Of a DNA stretch of 54,494 bases, positions 1 through 54,494 are shown in pieces. This DNA is from Bacteroidetes bacterium RIFCSPLOWO2_12_FULL_35_15 (GTDB lineage Bacteria > Bacteroidota > Bacteroidia > 2-12-FULL-35-15), in NCBI GenBank assembly GCA_001769385.1, contig MEPB01000074.1, positions 1 through 54,494 on the forward strand, read 5' to 3'. The position numbers and the translations under genes were made by a program. Under the pieces are notes generated by a model that worked only from the letters and a program-made list of their open reading frames with translations, did not search any database and was not told the origin of the DNA. The stretch's first letter is position 1, and the number at the start of each line of letters is the position of its first letter.

Positions 1-3
1 AAA

Positions 4-33
4 AAGGATATTGAAACCACTTTCAATATCCTT
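4..33 (-). terminator. Rho-independent terminator (minus strand)
   Basis: A perfect 13-bp stem (4-16 with 21-33) closes on a 4-nt loop. Read on the minus strand the stem is followed by a run of five T (plus-strand A at 1-5), the classical intrinsic terminator layout. It lies about 105 nt beyond the stop of the minus-strand RsmB-like gene and probably ends that transcript. The window edge hides what follows. Confidence 0.7.
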
Positions 34-139
34 CCTTCAATCCTTTACCTATATTAGATTATAGGTTGTTTTACCAACTATTTTTTGCTATTATACCACT
101 AATTATCTTTTTGATTTAAAAATTGCCATTTTTAAATAT

Positions 140-1369
140 TTATAACAATTTCAACATCTTAGCCATGTAAAACCCATCAAATCCTTCACTTGGCATAATT
201 TTTCTGTCTTCAATAAATTTAAATTGCTTGTTATTTTTTTCTAAGAATTCTCCAACTTGATTCTGGTTTTCAGATGGTAAAATGCTACATGTTGCATATA
301 TCATAATTCCACCGGGTTTTACCATTTCTGAATATTTTTGAAGAATCTGTTGTTGTTTTTTTTTAATTTGTTCGATAAAATCCAAATTTAATTTCCATTT
401 GGCATCAGGGGTTCTCCTAAGAACGCCTAATCCGGAACAAGGAACATCTAACAATAATCGGTCTGCGGCATTTTTAAATTTGTTTAGTATATTTTCATTT
501 ATTAATTGCGTTTGTATGCAACTTGCTCCTGCTCGATCAGCACGTTTTTTCAATTCGATCAGTTTTTTTTCTTCAACATCCATCGAAAGTATTTTGCCTT
601 GATTATTCATTAATGCGGCAATGTGCAAAGATTTTCCTCCTGCTCCTGCACAAGCATCAATAACAATCATTCCGGATCTTAGGTCCATAAAATGTGCAAT
701 TAATTGTGAAGAGGCATCTTGAATTTCGAATAACCCTAGTTTGTATTCATCATGAGATTGTAGATTATGACGTTTTTCCAAAACCAATGCATCTTTCGAA
801 ATGATTTCCCAAATTGGGTTTCCATTTTTTAGGATATGTGTTTCAATATTTTGTGCGGCTAATTTTTTTTGTAAAACTTCAGCTGATGTTTTTAATGTAT
901 TCGTACGAAGAACAACTTGGGCTTCTTTATTCAACTCCGTTAATTCTTTACCCCAAAGGTTTTCTCCCAGTTCTGCGGTGCCTATTTCATCTAACCAATC
1001 AGGAACAGAGTCTCTGTATTTTCGAATTGTTTTTGCCAGTTCAAAATTTCCTAAAATATTATTCTTGTCAATTTCTTTAAACTCTATCCAATCCGGCAGT
1101 TCGTTACCTTTAATTAATTGCCAGGAAGCAAAAAGTTTTAAAAAATCATTTTCAGTTATTGGCTCCGGGATACCGGCAGATTGTTTTATTAACCTCCACC
1201 AACGCACCATTTCATATATTGTTTCTGCAATAAAGCGTCTGTCGCGGGAACCCCACCGAACATCTTTTTTCAATACTTGTGCTACAGCTTTATCAGCATA
1301 CACTCCATTAACAAAAATTTGTTGAAGAGTTAAAGTGATCGCATTTACAAGTGTTTTGTGAAGTTTCAT
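140..1369 (-). CDS. RsmB/NOP2/Sun family rRNA cytosine-C5 methyltransferase
   Basis: Predicted SAM-dependent m5C methyltransferase acting on rRNA, 409 aa. The N-terminal ~130 residues are helical and NusB/RsmB-like. The catalytic half carries the SAM motif DACAGAGGKS (238-247), the PCSG motif with Cys311 and the ATCS motif with Cys361, the two cysteines used by this family for product release and for attack on cytosine. The length suits RsmB-type enzymes (about 430 aa), slightly short at the N-terminus. The gene is transcribed divergently from recR and followed by an intrinsic terminator. The family is certain; the exact target base is not. Confidence 0.9.
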   Translation of the reverse strand: MKLHKTLVNAITLTLQQIFVNGVYADKAVAQVLKKDVRWGSRDRRFIAETIYEMVRWWRLIKQSAGIPEPITENDFLKLFASWQLIKGNELPDWIEFKEIDKNNILGNFELAKTIRKYRDSVPDWLDEIGTAELGENLWGKELTELNKEAQVVLRTNTLKTSAEVLQKKLAAQNIETHILKNGNPIWEIISKDALVLEKRHNLQSHDEYKLGLFEIQDASSQLIAHFMDLRSGMIVIDACAGAGGKSLHIAALMNNQGKILSMDVEEKKLIELKKRADRAGASCIQTQLINENILNKFKNAADRLLLDVPCSGLGVLRRTPDAKWKLNLDFIEQIKKKQQQILQKYSEMVKPGGIMIYATCSILPSENQNQVGEFLEKNNKQFKFIEDRKIMPSEGFDGFYMAKMLKLL

Positions 1370-1543
1370 GTTCGTATAAAATAGTTCATTTAACAGGTTT
1401 TAAATTAAAATGATGATTTTATCTTTACTATGCTTTAAAAATAAAATCTTACGAAAATACCTAAATTAAATAAGAGCAAAAGGATTTGAAAATAAGAAAA
1501 GCATTACCTGCATCTAAGCGATAAAGTTATCATAAAAAAATAG

Positions 1544-1551
1544 TATTTTTG
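1544..1551 (+). promoter_or_regulatory. Putative -7 element (TAnnTTTG) of recR
   Basis: The octamer TATTTTTG matches the Bacteroidota -7 consensus TAnnTTTG exactly. It ends only 5 nt before the recR ATG, so transcription would start at or next to the start codon, giving a leaderless mRNA. No convincing -33 TTG was found at the right distance, so this is tentative. Confidence 0.4.
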
Positions 1552-1556
1552 AGTTT

Positions 1557-2177
1557 ATGAATTTCTCCTCAAAATTAATTGAAGAAGCTGTAAATGAATT
1601 TAGTAAGTTACCTGGTGTAGGTAAACGTACTGCTTTACGTTTTGTTTTACATTTGATGAAAAATAACAAAGCCGAAGTGGAACAATTTGGCAATACGTTT
1701 ATAAAATTACGTTCCGAATTAAAGTACTGTGAAAAATGTCACAATGTCTCCGATAAAGTTTTATGTGAAGTTTGTGCAAATCCTAAGCGAGACCAAACTA
1801 CGGTTTGTGTTGTTGAAGATATACGGGATGTAATGGCAATTGAAAATACGCAACAATATTTAGGCGTTTATCACGTTTTAGGTGGAATAATTTCACCAAT
1901 GGACGGAGTAGGGCCAAGTGATTTAACTATTGAGTCTCTTGTGCAAAAGGCCGCTAAAGGAGAAATTAAAGAAGTGATAATGGCATTAAGTACTACAATG
2001 GAAGGAGATACTACCAATTTTTATATTTATAAAAGGTTAAAGGCTTACGCAATTACTGTAACGACTATTGCCCGAGGTATTGCTATTGGTGATGAATTAG
2101 AATATGCAGACGAAGTAACTTTAGGGCGTTCAATTATAAATCGTACTCTTTACGAAAATTCACTTTCCTTTAAATGA
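1557..2177 (+). CDS. recR: Recombination mediator protein RecR
   Basis: RecR helps load RecA in the RecFOR gap-repair pathway in the cytoplasm. The 206-aa protein has the full family layout: a helix-hairpin-helix with [12 protein letters not shown] (18-29), a four-cysteine zinc finger (Cys58, Cys61, Cys70, Cys73), then a Toprim domain starting at VCVVEDIRD and the conserved [13 protein letters not shown] segment. The length is normal (about 200 aa). Its stop overlaps the start of the following glycosyltransferase (ATGA), so the two are probably cotranscribed, although their functions are unrelated. Confidence 0.97.
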
Positions 2178-4129
2178 AGCTTTCAGTAATAATTGTTAAT
2201 TACAACGTGCAGCATTTTTTGGAGCAATGTCTTCATTCTGTATTTGCTGCAGCGAAGAATATAGCTACTGAAGTTTTTGTAGTGGATAACAATTCTGTGG
2301 ATGGATCGGTGCAGATGCTGAAAGAAAAATTTCAGGAAGTGCAACTCATTGAAAATAAAAAAAATACCGGGTTCTCCTTCGCAAATAATCAGGCAATTCG
2401 AATTGCAAAAGGCGAATATATTTTACTCCTTAACCCTGATACTGTTGTTGAAGAAGATACATTTGAAAAGGTTATTGCTTTTATGGATACACATCCTGAA
2501 GCAGGAGGATTAGGTGTTAAAATGTTAGATGGTAAAGGAAAATTCCTTCCGGAATCAAAACGCGGACTACCAACACCGGCAGTAGCCTTTTATAAAATTT
2601 TTGGGTTGTCAAAATTGTTTCCAAAATCAAAAACATTCGGAAAATATCATCTTGGGTTTCTGGATAAAGATAAAACGAATGAAGTTGAAATACTTTCAGG
2701 AGCATTTATGTTGATGCGGAAGACAGCTCTGGAAAAAGTTGGATTATTAGATGAGACCTTCTTTATGTATGGAGAGGATATTGACCTCTCTTATCGATTG
2801 ATCCTTGGAGGATACAAAAATTATTATTTCCCTGAAACACGTATTATTCATTATAAAGGAGAGAGTACGAAAAAGAGTACTGTCAATTATGTGTTTATTT
2901 TTTATAAGGCAATGGTTATTTTTGCACAAAAGCATTTTTCACATAATAATGCAAAATTATTTTCTTTCTTAATTAACATTGCCATCTACCTTCGAGCAAG
3001 CGTTGCAATAGCAATTCGGTTCTTAAAATCAATTGCTTTACCAGCATTTGATTTTAGTTTAATAATGGTAGGCTTGCTTTTAATAAAGGATTATTACGAA
3101 AAAAACATAAAATTTATTTCGGGTGGTTCATATTCCTATGCACTCATTTCCATCGCATTTCCAGCCTACATTTTTATTTGGATGTTTACTGTTTATTTAA
3201 GTGGTGGATATGATAAGCCCATTCGGTTATTTCGCATTTTACGAGGAGTATTAATTGGTACAGGTATTATTTTAATTGGTTATGCTTTGCTTCCAGAAGC
3301 ATATCGGTTTTCCAGAGCGTTAATATTATTGGGTGTTATATGGGTATTATTGGCGTATTTTATTTCAAGATTAATATTTCATTTTGTTGGAATGAAATCA
3401 TTCAATTTTAATCCGGATAAAAGTAAACATATAATTATTATTGGGAAACAAGCAGAATTTGAACGTGTGAATAGTTTGCTAAAACAAACCAATACCAATA
3501 CCAGTTTTTTAGGTTTTGTAAGTGCAGATGATAATGGGATACATCATCCGAATTATATCGGAAACATAAGCCAGATTGAAGAAATTATTAAAATATACAA
3601 GATCAATGAGGTTATTTTTTGCTCCAGAGATATTTCCTCTCAGGGGATTATTGATTTTATGCACACACTTGTTTCTGCAGAAGTTGATTTTAAAATTGCG
3701 CCACCGGAAAGCTTGTCAATAATAGGAAGTAATTCAATTGATACAGCCGGTGATTTGTATATTATTGATGTAAATTCAATTAGTAAACCTAAGAACAAAA
3801 GAAATAAACGTTTGTTCGATGTATTGTGCAGCTTATTGCTACTAATGCTTTCACCTGTTTTAACTTTTATTCAAAAAAACAAAACCGGCTTTTTTAAAAA
3901 CACTATTGAAGTATTATTTGGTTTTAAATCATGGGTTGGATATGGAAAAGATAATTATGACCATTTGCCTGAACTTAGGCCATCTGTACTTTCTCCGGCC
4001 GATGCAATAAAAAACATAAACATTAATGCAGATACTCGTAATCGACTGCATTTAGCTTATTCAAAAGATTATAAAATTGAAAACGATTTAAATATCGTTC
4101 GGAAAAGCTTATCGAAGCTTGGAAGTTAA
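2174..4129 (+). CDS. GT2 glycosyltransferase fused to a degenerate sugar-transferase-like half
   Basis: A 651-aa membrane protein. Residues 1-~230 are a family 2 glycosyltransferase of the WbbL/rhamnosyl type (VIIVNYN near the start, [17 protein letters not shown], then GEDIDLSYR). Residues ~270-415 are hydrophobic with several membrane segments, followed by a Rossmann-like nucleotide-binding stretch ([11 protein letters not shown], ~415-510). The last ~120 residues begin [16 protein letters not shown], which resembles the membrane anchor of polyprenyl-phosphate sugar transferases, but the catalytic core of that family is missing or eroded. The gene overlaps recR by 4 nt and converges on the next gene. 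It probably transfers a sugar to a lipid-linked surface glycan; donor unknown. Confidence 0.8.
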
Positions 4130-4152
4130 TCAAGTAAATTATTTCCTATTTA

Positions 4153-5658
4153 TCATTGAGCAATAGGTTTTTCTTCAGCAAGATCTCTTGAAAACCATTC
4201 AGATACAATGTTAGTATCCATTTGTTTTTTTGCAGTATATGTAAAATCATTTGTTTTTACATTATAAGTATAATCTTTTGCCCACAGGATATGGTTTTTG
4301 CAAAGTTGTATGATAGCATCAATACAGAACTCAATTTCTTTGTCAGTTAATACCGGATGAATAGATAAACGCACCCAGCCTGGTTTTTCGCAAAAAAATC
4401 CATTGTCGATCTTGTTTGTTATTGCCCTTGAATGATTCCGATCAATATTCAAAAGGTGATGACCATATGTTCCTGCACAAAAACAACCGCTCCTTACCTG
4501 AATTCCAAACCGATCATTTAATAAATTTACAGCAAGGTTATAATGAAGGTCATCGATAAAAAACGAACAAATACCTAAACGATCTTTAGTGTTTTCTGCT
4601 AAAATATGAAGATTTGGAATTCCTATTAATCCATCCCAAATTTTAGTCATCATTTCCTTTTCACGTTTCAGCATATTTTCAACGCCCATTTGGTTTTTAA
4701 GGTTAATACACAAAGCGGCTTTTATTGTTTGCAAGAATGCCGGAGTCCCTCCATCTTCACGGGCTTCGATATTATCCAAATATTTATGCCCTCCCCAAGG
4801 ATTTGTCCAGGCAACTGTTCCGCCTCCAGGTGAATCAGGAATAGCATTTTTATATAATTTTTTATTAAAAATCAATACTCCTGAACTTCCCGGGCCTCCC
4901 AGAAATTTATGAGGTGAAAAATAGATTGCATCCAAATATTGGTCTGTTTTTTCAGGATGCATATTGATATTTATGTAGGGCGCTGAAGCTGCAAAATCAA
5001 CAAAACACAAGCCATTATTACTATGCATCAGTTCAGCAATTTGATGATACGGTGTAAAAATCCCGGTAACATTTGAACAGGAAGTTATTGCCGCAATTTT
5101 TAATTTTCGGGATTTATAGATTTTTAATAAATTTTTCAAATATTCCAAATCTACTAATCCATCTTTGGTTGATTCTATAAGAACAACTTCTGCAATCGTT
5201 TCGATCCAGGAAACCTGGTTGGAATGATGCTCCATATGTGTAACAAAAACAACAGGTTTGTCTTCTTCAGAAATAATAATTTGATCTTTGAATTTTTCGT
5301 GAATCCGTAAGCCAAGAATACGTTGAAATTTATTTACAAGACCGGTCATTCCGGAGTTGGATGAAAATAGGATATCATTATCATTTGCACCAACATGTTC
5401 CTTAATAATCGATAGGGCATTTTGATAAGCATTTGTCATTGTACTTCCGGTAACTGAGGTTTCGGAATGTGTGTTTCCAACAAATACACCGATATCCTCA
5501 GAAATCAGTTGTTCAATGGGCCTATAGAGCCTTCCGCTGGCAGTCCAATCGACATAAAGTAATTGTTTGAAGCCATAAGGTGTTTCAAATGCCTTTTCTG
5601 CACCGATCGTATTTTTTCTGAATTTCTTAAAATGATCTTCCAGCATACTGTAATTCAA
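4153..5658 (-). CDS. Class V aminotransferase-fold PLP enzyme (cysteine desulfurase-like)
   Basis: A cytoplasmic PLP-dependent enzyme of 501 aa, longer than typical NifS/SufS proteins (about 400 aa). The PLP lysine lies in FSPHKFLGGPGSSGVL, preceded by CFVDFAASAPY that supplies the cofactor-binding aspartate. A cysteine-rich loop RSGCFCAGTYG lies where cysteine desulfurases keep the catalytic cysteine. Extra residues follow at the C-terminus (YTYNVKTNDFTYTAKK onward). The substrate cannot be told from sequence: a desulfurase or a kynureninase-like/isopenicillin-epimerase-like lyase are all possible. It converges on the GT2 gene with a 23-nt gap. Confidence 0.82.
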   Translation of the reverse strand: MNYSMLEDHFKKFRKNTIGAEKAFETPYGFKQLLYVDWTASGRLYRPIEQLISEDIGVFVGNTHSETSVTGSTMTNAYQNALSIIKEHVGANDNDILFSSNSGMTGLVNKFQRILGLRIHEKFKDQIIISEEDKPVVFVTHMEHHSNQVSWIETIAEVVLIESTKDGLVDLEYLKNLLKIYKSRKLKIAAITSCSNVTGIFTPYHQIAELMHSNNGLCFVDFAASAPYININMHPEKTDQYLDAIYFSPHKFLGGPGSSGVLIFNKKLYKNAIPDSPGGGTVAWTNPWGGHKYLDNIEAREDGGTPAFLQTIKAALCINLKNQMGVENMLKREKEMMTKIWDGLIGIPNLHILAENTKDRLGICSFFIDDLHYNLAVNLLNDRFGIQVRSGCFCAGTYGHHLLNIDRNHSRAITNKIDNGFFCEKPGWVRLSIHPVLTDKEIEFCIDAIIQLCKNHILWAKDYTYNVKTNDFTYTAKKQMDTNIVSEWFSRDLAEEKPIAQ

Positions 5659-5881
5659 GGTATTAGTTTTTCGTTGAAAGTTTTTTAATAAAGATATTCT
5701 ATTTTAGAAAATGCTTGTGATTTAATATGAGGTAATCTTAGCAATTGAAAAGATACTATTTGATAAATGAAAATGAGTATTATTTTTTTTACCTTGTAAA
5801 AATAATAGTGATTATAAATGAAAAATTACCATCAATAATGAAAAATCTTCTATATTTACAAGGATAAAAGAACGCTATTTT

Positions 5882-8800
5882 ATGAAGATAATATCTAGAT
5901 TTATTACATTTGTTTTGCTCGCATTTGCATTAAACACATTTGCACAATTTCCAGATAATTCCTACCAAAGTTCCGGTAATCCATTTTATTGGAAAAATCG
6001 AAAACCGGATGCGGCCTATTGGCAACAAGATGTGCATTATAAAATTACAGCATCAATTGATGATAAAACTGACATTGTTGATGGAACAGAAGAATTAACT
6101 TACACTAATAATTCGCCAGACGATCTTACTTTTGTTTACTTTCACTTATACAGCAATGCGCAGGTGAAAGGTTCCTATTTATCAGATCTGAATAAAAATA
6201 ACGGCTCAAAAATAAAATATGGAAAATACCAGGAGCAAGGATTAGGAACAGCAGTTTCGAAAATTACATTAAATGGTATTGAATTAAAAACCGAATTGGA
6301 TAACACCATATTAAAAGTTTATCTGCCAACACCAATAAAATCAAACCAAAGCATCACCTTTCAAATAAATTTCAAGACTTATTTTGATAAAGGAACTATT
6401 CGAAACAGAATGAAACTTTTTAATTCATGGGGTTTTAAGCATTATGATGTGGTGCATTGGTATCCTCGGATCTCTGTGTATGACCGTAAATTTGGCTGGG
6501 ATACCTATCAACATATGGATCATGAATTTTATGGCGACTTCGGAACTTATGATGTTTCTTTTACCTTTCCGAATAACTACATTTTAGATGCAACCGGAAT
6601 TTTATTGAATAAAGAAGAGGTGTTGCCGGCTGACCTGCGTGCAAAATTAGATATTAAAAACTTTAAGAATAAAGTCTGGAACGAGGCCCCGTCAGTTATT
6701 GTTCAGGCTGATGGAACAACAAAAACATGGAAGTTCCATGCCGAGAATGTGCATGATTTTGCACTTACGGCTGATCCAACTTATCGGATAGGGGAAGTAG
6801 AGTGGAACGGAATAAAATGTATTTCTCTAGTTCAGGAGCCACATGCCGGCCATTGGCAGAATGCGGCAGCATATGCAGCTAAAATTATAAAAGTAAACTC
6901 CGAAGATTTTGGGATGTATGCTTATCCCAAAATGATAGTTGCAGATGCACAAGATGGTATGGAATATCCAATGCTTACTCTTGATGGAGGATTTGATCCG
7001 GATTACCGCGATTTGTTTGCACATGAAATTAGTCATAATTGGTTTTTTGGAATGGTAGGAAATAATGAAACCTATCGTGCTGCTTTAGATGAAGGATTCA
7101 CGCAATTTTTGACCAACTGGACATATGAAAAAATTGAAGGAAAAGAGCGGGTAAAAAATCTTCCAAAATCAAATTATGTTCAACGATTCATGGAGCCGGA
7201 TTATGTGCGGAACAGCGAAATTTATAATGGATATATGAATGATGCTGCAAGAGGCGTAGAAACATTTATGTGTGTTCATTCTGATATGTATAATGGGGCA
7301 ATGGGGCATGGAGGCGGGTACCGACAAGTGTATATGAAAACAGCCACTATGCTTTATAATTTGCAATACACATTAGGTGATTCACTTTTTAAAGCCGCAA
7401 TGAACAATTATTTTAATCAGTGGAAATTTGCACATCCTTATATCGAAGATTTCAGAAATTCCATTATTCAATACACACATGTTGATTTGAATTGGTTTTT
7501 TGATGAATGGATGGAGACCTCTAAAACTATTGATTATGCAGTAAAATCTGTGCGGGCAGGTAGTTCTAAAGATGAATATTTAATTACATTCAAACGGAAA
7601 GGAATGCAAATGCCGATTGATTTTACAGTGATTGGAAAAAACGATAGCCTATATAATTATCATATCCCAAACACCTGGTTTGTAAAACAAACAAAGGCAA
7701 CTGTGCTACCACGGTGGATCGGTTGGGATAAAGTAAAACCTACTTATACTGCTTCGGTAATTATTCCAAGTGGAGTTTTAGATGTGATCATTGATTCAAG
7801 CACCCGTTTGGCGGATGTGAATATGTTGAATAATAATAGGAAATTTCCAATTAAATATCGTTTTGATTCAAAAATTTATAATCCATCCGATTGGTCGAGA
7901 TATGAATTGTTTGCGCGTCCGGATGTTTGGTACAACGGATATGATGGTTTAAAAACCGGTTTAAACCTGAATGGTAATTACATGAATTACAAACACATTT
8001 TTGATGCAACCTTATGGTTTAATACAGGAATAGGTCAATCGTATCTGGATTCAAACATTCGAAAAAGTGCAAAGGACTTGTATGATAATGTATCTTTTCG
8101 AATCAATTACAGGACCTCCACCGATAAATTTATGAAAGGTTCGTCTTTTTATTTTTCTGCAAAAGCGCTGGATGGATTAAATGCTTACACAGTTGGATTT
8201 GACCGAAAAGATATTTCAGGAAAAAATAAGATATACATGTATTTTAAATCCATGTATCGAAAAGGGTTAAATGACCTGACTTATTTATTGATCCCTCAAG
8301 AGTGGCAACCTAATATGCTTAATAATACGATCAATATTGGTTTGGAGCATACTTATAATTACAGAACCGGAATAGGAAATATAAATTTAGGATTGCGTAG
8401 TTCAGCTCTGTTAAGTGATTATGATTTTCAAACTATTAATTTAAATGTGGTTAACCGTACACGTTTGTGGAGATTGATTTTAAATACAAGATTGGTTGGG
8501 CAATATGGAACCGGAAAAAATTGGGCAGATGAATCATCCCTATTTCTGGCTGGTGCAAATCCGGAAGAGATGATGGAAAATAAGTTTACTCGGTCACAAG
8601 GATTTTTTGATCCTTCCTGGGCAACTATTGGTGCTAAAACAAATTATTTTCAGCATGGAGGAGGGCTTAATTTACGGGGTTATGCAGGATATGTTGCACC
8701 TCAGTTACAAAGCGATGGAACACTTGCATTAACATACAAGGGACAAACAGGAGCCGCAATTAATGCTGAATTGGATTTTGATGGAATTATCAAGATCAAA

Positions 8801-9085
8801 AAACAAAATTGGCTGACACGTACATTTAAATTAAGCACGTATTTGTTTGGAGATGCAGGAATCATCAATTACAGTAAAACAAGTGATGTTGTTTTGAAAA
8901 TGAGTGATGTGCGTGTTGATGCAGGATTAGGTTGTGCTTTAACAATAAAAAAGTTTGGAAAATTACAAACTGTTCAACCATTAACGATTCGTTTTGATAT
9001 GCCATTTTTCTTAAATAAAATCCCTGCAACAGATAAAGATTATTTGCAATATCGTTTTGTTGTGGGCATTAGCAGAGCGTTTTAA
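5882..9085 (+). CDS. M1 family zinc metallopeptidase with C-terminal outer-membrane barrel-like region
   Basis: A 1067-aa secreted aminopeptidase-type protein. Residues 1-~21 form a signal peptide ending in NTFAQ. The zinc site is HEISHNW (381-385) with the third ligand in DEGF (Glu404), exactly 18 residues after the second histidine as in M1 enzymes. The exopeptidase GxMEN motif is replaced by DGMEYPM. The C-terminal ~400 residues (from about YNPSDW) have alternating polar/aromatic strands and end in Phe (VVGISRAF), the usual outer-membrane beta-barrel terminus. It is therefore likely anchored in the outer membrane. A purine-rich repeat tract follows directly. Confidence 0.88.
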   Translation: MKIISRFITFVLLAFALNTFAQFPDNSYQSSGNPFYWKNRKPDAAYWQQDVHYKITASIDDKTDIVDGTEELTYTNNSPDDLTFVYFHLYSNAQVKGSYLSDLNKNNGSKIKYGKYQEQGLGTAVSKITLNGIELKTELDNTILKVYLPTPIKSNQSITFQINFKTYFDKGTIRNRMKLFNSWGFKHYDVVHWYPRISVYDRKFGWDTYQHMDHEFYGDFGTYDVSFTFPNNYILDATGILLNKEEVLPADLRAKLDIKNFKNKVWNEAPSVIVQADGTTKTWKFHAENVHDFALTADPTYRIGEVEWNGIKCISLVQEPHAGHWQNAAAYAAKIIKVNSEDFGMYAYPKMIVADAQDGMEYPMLTLDGGFDPDYRDLFAHEISHNWFFGMVGNNETYRAALDEGFTQFLTNWTYEKIEGKERVKNLPKSNYVQRFMEPDYVRNSEIYNGYMNDAARGVETFMCVHSDMYNGAMGHGGGYRQVYMKTATMLYNLQYTLGDSLFKAAMNNYFNQWKFAHPYIEDFRNSIIQYTHVDLNWFFDEWMETSKTIDYAVKSVRAGSSKDEYLITFKRKGMQMPIDFTVIGKNDSLYNYHIPNTWFVKQTKATVLPRWIGWDKVKPTYTASVIIPSGVLDVIIDSSTRLADVNMLNNNRKFPIKYRFDSKIYNPSDWSRYELFARPDVWYNGYDGLKTGLNLNGNYMNYKHIFDATLWFNTGIGQSYLDSNIRKSAKDLYDNVSFRINYRTSTDKFMKGSSFYFSAKALDGLNAYTVGFDRKDISGKNKIYMYFKSMYRKGLNDLTYLLIPQEWQPNMLNNTINIGLEHTYNYRTGIGNINLGLRSSALLSDYDFQTINLNVVNRTRLWRLILNTRLVGQYGTGKNWADESSLFLAGANPEEMMENKFTRSQGFFDPSWATIGAKTNYFQHGGGLNLRGYAGYVAPQLQSDGTLALTYKGQTGAAINAELDFDGIIKIKKQNWLTRTFKLSTYLFGDAGIINYSKTSDVVLKMSDVRVDAGLGCALTIKKFGKLQTVQPLTIRFDMPFFLNKIPATDKDYLQYRFVVGISRAF

Positions 9086-9237
9086 GGGAATAAGGATTAT
9101 AGGAATAAGGATTATAGGAATAAGGATTTAGGATTAAAGAATAAGGATTTAGGAGTAAAGGATTATAGGAATAAGGATTAAAGGATTAAGGATTATAGGA
9201 ATAAGGATTATGGATTATAGGAATTAGGATTAAAGAA
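9086..9237 (+). repeat. Degenerate tandem repeat, about 15-bp unit
   Basis: Starting one base after the M1 peptidase stop, about 150 bp consist of imperfect copies of GGAATAAGGATTATA and shortened variants (AGGATTA). The plus strand is purine-rich with almost no C. The first two copies are identical, and later copies show indels and substitutions, typical of slippage expansion and decay. There is no coding frame through it. It fills the gap before the TPR gene. Confidence 0.85.
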
Positions 9238-9272
9238 TTTAATAAAATAACCAGTCAAAAAAAATAAAATTA

Positions 9273-10049
9273 ATGAAAACAGTAAATTACTTTTTTGTTA
9301 TGTTAAGTTTAATCGCTTTAAACATGGCACAATCAACTACTAAAATCTTTGCTCAAACTAATGAAGAGCAATATGCAAAAGCATATAAATTAAAATTGGA
9401 ATACAAATACAAGGAAGCTTTTCCTATGTTTCAGGCATTAGTAAAAAGCGATTCGGCAAATGTTAACTATGTTCAATATGCAAGTTATTGTTATTCGAAA
9501 TTTGGTTTTTATTATGCCCCGGAAGCGGAAAAGATGAAATATTATAAAACTGCAGAATATCTTGCATTAAAAGCAATTAAAATAAATGAAACAAGTGCAG
9601 ATGCACATTATGCTTATGCTATGGCTTTGGGACGTATCAATGAAAATGCCAGTTCGAAGCAAAAAATAGCAAATGCTAAATTAATAAAAACGCAAGTGGA
9701 TAGAGCCATTGCTCTGAATCCAAGATTAGCAGGAGCATATCATATTCTTGGTCGCTGGAACCGTACCATTGCAGGTTTTAGCGGAGTAGAAAAAATGATG
9801 ATCAACTCATTTTTTGGAGGCGTGCCTCCGGGGGGATCGTATGAGGATGCTATAAAAGCTTTTATGACTGCGATAAGTATTGAACCTAAATACATGAATC
9901 ATCAATATGAACTGGCTCAAACCTATTACGAAATGGGGAAAACTGTGGAAGCTAAGCTTTGGGCACAAAAAGCCTTAGAGGTAGTTCCTTCAAATGATGA
10001 TGATAAAAAAGCGAAAACAGATTGTGAAGCATTATTGAAAAAGTTATAG
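9273..10049 (+). CDS. Secreted TPR-repeat protein
   Basis: 258 aa with an N-terminal hydrophobic signal segment (roughly 1-28, ending KIFAQ). The rest is helical with tetratricopeptide-like units: AYKLKLEYKYKEAFPMF, AEYLALKAIKINETSADAHYAYA, VDRAIALNPRLAGAYHILGRW, AIKAFMTAISIEPKYMNHQYELA and AKLWAQKALEVVPSNDD. Such proteins act as periplasmic scaffolds; no enzyme motif is visible. A 19-nt gap separates it from the following glycosyltransferase, so cotranscription is possible. The partner is unknown. Confidence 0.8.
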   Translation: MKTVNYFFVMLSLIALNMAQSTTKIFAQTNEEQYAKAYKLKLEYKYKEAFPMFQALVKSDSANVNYVQYASYCYSKFGFYYAPEAEKMKYYKTAEYLALKAIKINETSADAHYAYAMALGRINENASSKQKIANAKLIKTQVDRAIALNPRLAGAYHILGRWNRTIAGFSGVEKMMINSFFGGVPPGGSYEDAIKAFMTAISIEPKYMNHQYELAQTYYEMGKTVEAKLWAQKALEVVPSNDDDKKAKTDCEALLKKL

Positions 10050-10068
10050 CTGATACCTTATTTATTTT

Positions 10069-11214
10069 ATGCAAGGCAAGAAACTGACCATCGTCAACCG
10101 ACATTACCCACCAAATGTTAATATTACTGGTGAAAATGCCTGGGACCTTGCTAATTACTTAATTGAACAACATCAAATTGATGTCGCGATCGTTCATATA
10201 AGTCGTAGCTATGAAGGTGGCGGAAATAAACGAACACCAGTTGGCAAGATCTTTTCAATTAAAACAATTTACGAAGGCAACAATAAAATACTACGTTACC
10301 TGAGTAGTATTTTAGACGGCTATAATTTGATCCGCAAAGCAGAAAAATTAGATCATGGACCGATCATCGTAATGACAAGTCCTCCGTTATTGCCCATGTG
10401 GGCCTCCAAAATTTTAGGAAAAAAAAATAGCAAATGGATACTTTGGAGCATGGATCTGTTTCCGGAAGGTTTTGCAGCATCAAATGAGATAAGTGAAACA
10501 AATTTCTTATACAAATATGCAATAAAGCAAACCTACAAGAATGCTCCTGATAAAATTATTGCACTCGGACCACAACAAAAAAAAGTATTAGATAAAAAAT
10601 ACGATAAGGAGATTGAACATGTGATTTTGCCTTGTGGTGTATTTTTAGATCAGAATAAAGTTGAAACGATACCGCAATGGAAAATCCATTCTGATAAAAT
10701 ATATCTTGGATATCTTGGTAATTGTGGTAATGCCCATTCTGTCGATTTTATCAAAGCTGTTATTGATGAGGTGGATCCTGAAAAATATCACATGATACTT
10801 GCCGTTTATGGCATCAAAGCAGAGCAATTAAAAAACTATGCAAATGGTAAACGAGGAATCACCATCATGCAAAGCATTCCCCGAAACGAATTGCATCATA
10901 TTGATATTCATTTAGTAACCTTAGTAAATTCATGGACGCACATTGCAGTCCCTTCAAAAGCGGTAAGCAGCGTTTGTTCCGGGGCAACCATTTTATTTTG
11001 TGGAAATAAAGAAAGTGATAACTGGGTTTTATTGCACGATGCCGGTTGGTTAGTGGAGGACAATGAGAAACTTAAGTCAACTGTTCATAATGTATTGTCC
11101 TCGCTCACTTTGGATGACATAAAAACAAAAAAGAACAAGGCCCAACAAATTTCAAAGGACCTGAATACATTGGTGAAGCAAAGTTATGATACGATTGCTT
11201 CCTGGGCAAAATAA
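10069..11214 (+). CDS. Glycosyltransferase, GT4/WcaI-like
   Basis: 381-aa cytoplasmic GT-B type glycosyltransferase. The N-terminal acceptor half begins KLTIVNRHYPPNVNITGENAW, a pattern shared with WcaI-type colanic-acid transferases, and includes IIVMTSPPLLPMWASKIL. The C-terminal donor half has YLGYLGNCGNAHS and a late region around VPSKAVSSVCSGATILFCG, which corresponds to the nucleotide-sugar loop. It probably adds a sugar to a surface polysaccharide or LPS; the sugar is unknown. It lies between the TPR protein and an epimerase, with a nested inverted repeat after its stop. Confidence 0.8.
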   Translation: MQGKKLTIVNRHYPPNVNITGENAWDLANYLIEQHQIDVAIVHISRSYEGGGNKRTPVGKIFSIKTIYEGNNKILRYLSSILDGYNLIRKAEKLDHGPIIVMTSPPLLPMWASKILGKKNSKWILWSMDLFPEGFAASNEISETNFLYKYAIKQTYKNAPDKIIALGPQQKKVLDKKYDKEIEHVILPCGVFLDQNKVETIPQWKIHSDKIYLGYLGNCGNAHSVDFIKAVIDEVDPEKYHMILAVYGIKAEQLKNYANGKRGITIMQSIPRNELHHIDIHLVTLVNSWTHIAVPSKAVSSVCSGATILFCGNKESDNWVLLHDAGWLVEDNEKLKSTVHNVLSSLTLDDIKTKKNKAQQISKDLNTLVKQSYDTIASWAK

Positions 11215-11237
11215 GGTGTTTAAATAATTATAATTAG

Positions 11238-11420
11238 GTCTGTCCATAATGTAAAAATTAGCCGCAGATTCGCAGATTAAAATTGAACTACTACACACTT
11301 TTTTGCCACAGATCATGCTGATTTTCTCTGATTATCCGCCAAAGGCGGATTCCTTTTTAATCTGCGAATCTGCGGCTTCTGTTTTTTTGTTTTGATTTAA
11401 TCCCGACTCTATGGACAGAC
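11238..11420. repeat. MITE-like nested inverted-repeat element
   Basis: A 183-bp intergenic element with three nested dyads. Outer arms GTCTGTCCATA (11238-11248) and its exact complement (11410-11420). Inner arms of 22 bp, perfect, at 11261-11282 and 11355-11376, each holding the doubled word GCAGATT. A central hairpin ATCCGCC/GGCGGAT at 11334-11350 has a 3-nt loop. There is no ORF. The structure resembles a small non-autonomous repeat and would fold into a strong RNA hairpin in either direction. It could also act as a terminator between the flanking genes. Confidence 0.75.
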
Positions 11421-11433
11421 ACTAATTAATATA

Positions 11434-11441
11434 TATCTTTG
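11434..11441 (+). promoter_or_regulatory. Putative -7 element (TAnnTTTG) of the epimerase gene
   Basis: TATCTTTG matches TAnnTTTG and lies 26 nt before the ATG of the epimerase gene, directly after the dyad element. No -33 TTG was found at a proper distance because the element's right arm occupies that place. Confidence 0.4.
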
Positions 11442-11467
11442 CATACTAATATTTTATTCCTTACAAA

Positions 11468-12547
11468 ATGAACATAGCAATTATAACCGGCTCAGGTGGA
11501 TTAATAGGTAGTGAATCCGTTTCTTTTTTCTCTAAAAAATTCGATAAAATAATCGGCATTGATAATGATATGCGCAGCTATTTTTTTGGTGAAGAAGCTT
11601 CTACCAGTTGGAATGTAAAGAGGATCAAAGAAAATGTTCCTAACTATGAGCATCACAATATTGATATTCGTAATTATGCTGATCTGGAAAAAATATTCAA
11701 TCAGTATGGAAATGATATAAAATTAATTGTTCATACTGCTGCACAGCCAAGTCATGATTGGGCGGCTAAAGAACCGTTAACCGATTTTGGAGTTAATGCA
11801 ACAGGCACCCTACACATACTTGAATTAACCCGTCAACATTGTTCAAAAGCTGTTTTCATTTTTACTTCCACCAATAAAGTATATGGCGATAATCCTAACT
11901 ATTTGCCATTGATAGAAAAAGAAACCCGTTGGGAAATAGCTGAAGATCATGCGTATTTTAAAAATGGAATTGACGAACACATGAGTCTTGATCATACTAA
12001 ACACTCTGTTTTTGGCGCATCAAAAGTTGCAGCAGATATTATGGCTCAGGAATATGGAAAATATTTTGATATGAGTGTTGGCGTTTTTCGTGGAGGGTGT
12101 TTAACCGGGCCAAACCATAGCGGGGCACAACTTCATGGCTTTTTATCTTACTTAATGAAATGTACCCTTACAGGCAATCCTTATACTATCTTTGGTTATA
12201 AAGGAAAACAGGTTAGAGATAATATTCATAGTTCCGATCTCGTAAATATGTTCTGGCATTTTTATCAAAACCCGAAAAAGGGGGAAGCTTATAATGCCGG
12301 TGGAGGACGCTTTGCCAATTGTTCCATGCTGGAAGCAATTGCGTTATGTGAAAAGATAAGTGATAAAAAATTAAACTATACCTATAGCGAACACGCCCGA
12401 AGTGGCGATCATATCTGGTATATCAGTGATGTATCTAAGTTTCAGAAAGATTATCCTGAATGGCAGTACAAATGGAACTTAGATGATACGTTGGTTGATA
12501 TTTATAATACTATGAGTAAATCGGTTTCGGTGAAGGATTGTAGATAA
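11468..12547 (+). CDS. NAD-dependent sugar epimerase/dehydratase (CDP-paratose 2-epimerase-like)
   Basis: A 359-aa extended short-chain dehydrogenase that modifies a nucleotide sugar in the cytoplasm. The NAD-binding glycine motif TGSGGLIG lies at residues 7-14, followed by the [15 protein letters not shown] segment typical of CDP-tyvelose/paratose epimerase relatives, STNKVYGD, and [20 protein letters not shown]. At the usual YxxxK site the sequence reads HSVFGASK, so Phe stands in place of the catalytic Tyr. I recall this in related proteins, so it may be a family trait. The substrate is unproven. A strong intrinsic terminator follows. Confidence 0.82.
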
Positions 12548-12588
12548 GCTGAGCAATTGCACACCTATTGAGGTTACTTTTTTTCTTT

Positions 12589-12625
12589 TGCTTTCGTTGT
12601 GAAATTCAATGAAAGCATTTTTTTT
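12589..12625 (+). terminator. Rho-independent terminator after the epimerase gene
   Basis: An 11-bp stem with one G-T wobble (12589-12599 with 12607-12617) and a 7-nt loop is followed by eight T. It lies 41 nt after the epimerase stop and separates it from the next gene. Confidence 0.8.
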
Positions 12626-12755
12626 AGGAATTTTTTAAAACCTATCCAATATCATGTTTGTTTATGTTTCTTTGTTTTATAATGATTTAATTGCTGAAGT
12701 TTTTATCAATATTTTTAACTAAAAAAAATTGTGATTTAAATTTGCCAAATAATTC

Positions 12756-12763
12756 TATATTTG
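12756..12763 (+). promoter_or_regulatory. Putative -7 element (TAnnTTTG)
   Basis: TATATTTG matches the Bacteroidota -7 consensus and lies 38 nt before the chosen ATG at 12802. A TTG at 12729-12731 lies 24 nt upstream, a little far for a -33 element. The element falls after a possible earlier TTG start at 12691, which supports starting the protein at 12802. Confidence 0.5.
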
Positions 12764-12801
12764 TACAAACACAAAAAATACAAACCAAAATTATATTCAT
12801 T

Positions 12802-14454
12802 ATGAACAAACCAAAACTACTATTAATAGCGGGGTTAATTACCTTTTCAGGAATTAACATGAAAGCTCAAAAAGCAGGACCTTATGTTGTTAAATCTTCA
12901 GAAGAATTTGAATCTCCCAAAAGACACGAAATAATGGATCCTGTGCCTTATGGAAAAGATGGCATTATTCAAGTAAATGCAAAAAAATCTGAATCATTTT
13001 CATTTCAATTGTTTTCCAACGACCTGAAATTTATTAAAGAAAATACCGTAAATACTGAAACTAAATTAAATGAACATACCAGTTATGATAGGTTTTTTAA
13101 ATTTAAGAACAAGACATATTTATTTGTGCGTGATGTGAACAAAGAAGCTCATACAGAAGGAATTTCAGCCTTAGAGTTTTCTCCAAAAGATTTGGATTTT
13201 ACAGGAAGCTCTAAAGGTCTTTTTCAATCGTCCGATAAGGTGAGAACACTAGGGGGATCAGGGGTAAGTGCTTTAGGTTATTTTTACGTGAAAGGATATA
13301 CAGGTGCATATACATTTGATGTTTCCAATGATGCAACAAAATTTTTATATAGCTATTCATTGGTTCCGAAAGAGAAAAAAGACAAACTCAATAAGGATAT
13401 AATTGGATTGTATGCTTTTGATGAAAATTTAAATAAGTTGTGGGGAGGTGAATATGAAATGCCTTATACTGAAGCGATTATGGATAATTTAGGCTATACA
13501 ATCGCTGATGATGGAAAGGTTTATTTATTAGCAAAAGTTTTTGAAAATGATGACCGGAAAGCAGCTACAAAAGATGGTGTACCTAATTATCATTTTGAAA
13601 TATTGATATATCAAAAAGATAGCAAAACACCTAAGTCAGTTGAGATAAAAATTGATAATTATTTTCCAAAGGAGGCTTATATTTACGAAGGGGATAATCA
13701 TAACATAGTAATTGCCGGTTTTTATGGAAAGGCTGCCAATAAGCCTGTTGATGGCGCCTATATGGTAAAGTTAGATGTGGAAAAAGCAACAGTTTCAAAG
13801 GTTAATGGGGGTTATTTTGAAATCCCAAGTGAGATAATTAAAGCATTTACTTCCGAAAGAGAAAAAAGAAAATTAGAGAAAAAGGAAGATAAAGATGCTG
13901 AGGGGGATATTGGTGTTGATAATTTAAGAATCCGTGATATATACGAGATGCCCAATGGATCAACAAAAATTGTTTCTGAACAATATTGGGTACGTAGGAT
14001 TACTTATTATGATAATAGCTGTCATTGTATGAAGACAAAATACGATACCTATGCAGATGATATTTTTGTTATGAGTATTGATGCAAAAGGGAAATTGGAA
14101 TGGGTAAAAAAAATTCCGAAAGCGCAACATAGCAGCGATGCTATTGGTGATGGATTATCTATCAATTCAATGATAACAGGAAATGATTTACACATTTTTT
14201 ATATCGACAATATTAAGAACCTGAATTTGCCTGCTACTGAAGCTCCAAAAGTTCATCAAAATAGAATGGGTGGCTTTTTAACAGCAGTAACGGTTAACGA
14301 AAAAGGAGATGTTAAAAAATTTAGTTTAGGTCAAATTAATGACTTCGACACTAATTTCTTTATAAGAGGATTCGAAGATGGTGGAAATAATAATATTATA
14401 AGTACAGAACGAAAAAAGAAAATGAATAAATTATTCTCGATAGAAGTAAAATAG
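12802..14454 (+). CDS. Secreted protein of unknown function
   Basis: About 550 aa from the ATG at 12802. I chose this start because it opens directly into a signal peptide (MNKPKLLLIAGLITFSG..NMKAQ) and a promoter-like element lies just upstream; a TTG start 37 codons earlier would bury the signal. The mature part is rich in beta-strand-like segments with repeated acidic/aromatic turns (DGIIQVNAKKSES, DDGKVYLLAKVFEND, DAKGKLEWVKKIP), suggesting a propeller, and holds a charged linker (SEREKRKLEKKEDKDAEGD). No known enzyme motif is seen. A decayed second copy of its C-terminus lies 150 bp downstream. Confidence 0.72.
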   Translation: MNKPKLLLIAGLITFSGINMKAQKAGPYVVKSSEEFESPKRHEIMDPVPYGKDGIIQVNAKKSESFSFQLFSNDLKFIKENTVNTETKLNEHTSYDRFFKFKNKTYLFVRDVNKEAHTEGISALEFSPKDLDFTGSSKGLFQSSDKVRTLGGSGVSALGYFYVKGYTGAYTFDVSNDATKFLYSYSLVPKEKKDKLNKDIIGLYAFDENLNKLWGGEYEMPYTEAIMDNLGYTIADDGKVYLLAKVFENDDRKAATKDGVPNYHFEILIYQKDSKTPKSVEIKIDNYFPKEAYIYEGDNHNIVIAGFYGKAANKPVDGAYMVKLDVEKATVSKVNGGYFEIPSEIIKAFTSEREKRKLEKKEDKDAEGDIGVDNLRIRDIYEMPNGSTKIVSEQYWVRRITYYDNSCHCMKTKYDTYADDIFVMSIDAKGKLEWVKKIPKAQHSSDAIGDGLSINSMITGNDLHIFYIDNIKNLNLPATEAPKVHQNRMGGFLTAVTVNEKGDVKKFSLGQINDFDTNFFIRGFEDGGNNNIISTERKKKMNKLFSIEVK

Positions 14455-14479
14455 AATAATTAGGAGTGATACTCTGCAA

Positions 14480-14518
14480 AACAACATTCCAAGTAAAATT
14501 AATACTTGGAATGTTGTT
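14480..14518. terminator. Perfect 16-bp hairpin, likely terminator or processing signal
   Basis: A 16-bp perfect stem (14480-14495 with 14503-14518) and a 7-nt loop lie 25 nt after the stop of the secreted protein. It lacks a T-run on either side, so it is not a textbook intrinsic terminator, but its position suggests transcript termination or 3'-end protection. Confidence 0.5.
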
Positions 14519-14603
14519 AGCTTAAAAATTCGTTAAATTCTTGCAAACGAAATGATGTTCCAGATTTATTTAGAGAATGTTAAACATGCAAATTTCCTCT
14601 TAA

Positions 14604-14846
14604 AAAAGCTACGTTGATCGATTTCCTGACGCATCCTGAGATTCGAATATCCGTGCTGGTGGTTTTATTGCTGTTGTTGATATTGATGAAAAAGGTATAA
14701 TAAAAAAATATAATCTTTGGGAAGCAAAACAATATGAAACTAATTTATATGTTCGAAGATTTATTAATGGCAGAAAAAATAACCTTGTTGCTGTTGAACG
14801 AAAAAAGAAAAAAAATATGCTTTTTTCTATTGAAATAAAAAAATAG
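14604..14846 (+). pseudogene. Remnant C-terminus of a paralog of the 12802-14454 gene
   Basis: The frame ending at the TAG at 14844-14846 encodes about 68 residues after an in-frame TGA at 14637. It reads RAGGFIAVVDIDEKG, then ETNLYVRRFINGRKNN, then AVERKKKKNMLFSIEIKK. This matches the C-terminus of the upstream gene (RMGGFLTAVTVNEKG, DTNFFIRGFEDGGNNN, STERKKKMNKLFSIEVK) nearly position for position. No start codon or signal peptide precedes it, and stops break the frame upstream (TAA at 14601 and the TGA). It is best read as what is left of a tandem duplication. The rest of 14455-14881 holds only the hairpin. Confidence 0.75.
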
Positions 14847-14881
14847 TTCTTGTTAAGAATGACACAAATACCATACACACT

Positions 14882-17083
14882 ATGAATTACTCTGTTTTAA
14901 AAAAATCGATTTACACGGGAATAATTGCACTATTATTTTCCAGTGCTGCTAATAGCCAATTCGCTAAGGATTATACCCCTATAGTTTCAAGCGGTTCATT
15001 GCCGGAAGAGTTTTTGAAAACAGCCAGAGCTATGTCAATTGAAGATATTAAAACCATTGGTTATGGGCAGGACAGGGCTGTGAAACAACAGTTCGTAATG
15101 TCGAATAATTATTTTTTGAAAGATCTCTTGTTGAGTGGTGAAGTATTGATCAACGATCCTCTTACAAAATATGTAAATAAGGTTGCCGATGAACTATTAA
15201 AAAGCAACCCGCTTCTTCGTCAACAAATACACATTTACGTAACAAAATCATCAGATGTAAATGCATACGCTTTTGACAAGGGATTTATATTTGTAAATGT
15301 TGGTTTGCTTGCTCAATTAGAGAATGAAGCGCAATTAGCATATATACTTGCACATGAGATCGACCATGTAATGAAAAAACATTCTGTAACTGAATATATT
15401 GAAAATGTAAAACTTGAAAATGGTACCAGTAATTACGAACGTGGCTCGTACGATGAACGTAGTTTAGCAAAATACCGTTTCTCAAAAGAGCAGGAAAGCG
15501 ATGCTGATATGGAAGGTTTAAGTTTGATAAAAAAAACAAATTATAGTATTAAGGCTTTAAATGGAGCATTTGATGTTTTGCAATATTCATACTTACCATT
15601 CGAATTAGTTGATTTTAAAAAATCTTTTTTTGAAGATGAATATTTAACATTGCCCGATACACTTTTTTTAAAGCAAACATCCGATATAAAAGCCAATGAT
15701 GATTATGATGATTCAAAAAGTACACATCCAAATATTCGTAAAAGGCGTGGGGCAATAGAACCGGAATTAAAAGTAAGTGACGAAGCCAGTCGCAAAAAAT
15801 ATTTAGTATCAGAGGAGGAATTTAAAAACGTGAGAGAAACCGCTCGTTTTGAACTCTGCCGATTATATATGGTTGAAAGAGATTATATGAATGCCATTTA
15901 TGCATCTTATATTTTACTGGAAAAATATCCGGATAATTTATTTCTTAAAAAAACAGTTTCACAAGGACTATACAATGTTCTTGTAAATAAATCATCATCC
16001 TACAATCGGTCAACGATATCAATTGCAGGAAATAGTTCAATGTCCTCAAGGAGTTATTCAATCCCTGATTATACAAAAATAGAAGGAACCTCTCAAAGGG
16101 TGTATTATATGATGGATAACCTTGAATCAAAAGAGTTGAACACAATCGCATTGGCATACACATTCAAGGCACATAAACAATATCCGGATGATAAAACTTT
16201 ATCAGCATTAACTGATAGTTTGTTTTCCTTTATGATAAACTCTAATAGTTTATTTTTAAATGATTTTTCAAGAAAATCAAAAACAGAACTAAAAAATCAG
16301 GATACAATTCAAGTTGTTAAAGTAGATTCAACTGATGTGGAAGAAAGCAAATATTCGAAAATAAAAAAACAACAACAAAAAGTTGAAGTGGAGACAGAGG
16401 ATAATTTTACTAAATATGCTTTTGTTGGATTATTAAAAGATGATGAATTTGTAAGTCGTTATTCTAAAATGGCTAAAGGTTTAACTCAAAAGCCGGTTAC
16501 AGATGAATATGTAAAAAAAGCAAAGCCTCAAACAAAGAAAAAGACTACTGATGCTCCTTTCTTCGGGATAGATAAAGTGATCTTTATTGATCCTTTTTAT
16601 ATGAAAATAAAAAATGAACATGGAAAAGCAAATGTTCAATTTTATGAATCAGAAGATCGTCAGCAAGTATTATTGGATATTCAAAAAAAATGTGCGGACC
16701 GTTTAAAACTACAATACACATGTCTTACCACTAAAGATATTGCTGCAGGAGACATTGAACGTTATAACGACAATGCATTATTAAATGAATGGTTAGGCGA
16801 ACGTTTTAAGCATGGTGACAATAATGATGAACTGGTAACAAGTTCTGAAAACATGAAGCAGCTGATAGAAAAATTAGGCGCAAAGTATGTTGCCTGGAGT
16901 GGTGTTTATAATAGCAAGGGCGGAGCTTATAGAAATACCTACTTTTTTATTTTATTGGATCTAGAAACCGGTAAATTAATGAAATTTGAAACACGCTATA
17001 CACGTGCGAAAGACAGCAATGATCTGATAAGCTCTTTTGTTTACAATTCGTTGATGCATGTTGCAAAGAAACCTAAACAGTAA
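14882..17083 (+). CDS. M48-family zinc metallopeptidase, secreted
   Basis: 733 aa with a signal peptide (about 1-25, ending SSAANSQ). The peptidase part shows the zinc motif AHEIDHVMKKHS with His158, Glu159 and His162, and a downstream acidic ligand in RFSKEQESDADMEG (about 203-205), the M48/BepA arrangement. GFIFVNVGLLAQLENEAQLA just upstream is the typical substrate-strand segment. About 500 further residues follow, including a lysine/glutamine-rich linker, with no identified domain. M48 enzymes of this kind work in outer-membrane protein quality control or proteolysis in the periplasm; the large C-terminal part may bind partners. Confidence 0.85.
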   Translation: MNYSVLKKSIYTGIIALLFSSAANSQFAKDYTPIVSSGSLPEEFLKTARAMSIEDIKTIGYGQDRAVKQQFVMSNNYFLKDLLLSGEVLINDPLTKYVNKVADELLKSNPLLRQQIHIYVTKSSDVNAYAFDKGFIFVNVGLLAQLENEAQLAYILAHEIDHVMKKHSVTEYIENVKLENGTSNYERGSYDERSLAKYRFSKEQESDADMEGLSLIKKTNYSIKALNGAFDVLQYSYLPFELVDFKKSFFEDEYLTLPDTLFLKQTSDIKANDDYDDSKSTHPNIRKRRGAIEPELKVSDEASRKKYLVSEEEFKNVRETARFELCRLYMVERDYMNAIYASYILLEKYPDNLFLKKTVSQGLYNVLVNKSSSYNRSTISIAGNSSMSSRSYSIPDYTKIEGTSQRVYYMMDNLESKELNTIALAYTFKAHKQYPDDKTLSALTDSLFSFMINSNSLFLNDFSRKSKTELKNQDTIQVVKVDSTDVEESKYSKIKKQQQKVEVETEDNFTKYAFVGLLKDDEFVSRYSKMAKGLTQKPVTDEYVKKAKPQTKKKTTDAPFFGIDKVIFIDPFYMKIKNEHGKANVQFYESEDRQQVLLDIQKKCADRLKLQYTCLTTKDIAAGDIERYNDNALLNEWLGERFKHGDNNDELVTSSENMKQLIEKLGAKYVAWSGVYNSKGGAYRNTYFFILLDLETGKLMKFETRYTRAKDSNDLISSFVYNSLMHVAKKPKQ

Positions 17084-17164
17084 TTTATTTTAAAAGAAAC
17101 TTTTTTAGTTAATGTACTTAAAAATTCACATTGAAACTATTCCGAATATTAATATATTAAATAC

Positions 17165-17944
17165 ATGAAAAATAAAATAGTTGTTTTTTTATTTCTGGTT
17201 TCATGCTCTGTTTATTCTCAGGTGCCGGGTTATTTAGGGAAACGTTTAACTATCGGATATGCAAATTATCTTTCTCCTTCTTTTATATATCCTTCATCCA
17301 AAAGTACAGATAGATATGAACTTGGTTTAAATACAACACATTGTATAAATGCCGAATACGCGATAAAAAAAAGAACTGAATTTTGCGTTTCTGTCGAATT
17401 CTATAAAACAGGCATCGCCAGAGAAGACGGATATCAATATTCTGCCGGTGGATATTCGGATTATGGTTCAGCCATTTACAGGCCCGGTGATAAAACACCT
17501 ATTCAATTAAAAAGTACGAATGTTTCATTAGGGTTCAAGTTTTTTAGGCAGGGATTTATTGCACCTGTGGGAAAATATCAAAAGTTGGAATTTGTTTTAC
17601 TTTCAAATAAGATCATTTACGATAAAAATTCTTTTTATGATCAATATTATTCACCAGATACTCGGCTACCCGCATTAGGTCTGGGGGAATATAACTTTAA
17701 AACTTTTGCAATTGCTTTAACATTGGGAAGACAACGCGTTTTGTTTAATTCAATTATTCTTGATACCGGATTCCGTTTTGGTGTTTCACCAAATGCAGTT
17801 TTTAATTTTCTTCTTGATGATATTTTTGATGGCAGTATGTCCAATTCAGCTTTGGAGAGCCAATTTAAACAAGATACTCAATATAGAATATTTGCTGGCC
17901 AGTTATTCAATTTTCATATCGGTCTTGGATTTTTAGCATTTTAA
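17165..17944 (+). CDS. Outer-membrane barrel-like protein, tandem paralog 1
   Basis: 259 aa with a signal peptide (MKNKIVVFLFLVSCSVYSQ). The mature protein begins VPGYLGKRLTIGY and ends FNFHIGLGFLAF. Alternating polar/hydrophobic strands and a terminal Phe fit an outer-membrane beta barrel. The next two genes are clear paralogs sharing both ends. The function is unknown. The stop is two bases before the ATG of the next copy, so the three form one transcript. Confidence 0.72.
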   Translation: MKNKIVVFLFLVSCSVYSQVPGYLGKRLTIGYANYLSPSFIYPSSKSTDRYELGLNTTHCINAEYAIKKRTEFCVSVEFYKTGIAREDGYQYSAGGYSDYGSAIYRPGDKTPIQLKSTNVSLGFKFFRQGFIAPVGKYQKLEFVLLSNKIIYDKNSFYDQYYSPDTRLPALGLGEYNFKTFAIALTLGRQRVLFNSIILDTGFRFGVSPNAVFNFLLDDIFDGSMSNSALESQFKQDTQYRIFAGQLFNFHIGLGFLAF

Positions 17945-17946
17945 AT

Positions 17947-18705
17947 ATGAAACCTAAAATAATTGTTTTTTTAATTTTAGTTTCAAGCACCGTTTTTGCT
18001 CAGGTACCTGGTTATATGGGGAAAAGGTTTGTGATTGGTTACGAAAATTATTTTTTCCCTGCATTTTACGGACCGGGTAAAAACAATGCAAATCCCGGAC
18101 CGTCATTTTCACCGGGGTTCAATACCACGCATTGTTTAAATATTGATTATACAGTTAAACAAAGGATGAATGTTTGCTTCTCTTTGCAACATTTACGGAC
18201 CGGCATTGCTTATAAAGGAGATGATTATGCCTATCCGAAGGAATCAAAATACAGTGGAAATTTTTCAACCCCTGCACAATTAACTTCAAACAATATTGGC
18301 TTTGGATTTAAAGTATTCAGACGTGGAAATATTGCCCCGGTGGGTAAATACCAAAAATTTGAAATATTACTTTTTTTTGAAAAAGTAAAGTACGAAAATA
18401 ATAATTTTACTACTCATGAACAGAATTACTATGAAAATGTTCCAATAACTTTAGGAACCGGAGAATATACGTATAGAAATTTTGCGATTACTTATTCATT
18501 GGGTAAGCAACGGATATTTTTCAATAAATTAGTAATGGATTATGGTATTAGAGCAGCAATAACTCCTGTGGTGATACCTACGGGGCTATATACAGTCGAT
18601 AATGTCAGAGATATGGACGATAGATTTAAAGTTGATTCTCGCTTCAGAATTTTTCGACAACAATTATTCAACTTTCATATTGGTCTTGGCTTTTTAGCAT
18701 TTTAA
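17947..18705 (+). CDS. Outer-membrane barrel-like protein, tandem paralog 2
   Basis: 252 aa, signal peptide ending STVFAQ, mature start VPGYMGKRFVIGYENYFFP and C-terminus NFHIGLGFLAF, nearly identical at the end to paralog 1 also at DNA level. The middle diverges (loop-like regions rich in Asn, Gly, Pro), as expected if strands are conserved and surface loops vary. Two bases separate it from the previous gene and four from the next. The function is unknown. Confidence 0.72.
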   Translation: MKPKIIVFLILVSSTVFAQVPGYMGKRFVIGYENYFFPAFYGPGKNNANPGPSFSPGFNTTHCLNIDYTVKQRMNVCFSLQHLRTGIAYKGDDYAYPKESKYSGNFSTPAQLTSNNIGFGFKVFRRGNIAPVGKYQKFEILLFFEKVKYENNNFTTHEQNYYENVPITLGTGEYTYRNFAITYSLGKQRIFFNKLVMDYGIRAAITPVVIPTGLYTVDNVRDMDDRFKVDSRFRIFRQQLFNFHIGLGFLAF

Positions 18706-18709
18706 ATCA

Positions 18710-19453
18710 ATGAAAAAAATAATTACTCTTCTATTCATATTTTATTCCATTACGCTCTCTGCTCAAGTTGCAGGATATATGGGAAGGAGGTTTTCTATTG
18801 GATATACAAATTTGGTCTCACCCTCTATTGGAACAATTTATAATTCAACTGTTGGATCACAATTAAGGATAAAAAGCTTAAATGCATCACAGATAGTAGA
18901 TCTGAATTATGTATTTCATTACCGAAAAGCAATTTGTTTTTCAGTGTCATATATAGGTTCTAAGATTGACAATACTTCTGTTATAGGCTATAATCAAAGT
19001 AATTATATATTCAGTGAACCTGAAAATAATGCTCGATTATCTTCTTTAGGATTTTCCTTAGGAATAAAATTATTTAAAAGATCTCGGTTTGCTCCGGTCG
19101 GACCTTATTTGAGGTGGGATGGTTTATTTTTACTGAATACAATAAAATATCAAAAATATGCTTATTCTTATAACAATTACGTTACACATTCTCCGGAAAC
19201 AGAAAATTATAACTCAGGGCAATTAAAATCCAAAGGTTTTGGATTGGCTTTGGGATTTGGGAAACAACGTGTTTTTTTTGATAAATTGTTAATTGATTAT
19301 GGAATCAGGGGAGCAATTGTAATTACTAAAAATGATGATTATAATAAAACTCATTCTGACTATGAAGACGAATTAAGCTATAAAACATTTGGAAAAATAT
19401 TTTTGCAACAATTCATTAATTTACGTTTAGGGATAGGCTTTCTAGCTTTTTAA
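18710..19453 (+). CDS. Outer-membrane barrel-like protein, tandem paralog 3
   Basis: 247 aa, signal peptide ending ITLSAQ, mature start VAGYMGRRFSIGYTNLVSP and C-terminus LRLGIGFLAF. It is the most diverged of the three paralogs. Its last 12 bases overlap the 3' end of the convergent oxidoreductase gene on the minus strand, so the two stops lie within each other's coding region. The function is unknown. Confidence 0.7.
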   Translation: MKKIITLLFIFYSITLSAQVAGYMGRRFSIGYTNLVSPSIGTIYNSTVGSQLRIKSLNASQIVDLNYVFHYRKAICFSVSYIGSKIDNTSVIGYNQSNYIFSEPENNARLSSLGFSLGIKLFKRSRFAPVGPYLRWDGLFLLNTIKYQKYAYSYNNYVTHSPETENYNSGQLKSKGFGLALGFGKQRVFFDKLLIDYGIRGAIVITKNDDYNKTHSDYEDELSYKTFGKIFLQQFINLRLGIGFLAF

Positions 19454-20983
19454 TTTCCAACTTGCATTGGTATTAAATTTTACTTTATTCTCTTTACAGA
19501 TCAATTTTGTAACATCCCGTCCTGTTTTAATGGCAATAGGCAATCCTCCACCGGGTTGATTCCAATGACTGGAATAATAAAAATTTTTTAATCCCGGTAA
19601 TTTAAAACCTACAGGAGATTTAGCTAATAAATTTTTTCCGGGTAACCATCCTTGGGTACTGCCTTTCCAGTTGTTTGTATAACGTAGAAAAGTTGCAGGA
19701 GTAGCCACATCGATCACTTCTATTTTGTCTTTTATTCCGCCTAAGCGTTTATCCAACAAGTCAATTATCTTTTCTAAAAATTCTTTTTTTGCTTCCCGGT
19801 ATTTTGGTCTGTCATGTTTACGTGCATCTATCCAGAATTCTCTTTTTGTGGTGTAAAAACTAACGGTTACGGATGTTTTTCCTTCAGGAGCTTTAGTTGG
19901 GTCGTAATTATAAACATGTACTTCTAAACGTTCGTATATTGTGCCATCTGGCGATACCAATTTCTCTTCTAATGGAATTCTGGAGTAATGAGGGAAATCT
20001 TTAAATTCTTTTGCAATGCCAAATGAAAATTGCATGACCGAATAAAAAACTTCTAATTTTTTTAAAGCCTTCAGGTCAAGTATTTCCTGATCTAGGAATT
20101 TTCCATCCAAGGCATCAAATACGGTATAATTCCAATCGGCAGCCGAAAGGGTAATGTCTGAGAAATGTTTCACATCATTTCTAACCAATACACCTTTTGC
20201 AATTCCTTCTTCAGTTATTATTTTTTTTACGGGAGTATTGTAATGAATTTTTCCTCCTAATGATAAATAGCTTTCTTCAATTTTTTTTGCGAAGGTTAAG
20301 GATCCACCAATTGGATATCCCGCACTTTTTTTATCGAACACCGATAATGGCATAGTGAGCACCATCATATTGACTTCTTCGCCATCATACAATAATTCAA
20401 AACTCTCCTTTAAGAAAGGATTTTTAAATCGTTTAGCATAGGTAAAATTTGTTTCGTTCTTTATTTTCAGGAACCAGTATAAAAATTCTACATAACGTAT
20501 CATTTTTATTCCCCGAATCATGGATTGAAAAAATGGCAGATCATCCAGAATAGGAGGTAAGTCAAACTTTTGCATGATTCGCATTGGTTTGATAAAATTC
20601 ATTATCGCTTTGGTATCATCAGGAGCCAGATCAATTAAATATGCCTGAAGTTTATCGAGGTTAGTGTAAAGTTTAAAGTTTTTTTCACCATATTTATTGA
20701 TGTTATTCAGTACTCCAACTTCAATACGAATGTCGTGGTTATGAAACTTTATTTTTTTCATATCCAAAAGCTCAGACCATAATTTGTAAAAAGAACTTCC
20801 CGAATCGGAGCCTAAGATCCAATGTGCACTTCCATCAAAGGTGTAGCCCCCTTTTTTCCAGCTGGTACAAAGTCCACCGGGAATAGAATGTTTTTCGAAG
20901 ATCTGGGTTTCAAACCCGTTCATTTGCAAATAACATCCTGCTGATAAACCTGAAACACCGCCACCGATAATGTTAATCTTCAT
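19442..20983 (-). CDS. FAD-dependent oxidoreductase (phytoene desaturase/retinol saturase-like)
   Basis: 513-aa flavoprotein of the CrtI/amine-oxidase superfamily. The FAD-binding beta-alpha-beta motif IIGGGVSGLSAGCYL begins at residue 4, followed by EKHSIPGGLCTSWKKGGYTFDGSAHWILG, typical for carotenoid desaturases and retinol saturases. Near the end YYSSHWNQPGGGLPIAIKTGRD forms the second dinucleotide-contact region. It may act on an isoprenoid or lipid, but no carotenoid genes are nearby. It is the last gene of a minus-strand group with two methyltransferase-like genes (50-nt gap). Confidence 0.85.
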   Translation of the reverse strand: MKINIIGGGVSGLSAGCYLQMNGFETQIFEKHSIPGGLCTSWKKGGYTFDGSAHWILGSDSGSSFYKLWSELLDMKKIKFHNHDIRIEVGVLNNINKYGEKNFKLYTNLDKLQAYLIDLAPDDTKAIMNFIKPMRIMQKFDLPPILDDLPFFQSMIRGIKMIRYVEFLYWFLKIKNETNFTYAKRFKNPFLKESFELLYDGEEVNMMVLTMPLSVFDKKSAGYPIGGSLTFAKKIEESYLSLGGKIHYNTPVKKIITEEGIAKGVLVRNDVKHFSDITLSAADWNYTVFDALDGKFLDQEILDLKALKKLEVFYSVMQFSFGIAKEFKDFPHYSRIPLEEKLVSPDGTIYERLEVHVYNYDPTKAPEGKTSVTVSFYTTKREFWIDARKHDRPKYREAKKEFLEKIIDLLDKRLGGIKDKIEVIDVATPATFLRYTNNWKGSTQGWLPGKNLLAKSPVGFKLPGLKNFYYSSHWNQPGGGLPIAIKTGRDVTKLICKENKVKFNTNASWKLKS

Positions 20984-21033
20984 TTTTAATGGTTTGGGTG
21001 TTAGTAGTTTCGAATAAATTATAGAATTGGATC

Positions 21034-21765
21034 TTATTTTTTACGGAAAAATATTCCGTTGCATTGCAGAACTACTCCTGTGTTGTTATCTGTAAAGGCA
21101 GGAACAATACTGTTGAGTTGAAATCCATTTTGTTCCATGTATTCTAAAACCTGCGGCAATAACCAATTTTGGTTTTCGTAAAGCGGAATCAAAGAGATCT
21201 CCATTTCAATTCCTTTGGCTTTGTTGATCATGTTTTGAGCACCTTTTAAAACTTCCTGTTCAAAACCCTGTACATCAATTTTTAAGAAAATATTTTTTGC
21301 ATTTTTACTATATTCAGCACCAATTTCATCCAAAGGGAATACCTGTACTTTTTCTTTTCCAATAATTTTCGAATCCGGAGCACCTTCGTAATGGGAGTCG
21401 AGCATATTCAGCAAGGTACTACTAACCGAGTTGGCTGAAATATTAATTTCTATTTCTTCCTTTTTGCTGCCGATGGCACAACGTGGAGCTACATCCCAAT
21501 TATTATATTTTTCACTTTCTTTTTTAATTTCGCTGTACGCGGAAGTCAAAGGCTCAAAGGATACAATTTTATTTTTATAGCCGGCATCAATGATTCCGGT
21601 TGCATATTGACCTTTGTTGGCACCGATATCAAACACCAGATCGATGTTATAATGCTCGAGAAGTTTTATCCTTCTTAGCTCCTCACTGGTCGCTGCATTA
21701 TATTTGCGAATAAGTATTCCGCAATTTTGAAAAAGTTTTTTGGTGATCCGTTCAAAGGTGTTCAT
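21034..21765 (-). CDS. FkbM family SAM-dependent methyltransferase
   Basis: 243 aa. The SAM-binding motif VFDIGANKGQYATGI (about 44-58) followed by IVSFEPLTSAY, and later IFLKIDVQGFEQEVLKGA, are the hallmarks of FkbM methyltransferases, which O-methylate sugars or polyketides. In this setting a methyl group on a surface-glycan sugar is the natural guess. It lies 19 nt downstream of another methyltransferase-like gene and 50 nt upstream of the oxidoreductase, all on the minus strand. Confidence 0.88.
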   Translation of the reverse strand: MNTFERITKKLFQNCGILIRKYNAATSEELRRIKLLEHYNIDLVFDIGANKGQYATGIIDAGYKNKIVSFEPLTSAYSEIKKESEKYNNWDVAPRCAIGSKKEEIEINISANSVSSTLLNMLDSHYEGAPDSKIIGKEKVQVFPLDEIGAEYSKNAKNIFLKIDVQGFEQEVLKGAQNMINKAKGIEMEISLIPLYENQNWLLPQVLEYMEQNGFQLNSIVPAFTDNNTGVVLQCNGIFFRKK

Positions 21766-21784
21766 ACAATTTTTAAATTATTTT

Positions 21785-22483
21785 TTACGATTCAGCAATT
21801 ACTCGTATCATATCGTCCTTCACGGTAACACTATACTTTGGATTTATTTTTTTTACATGATCGGTCAGTTCGGCAATAGTAGGGTAATCGTGCTTTCCAA
21901 GAAATAGACGAGCATCATCAATGATCATCACATGACCTTTGTTATTTTTAAAAACAGCATCAATCTCCGCATAAATAGGACATTCTACCTTACTTAAAGC
22001 AGTATCTCCGCCACAATAGTGACCATCGAGCCAGAATAATGCCGGTTGATCAATAGTTGGGACAAGTTTAGGTAATATTTCTCCGCTATCACCTTGTATC
22101 AGATTTATTTGAGTATCATTCTTGAAACGTTGTTTCGCTTTTTCCCAGAATTCAGTGCTGAGTTCAACGGAAAATAATTTATCAAAATTGTTTTTTTGAG
22201 CTTCCATCATATCGCCTCTGAAAGTACCTGTTTCCACTAATACTTTACAGTTGTATTTTTTACCATATTCGGCAATGGTCAGTTGTTTTATTTTATGGGG
22301 CGGTGGAGTAGGAGCATTGTATCGGTTCCAGTCCATTACAATAAAATCAATTTCAGCATCATCGATATATCCTTTCTTAACCCATTCAGCAACAATTGGA
22401 TTTTTTTTCCAGCGGTTCCTTAAAATTGGGATAACTACTTTCTTTGCTAAATTGACAATTGGCCTTGGTAATTTACTTTTCAT
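21785..22483 (-). CDS. Class I SAM-dependent methyltransferase-like protein
   Basis: 232 aa. The core has KVLVETGTFRGDMMEA and LFSVELSTEFWEKAKQRF (SAM motifs I and II in modified form), then LIQGDSGEILPKL and ALFWLDGHYCGGDTA, followed by HVMIIDDARLFLG. This layout resembles TylF/macrocin-type or rhamnosyl O-methyltransferases. The motif I glycines are reduced (ETGTFRG), so activity should be tested. It is the first gene of the minus-strand group 22483-19442 and is divergent from the DUF115-like gene. Confidence 0.7.
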   Translation of the reverse strand: MKSKLPRPIVNLAKKVVIPILRNRWKKNPIVAEWVKKGYIDDAEIDFIVMDWNRYNAPTPPPHKIKQLTIAEYGKKYNCKVLVETGTFRGDMMEAQKNNFDKLFSVELSTEFWEKAKQRFKNDTQINLIQGDSGEILPKLVPTIDQPALFWLDGHYCGGDTALSKVECPIYAEIDAVFKNNKGHVMIIDDARLFLGKHDYPTIAELTDHVKKINPKYSVTVKDDMIRVIAES

Positions 22484-22629
22484 TTGTAATCTATTTTAAA
22501 TCATATAACAGATGTCAAAAATAACAAAAAAATACGACCTGCATGTCTGAAATTACTAATGTTGCCGAGTTAAAATACATCGGATTTCTCATAAAAGCAG
22601 AATGCTATTCATTTTTTAATGATTATAAT

Positions 22630-22637
22630 TACATTTG
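22630..22637 (+). promoter_or_regulatory. Putative -7 element (TAnnTTTG)
   Basis: TACATTTG matches the consensus exactly and lies 28 nt before the ATG at 22666. No clear -33 TTG was seen. Confidence 0.5.
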
Positions 22638-22665
22638 TAAAATAGAGATTCCTTAAATAACATCT

Positions 22666-23541
22666 ATGTCGGGCGAAAAAGCATATAAAGGTTTTGTATT
22701 ATTTATTACACAATGTGTAAATACATTCCTTTCTGTTTTGAAAATTATTGTTCAATCAAAGTTCGGATTGAAACTACCGAAGGCAGAAAGCAATAGATGT
22801 ATTGTTCTTGCAAATGGACCTTCGCTTAAAACATCGCTTGAAAAACATCCGGAATTATTTAAACAACATCCACTTATTTGCGTGAATACATTTGCTGTAA
22901 CAGCAGAGTTTGAGTCGCTAAAACCAAAATATTATGTGATGTTGGACCCATTTTTATGGGATATTAAAAATGAAACTAATTTAAGGACCTTTAAAAATTT
23001 AGAAGAAAAAACAACCTGGAAATTGCATTTACTTATTCCGAAACATGCAATGAATAATCCAATATTTCAGAAATTGAAAAAGAAAAACAGCAATATTGTT
23101 TTAACACCTTTTAATTATACCGTATTTAAAGGATTTTCAAATGTTGCGCATTGGTTTTATAATAAAAACCTGGCAATGCCGCAAAGTTTAAATGTTACAA
23201 TAACAGCTTTGTTTCTAGGAGTCAACTTGGGTTATAAAGAAATTTATTTGGTTGGTGCTGATCATACCTGGCATGAGAATTTGCATATGAGTGATGAAAA
23301 TATTCTTCATACCAAAGTGACTCACTTTTACGAAAATGATACAGAAATAAAATTAGTACCGTATTATATAAGTGGAATCCCCGGAAATGGAACCCGGAAG
23401 GCACATGAGTTTTTTGATATCTGGAGCAGGACATTTTATGCCTATCATCTCATTAATGATTACGCAGTAAAACATAATTGTACTATTTTAAATGCGAGTG
23501 AAGTGTCTTTTATAGATGCATTTAAGCGGATAAAACTGTAA
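22666..23541 (+). CDS. DUF115/MAF_flag10-like or GT42-like protein, candidate nonulosonate transferase
   Basis: 291 aa, cytoplasmic with an N-terminal hydrophobic stretch (about 8-32). CIVLANGPSLKTSLE (46-59) and LGYKEIYLVGADHTW (188-202) resemble the GNGPSLK and GYKEIYLSGID elements I recall from GT42 sialyltransferases such as CstII and from DUF115 (Maf) proteins that attach pseudaminic or legionaminic acid to flagellin. KYYVMLDPFLWD and RKAHEFFDIW are further shared-looking parts. It is followed by a CMP-nonulosonate synthetase gene, which fits a role in transferring that sugar. The resemblance is from memory and needs a profile or structure search. Confidence 0.6.
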   Translation: MSGEKAYKGFVLFITQCVNTFLSVLKIIVQSKFGLKLPKAESNRCIVLANGPSLKTSLEKHPELFKQHPLICVNTFAVTAEFESLKPKYYVMLDPFLWDIKNETNLRTFKNLEEKTTWKLHLLIPKHAMNNPIFQKLKKKNSNIVLTPFNYTVFKGFSNVAHWFYNKNLAMPQSLNVTITALFLGVNLGYKEIYLVGADHTWHENLHMSDENILHTKVTHFYENDTEIKLVPYYISGIPGNGTRKAHEFFDIWSRTFYAYHLINDYAVKHNCTILNASEVSFIDAFKRIKL

Positions 23542-23588
23542 TACTTGTGTAAATTAGGATGATTCATTTTCTAAATTTGCAAATAAAA

Positions 23589-23683
23589 TGTCATTCCGAC
23601 CAGAGTGGAGGAATCTTGCTTTTAATTATAAAGATTTCTCTGCGGAGTTTACACAGAGCAAAGTCGAAGTGGTCGAAATGACA
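23589..23683. repeat. Intergenic dyad repeat (GTCATTCCGACC type)
   Basis: A 95-bp element bounded by TGTCATTCCGACCA (23589-23602) and its complement with one mismatch (23670-23683). The interior has GGAGGAATCTTGC and AAGATTTCTCTGCGG, a second imperfect dyad. I recall similar GTCATTTCGACC...AGGAGAAATCT dispersed repeats in many Bacteroidota genomes. It lies between the DUF115-like gene and the cytidylyltransferase gene. Confidence 0.65.
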
Positions 23684-23728
23684 AAAGCACTTAGAATTAG
23701 TTAAACTATATTCTGTAAAATAAATAGA

Positions 23729-24442
23729 ATGAAAAAAATATTGATCACCATTTGTGCAAGAGGCGGCTCAAAAGGAATTCCGGGAAAGAACATTAAAATG
23801 ATGAATGGGAAACTATTGATCTCTTATACCATTGAAACAGCCTTAAAATTTTCGAATCTTCATAATGTTCAATTGGCACTTTCGACTGATTCCATTGATA
23901 TTAAAAATACTGCCGAAAAATTCGGATTGAAAACTGATTACATTCGTCCTGCAGATCTTGCTACCGATAGTGCAGGGAAACTTCCTGTAATTAAAGATGT
24001 TTTGCACTATCATGAAAAATTAAATAATACAATTTATGATTTTGTTATTGATCTGGATATTACTTCTCCCTTGCGGACAATTGATGATCTGCAATCAGCT
24101 TTAACTCTTTTAATTGACAGTAAAGAAGCGGTAAATTTATTTTCAGTAAGCAAAGCACACCGCAACCCCTATTTTAATATGGTAGAGGAGCAGCCGGACG
24201 GGTTTTATTATTTAGTAAAAAGTGGAAATTTTTTAACGCGACAGTCTTCACCAAAGGTTTATGACTTAAATGCATCATTTTATATTTTTAAACGACATTT
24301 CTTTGAAATGTATAATTCTGCAATGACTCCCAAAAGCATCATTTATGAAGTGCCTCATGTTTGTTTTGATCTGGATGAGCCTCTAGATTTTGAATTTTTA
24401 GAATTTTTATTGAAGAATAAAAAATTAAATTTTGAACTATGA
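23729..24442 (+). CDS. CMP-nonulosonate cytidylyltransferase (NeuA/LegF-like)
   Basis: 237 aa, normal for the family. ICARGGSKGIPGKNIKMMNGKLLISYTI (from residue 8) is the CTP-binding loop of acylneuraminate cytidylyltransferases; DFVIDLDITSPLRTIDDL gives the metal-binding aspartates. The enzyme activates a nonulosonic acid (sialic, legionaminic or similar) with CTP, the last step before transfer. The stop overlaps the start of the next gene by 4 nt, so translation is probably coupled. NeuA, LegF and PtmB cannot be told apart by eye; the surrounding leg-type genes favour the legionaminic branch. Confidence 0.9.
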   Translation: MKKILITICARGGSKGIPGKNIKMMNGKLLISYTIETALKFSNLHNVQLALSTDSIDIKNTAEKFGLKTDYIRPADLATDSAGKLPVIKDVLHYHEKLNNTIYDFVIDLDITSPLRTIDDLQSALTLLIDSKEAVNLFSVSKAHRNPYFNMVEEQPDGFYYLVKSGNFLTRQSSPKVYDLNASFYIFKRHFFEMYNSAMTPKSIIYEVPHVCFDLDEPLDFEFLEFLLKNKKLNFEL

Positions 24443-25347
24443 AGGTACTTATCATTGGATTAGGTTCAATTGCTAAAAAGCATATCAATGCAATCAAACA
24501 GATTGATCCAAGTGCAGAACTATATGCATTAAGGAGTACTTCAATTTCAGAGCAATATGAAAATGTGAAAAATGTTTTTTCCATTGATGAATGTCCTGAA
24601 ATTGATTTTGTAATTATTTCAAATCCAACTGCATTTCATGCAGATGCAATAAAAAAAGTTGCTTCACTTAAAAAACATTTGTTTATTGAAAAACCTCCCT
24701 TTCATACATTAGAGGATGTGGATGAGATCTTGAATTTAGTTTCTGAAAATCAACTAAAAACATACACTGCATTTAATTTACGCTTTCTGGATTGTTTGAA
24801 CTATGTAAAGAAAAACATACAAACAAGTAAAGTGCAGGAAGTGAATGTATATTGTGGTTCCTATTTACCTGAATGGAGAAGTAATACGGATTATAAAAAT
24901 AATTACAGTGCTAATTCTGACATGGGTGGTGGAGCTCATTTGGATCTGATCCATGAATTGGATTATGTTTTATGGATCTTTGGTCAACCATTGGAAGTAA
25001 GATCTATTTTGAGAAGTAAATCTAAAATTGATATTAAAGCAATTGATTATGCAAATTATGCACTTATTTACAATGATTTTGTGGTGAATATTATATTGAA
25101 TTATTATAGAAGAGATGCAAAAAGGACATGTGAAATAATCTTTGATGATGTAACCTGGAATGTGAACCTACTGAAAAATAATATTACAAATACTGAAAAC
25201 AATTCATTTGTATTTCAATCAAAACAAACTGGATTAGATACTTATAAAGATCAAATGGAGTATTTTTATAAAACTATTTCAAGGAATGAGATGCTTTCAA
25301 ATTCATTATCCGAATCAGTAAACACTTTAAAAATTGCTTTATCATGA
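24439..25347 (+). CDS. Gfo/Idh/MocA family oxidoreductase (PtmF-like position)
   Basis: 302 aa, NAD(P)-dependent. LIIGLGSIAKKHINAI at the start is the Rossmann motif, FIEKPPFHTLEDVDEIL carries the conserved EKP, and SDMGGGAHLDLIHELDYVLWIFG holds the conserved His region of the substrate site. It overlaps its neighbours on both sides by 4 nt, so the cytidylyltransferase, this gene and the SDR form one unit. Comparable oxidoreductase pairs lie in the Campylobacter ptm flagellin-glycosylation genes. The exact reaction is unknown. Confidence 0.85.
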   Translation: MKVLIIGLGSIAKKHINAIKQIDPSAELYALRSTSISEQYENVKNVFSIDECPEIDFVIISNPTAFHADAIKKVASLKKHLFIEKPPFHTLEDVDEILNLVSENQLKTYTAFNLRFLDCLNYVKKNIQTSKVQEVNVYCGSYLPEWRSNTDYKNNYSANSDMGGGAHLDLIHELDYVLWIFGQPLEVRSILRSKSKIDIKAIDYANYALIYNDFVVNIILNYYRRDAKRTCEIIFDDVTWNVNLLKNNITNTENNSFVFQSKQTGLDTYKDQMEYFYKTISRNEMLSNSLSESVNTLKIALS

Positions 25348-26084
25348 TAAATTTAAAAAACAAAATTATTGTTGTAGTCGGTGGCAATGGATTGCTCGGA
25401 AAAGAGTTTGTGAAACAGATCAGGGAAAATGAAGGCATCGCTATTAATGCGGATATTAACCTGGATTCGGATTTGGACAAACACATTTTTGAATGTGATA
25501 TTACAGATGAAAACTCGATTCGAAATCTGATTGAAAGTGTAGTAAATAAGTTTGGAAGAATTGATGGATGGATCAATACAGCTTACCCTAGAACAGCTGA
25601 TTGGGGAGATCGGATTGATAACATTGATTTTGATTCATTCAGAAAAAATGTAGATATGCATATGAATGGATATTTTATTGCCTCCAAATTGGCTATTGAT
25701 GCCATGTTACCAAATCAAAAAGGAAGCTTAATAAATATAGCATCCATTTATGGAGTTGTCGGACCGGATTTTACAATTTATGAAGGCACCAAGATGTCCA
25801 ATTCTGTTACTTACGCAGCTATTAAAGGTGGAATTGTAAATTTTACCCGATTTTTAGCATCCTATTATGGTGGCAATGGGATTCGAGTGAACACGGTTTC
25901 TCCCGGTGGAATTTTTGATAACCAACCAGAACCTTTTTTGTCAAATTACAATAAAAAAGTTCCATTAAAAAGGATGGGCACTCCGCAAGATATTGCTCCA
26001 GGAGTAGTTTATTTATTATCAGATGCAGCAAATTATGTTACAGGACAAAATTTAATCATTGATGGTGGTTGGACCTGTATTTAG
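25344..26084 (+). CDS. Short-chain dehydrogenase/reductase (PtmA-like position)
   Basis: 246 aa. The cofactor motif is VVGGNGLLGKEF (the usual TGxxxGxG replaced by GGNGLLG), then GRIDGWINTAYPR, the active site Ser in INIASIYG, and YAAIKGG with Tyr and Lys of the YxxxK pair. VRVNTVSPGG appears as IRVNTVSPGGIF, and the C-terminus YVTGQNLIIDGGWT is typical for classical SDRs. It overlaps the upstream gene by 4 nt. With the preceding oxidoreductase it probably supplies or modifies a precursor of the nonulosonic sugar. Confidence 0.88.
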   Translation: MINLKNKIIVVVGGNGLLGKEFVKQIRENEGIAINADINLDSDLDKHIFECDITDENSIRNLIESVVNKFGRIDGWINTAYPRTADWGDRIDNIDFDSFRKNVDMHMNGYFIASKLAIDAMLPNQKGSLINIASIYGVVGPDFTIYEGTKMSNSVTYAAIKGGIVNFTRFLASYYGGNGIRVNTVSPGGIFDNQPEPFLSNYNKKVPLKRMGTPQDIAPGVVYLLSDAANYVTGQNLIIDGGWTCI

Positions 26085-26107
26085 AAAATAAGAACAATTT
26101 TTCCTTG

Positions 26108-27193
26108 ATGAAAACAAAACAACTTACAGAAGGCAGTTCCTTATTTTTAGATCTACTCAGGGCATTTTCTGTTCAGTTAGTTGTTGTCGGACATGGGATA
26201 AGTTTTTGCGCGATATTCCCATCATTACAGCCTCCTTATTTTCCTTTTATGCAAAATATTGCTGTGGTAATATTTTTCTTGCTTTCAGGATATCTAATAA
26301 GTAATTCGATCTTTTATAATATTGCTTCAAATAAAAATTATTCGTTCACTTCTTATTTCATTGATAGATTTTCAAGAATATATTCTGCTTTGATACCGGC
26401 CTTGATCTTTGTTTTTTTTATTGATTACTTCAGTGTTTCAAAAAACTCAATCAATTATATTTATTCTGATGCTTTTAATATCAAAACCTTTATTGGGAAT
26501 ATTTTTATGTTACAGGATTTTCCATTTTTAAAACATGTATCAATGAAAATTACATCATTTGGTTCTGCCCGTCCATTATGGACCTTGGCTATCGAATGGT
26601 GGATTTATATGTGGTTCGGATTCTTGTCAATAAAAATTATAAAGGCCAATAAATTCTCAATCCTCAATATGCTGATTTTCGCTTTTTTATGTATAGTTCC
26701 TGCGTATAATATTATTTCAGGGAGAGGAAACGGGTTAACCGTTTACTGGTTGTTCGGTTTATTGGTGTGTTTGCTGTACGATAAATACAAGAACCTTGAT
26801 CTAAAAAAATCAATTAAATGGATCATGTTACTCTTGTTTCTATTATTGGCTGCTGCCAGAGTTGAATATACGTTGCAGGAATACGAAGGGATCTTTGTTT
26901 TTTTATTAGCAGTGAGCTTATTGATTTCGATTGAACTTTGCAGTAATCTGCAAATAAATAAAAGTATTTCAAAGTTGGTGCGCTTAATTGCTAATTACTC
27001 ATACACGCTCTATTTGGTACATTATAGTATTTATGATTTTTTGCTTTCGCATTACAATAGTGATTATTCCGGGAATACACTTTTTGTAACAGGATTTATT
27101 GTTTCCAATGCGATAGCATTTGCAATTGGCTATTTCACAGAAACCAAACTGACAAAATTTGTGAAAGGAAAATTAAAGGCAAGGTTTGTTTAA
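26108..27193 (+). CDS. Acyltransferase family 3 membrane protein (OafA/YrhL-like)
   Basis: About 361 aa from the ATG at 26108; a TTG start at 26069 inside the upstream gene is possible but adds a poorly fitting N-terminus. It is a multi-pass membrane protein: LDLLRAFSVQLVVVGHG with the conserved His, then VIFFLLSGYLIS, SRIYSALIPALI, ARPLWTLAIEWWIYMWFG and ANYSYTLYLVHYSIY, the recognised OafA order. It is expected to O-acylate a surface sugar or lipid intermediate. It follows the SDR closely, so it belongs to the same transcript, and it converges on the CBS-nucleotidyltransferase across a dyad repeat. Confidence 0.88.
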   Translation: MKTKQLTEGSSLFLDLLRAFSVQLVVVGHGISFCAIFPSLQPPYFPFMQNIAVVIFFLLSGYLISNSIFYNIASNKNYSFTSYFIDRFSRIYSALIPALIFVFFIDYFSVSKNSINYIYSDAFNIKTFIGNIFMLQDFPFLKHVSMKITSFGSARPLWTLAIEWWIYMWFGFLSIKIIKANKFSILNMLIFAFLCIVPAYNIISGRGNGLTVYWLFGLLVCLLYDKYKNLDLKKSIKWIMLLLFLLLAAARVEYTLQEYEGIFVFLLAVSLLISIELCSNLQINKSISKLVRLIANYSYTLYLVHYSIYDFLLSHYNSDYSGNTLFVTGFIVSNAIAFAIGYFTETKLTKFVKGKLKARFV

Positions 27194-27203
27194 AAGAAAA
27201 TAA

Positions 27204-27367
27204 ACCACTGAGAAACTGAGAACCACGGAGATGATTACTCAAAAAAAATAACTGAAATTTCTATACGATAATTGGATTGTGCTATTGGGATGCATAAAAT
27301 TTTTAGATTGGCTTGCTCGACTCGGTTTATAATCAGTGAATCTCTGTGTTCTCAGTGTCTCTGTGGT
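27204..27367. repeat. Intergenic inverted repeat with ~29-bp arms
   Basis: Imperfect arms at 27204-27232 and 27340-27367: left ACCACTGAGAAACTGAGAAC, and the complement of the right arm reads ACCACAGAGACACTGAGAAC before continuing with matching GAGAT. The 107-bp interior has no ORF. It fills the gap between two convergent genes and could act as a bidirectional terminator or be a mobile repeat. It differs in sequence from the elements at 11.2 and 23.6 kb. Confidence 0.65.
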
Positions 27368-27375
27368 ATCTTTCA

Positions 27376-28428
27376 CTAGAAGTAAATATGTTTTACATCT
27401 TCCTGAGCTTTGTAAAAATCTTCTACACGTCCAATATCTAACCAATATCCAAGGATAGGATAAGAAATTAATTTCTTATTGTTTGCGATAACGGCTTCCA
27501 TAAAATGTGTTGCATCAAATACATCATTTTCCGGAATAAGATCGATCAGATCTTTCTTGAAAATATAAATTCCTGCATTCGAATAGTAAGTATAACGAGG
27601 TTTTTCGCTGAAAGAAGTTACTTCATTTTTTGAATTAATATCCATTACCGCATACGGAACATCAATATGATAAGGAATGGTAGCCACTTGCATATCTGCA
27701 CCCGATTCAATAAACTTTTTGTAGAAATCCTGAAAATCAATATTGGTAAGCAGATCAGAGTTCATCAGTAGAACTGAATCATAAATAAATTTGTTAATTA
27801 ACTTTACTGATCCAATGGTACCTAAAGGTTTTTCTTCTTTTACAATATTAACAGAAATGCCATCTGATTTATTTTCCTCAACTCCTGCAATTATCTGGTC
27901 GGCTAAATGTCCCACTGAAATATGAAAATTATTTACACCATAATTAGCAAGCCGTTCAATATTACGAATGATAATGGGCTTATCACCAATCTTCAACATG
28001 GATTTAGGAATGTTATCAGTCAATGGTTTTAGTCGTTTCCCTTTTCCTCCTGCCATTAAAACTGCATCAACAGGAATTATGGAACGAACTTTATCCAGAT
28101 CAATGATCCGCACAATTTTTTTATTCGTATCAATCACAGGAATAAAACGAATCCCTTCATTTTTGTAATTATTTACTTTTTCGAAATTGTTTTCAGATTC
28201 TACAAAACATTTACTGTTTTTGTTCATGAAATTGGTAACCGGCTCATCTATACTGTGACTGTTTAATAAACCTCTTCTGATATCACCATCAGTTAAAGAT
28301 CCCACCAATTGTTTATTTTCATTAATAATAAAAACAGCCATATTCGGAATTGCAATTTTATTAATCAATTGCAATGCTTCGCGAGCGGTACCTTTTTCGG
28401 AAAAAAAATATTTATTAAAATCAATCAT
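27376..28428 (-). CDS. CBS-domain sugar nucleotidyltransferase (PtmE-like)
   Basis: 350 aa. Residues 1-~115 are a CBS pair (NMAVFIINENKQLVGSLTDGD, then IRFIPVIDTNKKIVRIID); residues ~120-350 are a nucleotidyltransferase with VLMAGGKGKRLKPLTDNIPKSML, the phosphate-binding signature, VLLMNSDLLTNIDF and SNAGIYIFKKDLI. The architecture matches the PtmE enzyme of Campylobacter legionaminic-acid synthesis, which makes a GDP-linked hexosamine, and mannose-1-phosphate guanylyltransferases with CBS domains. The nearby leg-type genes support the first. It has its own divergent intergenic region before the kelch gene. Confidence 0.85.
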   Translation of the reverse strand: MIDFNKYFFSEKGTAREALQLINKIAIPNMAVFIINENKQLVGSLTDGDIRRGLLNSHSIDEPVTNFMNKNSKCFVESENNFEKVNNYKNEGIRFIPVIDTNKKIVRIIDLDKVRSIIPVDAVLMAGGKGKRLKPLTDNIPKSMLKIGDKPIIIRNIERLANYGVNNFHISVGHLADQIIAGVEENKSDGISVNIVKEEKPLGTIGSVKLINKFIYDSVLLMNSDLLTNIDFQDFYKKFIESGADMQVATIPYHIDVPYAVMDINSKNEVTSFSEKPRYTYYSNAGIYIFKKDLIDLIPENDVFDATHFMEAVIANNKKLISYPILGYWLDIGRVEDFYKAQEDVKHIYF

Positions 28429-28634
28429 ACATTAAATGATTCTTATGTATTACATTTAATTTTGAACTAATAATGGAAATCAAAGGTAAATTTAATTGTA
28501 ATAAAAATACATTTTCAATGGTGTTTTTATGAAACTAATTTATATTCTCTACTATTAATTTATAAATATTTTGAAAATTAGCCTTTAATAAAAAGATATT
28601 ATACTTTTACTCGGAAACATTGAAAACATAAAAT

Positions 28635-29825
28635 ATGAAAACCAAATTACTTATTTTATCAATCATCATTTGTAGTATTATAAATGCACAGAATGTCTGG
28701 ACTCCTAAAGCAAATTTTGCCGGAAGTGGAAGGCAATTGGCTGTCAGTTTTTCTATTGGAACAAAGGGGTATTTCGGAACGGGATATAACGGTTCTAGTA
28801 ATTATGATGATTTTTGGGAATATGATTCAAATTCAAATGCGTGGACTCAGAAAGCAAGTTATCCTGGTACACCGGTCAGAGGAGCGGCAGGTTTTTCAAT
28901 CGGAACAAAAGGATACATTGGAACAGGGTTTAATGGAACTTACACAAAAGAATTTTGGGAGTATGATCAATCAACAAATAATTGGACAGCAAAAGCGAAT
29001 TTTGGTGGTCCTGCAAGATATTTCGCAACAGCTTTTTCGATTGGGACAAAAGGGTATCTTGGGTTAGGCTATGATAACGTTACTTTTAAAAATGATTTTT
29101 GGGAGTGGGATCAGGCCACCAATATATGGACACAAAAATCAAATTTTGCGGGATCTGTTCGTAGTGGAGCAAAAGGGTTTTCTATAGGTGGAAAGGGTTA
29201 CATAGGTTTGGGTAGCAATGTTTCACTTAATCAAGCTTATTCTGATTTCTTTGAATATGATCCATCCAGTAATTTGTGGACTACAAAAGCCAATTACGGA
29301 GGAAATGCGCGAACGCATGCATCCTCTTTCGTTATTGGAAACCACGGGTATATTGGTGCAGGCAGCAATATTTCGGGTGCTGCTTATAATGATTTTTGGA
29401 TGTATAATCCGACAACTAATGCTTGGACTCCTGCGGCTAATTTCGGTGGGGGAGTTAGATCTGGTGCTCCTTGTTTTTCAATAGGGAGTTATGGTTATGT
29501 AGGTACAGGAATTAATGGAGGGACATATACAACTGATTTTTGGCAATATACACCTCAGGATGTTGGAATAGCTGAACATAGTTTGGTGAACCATGTTTTA
29601 ATCTACCCAAATCCAATTGTTAACCAATCGGTTTTCTCTTTGAATAATGAACTAAAAAATGCTACATTAAAAATTTATAACTTGCAGGGAAAAGAAGTAA
29701 AGACCCAAGTTTTTGAAGGAAAAGAAGTAGTTGTTGAAAGAGAATCTCTTGCAAACGGAATTTATTTGTATCAAATAATTGAAGGCAATAAAAAAATAGC
29801 GGCAGGTAAAATCATCTTCGAATAA
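28635..29825 (+). CDS. Kelch-repeat protein with T9SS type A sorting domain
   Basis: 396 aa. A signal peptide (about 1-18, ending NAQ) precedes six kelch-like repeats, each with a FSIGTKGYxGxG core and a DFWEYD...NxWT strand (GYFGTG, GYIGTG, GYLGLG, GYIGLG, GYIGAG, GYVGTG), enough for one six-bladed propeller. The last ~75 residues are a T9SS sorting domain (LIYPNPIVNQ, LKIYNLQGKEV, GIYLYQIIEG). It should be exported and attached to the cell surface or released. It probably binds carbohydrate or protein partners; no catalytic residues are seen. Confidence 0.85.
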   Translation: MKTKLLILSIIICSIINAQNVWTPKANFAGSGRQLAVSFSIGTKGYFGTGYNGSSNYDDFWEYDSNSNAWTQKASYPGTPVRGAAGFSIGTKGYIGTGFNGTYTKEFWEYDQSTNNWTAKANFGGPARYFATAFSIGTKGYLGLGYDNVTFKNDFWEWDQATNIWTQKSNFAGSVRSGAKGFSIGGKGYIGLGSNVSLNQAYSDFFEYDPSSNLWTTKANYGGNARTHASSFVIGNHGYIGAGSNISGAAYNDFWMYNPTTNAWTPAANFGGGVRSGAPCFSIGSYGYVGTGINGGTYTTDFWQYTPQDVGIAEHSLVNHVLIYPNPIVNQSVFSLNNELKNATLKIYNLQGKEVKTQVFEGKEVVVERESLANGIYLYQIIEGNKKIAAGKIIFE

Positions 29826-29959
29826 TTATTGGTCTTTTACTCTGTGAAGCTATTTGATTTCCGATACTCCTTTTTTCTTATGTTCTTGGAAAAGATGTTC
29901 GTTGTTCAGATTCAAATGAATTAATGAGTGCATTTTTTTTGTTGAAACAATCGAATTAC

Positions 29960-32626
29960 TTACTTAACAATAAAGATGTTTCCTTTTTTGAAAACTTCTT
30001 CTCCTGAAATAAGAGTCGCTTTCAAGAAATAAACAAATACTGCAGCATCCAGCTTCTGGCCTTTATAAGTTCCATCCCAACATAAACTTTGGTCACTGGT
30101 TTCAAATACTTTTTCTCCCCAACGATCAAATATTACGAATGAAATAGCCTGAATACACTTGCCATACACACATTCAAAATTGTTTTCGGTGTCGTCATTA
30201 GGTGAAAAAGCTGTAGGAACAAATAATTCTCCACAGTTAATTTCTACAGTTACCCAATCAATAGAAGAGCATCCATTTGTATCTGTTACAGTTAAAGAAT
30301 ATATAGTTGTCTGTAGTGGGTTAGCTATTGTGTTTTGGCAAGTGGAACAATCTAATCCGGTTGATGGACTCCAAAGATAGTTGCCCCCACCATTGCCATT
30401 TAAAACAGCTGTGTTTCCAGCAGTAATTGTTTGATCTATTCCTGCATCTGCTGTTGGTGCTGGATTTACATTAATCATAATGGAAACCGGATTCCCCTGA
30501 CAAGATCCATTACTTGGTGTTACAATATAATTTGTAGTTGTTGAAGGAGTGATTGAAATCGTATCTGTTATCGCGTTGCTTCCTCCACTCCACTGATAGA
30601 AGTTTGCACCACTTGCTGTAAGTATAGTGTTTTGTCCTGAGCAAATAATTTGGTTACCGCTTATTGCAGCAACCGGAACAGAATTTACTTGAATGGTTAT
30701 GGAATCATTATTAATACATGAACCATTAGAAGCTTGTAAATAATAGGTTGTAGTTACAGCAGGGCTTAGGGTTATTGTTGAAGATGTTGCTGAACTTCCA
30801 CCACTCCATTGATATGTTGTTCCACCGGAAGCATTTAGAGTAACTGATTGTCCGTTGCAGATAGAAGTGGAAGTAGGAGAAATGGAAGCACTTGGCATTG
30901 GAGTAACATTTACTATAACAGTTATAGGATTTCCTTGACAAGTACCATTACTTGGTGTAAGGATATAATTTGTGGTTGTTGTCGGAGCAACAGAAATACT
31001 CGCAGTTGTTGCAGTACTTCCTCCGCTCCATTGATAGGAACTTGCACCATTAGCAGTTAGGGTTGAACTTTGTCCGGAACATATATTTTGGTTACCGCTT
31101 ATTGATGCCACCGGAACTGAATTTACCTGAATAGTTATGGAATCATTATCAATACATGAACCATTAGAAGCTTGTAAATAATAGGTTGTAGTTACTGTAG
31201 GGCTCAGGGTTATGGTTGAAGATGTTGCTGAACTTCCACCACTCCATTGATACGTTGTTCCACCGGAAGCAGTAAGTGTAACTGATTGACCAATGCATAT
31301 TGATGTGGAAGAAGGAGAAATGGAAGCGTTTATTGTATTATTTGGGTTTCGGTCTCCATCGACCTGATCAGGAAACCCCGAGCCCATTTGTTGATTTACA
31401 CCAAAAAAATTAGCTGCTGTTGATAAAACTGAAAGGCTTGTGGAATTAGGATTTGGGATATAATAAATAAAGTTGGAACTTTCTCCTTGGTTAACATATA
31501 TTTTCCCATCATATGCTAACTCTAAAGTTAAGGAATTTATTAAAGTCATACCTGTCATTAAGTTTGCTGATGTAACAGTATAATTACTACTTACAACTGG
31601 GCAATTATATACAACATTCGAATATCCACTTGCTCCCCCCTGTAATATATAAATTCTTGAACTATTGGGTGAAAATTCCATTGTTACAAATGGTCCTCCA
31701 GATTGATTTGTATACGAATATTCATTTGAAACAGCACCTATCGCATTATTATAATCAAATAAAATCAAATTTTTTGCCACACTTGCAGTAGTGAAATTTG
31801 CAATAGCTAATTTATCATTTGTGGGAGATATTTCTATTGCACCAATTACTCCAATAGAATTACCTGATATAGAAACAGTGTAAATGTCAGTCGGTAAAGA
31901 AATTCCCGAATTAGTAATTGAGCATTTTCGAAGTGTAATATTTCCACTAGTTTCCGGTCTTGTAACAAATAACCATCTCTGATTTGTTGAACAATCGAGT
32001 TGGGATACAGCCATGCCTTCTCCGCTTTTAGTTGCAGTTACAATATCAATAGGAGCACTAACAGTTTTACTAACAGCATCAATTGTTACGTACCTGATAT
32101 TATCATAATATAAACTTGTTGCTTGTGTTTTATAAATAAAATAATATTCGGATATTGAGCCAGGTTTTCTTATAAGTTCAGACTCAAGGACAGATGCCCC
32201 CCATCCAGTTGTTGGTATCTTTCCGAAAATTTCATCCGCAGATGTGCTAGAATTATATGCAGAAAAATAAACAGTATCAGGATTGATTGCAGGGAATCCA
32301 GCATTGTATGGGCCTAGTGCAGCAATGAATGCATAAAACAGCACTGTATTGCTTGATGTATCGACCGCTGTTTGAATTACATCTTGAGTTCCCACACTTT
32401 TAATAGATTGTATACTATTACCAATAATACGAGGAGTTGTAAAGAGGGTTCCAGAAAAATTCAATTCGTAAAATTTAAGATTACCTGTACCATAAGAATA
32501 AAATGTTCCACTTGCATTTTGTTGTGAACTACCTACTATCCATTTTGGAAGTTGTGCCTTCATAAGATTTGGCCCAATTAATAAAATATATAAAAAAACT
32601 GTTCTATTTAGAGTTTTATAATACAT
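29960..32626 (-). CDS. Large secreted adhesin-like protein with type B (gliding-motility) T9SS C-terminus
   Basis: 888 aa. A signal peptide (about 1-25, ending NLMKAQ) is followed by a ~400-residue part with propeller-like repeated strands. Residues ~433-725 are four Ig-like units in an A-B-A-B order that share YQWSGGS, each ending near C.G or SNG.C. A PKD-like unit (ADAGIDQTITAGNTAVL) follows, then the gliding-motility C-terminal domain (PTAFSPNDDTENN, FVIFDRWGEKVFE, WDGTYKGQ, GNIFIVK). The start codon overlaps the NeuC-like gene by 19 nt, so translation is coupled to the sugar operon. A role in adhesion is inferred. Confidence 0.88.
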   Translation of the reverse strand: MYYKTLNRTVFLYILLIGPNLMKAQLPKWIVGSSQQNASGTFYSYGTGNLKFYELNFSGTLFTTPRIIGNSIQSIKSVGTQDVIQTAVDTSSNTVLFYAFIAALGPYNAGFPAINPDTVYFSAYNSSTSADEIFGKIPTTGWGASVLESELIRKPGSISEYYFIYKTQATSLYYDNIRYVTIDAVSKTVSAPIDIVTATKSGEGMAVSQLDCSTNQRWLFVTRPETSGNITLRKCSITNSGISLPTDIYTVSISGNSIGVIGAIEISPTNDKLAIANFTTASVAKNLILFDYNNAIGAVSNEYSYTNQSGGPFVTMEFSPNSSRIYILQGGASGYSNVVYNCPVVSSNYTVTSANLMTGMTLINSLTLELAYDGKIYVNQGESSNFIYYIPNPNSTSLSVLSTAANFFGVNQQMGSGFPDQVDGDRNPNNTINASISPSSTSICIGQSVTLTASGGTTYQWSGGSSATSSTITLSPTVTTTYYLQASNGSCIDNDSITIQVNSVPVASISGNQNICSGQSSTLTANGASSYQWSGGSTATTASISVAPTTTTNYILTPSNGTCQGNPITVIVNVTPMPSASISPTSTSICNGQSVTLNASGGTTYQWSGGSSATSSTITLSPAVTTTYYLQASNGSCINNDSITIQVNSVPVAAISGNQIICSGQNTILTASGANFYQWSGGSNAITDTISITPSTTTNYIVTPSNGSCQGNPVSIMINVNPAPTADAGIDQTITAGNTAVLNGNGGGNYLWSPSTGLDCSTCQNTIANPLQTTIYSLTVTDTNGCSSIDWVTVEINCGELFVPTAFSPNDDTENNFECVYGKCIQAISFVIFDRWGEKVFETSDQSLCWDGTYKGQKLDAAVFVYFLKATLISGEEVFKKGNIFIVK
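30465..30890 (-). repeat. 438-bp-spaced internal duplication, copy 1
   Basis: Within the adhesin gene this two-domain stretch is a near-identical copy of 30903-31328. Anchors such as TGGTTACCGC lie at 30651 and 31089, offset 438 bp or exactly 146 codons. Most differences are single substitutions, so the duplication looks recent relative to the rest of the gene. Confidence 0.75.
30903..31328 (-). repeat. 438-bp-spaced internal duplication, copy 2
   Basis: Partner of 30465-30890, in the same orientation and frame. The A domain part (about 31089-31328) is the best conserved; the B domain part differs more. Such blocks favour unequal recombination and copy-number change of the Ig-like units. Confidence 0.75.
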
Positions 32627-33738
32627 TTTTTATTTTTTAGTATCTTGATAATCCTATCAGCTGTTTTTCCATCACCATAAATATTCTTATCCTCAAGAAT
32701 TGGAAGTGTTTCAATAAGTTTTATTGCTTCAATTATTTTATTTTTTTCAATCTCACAATGAATTACATTTTTGCTGGTTTCCCTACCTTGCTGACGGTTC
32801 CCAATGTCAATTACATATTTCCCAAATGAAGCCGCTTCTACAATTCCACTCGAAGAATTTCCTAATACAAAACTACAATAGTTCAAACAAGAAAAATATC
32901 CAATAGTTCCCAAAGACTCAACAGGATGAACATTTTTCTTCCCTTTTGCAAAGTTGAGTAAAGTTTTTCTAATAACGCTTCCCATTGTATCAGCGTTTGG
33001 CATAGTTATAATTATCTGTTTATCTAAAATATGCAAAACTTCGATTAATTCATTTACATACTGTTGATTCTTTTCATAAGCGATTGTTTCAGGATGAAAA
33101 GTAACTAGCACAGGAGAATTTAAATCAATATTGAATTTTTGTTGAAATTGCGCCTTTGTTAAAAGAGCTATTTCATTCAGATTATCCAGACCTAATACAC
33201 CAACCGGATAAATATTCTCAGAAGTGCCAATAATTTGAGAGATGCGTTTAGCAGAACTCTCGAGTGAGGTAAAATGCAATGTTGACATCAAAGATAACGA
33301 ATGCCTGAACACATTATCTATAGCCCCTAAAGTTGTGTCACCTCCATATAGATGGGCAACCGGAATATTAAAAGGAATTGCAGCAGAGACAGCAGAAAAC
33401 ATTTCATATCTATCTCCTAAGCAAAGTACCAAATCTAAATTTTCTTGTTCCATTTCCCAAAGCGATGAGAATCGAGTAATTGTTTTCCCCATTGATTCTG
33501 AAATACCTTTAGCGTTATCATATTCGGGTACTGTTTCCAATTTATACGCGACATCAAAACCGTCAGCATGTATAACATCAACAGTATTGCCATATTTAGG
33601 TGAAACGTGTGTTCCAAAGGCAATAATTTTTAATTTAAAAAAGGAATCTACCTTCATTTTTTTTAACAATGGAAGGTAGTTGCCATAATCAGCTCGCGAA
33701 CTCGTCAACACAGCAATTCTCACAGGATGTCCTCCCAA
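32608..33738 (-). CDS. UDP/GDP-GlcNAc-type 2-epimerase, hydrolysing (NeuC/LegG)
   Basis: 376 aa. IAVLTSSRADYGNYLPLLKK at the start, VLCLGDRYEMFSAVSAA, VAHLYGGDTTLGAIDN, VTFHPET, and LGNSSSGIVEAASFG with DIGNRQQGRE are the characteristic order of hydrolysing 2-epimerases. It releases a ManNAc-type sugar (or its 2,4-diacetamido-6-deoxy form) for NeuB. The ATG at 33738 overlaps neuB; a GTG five codons later (33723) is an alternative start. Its 3' end overlaps the adhesin gene by 19 nt. Confidence 0.92.
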   Translation of the reverse strand: MGGHPVRIAVLTSSRADYGNYLPLLKKMKVDSFFKLKIIAFGTHVSPKYGNTVDVIHADGFDVAYKLETVPEYDNAKGISESMGKTITRFSSLWEMEQENLDLVLCLGDRYEMFSAVSAAIPFNIPVAHLYGGDTTLGAIDNVFRHSLSLMSTLHFTSLESSAKRISQIIGTSENIYPVGVLGLDNLNEIALLTKAQFQQKFNIDLNSPVLVTFHPETIAYEKNQQYVNELIEVLHILDKQIIITMPNADTMGSVIRKTLLNFAKGKKNVHPVESLGTIGYFSCLNYCSFVLGNSSSGIVEAASFGKYVIDIGNRQQGRETSKNVIHCEIEKNKIIEAIKLIETLPILEDKNIYGDGKTADRIIKILKNKKCIIKL

Positions 33739-34736
33739 CTTAATTTATGATCCTCTTGTAGATCTGAATTCAATTTTTTACCAATTACATATTCAATTAA
33801 AACAGAAGTCATTCCATTACCAGGACGTTTCATTATTAGATCTCCCTCACCAATAATATGTCCTTTAGGCAAATCTTTAATTAAATGAATACTTTTTCTA
33901 GCAATTGCAATGTTTTTTGATTCAGATGGTGATGGTCTTTTAATTCCATCTCCTAAAGCTTTTTCAATATTTCGAATTGCCATTATCATTGCTCTGAGTT
34001 CTGTGGGTTCAAGTGATGCTTTGTGATCTGGTCCTTCCATCAATTTATCCAAGGTAAAGTGCTTTTCAATTATCGTTGCTCCTAATGCTACGGCAGCAAT
34101 CGGAATTTCAATTCCTAGGGTATGATCAGAATAACCCGTTTCAAGTTTAAAAGCATTGTGCATTGTTTTCATAGCAAGTAAATTCACGTCTTCCATTGGC
34201 GTTGGATATTCTGTATTACAATGCAACAATGAAATTTTGTTTCTCTGAGTTCCTGCATCAATTAATAAATTAATCGCTGTTTCTATTTCACCTAAAAAAC
34301 ACATTCCTGTTGAAAGGATAATTCGCTTATTTAGTTTTCCTAGTTTTTTTAGATAAGGAAAATTTGTTACCTCTCCAGATGGTATTTTTATGGTTTGTAA
34401 TCCAAGATCGTTCAGTATATCAATGCTTTCTAAATCAAAAGGCGTAGATAAAAATTCAATACCAGTTCTTTCACAGTGCTTAATCATTTCCTTATGTGCA
34501 TCTACATTTAAAAATAATTTTTTCACCATTTCTAGTTGCGATTCATTATTACCGGTATTCACTTTTTGATAGGATGCCTTTTCAGCAGTTTTACTTATAT
34601 TTAATTCTGGAATAAATGTTTGAAATTTTACTGCATCAGCACCTGCTATCTTTGCTTCCTCTATAAGTTTTTTTGCATTTTCTAAACTGCCGTTATGATT
34701 AACTCCAGCTTCAGCTATTATATAAACTTTTTTCAT
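33720..34736 (-). CDS. Nonulosonic acid synthase (NeuB/LegI)
   Basis: 338 aa. It condenses phosphoenolpyruvate with a six-carbon amino sugar. IAEAGVNHNGSLENAKKLI, ADAVKFQTF, FLSTPFD, IKIPSGEVTNFPYL, LSTGM, LLHCNTEYPTP, GYSDHT, and EKHFTLDK...GPDHKASLEP are the full family signature, followed by an antifreeze-like SAF domain (about 270-338). The NeuB and LegI branches cannot be separated with certainty by eye. The legB-legC context favours legionaminic acid or a related diamino sugar. The gene overlaps the 2-epimerase by 19 nt and follows the acetyltransferase after 12 nt. Confidence 0.93.
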   Translation of the reverse strand: MKKVYIIAEAGVNHNGSLENAKKLIEEAKIAGADAVKFQTFIPELNISKTAEKASYQKVNTGNNESQLEMVKKLFLNVDAHKEMIKHCERTGIEFLSTPFDLESIDILNDLGLQTIKIPSGEVTNFPYLKKLGKLNKRIILSTGMCFLGEIETAINLLIDAGTQRNKISLLHCNTEYPTPMEDVNLLAMKTMHNAFKLETGYSDHTLGIEIPIAAVALGATIIEKHFTLDKLMEGPDHKASLEPTELRAMIMAIRNIEKALGDGIKRPSPSESKNIAIARKSIHLIKDLPKGHIIGEGDLIMKRPGNGMTSVLIEYVIGKKLNSDLQEDHKLSWEDIL

Positions 34737-34748
34737 TGCAATATTTTT

Positions 34749-35402
34749 TTATTTATTTTCTTTTATCTCTTTAGCCGGCAAACCAACTGCTACTTTATTG
34801 TTTTCAATATTAGTGTTCAACATAGCTCCAGCTCCAATTAAATTATTGTTTCCTATTTTAATGTATTGTAAAATCGTTGAATTGGTACCTAATAAATTAT
34901 TGTTACCTATAACAACACCTCCTGAAATATTTACTCCGGGATTAATTACATTGCAATCTCCAATAGTAGAATCATGCCCCAATGTTGTATGCAAATTAAA
35001 TATATTTAATGATCCAATTAATATATCAAGAGTAAAAATACAACCCGCAGTAACAATATTTCCTTCACCCATTTTTATCGTTTCAAACAAGCCTATTACA
35101 CTGGGGTGAATGAGATTTGGGAATTCATATCGAGAAAGGTATTTGTCTTTAATTGAATTTAAAATCTTCGGATTCCCGATACCAATTGCTAAACATTTAT
35201 TTTCCGATGTTGAATTCTTAAAAAAAGTTTGCTCTTCAAACACTTCAAATTTATTTACACCAATATTTATTTCCTGAATTGTAGGTTTAATATCAATAAA
35301 GCCGCCTACTTTAAAAGTTGGCTTCTTTTTATTAATTTCATGAATTAAAAAATAAACTTCTTTCGCAAAGCCACCTGTTCCAAATATGTATATTGTCTTC
35401 AT
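34749..35402 (-). CDS. NeuD/LegH-like sugar O/N-acetyltransferase
   Basis: 217 aa. The N-terminal IYIFGTGGFAKEVYFLI is the nucleotide-sugar-binding beta-alpha unit of the NeuD/PglD family, and the C-terminal half is a left-handed beta helix with repeated hexapeptides (IVTAGCIFTLDI, IGDCNVINPGVNISGGVVIGNNN, IGNNNLIGAGAMLN). It would acetylate the 4-amino group made by the aminotransferase, using acetyl-CoA. It lies between neuB and legC with gaps of 12 and 9 nt. Confidence 0.87.
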   Translation of the reverse strand: MKTIYIFGTGGFAKEVYFLIHEINKKKPTFKVGGFIDIKPTIQEINIGVNKFEVFEEQTFFKNSTSENKCLAIGIGNPKILNSIKDKYLSRYEFPNLIHPSVIGLFETIKMGEGNIVTAGCIFTLDILIGSLNIFNLHTTLGHDSTIGDCNVINPGVNISGGVVIGNNNLLGTNSTILQYIKIGNNNLIGAGAMLNTNIENNKVAVGLPAKEIKENK

Positions 35403-35411
35403 ATTTTTAAC

Positions 35412-36557
35412 CTATTTTATCCGTACACTACTTGGAATATTTACCAATCTATCCTCAAGTATTTGTGAATTACTTAAATCCCCATGTATGGCATCTTTAA
35501 ACATTTCTAGCTTGTTCATTAACCTCCAAACTGGGCGTGTCATAATACCGTTATCATTACTATATTGTAAAAATTCATCACGTTGTTTTCTATCAGCTAA
35601 TAAAATTGCATTTAACCAATAATTCGATCTGGAATTGGATGGTTCTTCTACAAATTGTATTTCAGTTCCTTTGAAAAACGCTTTGTAGAGAGTTGCAAGT
35701 TCGCGTTTATTTTCTAAAAAATAATTCAAAATTTCTAATTGAGCAACTATCAATGCAGCATTGATATTCGGCATGCGGTAATTGTATCCAATTTCATCAT
35801 GGATAAATTCCCAGCGATGTGGTACTTTTGCCTGTGTGGTTAAATATTTTGCTTTCTTTGCAAGAGTTATATCATCTGTAACGATTGCTCCCCCACCACC
35901 GCAAGTGATGGTTTTGTTCCCATTAAAACTAAATGTTCCTAATAAACCAAATGTTCCTGTATGTTTCTCTTTATAAAAACTGCCAATGGATTCTGCTGCA
36001 TCTTCAATCAAAGAAATATTATATTCATTGCAAATTATTGCTAATTCATCGATCCGGCAAGAATGTCCAAAAGTATGCATAGGAATACAAGCAGCTATTT
36101 TTTGTCCTGTTGTTTTATGATAGGAGAAGCCATCTGCTTTTTTTATAACGTTTTCATGCAAGTAAATCTTTAATTTTGCAGGACTCAAACCCATGGTATC
36201 AATGTCAACATCTACAAATAAATGAGATGCTCCTATGTATGCAATTGCATTACAGGTGGCGATAAAACTTAAAGATTGTGTAATAACAATTTCATTTTGT
36301 TTAACTCCCGCAACAATCATTGCCATGTGCAAAGCTGCTGTCCCGTTTACACAAGCAACAGCATATTTAGCTCCTGTGTAGGCCGCGATCTGTTTTTCAA
36401 AATCGTCAACATATTTACCAACAGAAGAAACAAAGGTTGAATCAACACAATCGATCAGATATTTTTTTTCATTACCAATAAATCGAGGTTCATGTAATGG
36501 GATGGTATCCTTTGAAGGGAATTGTGCTTTAATAAAATCAACTGTTTGCTTAAACAT
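35412..36557 (-). CDS. LegC-family sugar aminotransferase (PLP)
   Basis: 381 aa, DegT/DnrJ/EryC1 fold. EPRFIGNEKKYLIDCVDSTFVSSVGKYVDDFE is the N-terminal LegC-like segment; IEDAAESIGSFYK supplies the PLP-ring aspartate, and FSFNGNKTITCGGGGAIV the Schiff-base lysine. It puts an amino group on C4 of the 4-keto-6-deoxy sugar nucleotide produced by the dehydratase. It overlaps the LegB gene by 8 nt. The length is as expected for the family (about 380 aa). Confidence 0.92.
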   Translation of the reverse strand: MFKQTVDFIKAQFPSKDTIPLHEPRFIGNEKKYLIDCVDSTFVSSVGKYVDDFEKQIAAYTGAKYAVACVNGTAALHMAMIVAGVKQNEIVITQSLSFIATCNAIAYIGASHLFVDVDIDTMGLSPAKLKIYLHENVIKKADGFSYHKTTGQKIAACIPMHTFGHSCRIDELAIICNEYNISLIEDAAESIGSFYKEKHTGTFGLLGTFSFNGNKTITCGGGGAIVTDDITLAKKAKYLTTQAKVPHRWEFIHDEIGYNYRMPNINAALIVAQLEILNYFLENKRELATLYKAFFKGTEIQFVEEPSNSRSNYWLNAILLADRKQRDEFLQYSNDNGIMTRPVWRLMNKLEMFKDAIHGDLSNSQILEDRLVNIPSSVRIK

Positions 36558-37536
36558 TATAAATATCGGTTTTGTAATTTTTTAAATTTTCAGGATTTCT
36601 AAACCACTCAATCGTTTGCTTCAAAGCATCAGTAAATATGTATTGCGCTTTCCAATTGGTAAGTGATCTGATCTTTTCGGAAGAACCTAATAATCGTTCT
36701 ACTTCGCTCTTTTCAGGACGTAATCGAATATCATCAGAAATGATTTTTGCTGATGGGTTTATCAAGTCAATTATTGTTTGTGCCAGATCTTGAATTGAAA
36801 TTTCCTTTTGTGTTGCAATGTTTATTTCTTCACCAATAGTTTTATCAGATTTTGCAATTTCTACAAAGGCATTCACTGTATCTTTTACGAATAGCAGATC
36901 ACGAGTTGGGTGAAGCGCTCCTAATTTTATCTCTGTTTTGCCTGCAAGTAATTGGGTAATAATAGTTGGTATTACCGCCCTTGCACTTTGTCGTGGGCCA
37001 AAGGTGTTAAACGGGCGAACAATGGTTACAGGTAAATTAAAACTTCTGTAAAAAGAATCGGCCATTGCATCAGCACCAATTTTACTTGCCGAGTAAGGAG
37101 ATTGTCCTTGTTTGGGATGTTTTTCATCAATAGGAACATACATTGCTGTACCATATACTTCGGAAGTCGAAGTTACTATAAGGCGTTTCACATCGTAATC
37201 GCGTGCAGCCTGTAAAATATTTAAGGTTCCTTTTATATTGGTATCCACATAACTATCAGGGGAATGGTAACTATACGGAATAGCTATAAGGGCCGCTAAA
37301 TGATAGATGATATCAACTCCTTTTACAGCGGTTCGAACTCCATTGGGATCACGTACATCGCCTGCAAAAATTTCTATCTTATTTAATTTTTCTTTTGGAA
37401 AGGAATCCAACCATCCCCAGGAGTTGAAGGAATTGTAGTATACAAAGGCTTTTACTTTTTGTCCTTCGTCAACTAACTTTTCTACCAGGTGACTTCCGAT
37501 AAATCCATCAGCACCGGTAACTAAAATTGTCTGCAT
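36550..37536 (-). CDS. NAD-dependent sugar-nucleotide 4,6-dehydratase (LegB)
   Basis: About 328 aa from the ATG at 37536; an ATG eight codons earlier is possible, but MQTILVTGADGFIGSHL begins exactly at the Rossmann fold. TGADGFIGSHLVE, STSEVYGTA, YSASKIGADAMA (Tyr and Lys of the active site) and RPFNTFGPRQSARAVIP show a GDP/UDP-sugar 4,6-dehydratase. It makes the 4-keto-6-deoxy intermediate, the first committed step of the legionaminic branch. There is a 73-nt gap to the upstream Gfo/Idh gene. Confidence 0.92.
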   Translation of the reverse strand: MQTILVTGADGFIGSHLVEKLVDEGQKVKAFVYYNSFNSWGWLDSFPKEKLNKIEIFAGDVRDPNGVRTAVKGVDIIYHLAALIAIPYSYHSPDSYVDTNIKGTLNILQAARDYDVKRLIVTSTSEVYGTAMYVPIDEKHPKQGQSPYSASKIGADAMADSFYRSFNLPVTIVRPFNTFGPRQSARAVIPTIITQLLAGKTEIKLGALHPTRDLLFVKDTVNAFVEIAKSDKTIGEEINIATQKEISIQDLAQTIIDLINPSAKIISDDIRLRPEKSEVERLLGSSEKIRSLTNWKAQYIFTDALKQTIEWFRNPENLKNYKTDIYNV

Positions 37537-37609
37537 ATATTCAATTTTTTGAATACACAAAGCTACTAATTTTAATGTATTAAAAGACGGAAGAAAATTA
37601 TGTTATTGA

Positions 37610-38566
37610 TTAATTCCCTTTGGCAATTTGAGAGTATATTTCACACATTTCAGCTTGTTCCTGAATGTTTTTAAATTCAGAAAGCTTTCCCGTTAAAAAT
37701 TGTTTGGTCTGAAGAAATAAACCGGGTTTATATTGCTTGTCAATTGTGGTGTCAATTTCAACTTTATTAATAGCAACAGAATTTTTTAATTGAATTTGTA
37801 ATTCTTCCAATGGGCGCAAGATCAATCGTGATTTACTGGTAAGTATTTCAACTCCCCATCTTCCCGGGGCATCCCAGTTTGCCTGATAGGAGAATAATAC
37901 ATCATCTTTGGTTTTTCCTGCTCCGGAAAAAACAGCTTTGTCATGCCATGATAATTTTCCGTCTGCATAACAGTTTATTTTAGAAGGTTTCCCACCTAAA
38001 TAAAATGCCAGATCAATAACGTGGGAAGAATTTGCCAGCAGCCAATTTTCCTTTATTCCTTTTGCTTTAACAAGAGGTTCAATAGTATGTGCCCATTCTG
38101 TAAATTCAAAATTAAAAGAAGTAACACCACCATCCTGTTCAATAATTTCTTTGGCTTTTAGTACAGAGGAATAAAACCTGCGATTATAGGCTACCAAAAC
38201 TGTTGCATGGTAATGGGTCGCTGTTTGAGCAAGCTCTTTGATTTCCGTTTCATTTAATCCAGCAGGCTTTTCAAGTAAAATGTTTTTAAATCCCTTATTT
38301 ATAAGTTGAAATGCTGTTGGTGCAAGTTGTTCCATACCAACAGCAACAATAACCGCATCAAATGTTTTATTATTTTGCTGAAGAAAACTTTCAATACCTC
38401 CTGTGATAATTTTACTTCCTGTTTTTTCTGCAAATTGGCTCGCAGATGATTCGCTTCTTCCAATAGTTGTGATACCGCAATGCAAAGCCTGAAGCACTTT
38501 GTAATAATCTACAGCCATTTGACCGGCTCCTACAAGCAATATCTTTTTTTTTAGGTTATCAGACAT
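37610..38566 (-). CDS. Gfo/Idh/MocA family oxidoreductase
   Basis: 318 aa. LLVGAGQMAVDYYKVLQ is the Rossmann motif, NILLEKPAGLNETEIKELA holds the conserved EKP, and WLLANSSHVIDLAFYLGGKP the substrate-site His. It may oxidise or reduce a sugar at one carbon with NAD(P). It starts within the end of the next upstream gene (16-nt overlap) and so is translationally coupled to it. It is part of the minus-strand operon with the leg genes; its place in the pathway is unknown. Confidence 0.82.
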   Translation of the reverse strand: MSDNLKKKILLVGAGQMAVDYYKVLQALHCGITTIGRSESSASQFAEKTGSKIITGGIESFLQQNNKTFDAVIVAVGMEQLAPTAFQLINKGFKNILLEKPAGLNETEIKELAQTATHYHATVLVAYNRRFYSSVLKAKEIIEQDGGVTSFNFEFTEWAHTIEPLVKAKGIKENWLLANSSHVIDLAFYLGGKPSKINCYADGKLSWHDKAVFSGAGKTKDDVLFSYQANWDAPGRWGVEILTSKSRLILRPLEELQIQLKNSVAINKVEIDTTIDKQYKPGLFLQTKQFLTGKLSEFKNIQEQAEMCEIYSQIAKGN

Positions 38567-39522
38567 TCGTCAATGGAATTAGAGTTATTTACTTTTCGAA
38601 GAAAAGAGATCAAATTATTTAAAAAGAGTAAATGTAAAGCAGATGATTCGTTAAAGGTTGTAAGTGTGCAATTCCCAGTTTCAAGCAGATCATCAACAAG
38701 GATATTTGTCAATTGACTTTGAAAAGGCATCGTAAATGATTCTTCTTCCCATTTCCATGAGTTATTCAGTTTGCTGATTCGAACTTTCCCTGTTGGACCT
38801 TCCTGGATACTATATCTTGCAGTGGGTGTATTAATGGTGATATACAGGGGGGAAACATCATTTGGGAAAGAGGTTATGTGAAAAGAATGTTTATCTGTAT
38901 GTCCGGTTATTGTACCGGTAAATTCAATATAACCGGGACGTTTACTTTCGATGACTGTTTTGTCAATTAAATCATTTGATAAAACGATGTTGTTTGATCT
39001 CGTTAAAAATGCAAAGAGATCAAGTAAATGAATTCCGTTACATCCTAATCCCCATGCATTTCCTGTTGCAGAAAAATGAATTGTTCCCGAAAGTTCTTTT
39101 TGTAGTTCCTGATAAAAAGGCATCATTCTTCTCGGACAATTAACCCATGCTTTTATTTTGTTTTCCTTTAATAAAGTTTCAACCGCATCATAATCTGCTG
39201 TTTTCACAAATAAGACTTTTTCAAGAATTAAATACTTGATTTTCGAATTCGTTATAAGTTGTTCTACAACTATTCTTCTTACTTTTGAATTGGTTGCTAC
39301 AATTGCAACATCGATGTTTCTTTTCGTTGAAGATAAATCGGTATGAAAAGAAATTTCCCCTTTAAAATTAATACTTACTTCCCTGAATCGCGCTTCAGCA
39401 ATTTTTAAGGAATCAAAAGAAGAATCAATTACCTGAATCGAGATTGGTTGTTTTACCAAAGCAAGTGCTTGTAAATGTCGACTTCCTAATTGTCCGGCTC
39501 CGATTAAGGCAATGTTTTTCAT
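38551..39522 (-). CDS. Gfo/Idh/MocA-like protein lacking the EKP proline
   Basis: 323 aa. The N-terminus (IALIGAGQLGSRHLQALALV) is a normal dinucleotide fold, and WGLGCNGIHLLDLFAFLT resembles the catalytic-His region. The usual EKP is read as LILEKVLFVKT, so the proline is missing, and the C-terminal half diverges from classical members. It could be a paralog with altered chemistry or a non-catalytic partner of the overlapping gene at 37610-38566. It is the first gene of the nonulosonic operon. Confidence 0.72.
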   Translation of the reverse strand: MKNIALIGAGQLGSRHLQALALVKQPISIQVIDSSFDSLKIAEARFREVSINFKGEISFHTDLSSTKRNIDVAIVATNSKVRRIVVEQLITNSKIKYLILEKVLFVKTADYDAVETLLKENKIKAWVNCPRRMMPFYQELQKELSGTIHFSATGNAWGLGCNGIHLLDLFAFLTRSNNIVLSNDLIDKTVIESKRPGYIEFTGTITGHTDKHSFHITSFPNDVSPLYITINTPTARYSIQEGPTGKVRISKLNNSWKWEEESFTMPFQSQLTNILVDDLLETGNCTLTTFNESSALHLLFLNNLISFLRKVNNSNSIDECLIT

Positions 39523-39548
39523 TGAATAGGATTGCTGAATGTATTTCG

Positions 39549-39556
39549 CAAATATC
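39549..39556 (-). promoter_or_regulatory. Possible -7 element of the nonulosonic operon
   Basis: On the minus strand the octamer reads GATATTTG, one mismatch from TAnnTTTG, 27 nt before the first ATG of the operon at 39522. A T-rich -33 region lies about 20 nt further upstream. Weak evidence. Confidence 0.3.
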
Positions 39557-39586
39557 TGTTAAATCTTTTTATAAAAACTGTAAATA

Positions 39587-40252
39587 TTACAATAATTTCA
39601 TTATCTCATCGGCATAAAATTTATTCCCTTCCTTATTAAGATGTGAATCTATAGGGTGAAGATAGACTTCATAACCTTTTGTATTCATCAACAAATTAAA
39701 GATATCCAATTCTATACAATTCGAATAATTTTTAATGATGCCGGATAAAATAGTATTCAAATTTCTAATTGCCTGATTTGCTCCAGGTGTTTCTTTTTCT
39801 TGCAAAAGATTAACAGGAGCAATGTTAATCCATATTAATTTTGCTTTATTATTATCGCATACAGATTCAACTGCTTTTGCAAACTCTTGTTCCGTTGTCC
39901 AGGGTTTGTTGCGAACGTATTTGATAAAAAAACTTCGCTTTATCCGAATCATTCTGCGAAGAAATTTTGCAAAAAAAGATTGAGAGATAGTAAGTCGTTG
40001 ACTCAAAGGACGAGGATAAGCATCTACTATACCAGCTTGTATCACATAAATATCAGCCCCTTTGTATTTTTCAAAAATTGCAGGCAAATCTGTGACCTTT
40101 CTAAAAGAAGCGAAATCAATTTCAATATCATGATCAAGTTTAATTAACTCTGTCTTACAAAGTTCCGGAAAGGTTTGTTGTATCGCAACCTCTTCTATTT
40201 GTTTATGAATCCTTGGACCTCCATAACTGTCGGTAATAAAAGTGATCTTCAT
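39587..40252 (-). CDS. SGNH/GDSL-fold hydrolase-like protein
   Basis: 221 aa without a signal peptide. ITFITDSYGGPR near the start corresponds to the GDS block with the nucleophile Ser, and HPIDSHLNKEGNKFYADEI at the end supplies the Asp and His, in the spacing DxH seen in AlgJ/PatB-like sugar O-acetyl enzymes. WINIAPVNLLQ is a further strand of the fold. In a glycan locus it is likely to add or remove acetyl or similar ester groups. The gene is divergent from the flippase gene. Confidence 0.7.
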   Translation of the reverse strand: MKITFITDSYGGPRIHKQIEEVAIQQTFPELCKTELIKLDHDIEIDFASFRKVTDLPAIFEKYKGADIYVIQAGIVDAYPRPLSQRLTISQSFFAKFLRRMIRIKRSFFIKYVRNKPWTTEQEFAKAVESVCDNNKAKLIWINIAPVNLLQEKETPGANQAIRNLNTILSGIIKNYSNCIELDIFNLLMNTKGYEVYLHPIDSHLNKEGNKFYADEIMKLL

Positions 40253-40336
40253 TATTTTGAGGTTTTCAATTACTCAAGAGCACGAATTTAAATAAAATCC
40301 TTTATAAAATAAGCACCCAAAGCTCCCAATTCAATA

Positions 40337-40366
40337 TTGTCCCCTATTTTCTTTTGGTTATATTTG
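40337..40366 (+). promoter_or_regulatory. Bacteroidota-type promoter of the flippase-sensor operon
   Basis: TTG at 40337-40339 and TATATTTG at 40359-40366 with a 19-nt spacer match the TTTG-N19-TAnnTTTG consensus of Bacteroidota primary sigma factor promoters. The predicted start of transcription is about 33 nt before the ATG at 40405. This is the best promoter match I found in the window. Confidence 0.65.
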
Positions 40367-40404
40367 CAAATTACGTTACAGCATAAAATATTTAAAAATG
40401 TCAA

Positions 40405-41886
40405 ATGGGAATTATTGAAAAACAAGCAACCAAAAATGCAATATATTCATACATTGGAGCAGCGCTTGGGTTTATTACAATCACCATTTCAGCGCATTTG
40501 TTAAATCCCGATCAAAATGGATTAGTGCGAATTTTAATTTATATTTCCGCACTTTTTTCTCAATTTTCCGGATTGGGTTTTAACACTGTTACCATCCGTT
40601 TCTTTCCATATTTTAGAGATAAAGACAAAGGACATCATGGCTATTTGTTTTATGGAATCATAACAACTGTAATCGGCTTTTTAATTTGTTATGCATTTTT
40701 TTTATTATTCAAAAATCAAATTGTTGAGTATAACCAGGAAAAGTCGAAATTATTGGTTGACTATTTATTTTATTTGATGCCACTTACTCTTTTTACACTC
40801 TTTTTTAATTTGTTTGATTATTATCTAAGAGCTTGTTATAGTTCAGTTATTGGTTCTTCCTCGAAAGATTTTACTCAACGTATTCTTATTCTATTAAGCT
40901 TGTTTCTTTATTTTACAAAAACAATCAATTTTAATATTTTTGTTTTTTTGTATGTTGCATCCACTTGTATTCCTACTTTAATTTTGCTTTTCTATATTGT
41001 TAAGCTTGACGAATGGCATATAAAACCGGTTAGAGGGTTTGTAAGCAAAAGCTTAAGAAATGAAATTATTAAATTAAGTCTTTTTTCAATATTATCAGGA
41101 AGCGCTGGATTGTTGATATCTAGTATTGATATGTTAATGGTGAATCAGAAATTGGGCTTGACTCAAACAGGGATTTATAGTATTGCTTTTTATTTTGGCA
41201 CCATCATTATTATTCCTTCCAGATCATTGTTAAGAATTGCTTTGGGGATTGTTTCAGAAGCATTCAAGAAAAATGATTTAGTTGAAATAAATAGCTTGTA
41301 TAAAAAATCCTGTAATTCTCAGCTTGTAATTGGTTTATTACTTTTTATTGGTATTTGGAGTAACATAGATAATATTATGAGCATATTACCTCCTCAATAT
41401 GCCGAAGGTAAATATGTAATTTTATTTATTAGTGCAGGCAATTTAATAGATATGGCCACAGGTATTAACTATGTTATTATGTTAACCTCCAAATATTATA
41501 GGTATGATGCTTATTTTATGTTTATTATTTTATTTTTAACAATAGTATCAAATTATATTTTAATTCCAATTTACGGAATCATGGGCTCAGCAATAGCTAC
41601 CGCAATTGCAATAGCTACTTACAACATTATGCGTTGGCTTTTTTTATATTTTAAATTGAATATGCAACCCTATGATTCCAATACCTTTAAAATTATTATG
41701 ATTGCAGTAATTGCATTTTTGCCGGGATATTTTATACCGCATATTATTAATACGATAATTGATATAGCTATAAGAAGTAGTATTGTTGGAGGCGTTTTTA
41801 TTCTTTTGATTTTAAAAACAGAAGCCGCCCCAGAGATCAATAATAAGATTCGAAAAAATTTAAAACGCTTCTCAATTAATTTATAA
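40405..41886 (+). CDS. Oligosaccharide flippase, Wzx/PST family
   Basis: 493 aa, about 12-14 membrane segments evenly spread over the whole protein (for example AIYSYIGAALGFITITISAHLL, then many hydrophobic runs of about 20 residues). The N-terminal KQATKNAIYSYIGAALG and the LVMVNQKLG-like centre fit the MATE/PST polysaccharide flippases that turn lipid-linked sugar units across the inner membrane. It sits beside the glycan-precursor operon on the opposite strand. Only 5 nt separate it from the sensor kinase, indicating one transcript. Confidence 0.85.
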   Translation: MGIIEKQATKNAIYSYIGAALGFITITISAHLLNPDQNGLVRILIYISALFSQFSGLGFNTVTIRFFPYFRDKDKGHHGYLFYGIITTVIGFLICYAFFLLFKNQIVEYNQEKSKLLVDYLFYLMPLTLFTLFFNLFDYYLRACYSSVIGSSSKDFTQRILILLSLFLYFTKTINFNIFVFLYVASTCIPTLILLFYIVKLDEWHIKPVRGFVSKSLRNEIIKLSLFSILSGSAGLLISSIDMLMVNQKLGLTQTGIYSIAFYFGTIIIIPSRSLLRIALGIVSEAFKKNDLVEINSLYKKSCNSQLVIGLLLFIGIWSNIDNIMSILPPQYAEGKYVILFISAGNLIDMATGINYVIMLTSKYYRYDAYFMFIILFLTIVSNYILIPIYGIMGSAIATAIAIATYNIMRWLFLYFKLNMQPYDSNTFKIIMIAVIAFLPGYFIPHIINTIIDIAIRSSIVGGVFILLILKTEAAPEINNKIRKNLKRFSINL

Positions 41887-41891
41887 TTATA

Positions 41892-44834
41892 ATGAGAACT
41901 TTAATTTTTTATTGTCTGATAATTCTCAACATTAATTTATTCGGACAAGAATTCTATTTCAAAAACATTGGTACCGGTCAAGGTTTACCCTCTTCAGAGA
42001 CTTACCACTCTTTACAAGATAGCAAAGGATTTATTTGGATAACCACCGATGCTGGAATATGTAAATATGATGGCAAAATAATTACAACTTACACTACAAA
42101 AGACGGGTTACCAGAGAATGTAGTTTTTAATGTATATGAAGATGTTCATGGAAGAATTTGGTTCAATAGTATGTCGGGATTTCTATTTTATTACGAAAAT
42201 AATGCTTTTCATACCATTGCAGCTAATACAGAACTGAAAAAAATAGCATCATTAGGAATCTCTTCTTTTTTTTTAGGAGAAAATGATACAATATTTCTTG
42301 GTCTAATTGACCAATATTATGTAAAAATACCTCCCAAAAAAAATTACTCAAAGTTAATATTACATAAAGTTAACGATATTAATTTGTATTTTTTAATTAA
42401 CAAATTGAAAGGCGATGAATTGCTTACAGCCTATAACAATTCTAAATTTAGCTATAGAAATTCAATCAAATGTCAAATTGATTATTCAAATAAGGAAAAA
42501 AAAGTTGAAATTAATTTTGACTACAATATCCGTAAAAATAAATCAAATTGTTCAAGATGTAGAATAGATAAATTTCAAAATATTTATATAGATTGTGCAA
42601 ATAGATTAGTTGTTATACCGTATTCTGGCGATTCAATTAAATATTATGATTCGCCTTCAGAAATTTTATTTATATACTCAGATAAGTATAGGGATTTATG
42701 GATAGGAACAAAGAGTGGAGGTTATTTTTACAAGAATTCAGATTTAAGATTAAAACCAATTCATTTTTTAAAAGAATTATCAATTTCGGATATAATGATA
42801 GATAGAGAAAACAACATTTGGGTTTGTTCTCTTCAGAAAGGAGTATTTAAATCAGTAAACAAAGATGTTCTAGAGATATTTTCTGAAAATGATAATGTAA
42901 GCAATTTCTATCAAAATGATAAAAATATTTATGTAGGTTTCGGTTCAAAAAAAACAATCAGATTTAATAAAGATGATTCAAATTCAATGTCTTCAAACAT
43001 TTCTGGATTATTGCCAAAAAATTGTGTTTTGCAATATTTAATAAATTATGGCCAGAATTCTTATTATGGAACTAGTGAGGGATTATATTTTGTGAAAAAT
43101 AAAAAAAATATCCTTATTGAAACTCTTCAACCCCAAAAGAATCCAAATATAATTTCAAAAAAAATAATTGAAATTGGGAAAGACTCTTTTGCTATAACTA
43201 GTACATTGGACATCTATTTTGTAAATAATCAAAAAAATTACAACCAGATTCGCCCTCCTTTTGTTGTTAAATCAATGATACAATTAAAAAACAAAACTTT
43301 ATTAATTGGTTCAAGAAATGATGAAGGGATTTATCAATATAAAAATAATGAATTCTCGCCATATTTTAAAGAATACCCTCAGTTGAAAACCCGTGTTAAT
43401 GATATGGTTGAGGATTTTTATGGTAATCTCTGGATTGCGACCAATGAAAAGGGATTGTTTTGTTATTCAAACAATGAGCTTTATGAATTTAACCAAACAA
43501 AAGGATTAAACTCAAATAAAATAAACGAATTGGATGTTGATAAGAATGGAAATGTTTGGTTAGCAACAAATGTTGGCATAAATAAAATAACCACCAATGA
43601 GGGATTAGTGAAGACTTTAATTTATGGTTTTAATAGTAGTCATGGGTTGCCTAATTTAGAAATTGAGCATTTAAAGGTTTTTAATGGTAAGGTTTGGTGC
43701 TCCACCAAAGAACATCTTTTTTATTTTGATAGTTATAAAATGATTCCTAATACAGTCCCTCCTTTAATTTATATTAAATCTATCTTAATAAATGATAGTT
43801 CCATACGGGTTTCAACATCTCCGGTTTTAAAATACAATGAAAATAATATTACATTTGAATTTACCGGTATTAGCTATAAAAACACTGAAAAAAAGGAGTT
43901 TTTATATAAATTAAATGGATATGAAACTGAATGGAAGTCATCATCAACAGGGCAATGCCAATATACCAATTTACCTTATGGAAATTATACCTTTCAAGTT
44001 TATGCCTTAAATAACGATAAAATTAAAAGCACCGTGCCGGCTACTTTTAATTTTAGTATCCTTAAACCATTTTGGCTCAGCTGGTGGTTTATTACAACTG
44101 AAATTATTTTATTAATTATTTTTGTTTATCTGGTTATACGATGGAGGGTAAATAAAATTGAAAGACGTCAGGAAGAAAAAAACCTGATCAATCAAAAACT
44201 TGCTGAATTTCAAATGACAGCTGTGCGTGCTCAAATGAACCCTCATTTCGTATTCAATGCGATAAGCTCTATTCAACATTATATTTTAACCAACGACAAA
44301 TATAATTCCTATGATTATTTAGCTAAATTTTCGCATCTTATCAGAAATGTGCTGGATAATTCACAGAAAGAATACATTCTATTAGAAAAAGAGATTATTA
44401 CCTTGTCTTTATATATAGAACTGGAGAAGATTCGATTTAAAGTTCCCTTTAAATTTTCTTTAACTATTGATGAGGAATTGGACCAAAGCGATATTTACAT
44501 TCCAACAATGTTGATACAGCCTTATATAGAAAATGCAATTTGGCATGGTTTAATGCCGAAGAAAAATGAATGTTTGCTGGAGTTGGAGATAAAAAAAATG
44601 AATTCAGAGCTACAGATAATAATTAAGGACAATGGTGTTGGAAGAGGAGTGGCTTCCCAGCATAAAAACAAAGACCACGTTTCAAAAGCGATGAAATTAA
44701 TGGAGCAACGTTTAAAAGCTTTAAGTGTTAAAAACAACGCACCGTTCACCGCCAAGATTATTGACCTAAAAGATAAAAATGATAAATCTTCAGGCACTGA
44801 AGTGAACCTATTTATGCCTTTAATGTTTGATTAA
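41892..44834 (+). CDS. Ligand-sensing propeller histidine kinase (LytS-type, His_kinase PF06580)
   Basis: 980 aa. A signal sequence (about 1-20) leads into two-component regulator-propeller repeats (GLPSSETYHSLQDSKGFIWITT, FVNVYEDVHGRIWF-type units, LWIATNEKGLF, VWLATNVGI) up to ~625, a Y_Y_Y domain (~640-725), a single membrane helix (~730-752), a coiled linker, and the kinase: NPHFVFNA with His785, then IENAIWHGL and IIIKDNGVGRG. It senses something in the periplasm and phosphorylates the LytTR regulator encoded next. No receiver domain is present, so it is a classical two-protein system rather than a hybrid. Confidence 0.9.
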   Translation: MRTLIFYCLIILNINLFGQEFYFKNIGTGQGLPSSETYHSLQDSKGFIWITTDAGICKYDGKIITTYTTKDGLPENVVFNVYEDVHGRIWFNSMSGFLFYYENNAFHTIAANTELKKIASLGISSFFLGENDTIFLGLIDQYYVKIPPKKNYSKLILHKVNDINLYFLINKLKGDELLTAYNNSKFSYRNSIKCQIDYSNKEKKVEINFDYNIRKNKSNCSRCRIDKFQNIYIDCANRLVVIPYSGDSIKYYDSPSEILFIYSDKYRDLWIGTKSGGYFYKNSDLRLKPIHFLKELSISDIMIDRENNIWVCSLQKGVFKSVNKDVLEIFSENDNVSNFYQNDKNIYVGFGSKKTIRFNKDDSNSMSSNISGLLPKNCVLQYLINYGQNSYYGTSEGLYFVKNKKNILIETLQPQKNPNIISKKIIEIGKDSFAITSTLDIYFVNNQKNYNQIRPPFVVKSMIQLKNKTLLIGSRNDEGIYQYKNNEFSPYFKEYPQLKTRVNDMVEDFYGNLWIATNEKGLFCYSNNELYEFNQTKGLNSNKINELDVDKNGNVWLATNVGINKITTNEGLVKTLIYGFNSSHGLPNLEIEHLKVFNGKVWCSTKEHLFYFDSYKMIPNTVPPLIYIKSILINDSSIRVSTSPVLKYNENNITFEFTGISYKNTEKKEFLYKLNGYETEWKSSSTGQCQYTNLPYGNYTFQVYALNNDKIKSTVPATFNFSILKPFWLSWWFITTEIILLIIFVYLVIRWRVNKIERRQEEKNLINQKLAEFQMTAVRAQMNPHFVFNAISSIQHYILTNDKYNSYDYLAKFSHLIRNVLDNSQKEYILLEKEIITLSLYIELEKIRFKVPFKFSLTIDEELDQSDIYIPTMLIQPYIENAIWHGLMPKKNECLLELEIKKMNSELQIIIKDNGVGRGVASQHKNKDHVSKAMKLMEQRLKALSVKNNAPFTAKIIDLKDKNDKSSGTEVNLFMPLMFD

Positions 44835-45058
44835 ATCATCTTGAAATTGCATTTATCTGAAATCGATAAAGAAAAGCGACTCCTAAGAATGTTTGAAGTT
44901 TAATCGATAATTAATAATCGTTCATTTGGATTTTTTATATATTCGCCCATTATTTGCTATGTTAATTGAAAACAGGGAAATGAAATAAATGCTTACGAAA
45001 AATAATAATGTTTGAACAACGCATCACCGAATCCAATAGAGATTAGTAAAAATATTTT

Positions 45059-45811
45059 ATGAAATACACAGCTGTAATTGTTGAAGATGAATACAAAGTA
45101 AGAGAAGTTTTTATAAATTTAATTCAGCACTATTGTAAAGAGATAGAAATAGTTGGTGAAGCAGAAAACATTACGGATGCTTATCATCTTATTCTTTCCA
45201 CAAAACCAAACATTGTTTTTTTAGATATTGAAATGCCACATGGCAATGGGTTTGAACTTTTGTCGAAATTTCCAAAACCTCCTTTCGAAATAATTTTTGT
45301 CACCTCTTATGGTCACTATGCTATCAAAGCTATAAAATTTAGTGCGCTTGATTATTTACTAAAGCCGGTGATGGTTAGTGATTTATTAGAAATGATAAAT
45401 CTTATAAAAGAGAAATTTAATGACAAGAAAGATCCGGAACAATATAAAGTGTTGCTTGAAAACCTGAATATCTCACAACAGCAAAAGAAATTGGTTGTTC
45501 ATACAAAGACAAAAACAGAATATGTTTTTTTTAATGATATCATTTATTTGCAGGGAGATGGTAATTATACCACTATTCATCTCGCCAATAGCAAAATTCA
45601 TGTCGCAAAAACCCTAAAAGATTACGAAGACATGCTTTGTAATCCGGATTCCCCTTTTATTCGAGTGCACAAAACCTATATTGTGAATACTAACTTTATT
45701 CTTAAAATTAACCATGGTGCAACTAATACCATTCGGTTAAAAAATAATTCTGATCTCGAAATTTCAAGGAGGAAAAAACAGGAATTATTAGAAAAACTTA
45801 GTTTCCAATAA
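45059..45811 (+). CDS. LytTR-family response regulator
   Basis: 250 aa. The receiver domain (1-~125) has the acidic pair ED at 9-10, the phospho-acceptor Asp56 in VFLDIEMPHGNG, Thr/Ser in VTSYG and Lys in LLKPV. The LytTR DNA-binding domain (~145-250) contains YLQGDGNYTTIHLAN, FIRVHKTYIVN and LEISRRKKQELL. It is the partner of the upstream sensor kinase, separated by 224 nt in which I see nothing specific. A direct repeat resembling a LytTR operator follows its stop. Confidence 0.93.
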   Translation: MKYTAVIVEDEYKVREVFINLIQHYCKEIEIVGEAENITDAYHLILSTKPNIVFLDIEMPHGNGFELLSKFPKPPFEIIFVTSYGHYAIKAIKFSALDYLLKPVMVSDLLEMINLIKEKFNDKKDPEQYKVLLENLNISQQQKKLVVHTKTKTEYVFFNDIIYLQGDGNYTTIHLANSKIHVAKTLKDYEDMLCNPDSPFIRVHKTYIVNTNFILKINHGATNTIRLKNNSDLEISRRKKQELLEKLSFQ

Positions 45812-45854
45812 TTACCATTCCCTCAATAAATCAACCATTCTCATTTTTTTTCTT

Positions 45855-45883
45855 ACCGTTAAATAAATAAGCCGACCGTTAGA
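45855..45883 (+). promoter_or_regulatory. Putative LytTR operator (direct repeat)
   Basis: ACCGTTAAATAA (from 45855) and ACCGTTAGATAA (from 45875) form a direct repeat with a start-to-start distance of 20 bp, about two helical turns. The core ACCGTTA matches the published LytTR half-site consensus [TA][AC][CA]GTTN[AG][TG] at 8 of 9 positions in both copies. It lies 44 nt after the LytTR gene and upstream of the secreted-protein block. Confidence 0.5.
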
Positions 45884-46040
45884 TAAGAATTCAAAAAATT
45901 TTTTGTTTTTTGATGTACTCTTGTTGCGTTATTTAAAATTTGAAACAAGTCAAATAATAAGTAGCAAAAAAAAGTATTATTTAATCTATTATTTATTAGC
46001 CATAAAACCTTTCTGTATATAGGATAACAGTTTTAAAAAT

Positions 46041-47198
46041 ATGAAAAAAATTAAAATAAACATGCTATTAATTGGGTGCGCAATTGTTGTTAATTATGCC
46101 AATGCTCAAACTTATAATGTAGCAAATAACGGTGCATTACCTGCTAATACACCTCAAATTGGTATCGGAACAATAACACCGACAAATGCTCTTCAGGTGA
46201 GTGCGCCTAATATTAATATAGCTCAATTTGGATTATCTACTGCTCCAACTGGATTTATAAAAATAACAAGTGGGTCAAGTGCTGGTGGTTCCTTCTTACC
46301 TGTTATAGATGCAACTTCCACAATTCCTAATACTCCTTTTAACTCCAACGCATCACTCCCATCTCTTATAATTCGAGCAAATGGAATATCAGATAACGGT
46401 ACATCCCCTTTAATGATTTTTCGATCAGCTATCGCTGGTGCACTTGTAACGAATCGCCCGTTATTTCAATGGCAACAAGGAGATGGAACTCCTAAAATGA
46501 CAATGGATAAAGACGGTAATGTTGGAATTGGGGCAACAAGTACAACAAATGCAAAATTAAAAGTTCAAACTACAGCATCAAACAATACACCGGATGATTT
46601 TGCAGGACTTAGTATTGAAAGACAAACAACAACAGGGACAAGGCGTTTGTTTATGGTACCCCATTTAAACGGTTTTGGGTATAATCAACTTTCTACAAGT
46701 GGCGATTTTGGAATTCTATGGACAGACGGTGCTGTAGTTGGTGGATCAAATAGCTCTTCAGGGTTAGTAATTGGTACATTTGGTTCAAATAATGGTATTC
46801 GCATAGCTTCAAATGGTAATGTCGGGATAGGTACTAATTTAGCAAGCAATACCTATAATGGCACCGCTAATTATTTTAAATTATCTGTGAATGGCAGTGT
46901 AAGAGCAAAAGAAATAATTGTAAATACAAACTGGGCTGATTTTGTTTTTGAAAAAAATTATAAATTGAAAACTCTTGCCGAGGTAGAACAATATATTAAT
47001 GCAAATGGGCATTTGCCGGAAATACCTACAGCAACAGATATTGAAACAAATGGAGGGAATTTAGGTGAACTCGTTAAATTACAAATGCAAAAAATTGAAG
47101 AGCTTACGCTATATATGATTGAGCAAAATAAAAAATTATCAGAATTAAATGAAGCTGTTCAAAAACAACAAATACAAGCTTTGAAAATCAATAAGTGA
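46041..47198 (+). CDS. Secreted repeat protein with C-terminal coiled-coil (tail-fibre-like)
   Basis: 385 aa with a signal peptide (about 1-23, ending NYANAQ). The central part has the NVGIG / LKVQ / LSVNGSVRAKEI pattern found in secreted, tail-fibre-like proteins of Bacteroidota, including two DGNVGIG/NGNVGIG strands. A segment DFVFEKNYKLKTLAEVEQYINANGHLPEIP precedes a C-terminal coiled coil (LVKLQMQKIEELTLYMIEQNKK), suggesting a trimer. It lacks the S74 peptidase residues I would expect in auto-processing tail fibres. It is the first gene after the putative LytTR operator. The role is unknown; probably a surface or extracellular fibre. Confidence 0.68.
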   Translation: MKKIKINMLLIGCAIVVNYANAQTYNVANNGALPANTPQIGIGTITPTNALQVSAPNINIAQFGLSTAPTGFIKITSGSSAGGSFLPVIDATSTIPNTPFNSNASLPSLIIRANGISDNGTSPLMIFRSAIAGALVTNRPLFQWQQGDGTPKMTMDKDGNVGIGATSTTNAKLKVQTTASNNTPDDFAGLSIERQTTTGTRRLFMVPHLNGFGYNQLSTSGDFGILWTDGAVVGGSNSSSGLVIGTFGSNNGIRIASNGNVGIGTNLASNTYNGTANYFKLSVNGSVRAKEIIVNTNWADFVFEKNYKLKTLAEVEQYINANGHLPEIPTATDIETNGGNLGELVKLQMQKIEELTLYMIEQNKKLSELNEAVQKQQIQALKINK

Positions 47199-47260
47199 TG
47201 ATTACTTTAAAGTTTATATTCTAAGTTCATTCAAAAAATTGAAAACTTGATACTTTAGGC

Positions 47261-47716
47261 ATGAAAAATATTCAGATAACACTTTTGTTAATTATAGGGG
47301 CGTTGACTTTGTTTGGCTTCAAATTGAAACAGCAAAGTGATTTAATACAAATTCCTTGTGAAGAAATTAAAATTAAATGTACACAGAGTCGTCATGGGAA
47401 TTTCATTATTAATGACTATAAGGAATACAAGGATCTCTTAACAATAAGATCTCCTCATCCTGATTGTGAGAATTATGAATTGCCTCCGATTGATTTTAAT
47501 AACTACACATTACTCGGTGTAGTTAGCTCTACAGCAGGTTGTTCAAATCCAATAATAAGTCATTTTGTAACAAAAAACACCAATAATGAATTTATACTTA
47601 ATGTAAACAGTGAGCAAAGGGGATTATGTGAAAGGAATTGGAGAATAAAAATTTGGTGTTTGATTCCAAAAGTTACAGATAAAAGTAAAATTAAATTCAA
47701 CATTGTTAAAAAATAA
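47261..47716 (+). CDS. Small secreted cysteine-containing protein of unknown function
   Basis: 151 aa. An N-terminal hydrophobic stretch (about 4-20) is followed by a soluble part with six cysteines (around IPCEEIKIKC, HPDCEN, TAGCSNP, GLCERNW, IWCLIP), which suggests disulfides in the periplasm or outside. I do not recognise it. Six nucleotides separate it from the T9SS peptidase gene, so it may be an inhibitor, chaperone or partner of that protein; this is a guess from position only. Confidence 0.62.
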   Translation: MKNIQITLLLIIGALTLFGFKLKQQSDLIQIPCEEIKIKCTQSRHGNFIINDYKEYKDLLTIRSPHPDCENYELPPIDFNNYTLLGVVSSTAGCSNPIISHFVTKNTNNEFILNVNSEQRGLCERNWRIKIWCLIPKVTDKSKIKFNIVKK

Positions 47717-47722
47717 TTTATT

Positions 47723-50317
47723 ATGAAAAATATTTCAAATGTGCGTATTAGGCTTATTTTGTTTTTAGTTGTATTCATTTCTTATAGCACTTATTCTCAA
47801 ATCAGTAGAAATGGTATTCCATTTACAATTCATCGTGTGCCAAATCCGTCAATTCATTCATTAGCTTTGCCTTTTATTGATAATTCAGTAATGAAAAATG
47901 CTGCGAAGTCACTTAATGGTTCAAATTGTACTGATTGTAATGAGAAATATTATGGAAAAGGGATTGATATATCTATTGATATAAAAACTGAAGGCGAATT
48001 AGAATTACTGCCTGATAACAGTAGGTTATGGCTGTTAAGGGTTTCATCTACAACAGCTTATGGGATGCAGTTTTATTTCGATAGATTCCATTTGCCATAT
48101 GGTGCAACATTATACATATATAATGAGGATAGGACTAGTATTCTAGGAGCATTTACTTCTGACAACAATAATCCAATATCAAACAGAGGAATACAATTTG
48201 GGACAGAGTGGATTAAAGGAAATGCTATTTACCTTGAATATCATGAGCCTAACAATCCTGAATTCAATGGTGATCTGCGAATTGTTAAAGTTGTTCACAT
48301 TTTTAATGATTTATTTAATGAATCAGCTTCCTTTTTTGGCAATTCATTGTCATGCAATATTAACGCAGTGTGTTCGCTTGGATGGGAAAAAGAAATTAAT
48401 TCAGTAGCATTAATTTTGGCGTATGATTCAGATAACGAACTTTTTGCACAGTGCAGTGGCTCAATGATTAATAATACTAATCAAGATGGCCGACCTTTAT
48501 TTTTGTCTGCGAACCACTGCATTGACATCCCCGATAATGGTGATCCAAATTATAATTTTTTATTTGATTATAGTACTTGGTTATTCTTATTTAATTATCA
48601 AACAATAACATGTAATAGTGATGGATCAGATGTAAGTTCATCTACATCTCAATCAGTATATGGATCAACTTTACTTGCGCATGATTGGCATAATTCACCT
48701 AACTCAGATTATTTGTTATTAGAATTAAATACATCTAAAGAGGTATTATCTACATATGGAGTTTGTTATGCTGGCTGGACGTTAAGCAATCCTCAGCCAC
48801 CTTTTACTGGAATTCATCATCCCGGTGGCGATGTCAAAAAAATATCGTCTGCTAACATGATAACTGATTTTTCTACAACGCACTGGGAGGTTAATTGGGA
48901 TCAAGGCACAACAGAAGGAGGTTCATCCGGTTCTCCCTTGTTTGATAATGACCATCATATTATCGGTCAGGTTCATTATGGAAAGTTACCAATAGGTGCA
49001 GTTGATAATTGCGATCCAAATAAAGTTACAGGATATGGAAAGTTTTCCAAATCATGGCAGTTGGGGAATTTTGCTTATTGGTTAGATCCTTATAGTACTG
49101 GTCTAACAAATATTAGTACTTATTGTACTTCAAACTGTTACGATGGAGTTATGAATGGGAGTGAAACGGGGATAGATTGCGGAGGTAGCTGTCCTCCCTG
49201 TAACAATACAGGCGGAGGCAATTCAAGTCCTTGCAAAGTAATAACATATCAAATTAATTCTGAAAATACCAACACCGGAAATATAATTAATGTTTGCAAA
49301 AATAATATTATCATTTCTCCATTTAATTATATTCCTTGTACTTCTGGCCCGGAATGGCTATTTACAGATGTTCATGCACGAACTAATCATATTCCTTGTT
49401 ATCTTTCAACTCCCGGAGGACTTCCAGATTATTGTTTTACAGACCTTTTTCCATGGGGGTTGTTAGGAATTCCAGACAATAGTTGTGTGTGTTTTTATCG
49501 TAAATTATTTTTTGCTGTTCAACAATGTGATGAAAACAAAAATTTAATTGGAACTGAATATAGTTATTGGTTTGATTATCTTTCAGGCTTTAGCAGTTTT
49601 AGTTTAAATTCATATTTACCTCCCGGGGCTTCAATACAAGAGGGAAAGTTTTATAAAATCAAAGTAGCTTCAACAGCAGGGGGTATTTGGAGTGAGCATT
49701 CATCTTTCATAAGAGTATATTCAGATAACTTATTAATTCAAAACAAGGTTATTACTCATGATCAATTTGCAAATAGTATCACAATTACAAACTCTACGGT
49801 TCCTTCATATGCAAATATAAAAGCCGTAGCAAAAACAGAAATAAAAACATTTCCAAATACAGCATTAGGTAGTGGTAGTTATTATATTCAAAATTTTGAT
49901 TGTAATGACTTAGATCAGTTCAGGATGCTAACAAATAATAATTCTATTACATCTAATTCGGAGATTATAAATAAGGAAAATGCTTCGTCAGATTCCTATG
50001 CTTCAACAAATTATTCTTCCAACTTATTAAATGAAGAAAATTTAGAAAATAAAGCAGAAAAAATTAAAATTTATCCAAATCCCGCTACAAACGAAATCAA
50101 CATTGAATTTGAAATCGAAAACAATCAACCGATATCGGCAGATATATTTAATATCAATACCAACTTCGTTGGGAACATTGCAGATCTTAAAATATTTGAA
50201 AAGGGAGTAAACACTATAAAATATAACTGTTCAGAAATTTCTAATGGTGTATATTTTATAAAAATTAGGGTTAACAATGAAACGATTACAAAAAAGGTTG
50301 TAATCCTTCATAAGTAA
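47723..50317 (+). CDS. Secreted trypsin-fold (lysyl-endopeptidase-like) protease with T9SS sorting domain
   Basis: 864 aa with a signal peptide (about 1-29). An N-terminal proregion (~30-230) leads to the peptidase: LSANHCID with His265, an Asp in NSPNSDYLLLEL, and GGSSGSPLF with Ser402 as nucleophile, the order of the S1 family and close to lysyl endopeptidases. After it comes CYDGVMNGSETGIDCGGSC (a short cysteine motif common in Bacteroidota secreted proteins), then a ~250-aa region with unclear fold, and a type A sorting domain (IKIYPNPATNEI, GVYFIKIRV). It is likely released or surface-bound and digests proteins. Confidence 0.88.
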   Translation: MKNISNVRIRLILFLVVFISYSTYSQISRNGIPFTIHRVPNPSIHSLALPFIDNSVMKNAAKSLNGSNCTDCNEKYYGKGIDISIDIKTEGELELLPDNSRLWLLRVSSTTAYGMQFYFDRFHLPYGATLYIYNEDRTSILGAFTSDNNNPISNRGIQFGTEWIKGNAIYLEYHEPNNPEFNGDLRIVKVVHIFNDLFNESASFFGNSLSCNINAVCSLGWEKEINSVALILAYDSDNELFAQCSGSMINNTNQDGRPLFLSANHCIDIPDNGDPNYNFLFDYSTWLFLFNYQTITCNSDGSDVSSSTSQSVYGSTLLAHDWHNSPNSDYLLLELNTSKEVLSTYGVCYAGWTLSNPQPPFTGIHHPGGDVKKISSANMITDFSTTHWEVNWDQGTTEGGSSGSPLFDNDHHIIGQVHYGKLPIGAVDNCDPNKVTGYGKFSKSWQLGNFAYWLDPYSTGLTNISTYCTSNCYDGVMNGSETGIDCGGSCPPCNNTGGGNSSPCKVITYQINSENTNTGNIINVCKNNIIISPFNYIPCTSGPEWLFTDVHARTNHIPCYLSTPGGLPDYCFTDLFPWGLLGIPDNSCVCFYRKLFFAVQQCDENKNLIGTEYSYWFDYLSGFSSFSLNSYLPPGASIQEGKFYKIKVASTAGGIWSEHSSFIRVYSDNLLIQNKVITHDQFANSITITNSTVPSYANIKAVAKTEIKTFPNTALGSGSYYIQNFDCNDLDQFRMLTNNNSITSNSEIINKENASSDSYASTNYSSNLLNEENLENKAEKIKIYPNPATNEINIEFEIENNQPISADIFNINTNFVGNIADLKIFEKGVNTIKYNCSEISNGVYFIKIRVNNETITKKVVILHK

Positions 50318-50445
50318 GTAATAAAAAAAACACAACAAATTTGGATTTTTTTTCACTTACACAAACCAAAAAAATTGAAATATTAAATCTATTACTAAAA
50401 TGAAGAGTCAATTTTATTTGAATTAATGAAATAATAAATAAGACT

Positions 50446-51108
50446 ATGAGAAAACTACTTTATCTATTCCTTTGTACATTTTCACCAATACTGTACGGAC
50501 AATCATTTACCAAACTTTCGATCAAAATTGGACCAAATATTTCTGGTCAAATTAAAACACCCCCGGAATTTATTGATGGCGGTCTTAAAGGAGGATTTTC
50601 GGCAACTATTGAGCCAACCATATTTACATTCGGTTCAAAAAAACAATTTGATTTTAATACTGATTTTTCTTTCCTGCAAAAAGGAGGACATATTAATAGT
50701 CAAATTGTTGCTTATGATCAATATGGACAAATTGTTGGTATAGGTTCCGAAGGTTATGATGTTACAATTAATTACCTTTCTGTTTCACCCACATTTAAGG
50801 CAAATTTTTGGAATATACTATTTATTAAAGTAGGACCCCGACTTGATGTTTTTACCAATTATTCAAGTCAATCACGGTATTCAGCATATCCTAATTCAAA
50901 GAGTGATTTCAATACTTTGACTTATGGTATCACCTACGGGGCAGGTATTTGCATGGGAAAAAATAAAGTGAAATTTATTTTAGAGTTGGTCGGACAAAAT
51001 GACTTTTCAAATTCCTCCTACAATAAAGCATCTGGACAAACCTATAAAAATTATAGTTATATCATAAATTTTGGTGTTTCAATTTCTCTTAAAAAAAAGG
51101 ACCAATAA
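50446..51108 (+). CDS. Outer-membrane beta-barrel protein (porin/PorT-like)
   Basis: 220 aa with a signal peptide (about 1-18, ending YGQ). The mature part has regular amphipathic strands (LSIKIGPNISGQI, KQFDFNTDFSFLQKGG, FIKVGPRLDVFTNYS, YGITYGAGICMGKNK), ending SYIINFGVSISLKKKDQ. The pattern fits the small PorT-like outer membrane barrels common in Bacteroidota. The specific function is not known. It is followed by a related-looking barrel gene. Confidence 0.75.
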   Translation: MRKLLYLFLCTFSPILYGQSFTKLSIKIGPNISGQIKTPPEFIDGGLKGGFSATIEPTIFTFGSKKQFDFNTDFSFLQKGGHINSQIVAYDQYGQIVGIGSEGYDVTINYLSVSPTFKANFWNILFIKVGPRLDVFTNYSSQSRYSAYPNSKSDFNTLTYGITYGAGICMGKNKVKFILELVGQNDFSNSSYNKASGQTYKNYSYIINFGVSISLKKKDQ

Positions 51109-51184
51109 ATTTTAATTTCCATGTCTTTTTTAAGGAGAGAAATCATGGAATAAAAAAATTGAAAAAAAAAAGAACCCAATAATA

Positions 51185-51865
51185 ATGAAAAATACCTATT
51201 TGGCAATATCATTTATTCTGCTTGTAACATATTGCGATGCACAAAAAAAAGATTCAATACCTAATAATAATTTTTTAAGTGTAAAATATGATATTGTTAG
51301 GTTATTACCCGATGTATTTGTGATGAAATATGGTTGTATTTGTTTTGGTATCGAAAGCAATTTCAATAAAAAAAACAGTATCGGAATCGATTTGGGATAT
51401 ATAACAGATTATGGAGAAACAAAAGAGAATGGGATTGGTAATATATCCGCAAAAAACATAAAAGGATATTATTCAAGTCTGGAATATCGACATTATTATA
51501 AATTAACAAATAGAAATAAGTTTTATTATGGATTTAATCTTTCCTATCAAAAAACAAAAACAGAAAGAGAAGAATTTCTTATTAATTCATCAAATTATTT
51601 GAATGTCATTACTTCAAGTAACAATTATTATGTGAATAGGGAAGTTTCTGCTTCACATATTAATACAGGAATAAAAATGCAGTTTTCCCATTTTATTTTT
51701 GATCCTGAAATTGGATTTGGTTTAAAATACATTAAAAGCGCTACAGAAAATCAAAAAGGTTCTCCTGATCACACATATGAAGTTCCTTATAACAAAGTGT
51801 ATGATTCGGGAGAAAAATTATTCCCCAGTTTTAATTACAATTTAAAAATTGGCTGGTTGTTTTAA
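51185..51865 (+). CDS. Outer-membrane barrel-like protein of unknown function
   Basis: 226 aa. The signal peptide (1-~20, ending YCDAQ) leads into alternating strands (NSIGIDLGYITDYGE, YYSSLEYRHYYKLT, KFYYGFNLSYQKTK) and a C-terminus FNYNLKIGWLF with terminal Phe, the usual outer-membrane barrel signature. It has no recognisable domain and resembles DUF3575-like lipid-type barrels only loosely. It sits between two other secreted protein genes on the same strand. Confidence 0.7.
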   Translation: MKNTYLAISFILLVTYCDAQKKDSIPNNNFLSVKYDIVRLLPDVFVMKYGCICFGIESNFNKKNSIGIDLGYITDYGETKENGIGNISAKNIKGYYSSLEYRHYYKLTNRNKFYYGFNLSYQKTKTEREEFLINSSNYLNVITSSNNYYVNREVSASHINTGIKMQFSHFIFDPEIGFGLKYIKSATENQKGSPDHTYEVPYNKVYDSGEKLFPSFNYNLKIGWLF

Positions 51866-51887
51866 CTTAATTTAAAAAAATAAAAAA

Positions 51888-54377
51888 ATGAAAAAATATT
51901 TATTACTTACAATGCTTATCATTGCAATGAAATCATATTCGGCAGTAATTTATTTTGCGCCTGGCCAATTTAATTTAAACTACTGGATTATACCGGTTAA
52001 CTATGGTTGTGTTGAGGGAGAAAAATTTCTGAGAGTTGGGTTTTCAACATTCTCGGAAACGAATAATGATTATTTTGAGATTCGGAGAAGTACGGATACT
52101 GATTTTGAAAATGGCTACACTATTATCGGTGGTTATATTGACGGTTGCGGAACCTGTGGAGGAAGAAATTATGAAATACTCGACTATGGACCATTTACAC
52201 CTGGTTATACTTATTATTATCAGGTACGTGCAACCAGCAATTTTGGATTTGAAGGAATACCTCAAAATTTTGGTTCAAGTGGATATATTTCAACAACACC
52301 TACAATAGTTAATTGGGTGAATCAAGTTACATCCTCAGTGAGTATTTCATCAACTCCGAATACTGAAAACTCTTACACTTGGGGAATTGAAAGCAGAAAT
52401 AAACAAGGTGTAACAATTAGTCTTTCGCCAACTGAAGTAGCTAAAGTATTTGTAGAACAAAATAATTTCAAATTTAATTTTGCTCTCAACTTCAGCCTAT
52501 CAATGGTTAATATTGAAGTTAATATTGATGGTGGAAGTTATATGAATATAAATTCAGGCCCTCCTTTTTCAAACTTTATTTGGAACAATGCAGGGAATTA
52601 TTTTACTAATATAGGATACCATCTAATGGGGGTGAATTTTACAGATGCCGTTTCGGGAACAATTTACCATCGAGAATATAAGGTATTTGTCGTTCCTAAA
52701 TCAGATGAATTATATAAAGATAATTATTGTAACACCATAAGAGTCTGGAGAGGAATAGGAGGAGGCAGCAGAATCCCTTTATTACTTTCCGAAGGATTTG
52801 ACGCTTATAACACAAAGTCAGAACAGTATTATAGAGAAGCAGGAAAAGATTTAATTAACTGTTTACTTACTAAAGGGTTTGATATTTATGTCATTAATTA
52901 CAAATATAATTCTCAGGATATTAGAAATAATGCTGCGGTTTTTTCTTCTGCAATAAGGTATGTTTCAGCTATCAATAATAACCAACCTATTATTGCAGCA
53001 GGAATGAGTATGGGAGGAATCATCAACCGTTATGCCTGCGCTAAAGCCGAAAACGATGGAAATCCATTACCTATAAGTAAATTTTTAACTTTAGATTCAC
53101 CGCATCAAGGAGCTGTTATTTCTAGTACTCTTCAGGATTGGCGAAAATCGATAACAGATGGAGACGGATTTGCAGAAGCGGCTTCGAAAAATGATGCAGC
53201 GTATGAATTACTAAATTATAATGCATATGAGCCAACTGGAGTTTTCAAAACAGACTTCTTTAATGAATTAAACAGTTTAAATGGGAATGGATATCCACAC
53301 CTTGTACCAACGATCGGTGTTTCTTTTTCAACCATCGATCCAAATCCAAACCCTATTGGTGCCTTATGGTTATATGTCAATGTCACCGGTGTGCCGGGAA
53401 ATCAAAATCAATATTTTCAAATTACTCAGGAAGAAAGTGTTTCAGGCTCATTTTTACCAAGTCTAAATATGGATCCAACAGCTGTTGGTGTGAATATAGA
53501 TGGCGAACCCCTTATAAGCAAAGCTTATTTTTCGAGCAACTTATTAGCATTCCTTCGTCCTTTCGAAGATCAAACTGCAACTATAATACAATATGCATCC
53601 CCTTCTTTCATCCCCCACAATAGTTCATTAGATATCGTAAATGGTGTTTCAAAATTTAATATCACTATTCAACCAACTACTACGGGTTTTCATGATATTA
53701 TTCCTCCTGATATTATTGAACCTTTAATTAATGTCCTAATAAACAGAAATTTATATCTCCAGAACAAAACAATTACTGATACTAAGAATTACATCGCCAA
53801 TTTTACAATTGAAGCTGGCAATAATGTAATATCAACATTACCTGCTGGAGATTTTATTGTTGCAAATGGCTCGAATGTGATGATGACAGCAGGCAATCAA
53901 ATAAAATTGTCACCGGGAGTTAGGGTGCTAGCAGGAAGCAATTTCAATACAAAAATTGACCTTGTACGCTGTGATGGCGTTCAGTCAACTCAATTTCGAA
54001 ATAGTATATCAAATGACAATAATGATGATTATATCGATAATCAGGAAAATAATCCCTCTCCTCTTTATTCAGGTAATAAAATTTCTGAAACAATAGTAGC
54101 TGAAGAAACAATATTAAAGACTCAAGTGAATAGCATAAATATTATACCTAATCCCAGTAACGGTAAATTTAAAATAAGTATTACAAAAAATGAGAAATCA
54201 ATTGGGATCAAGGAATTAAAAGTGTATGATTTAATGGGTAAAGTAATATGGCAAACAGCATCCTCAACTAATAGCGTGTTTGATGCGGATATTGCAGATG
54301 TTGCACCAGGCATTTATTATGTCCGGAGTGTAAATGATGAAGGAGATATCGAAGTACAAAAATTAATTAAACAATAA
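51888..54377 (+). CDS. Secreted alpha/beta-hydrolase (lipase-like) with T9SS sorting domain
   Basis: 829 aa with a signal peptide (about 1-19, ending SYS). The N-terminal ~280 residues are beta-rich with a fibronectin-like unit (YYYQVRATSNFGFEG). The hydrolase part shows PLLLSEGFDAYN, DIYVINYKYNSQDIR, and AGMSMGGIINRY with the nucleophile Ser374 in GxSxG, followed by LTLDSPHQGAV, as in lipases and PGAP1-like esterases. The last ~75 residues are a T9SS type A sorting domain (NIIPNPSNGKFKI, LKVYDLMGKVIW, APGIYYVRSV). It probably hydrolyses esters outside the cell. A terminator follows. Confidence 0.85.
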   Translation: MKKYLLLTMLIIAMKSYSAVIYFAPGQFNLNYWIIPVNYGCVEGEKFLRVGFSTFSETNNDYFEIRRSTDTDFENGYTIIGGYIDGCGTCGGRNYEILDYGPFTPGYTYYYQVRATSNFGFEGIPQNFGSSGYISTTPTIVNWVNQVTSSVSISSTPNTENSYTWGIESRNKQGVTISLSPTEVAKVFVEQNNFKFNFALNFSLSMVNIEVNIDGGSYMNINSGPPFSNFIWNNAGNYFTNIGYHLMGVNFTDAVSGTIYHREYKVFVVPKSDELYKDNYCNTIRVWRGIGGGSRIPLLLSEGFDAYNTKSEQYYREAGKDLINCLLTKGFDIYVINYKYNSQDIRNNAAVFSSAIRYVSAINNNQPIIAAGMSMGGIINRYACAKAENDGNPLPISKFLTLDSPHQGAVISSTLQDWRKSITDGDGFAEAASKNDAAYELLNYNAYEPTGVFKTDFFNELNSLNGNGYPHLVPTIGVSFSTIDPNPNPIGALWLYVNVTGVPGNQNQYFQITQEESVSGSFLPSLNMDPTAVGVNIDGEPLISKAYFSSNLLAFLRPFEDQTATIIQYASPSFIPHNSSLDIVNGVSKFNITIQPTTTGFHDIIPPDIIEPLINVLINRNLYLQNKTITDTKNYIANFTIEAGNNVISTLPAGDFIVANGSNVMMTAGNQIKLSPGVRVLAGSNFNTKIDLVRCDGVQSTQFRNSISNDNNDDYIDNQENNPSPLYSGNKISETIVAEETILKTQVNSINIIPNPSNGKFKISITKNEKSIGIKELKVYDLMGKVIWQTASSTNSVFDADIADVAPGIYYVRSVNDEGDIEVQKLIKQ

Positions 54378-54403
54378 CATCAAAAAAAAATGATAAAATA
54401 AAG

Positions 54404-54435
54404 AGGCTGTCTCAAAAGTGAGATGGCCTTTTTTT
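54404..54435 (+). terminator. Rho-independent terminator after the secreted block
   Basis: An 11-bp stem with two G-T wobbles (54404-54414 with 54419-54429) and a 4-nt loop is followed by a run of seven T. It lies 27 nt after the lipase-like gene stop and closes the plus-strand gene block that starts near 46 kb. Confidence 0.85.
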
Positions 54436-54494
54436 ATTCCTTTATTGACAAACAGTTAAGAAATCAACGATATTTTGTTAAAAACAAAACGGCA

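Follow-up and report, generated by a model that had tools for sequence, protein, structure and literature searches.

The window analyzed here, that is, the whole stretch of 54,494 nucleotides of contig MEPB01000074.1 from Bacteroidetes bacterium RIFCSPLOWO2_12_FULL_35_15, contains on its forward strand an open reading frame for a protein of 291 amino acids with an ATG start. The same start position was found in many relatives from the genus, and a few genus relatives with longer reading frames were trimmed to it. The first-pass annotation had reported this reading frame with two motifs, ANGPSLK and GYKEIYLVGADHTW, and a CMP-sugar synthetase gene next downstream. The coordinates, the start codon and the residue positions (the second motif being residues 189-202) bore this out, and the downstream gene was confirmed as a PF02348 cytidylyltransferase. 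The gene, its motifs and this neighbor are as follows:

22666-23541, + strand: stand-alone PF01973 (MptE-like/DUF115) protein of 291 aa, predicted CMP-nonulosonate glycosyltransferase (PF01973 and a Maf-like model)
22810-22830, + strand: encodes ANGPSLK (residues 49-55), a predicted loop for the CMP donor (profile alignments with the GNGPSLK loop of CstI/CstII; conservation)
23230-23274, + strand: encodes residues 189-203, GYKEIYLVGADHTWH, whose initial part aligns with GYKEIYLSGID of CstII
23323-23331, + strand: codons for H220-F221-Y222, H220 being invariant in 79/79 sequences and a candidate general base
23729-24442, + strand: CMP-sugar synthetase, PseF/LegF-like (PF02348, 60.6 bits, cut-off 22.6; PseF model 107.3 bits, under the equivalog cut-off of 205.7)

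Between the two genes, at positions 23560-23700, lies an element that can form a hairpin (RNA fold z-score -2.97). In the nearest relative (L031), 21 bp separate the transferase and CMP-synthetase genes in place of this element. The 27-base core of the hairpin had no second copy in the window (up to 3 mismatches) and no copy in 166 loci (3 free positions) save L001, which corresponds to the window itself.

Other genes of the window were assigned by their model matches:

21034-21765, - strand: FkbM-family methyltransferase (PF05050), a recurrent divergent neighbor whose cluster is present in 18/30 genus loci of the family
24439-25347, + strand: Gfo/Idh/MocA oxidoreductase (PF01408), presumably PtmF-like by its position
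25344-26084, + strand: SDR oxidoreductase, PtmA-like (NF006619, 269 bits, cut-off 255; PtmA model 182.5 bits, under the cut-off of 350)
27376-28428, - strand: sugar-1-phosphate nucleotidyltransferase with CBS domain (PF00483, PF00571), which we take to be PtmE-like
32608-33738, - strand: NeuC/LegG-type UDP-GlcNAc 2-epimerase (TIGR03568, 392 bits, cut-off 235.9)
33720-34736, - strand: NeuB/LegI-type nonulosonate synthase (TIGR03569, 485 bits, cut-off 399.65)
34749-35402, - strand: NeuD/LegH-like acetyltransferase (TIGR03570, 152.2 bits, slightly under the cut-off of 160.8)
35412-36557, - strand: LegC aminotransferase (TIGR04181, 538.4 bits, cut-off 420)
36550-37560, - strand: LegB 4,6-dehydratase (TIGR04180, 515.6 bits, cut-off 475)
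40405-41886, + strand: Wzx-like polysaccharide flippase (PF01943)

As judged from these matches, the window genes encode a legionaminic-type pathway, the exact sugar being a prediction. LegB, LegC, NeuC and NeuB all scored above their cut-offs, which places nonulosonic acid synthesis in the protein's own genome. Window proteins were scanned with Pfam in sets of 8, 10 and 4 (two of the last being also in the set of 10), and the only other glycosyltransferase-family match among them was a GT2 protein (2174-4129). The earlier claim that no other obvious sialyltransferase exists in the window agrees with this result, but is weakened by a protein of 381 aa in the sugar region (10069-11214) that had no Pfam match and may be an unrecognized glycosyltransferase. 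A close relative of this last protein was clustered in L032 and L035. Additionally, a small protein inside the sugar cluster (39587-40252) gave a weak, sub-cut-off GDSL-type match and is possibly an acyl-modifying enzyme.

The 291-aa protein scored 51 bits against PF01973 (MptE-like, formerly DUF115), whose gathering cut-off in Pfam is 34.6. Against the NCBIfam PseD/Maf model NF050051 it reached 37.6 bits for a cut-off of 670, with residues 37-279 aligned to model positions 222-445 of 640. Conservation was analyzed by aligning the window protein with 78 relatives. Eleven positions (G51, P52, N74, W118, N150, G197, H200, H220, F221, N276, and D284) were invariant in 79/79 sequences, and N50 (77/79), S53 (77/79) and D199 (78/79) nearly so. 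On account of this conservation the two motifs, as sequence features, are not due to chance. PF01973 matched 78 of the 79 members at E ≤0.1, and the GT42 model PF06002 matched none of them at E 0.1. Weak side matches at the same threshold were obtained with models for WaaZ (TIGR04437; 12 members, best E 5.6e-4), PseD (8), TrbG (4) and a 16S rRNA methyltransferase (3); since the unrelated TrbG and rRNA methyltransferase models match too, only the PseD match (1e-9) carries weight.

An AlphaFold2 model built from the 79-row alignment (pLDDT 94.4, pTM 0.92) was compared with the PDB. Foldseek returned five rows at E ≤0.001, with Maf (5mu5) at the top (E 9.8e-8), followed by the pterin kinase (HPPK) of M. 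jannaschii (8sd5) in two rows, the best at E 2.4e-4 and above any sialyltransferase, and by human ST8SiaIII in two rows (E 7e-4); CstI and CstII were not among the 50 rows listed. In VIA-align, Maf 5mu5 was again first (Z 13.2, rmsd 3.8, 198 residues), and the CstII/CstI entries came next (Z 11.0-9.6, 175-197 residues), so that both the fold of the Maf central domain and the GT42 fold were recognized. Interleaved with the GT42 rows was the cell-division protein SteA (Z 10.3 and 9.5). The overall fold of 8sd5 was recognized as well (Z 9.8 over 169 residues, and 9.5), and further rows corresponded to a P. multocida sialyltransferase (Z 9.8), thiamine pyrophosphokinase (Z 8.9) and GT29 enzymes, some of them solved with CMP ligands (Z 8.2-8.7). 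Because rows less than 1 Z apart count as ties, only Maf stands clear in this comparison. The likeness of the Maf central domain to Cst-II has already been published (PMC11339370). In a viral-protein fold search, phage and giant-virus proteins, several of them annotated as MptE-like/DUF115, gave 18 rows at E ≤0.001; 38 stretches of viral contigs fitted the pattern, and none was confirmed as a relative of the family.

The family profile, searched against the PDB, found CstI (E 8.1e-4) and CstII (about 0.02), and 8sd5 was absent from its matches; aligned with CstII alone, it covered residues 43-201 with 96% probability. A PDB search with the single 291-aa sequence retrieved proteasome chains only (E 0.45). 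The structural comparison with CstII and Maf proposed in the first-pass annotation was thus mostly favorable, Maf heading both aligners and CstII/CstI following in VIA-align. The assignment to a GT42/Maf type held for the fold, but by profile the protein is neither a full Maf nor a GT42 enzyme; it is a stand-alone variant of the catalytic core. The likeness to Maf/PseD comprises the closest fold, the shared Pfam family and the tie to nonulosonic acids, whereas the window protein is a 291-aa core that lacks the other domains of Maf and resides in a glycan locus, in a genus in which no flagellin was found. With CstI/CstII it shares the fold, the GNGPSLK loop and the GYKEIYL.GxD segment, and it differs from them by the missing PF06002 match, Arg129 and His188 being unmapped on it.

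Pairings with the CstII active site were read by eye from the profile alignments. The GNGPS loop of CstII aligned with N50, G51, P52, and S53, Asn31 with N74, Asn51 with D94 (an Asp in 69/79 sequences), and GID with G197-D199. In CstII, His188 has been described as the base/catalytic residue, and Arg129 and Asn51 as acceptor-binding residues (PMC4202792). Arg129 was paired with S174 in one profile alignment and with T152 in the other, neither of them an Arg column, and both alignments end before His188. The only histidines invariant in 79/79 sequences were H200 and H220; because His188 of CstII lies outside both alignments, naming either of them as the catalytic base is a guess. A catalytic mode like that of CstII and Maf is likely.

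The first-pass annotation is to be corrected in one further point: the protein is a member of a family that is widespread in Bacteroidota. A homolog at E ≤1e-10 was present in 31 of the 36 genomes of the genus. At the genus loci (n = 30), the FkbM methyltransferase and a GT2 gene were found upstream and divergent in 18 each, and a hexapeptide acyltransferase downstream in 21. Flippase-like genes belonged to two clusters, one related to the window Wzx (11/30) and one flippase-like by eye only (16/30). By gene content, 15/30 loci carried a pseudaminic cassette and 9/30 a legionaminic one, and 6/30 had no clear label in the stretch examined. For the pseudaminic type a single locus, L042, was checked: PseB, PseC, PseG and PseI scored above their cut-offs and the cytidylyltransferase-like protein had no model match at E 1e-30.

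A wider search with a profile of the 31 genus members yielded 78 distinct loci from named records among the best 80 of 145 confirmed matches; 27 of the 78 were the genus loci again. The 78 loci were mostly from Bacteroidota (Pedobacter, Solitalea, Emticicia, Fibrella, Arcicella, and Sporocytophaga); the other taxa among the matches listed were Melioribacter and Ignavibacteria, with single loci labeled Methylotenera, Gammaproteobacteria and Omnitrophica, and since many of the 78 loci are metagenome bins, these single odd taxa may be misbinned. Within about 10 kb, among these best 80 of 145, NeuB-like genes were found at 45 loci, CMP-synthetase-like genes at 52 and either of them at 55 of the 78, and any biosynthesis gene at 59 when weak LegB/LegC look-alikes were counted. 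With a looser filter on the same set, the nearest nonulosonate gene was at ≤300 bp in 26 loci, at ≤1.5 kb in 23 more, at ≤5 kb in 9 and farther in 1; in 19 loci there was none, which on short contigs can be due to truncation. Outside the genus, 34 of the 51 loci from the best 80 had a NeuB-like or CMP-synthetase-like match under this looser filter. A second, distant PF01973 protein with 23-26% identity to the window protein was detected in two genus genomes, G030 and G033 (L061, 9333-10211; L064, 2562-3431). The same two stretches hold a cluster 21 gene, found too near divergent members in L058-L060.

The occurrence of the family was then compared with that of NeuB. The class Bacteroidia was sampled with 395 genomes, and the family gene (E 1e-15) was detected in 35 of them, from 15 genera. 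NeuB was present in 262 of the 395 at E 1e-3 and in 212 below 1e-40 (hand count), and all 35 genomes with the family gene were among these 212. The hypergeometric probability was 8e-11 for 35/35 and 1.2e-6 for the 20/20 genomes outside the genus, both values ignoring relatedness, which inflates the co-occurrence, as 15 of the 35 genomes belong to one genus. Among the NeuB places listed, the two genes lay on one contig within 15 kb in 13 of the 20 non-genus genomes. Moreover, 24 of the 78 loci were picked for having few or no nonulosonate genes nearby (including all 19 with none) and their genomes were searched: NeuB was found at E ≤3e-86 in 24/24, of which 16 are new, the other 8 having been counted elsewhere (identical E-values and places). 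Within the genus, NeuB matches were obtained in 35/36 genomes, including all 31 with the family gene, although in one of these (G011) the match was only a fragment (E 4.5e-24). The family tracks nonulosonic acid synthesis.

Five genus genomes lacked the family gene. One of them (G001) is 76% complete and has no NeuB, two are split into 590 (G003) and 1290 contigs (G021), and in a good one (G015) the contig seems to break off within PseB, close to the expected place of the family gene. The fifth, G017, is listed as 100% complete, carries a PseI-type synthase and gave no match to PF01973; it was the only one of the 36 genus genomes with a GT52 (PF07922) gene, which lies two genes after PseI in a polysaccharide locus of different appearance (L062, 4625-5593). 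GT52 includes bacterial sialyltransferases (PMC4202792); the case stands alone, but it fits the need to replace a missing transferase. The sialyltransferase families searched in the genomes were GT52, GT80 and GT42. GT80 (PF11477) was found in 0/36 genus genomes, and GT42 (PF06002) in 0/395 genomes over the cut-off, with one weak match containing stops; the control genomes were silent for both models too, so that these zeros do not establish absence.

Taken together, the fold, the family profile, the gene linkage and the co-occurrence with NeuB support the reading as a nonulosonate transferase, the activity being predicted. We consider it highly probable that this protein of 291 aa acts as a CMP-nonulosonate glycosyltransferase, a stand-alone core of Maf/GT42 fold, which would move a legionaminic-type acid onto a lipid-linked surface glycan, with activity, donor and acceptor all predicted. 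This estimate is based on the sequence profile, the linkage and the co-occurrence, and it is not altered by the Foldseek rank of the pterin kinase, the ties in VIA-align or the genomes counted more than once.

Among the other explanations, the one that survives best is a nonulosonate transferase that modifies Ser/Thr of a non-flagellin protein directly, in the manner of Maf. Maf is the closest fold in both Foldseek and VIA-align and glycosylates flagellin directly at Ser/Thr (PMC11339370), but the 291 aa accommodate only the central Maf-like domain, corresponding to less than the complete 640-position PseD, and GT2, FkbM methyltransferase and flippase-like genes adjoin the relatives, a setting that would suit the assembly of a lipid-linked glycan. 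Flagellin_N was detected in 0/36 genus genomes, the protein's own included, and in 4/14 control genomes; the earlier suggestion of an acceptor outside flagella was thereby strengthened, and direct protein modification appears unlikely.

A glycosyltransferase of the same fold with another donor, such as CMP-Kdo in WaaZ, whose linkage to the cassettes would reflect a shared glycan locus only, is less probable still. The Kdo-III transferase model of WaaZ does match 12/79 members weakly, as given above, and in some genomes the nonulosonate genes lie elsewhere; however, unrelated models match at equal looseness, and NeuB was present in every checked genome with a family gene. Kdo synthesis, common to nearly all Gram-negatives, would not explain this pattern. 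WaaZ uses a CMP-ulosonate donor, and its sugar and locus differ from those of the window protein. The genome of G017, without the family gene, carries a GT52 gene near PseI instead, which also argues against another donor.

A 6-hydroxymethylpterin diphosphokinase of the MptE type, suggested by the Pfam name of PF01973 and by the overall fold of 8sd5 (second in Foldseek), is hardly credible, since an ordinary HPPK (PF01288) is encoded in 32/36 genus genomes and in all 26 good ones, among them the genome of the window, the family profile matches CstI/CstII in the PDB and not 8sd5, and such a kinase would leave the linkage to nonulosonate genes unexplained. Clear pterin kinase homology, which the first-pass annotation had named as grounds for abandoning its proposal, was thus contradicted by the profile, the HPPK genes and the nonulosonate ties, the fold alone being indecisive. 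As the main reading, the pterin kinase was rejected in view of the ordinary HPPK and the gene context.

For the preferred reading, transfer of a nonulosonic acid to a surface glycan, the following course is proposed. The surrounding genes would make a legionaminic-type acid, which the transferase would use in its CMP form. The transfer would be cytoplasmic, with a sugar of a lipid-linked surface glycan as the acceptor, either a Bacteroidota O-glycan or an LPS/capsule unit, and the glycan would then be exported by the Wzx-type flippase of the cluster. The mechanism is presumed to be inverting, with invariant H220 or H200 as the base. The protein may attach to the membrane through its basic N-terminal helix: the first 40 residues have a net charge of +5, and a hydrophobic moment of 0.50 was calculated for the top-scoring 18-residue segment of the helix. 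Because another stretch of the protein reaches 0.60, this is only suggestive.

Our best guess for the acceptor, from the 0/36 result for flagellin, the lack of room for the other Maf domains, the GT2, methyltransferase and flippase-like genes of the loci and the likeness to Tannerella, is a lipid-linked O-glycan, LPS or capsule being possible. In the O-glycan loci of Tannerella, Wzx has been described as followed by pse or leg genes, and these by transferases (PMC6120980). GtfS and TFUB4_00887 of Tannerella forsythia have the same proposed job, in an O-glycan locus with pse and leg cassettes that alternate between strains (PMC6120980, PMC6388019); they differ, by their description, in their length (445 and 442 aa) and in carrying motifs of other bacterial sialyltransferases (PMC6388019). 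A further parallel is CA_C2196 of Clostridium acetobutylicum, whose DUF115 domain is listed as a glycosyltransferase in a non-flagellar polysaccharide neighborhood, but which is a two-domain protein made up of a methyltransferase and MAF_flag10/DUF115; that study makes no mention of a sialic, legionaminic or pseudaminic donor (PMC4000134). Among the open-licence papers listed, none treated stand-alone PF01973 proteins in the role of nonulosonate transferases.

To relate the transferase to its cassette, a quick tree was built from 82 proteins; a cassette label could be assigned clearly to 48 (32 Pse, 16 Leg), and 34 were unlabeled. The labels required at least 9 changes by parsimony, and at least 6 were forced by starred (well-supported) branches, stars that in a quick tree deserve lesser trust. 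Shuffled labels required about 13.6 changes, and 2-3 of 500 shuffles were as low as observed. As far as this sequence tree can tell, the cassette label is clustered, yet it has switched repeatedly. The clearest switch was found between L048 (Pse) and L055 (Leg), with flanks 64-86% identical, transferases 67% identical and a different cassette between them. The nearby cassette need not supply the donor, as some genomes have two NeuB genes.

In pairs from the genus, the identity of the transferase lagged behind that of the neighbor genes by 17.9 points when the cassettes were of the same type (n = 108) and by 23.7 points when they differed (n = 84), the pairs not being independent. The larger lag hints at retuning to the donor. 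When the pairs were matched in bands of neighbor identity, the means for same and different cassettes were 54.0 (44 pairs) vs 52.4 (26 pairs) in one band and 55.7 (19) vs 54.4 (31) in another; the top band contained 9 same-type pairs (71.7) and 1 different (50.5). These matched means are close and favor neither donor tolerance nor retuning. Maf enzymes have been described as donor-promiscuous (PMC11339370), and the two Tannerella transferases as showing no cross-complementation (PMC6388019).

The broader proposal, which we hold with equal measures of belief and doubt, is that a widespread family of minimal Maf-type transferases, bearing no name in the literature searched, caps surface glycans with nonulosonic acids in non-flagellated bacteria, and that a lasting transferase beside swapped Pse/Leg cassettes points to an enzyme that is donor-tolerant or easily retuned. 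Characterization is largely lacking for the glycosyltransferases encoded in Bacteroidota O-glycan loci (PMC12871550), and according to a 2019 review the Tannerella enzymes were the first nonulosonate transferases with experimental evidence (PMC6388019). If the proposal is true, a named and structurally interpretable family would fill the transfer step in many genomes in which Pfam says pterin kinase-like, and the Maf core would work outside flagella. The family would also offer a compact, possibly donor-tolerant enzyme for the synthesis of legionaminic and pseudaminic glycosides, and the exchange of pse and leg genes beside one enzyme would make its donor tolerance directly testable.
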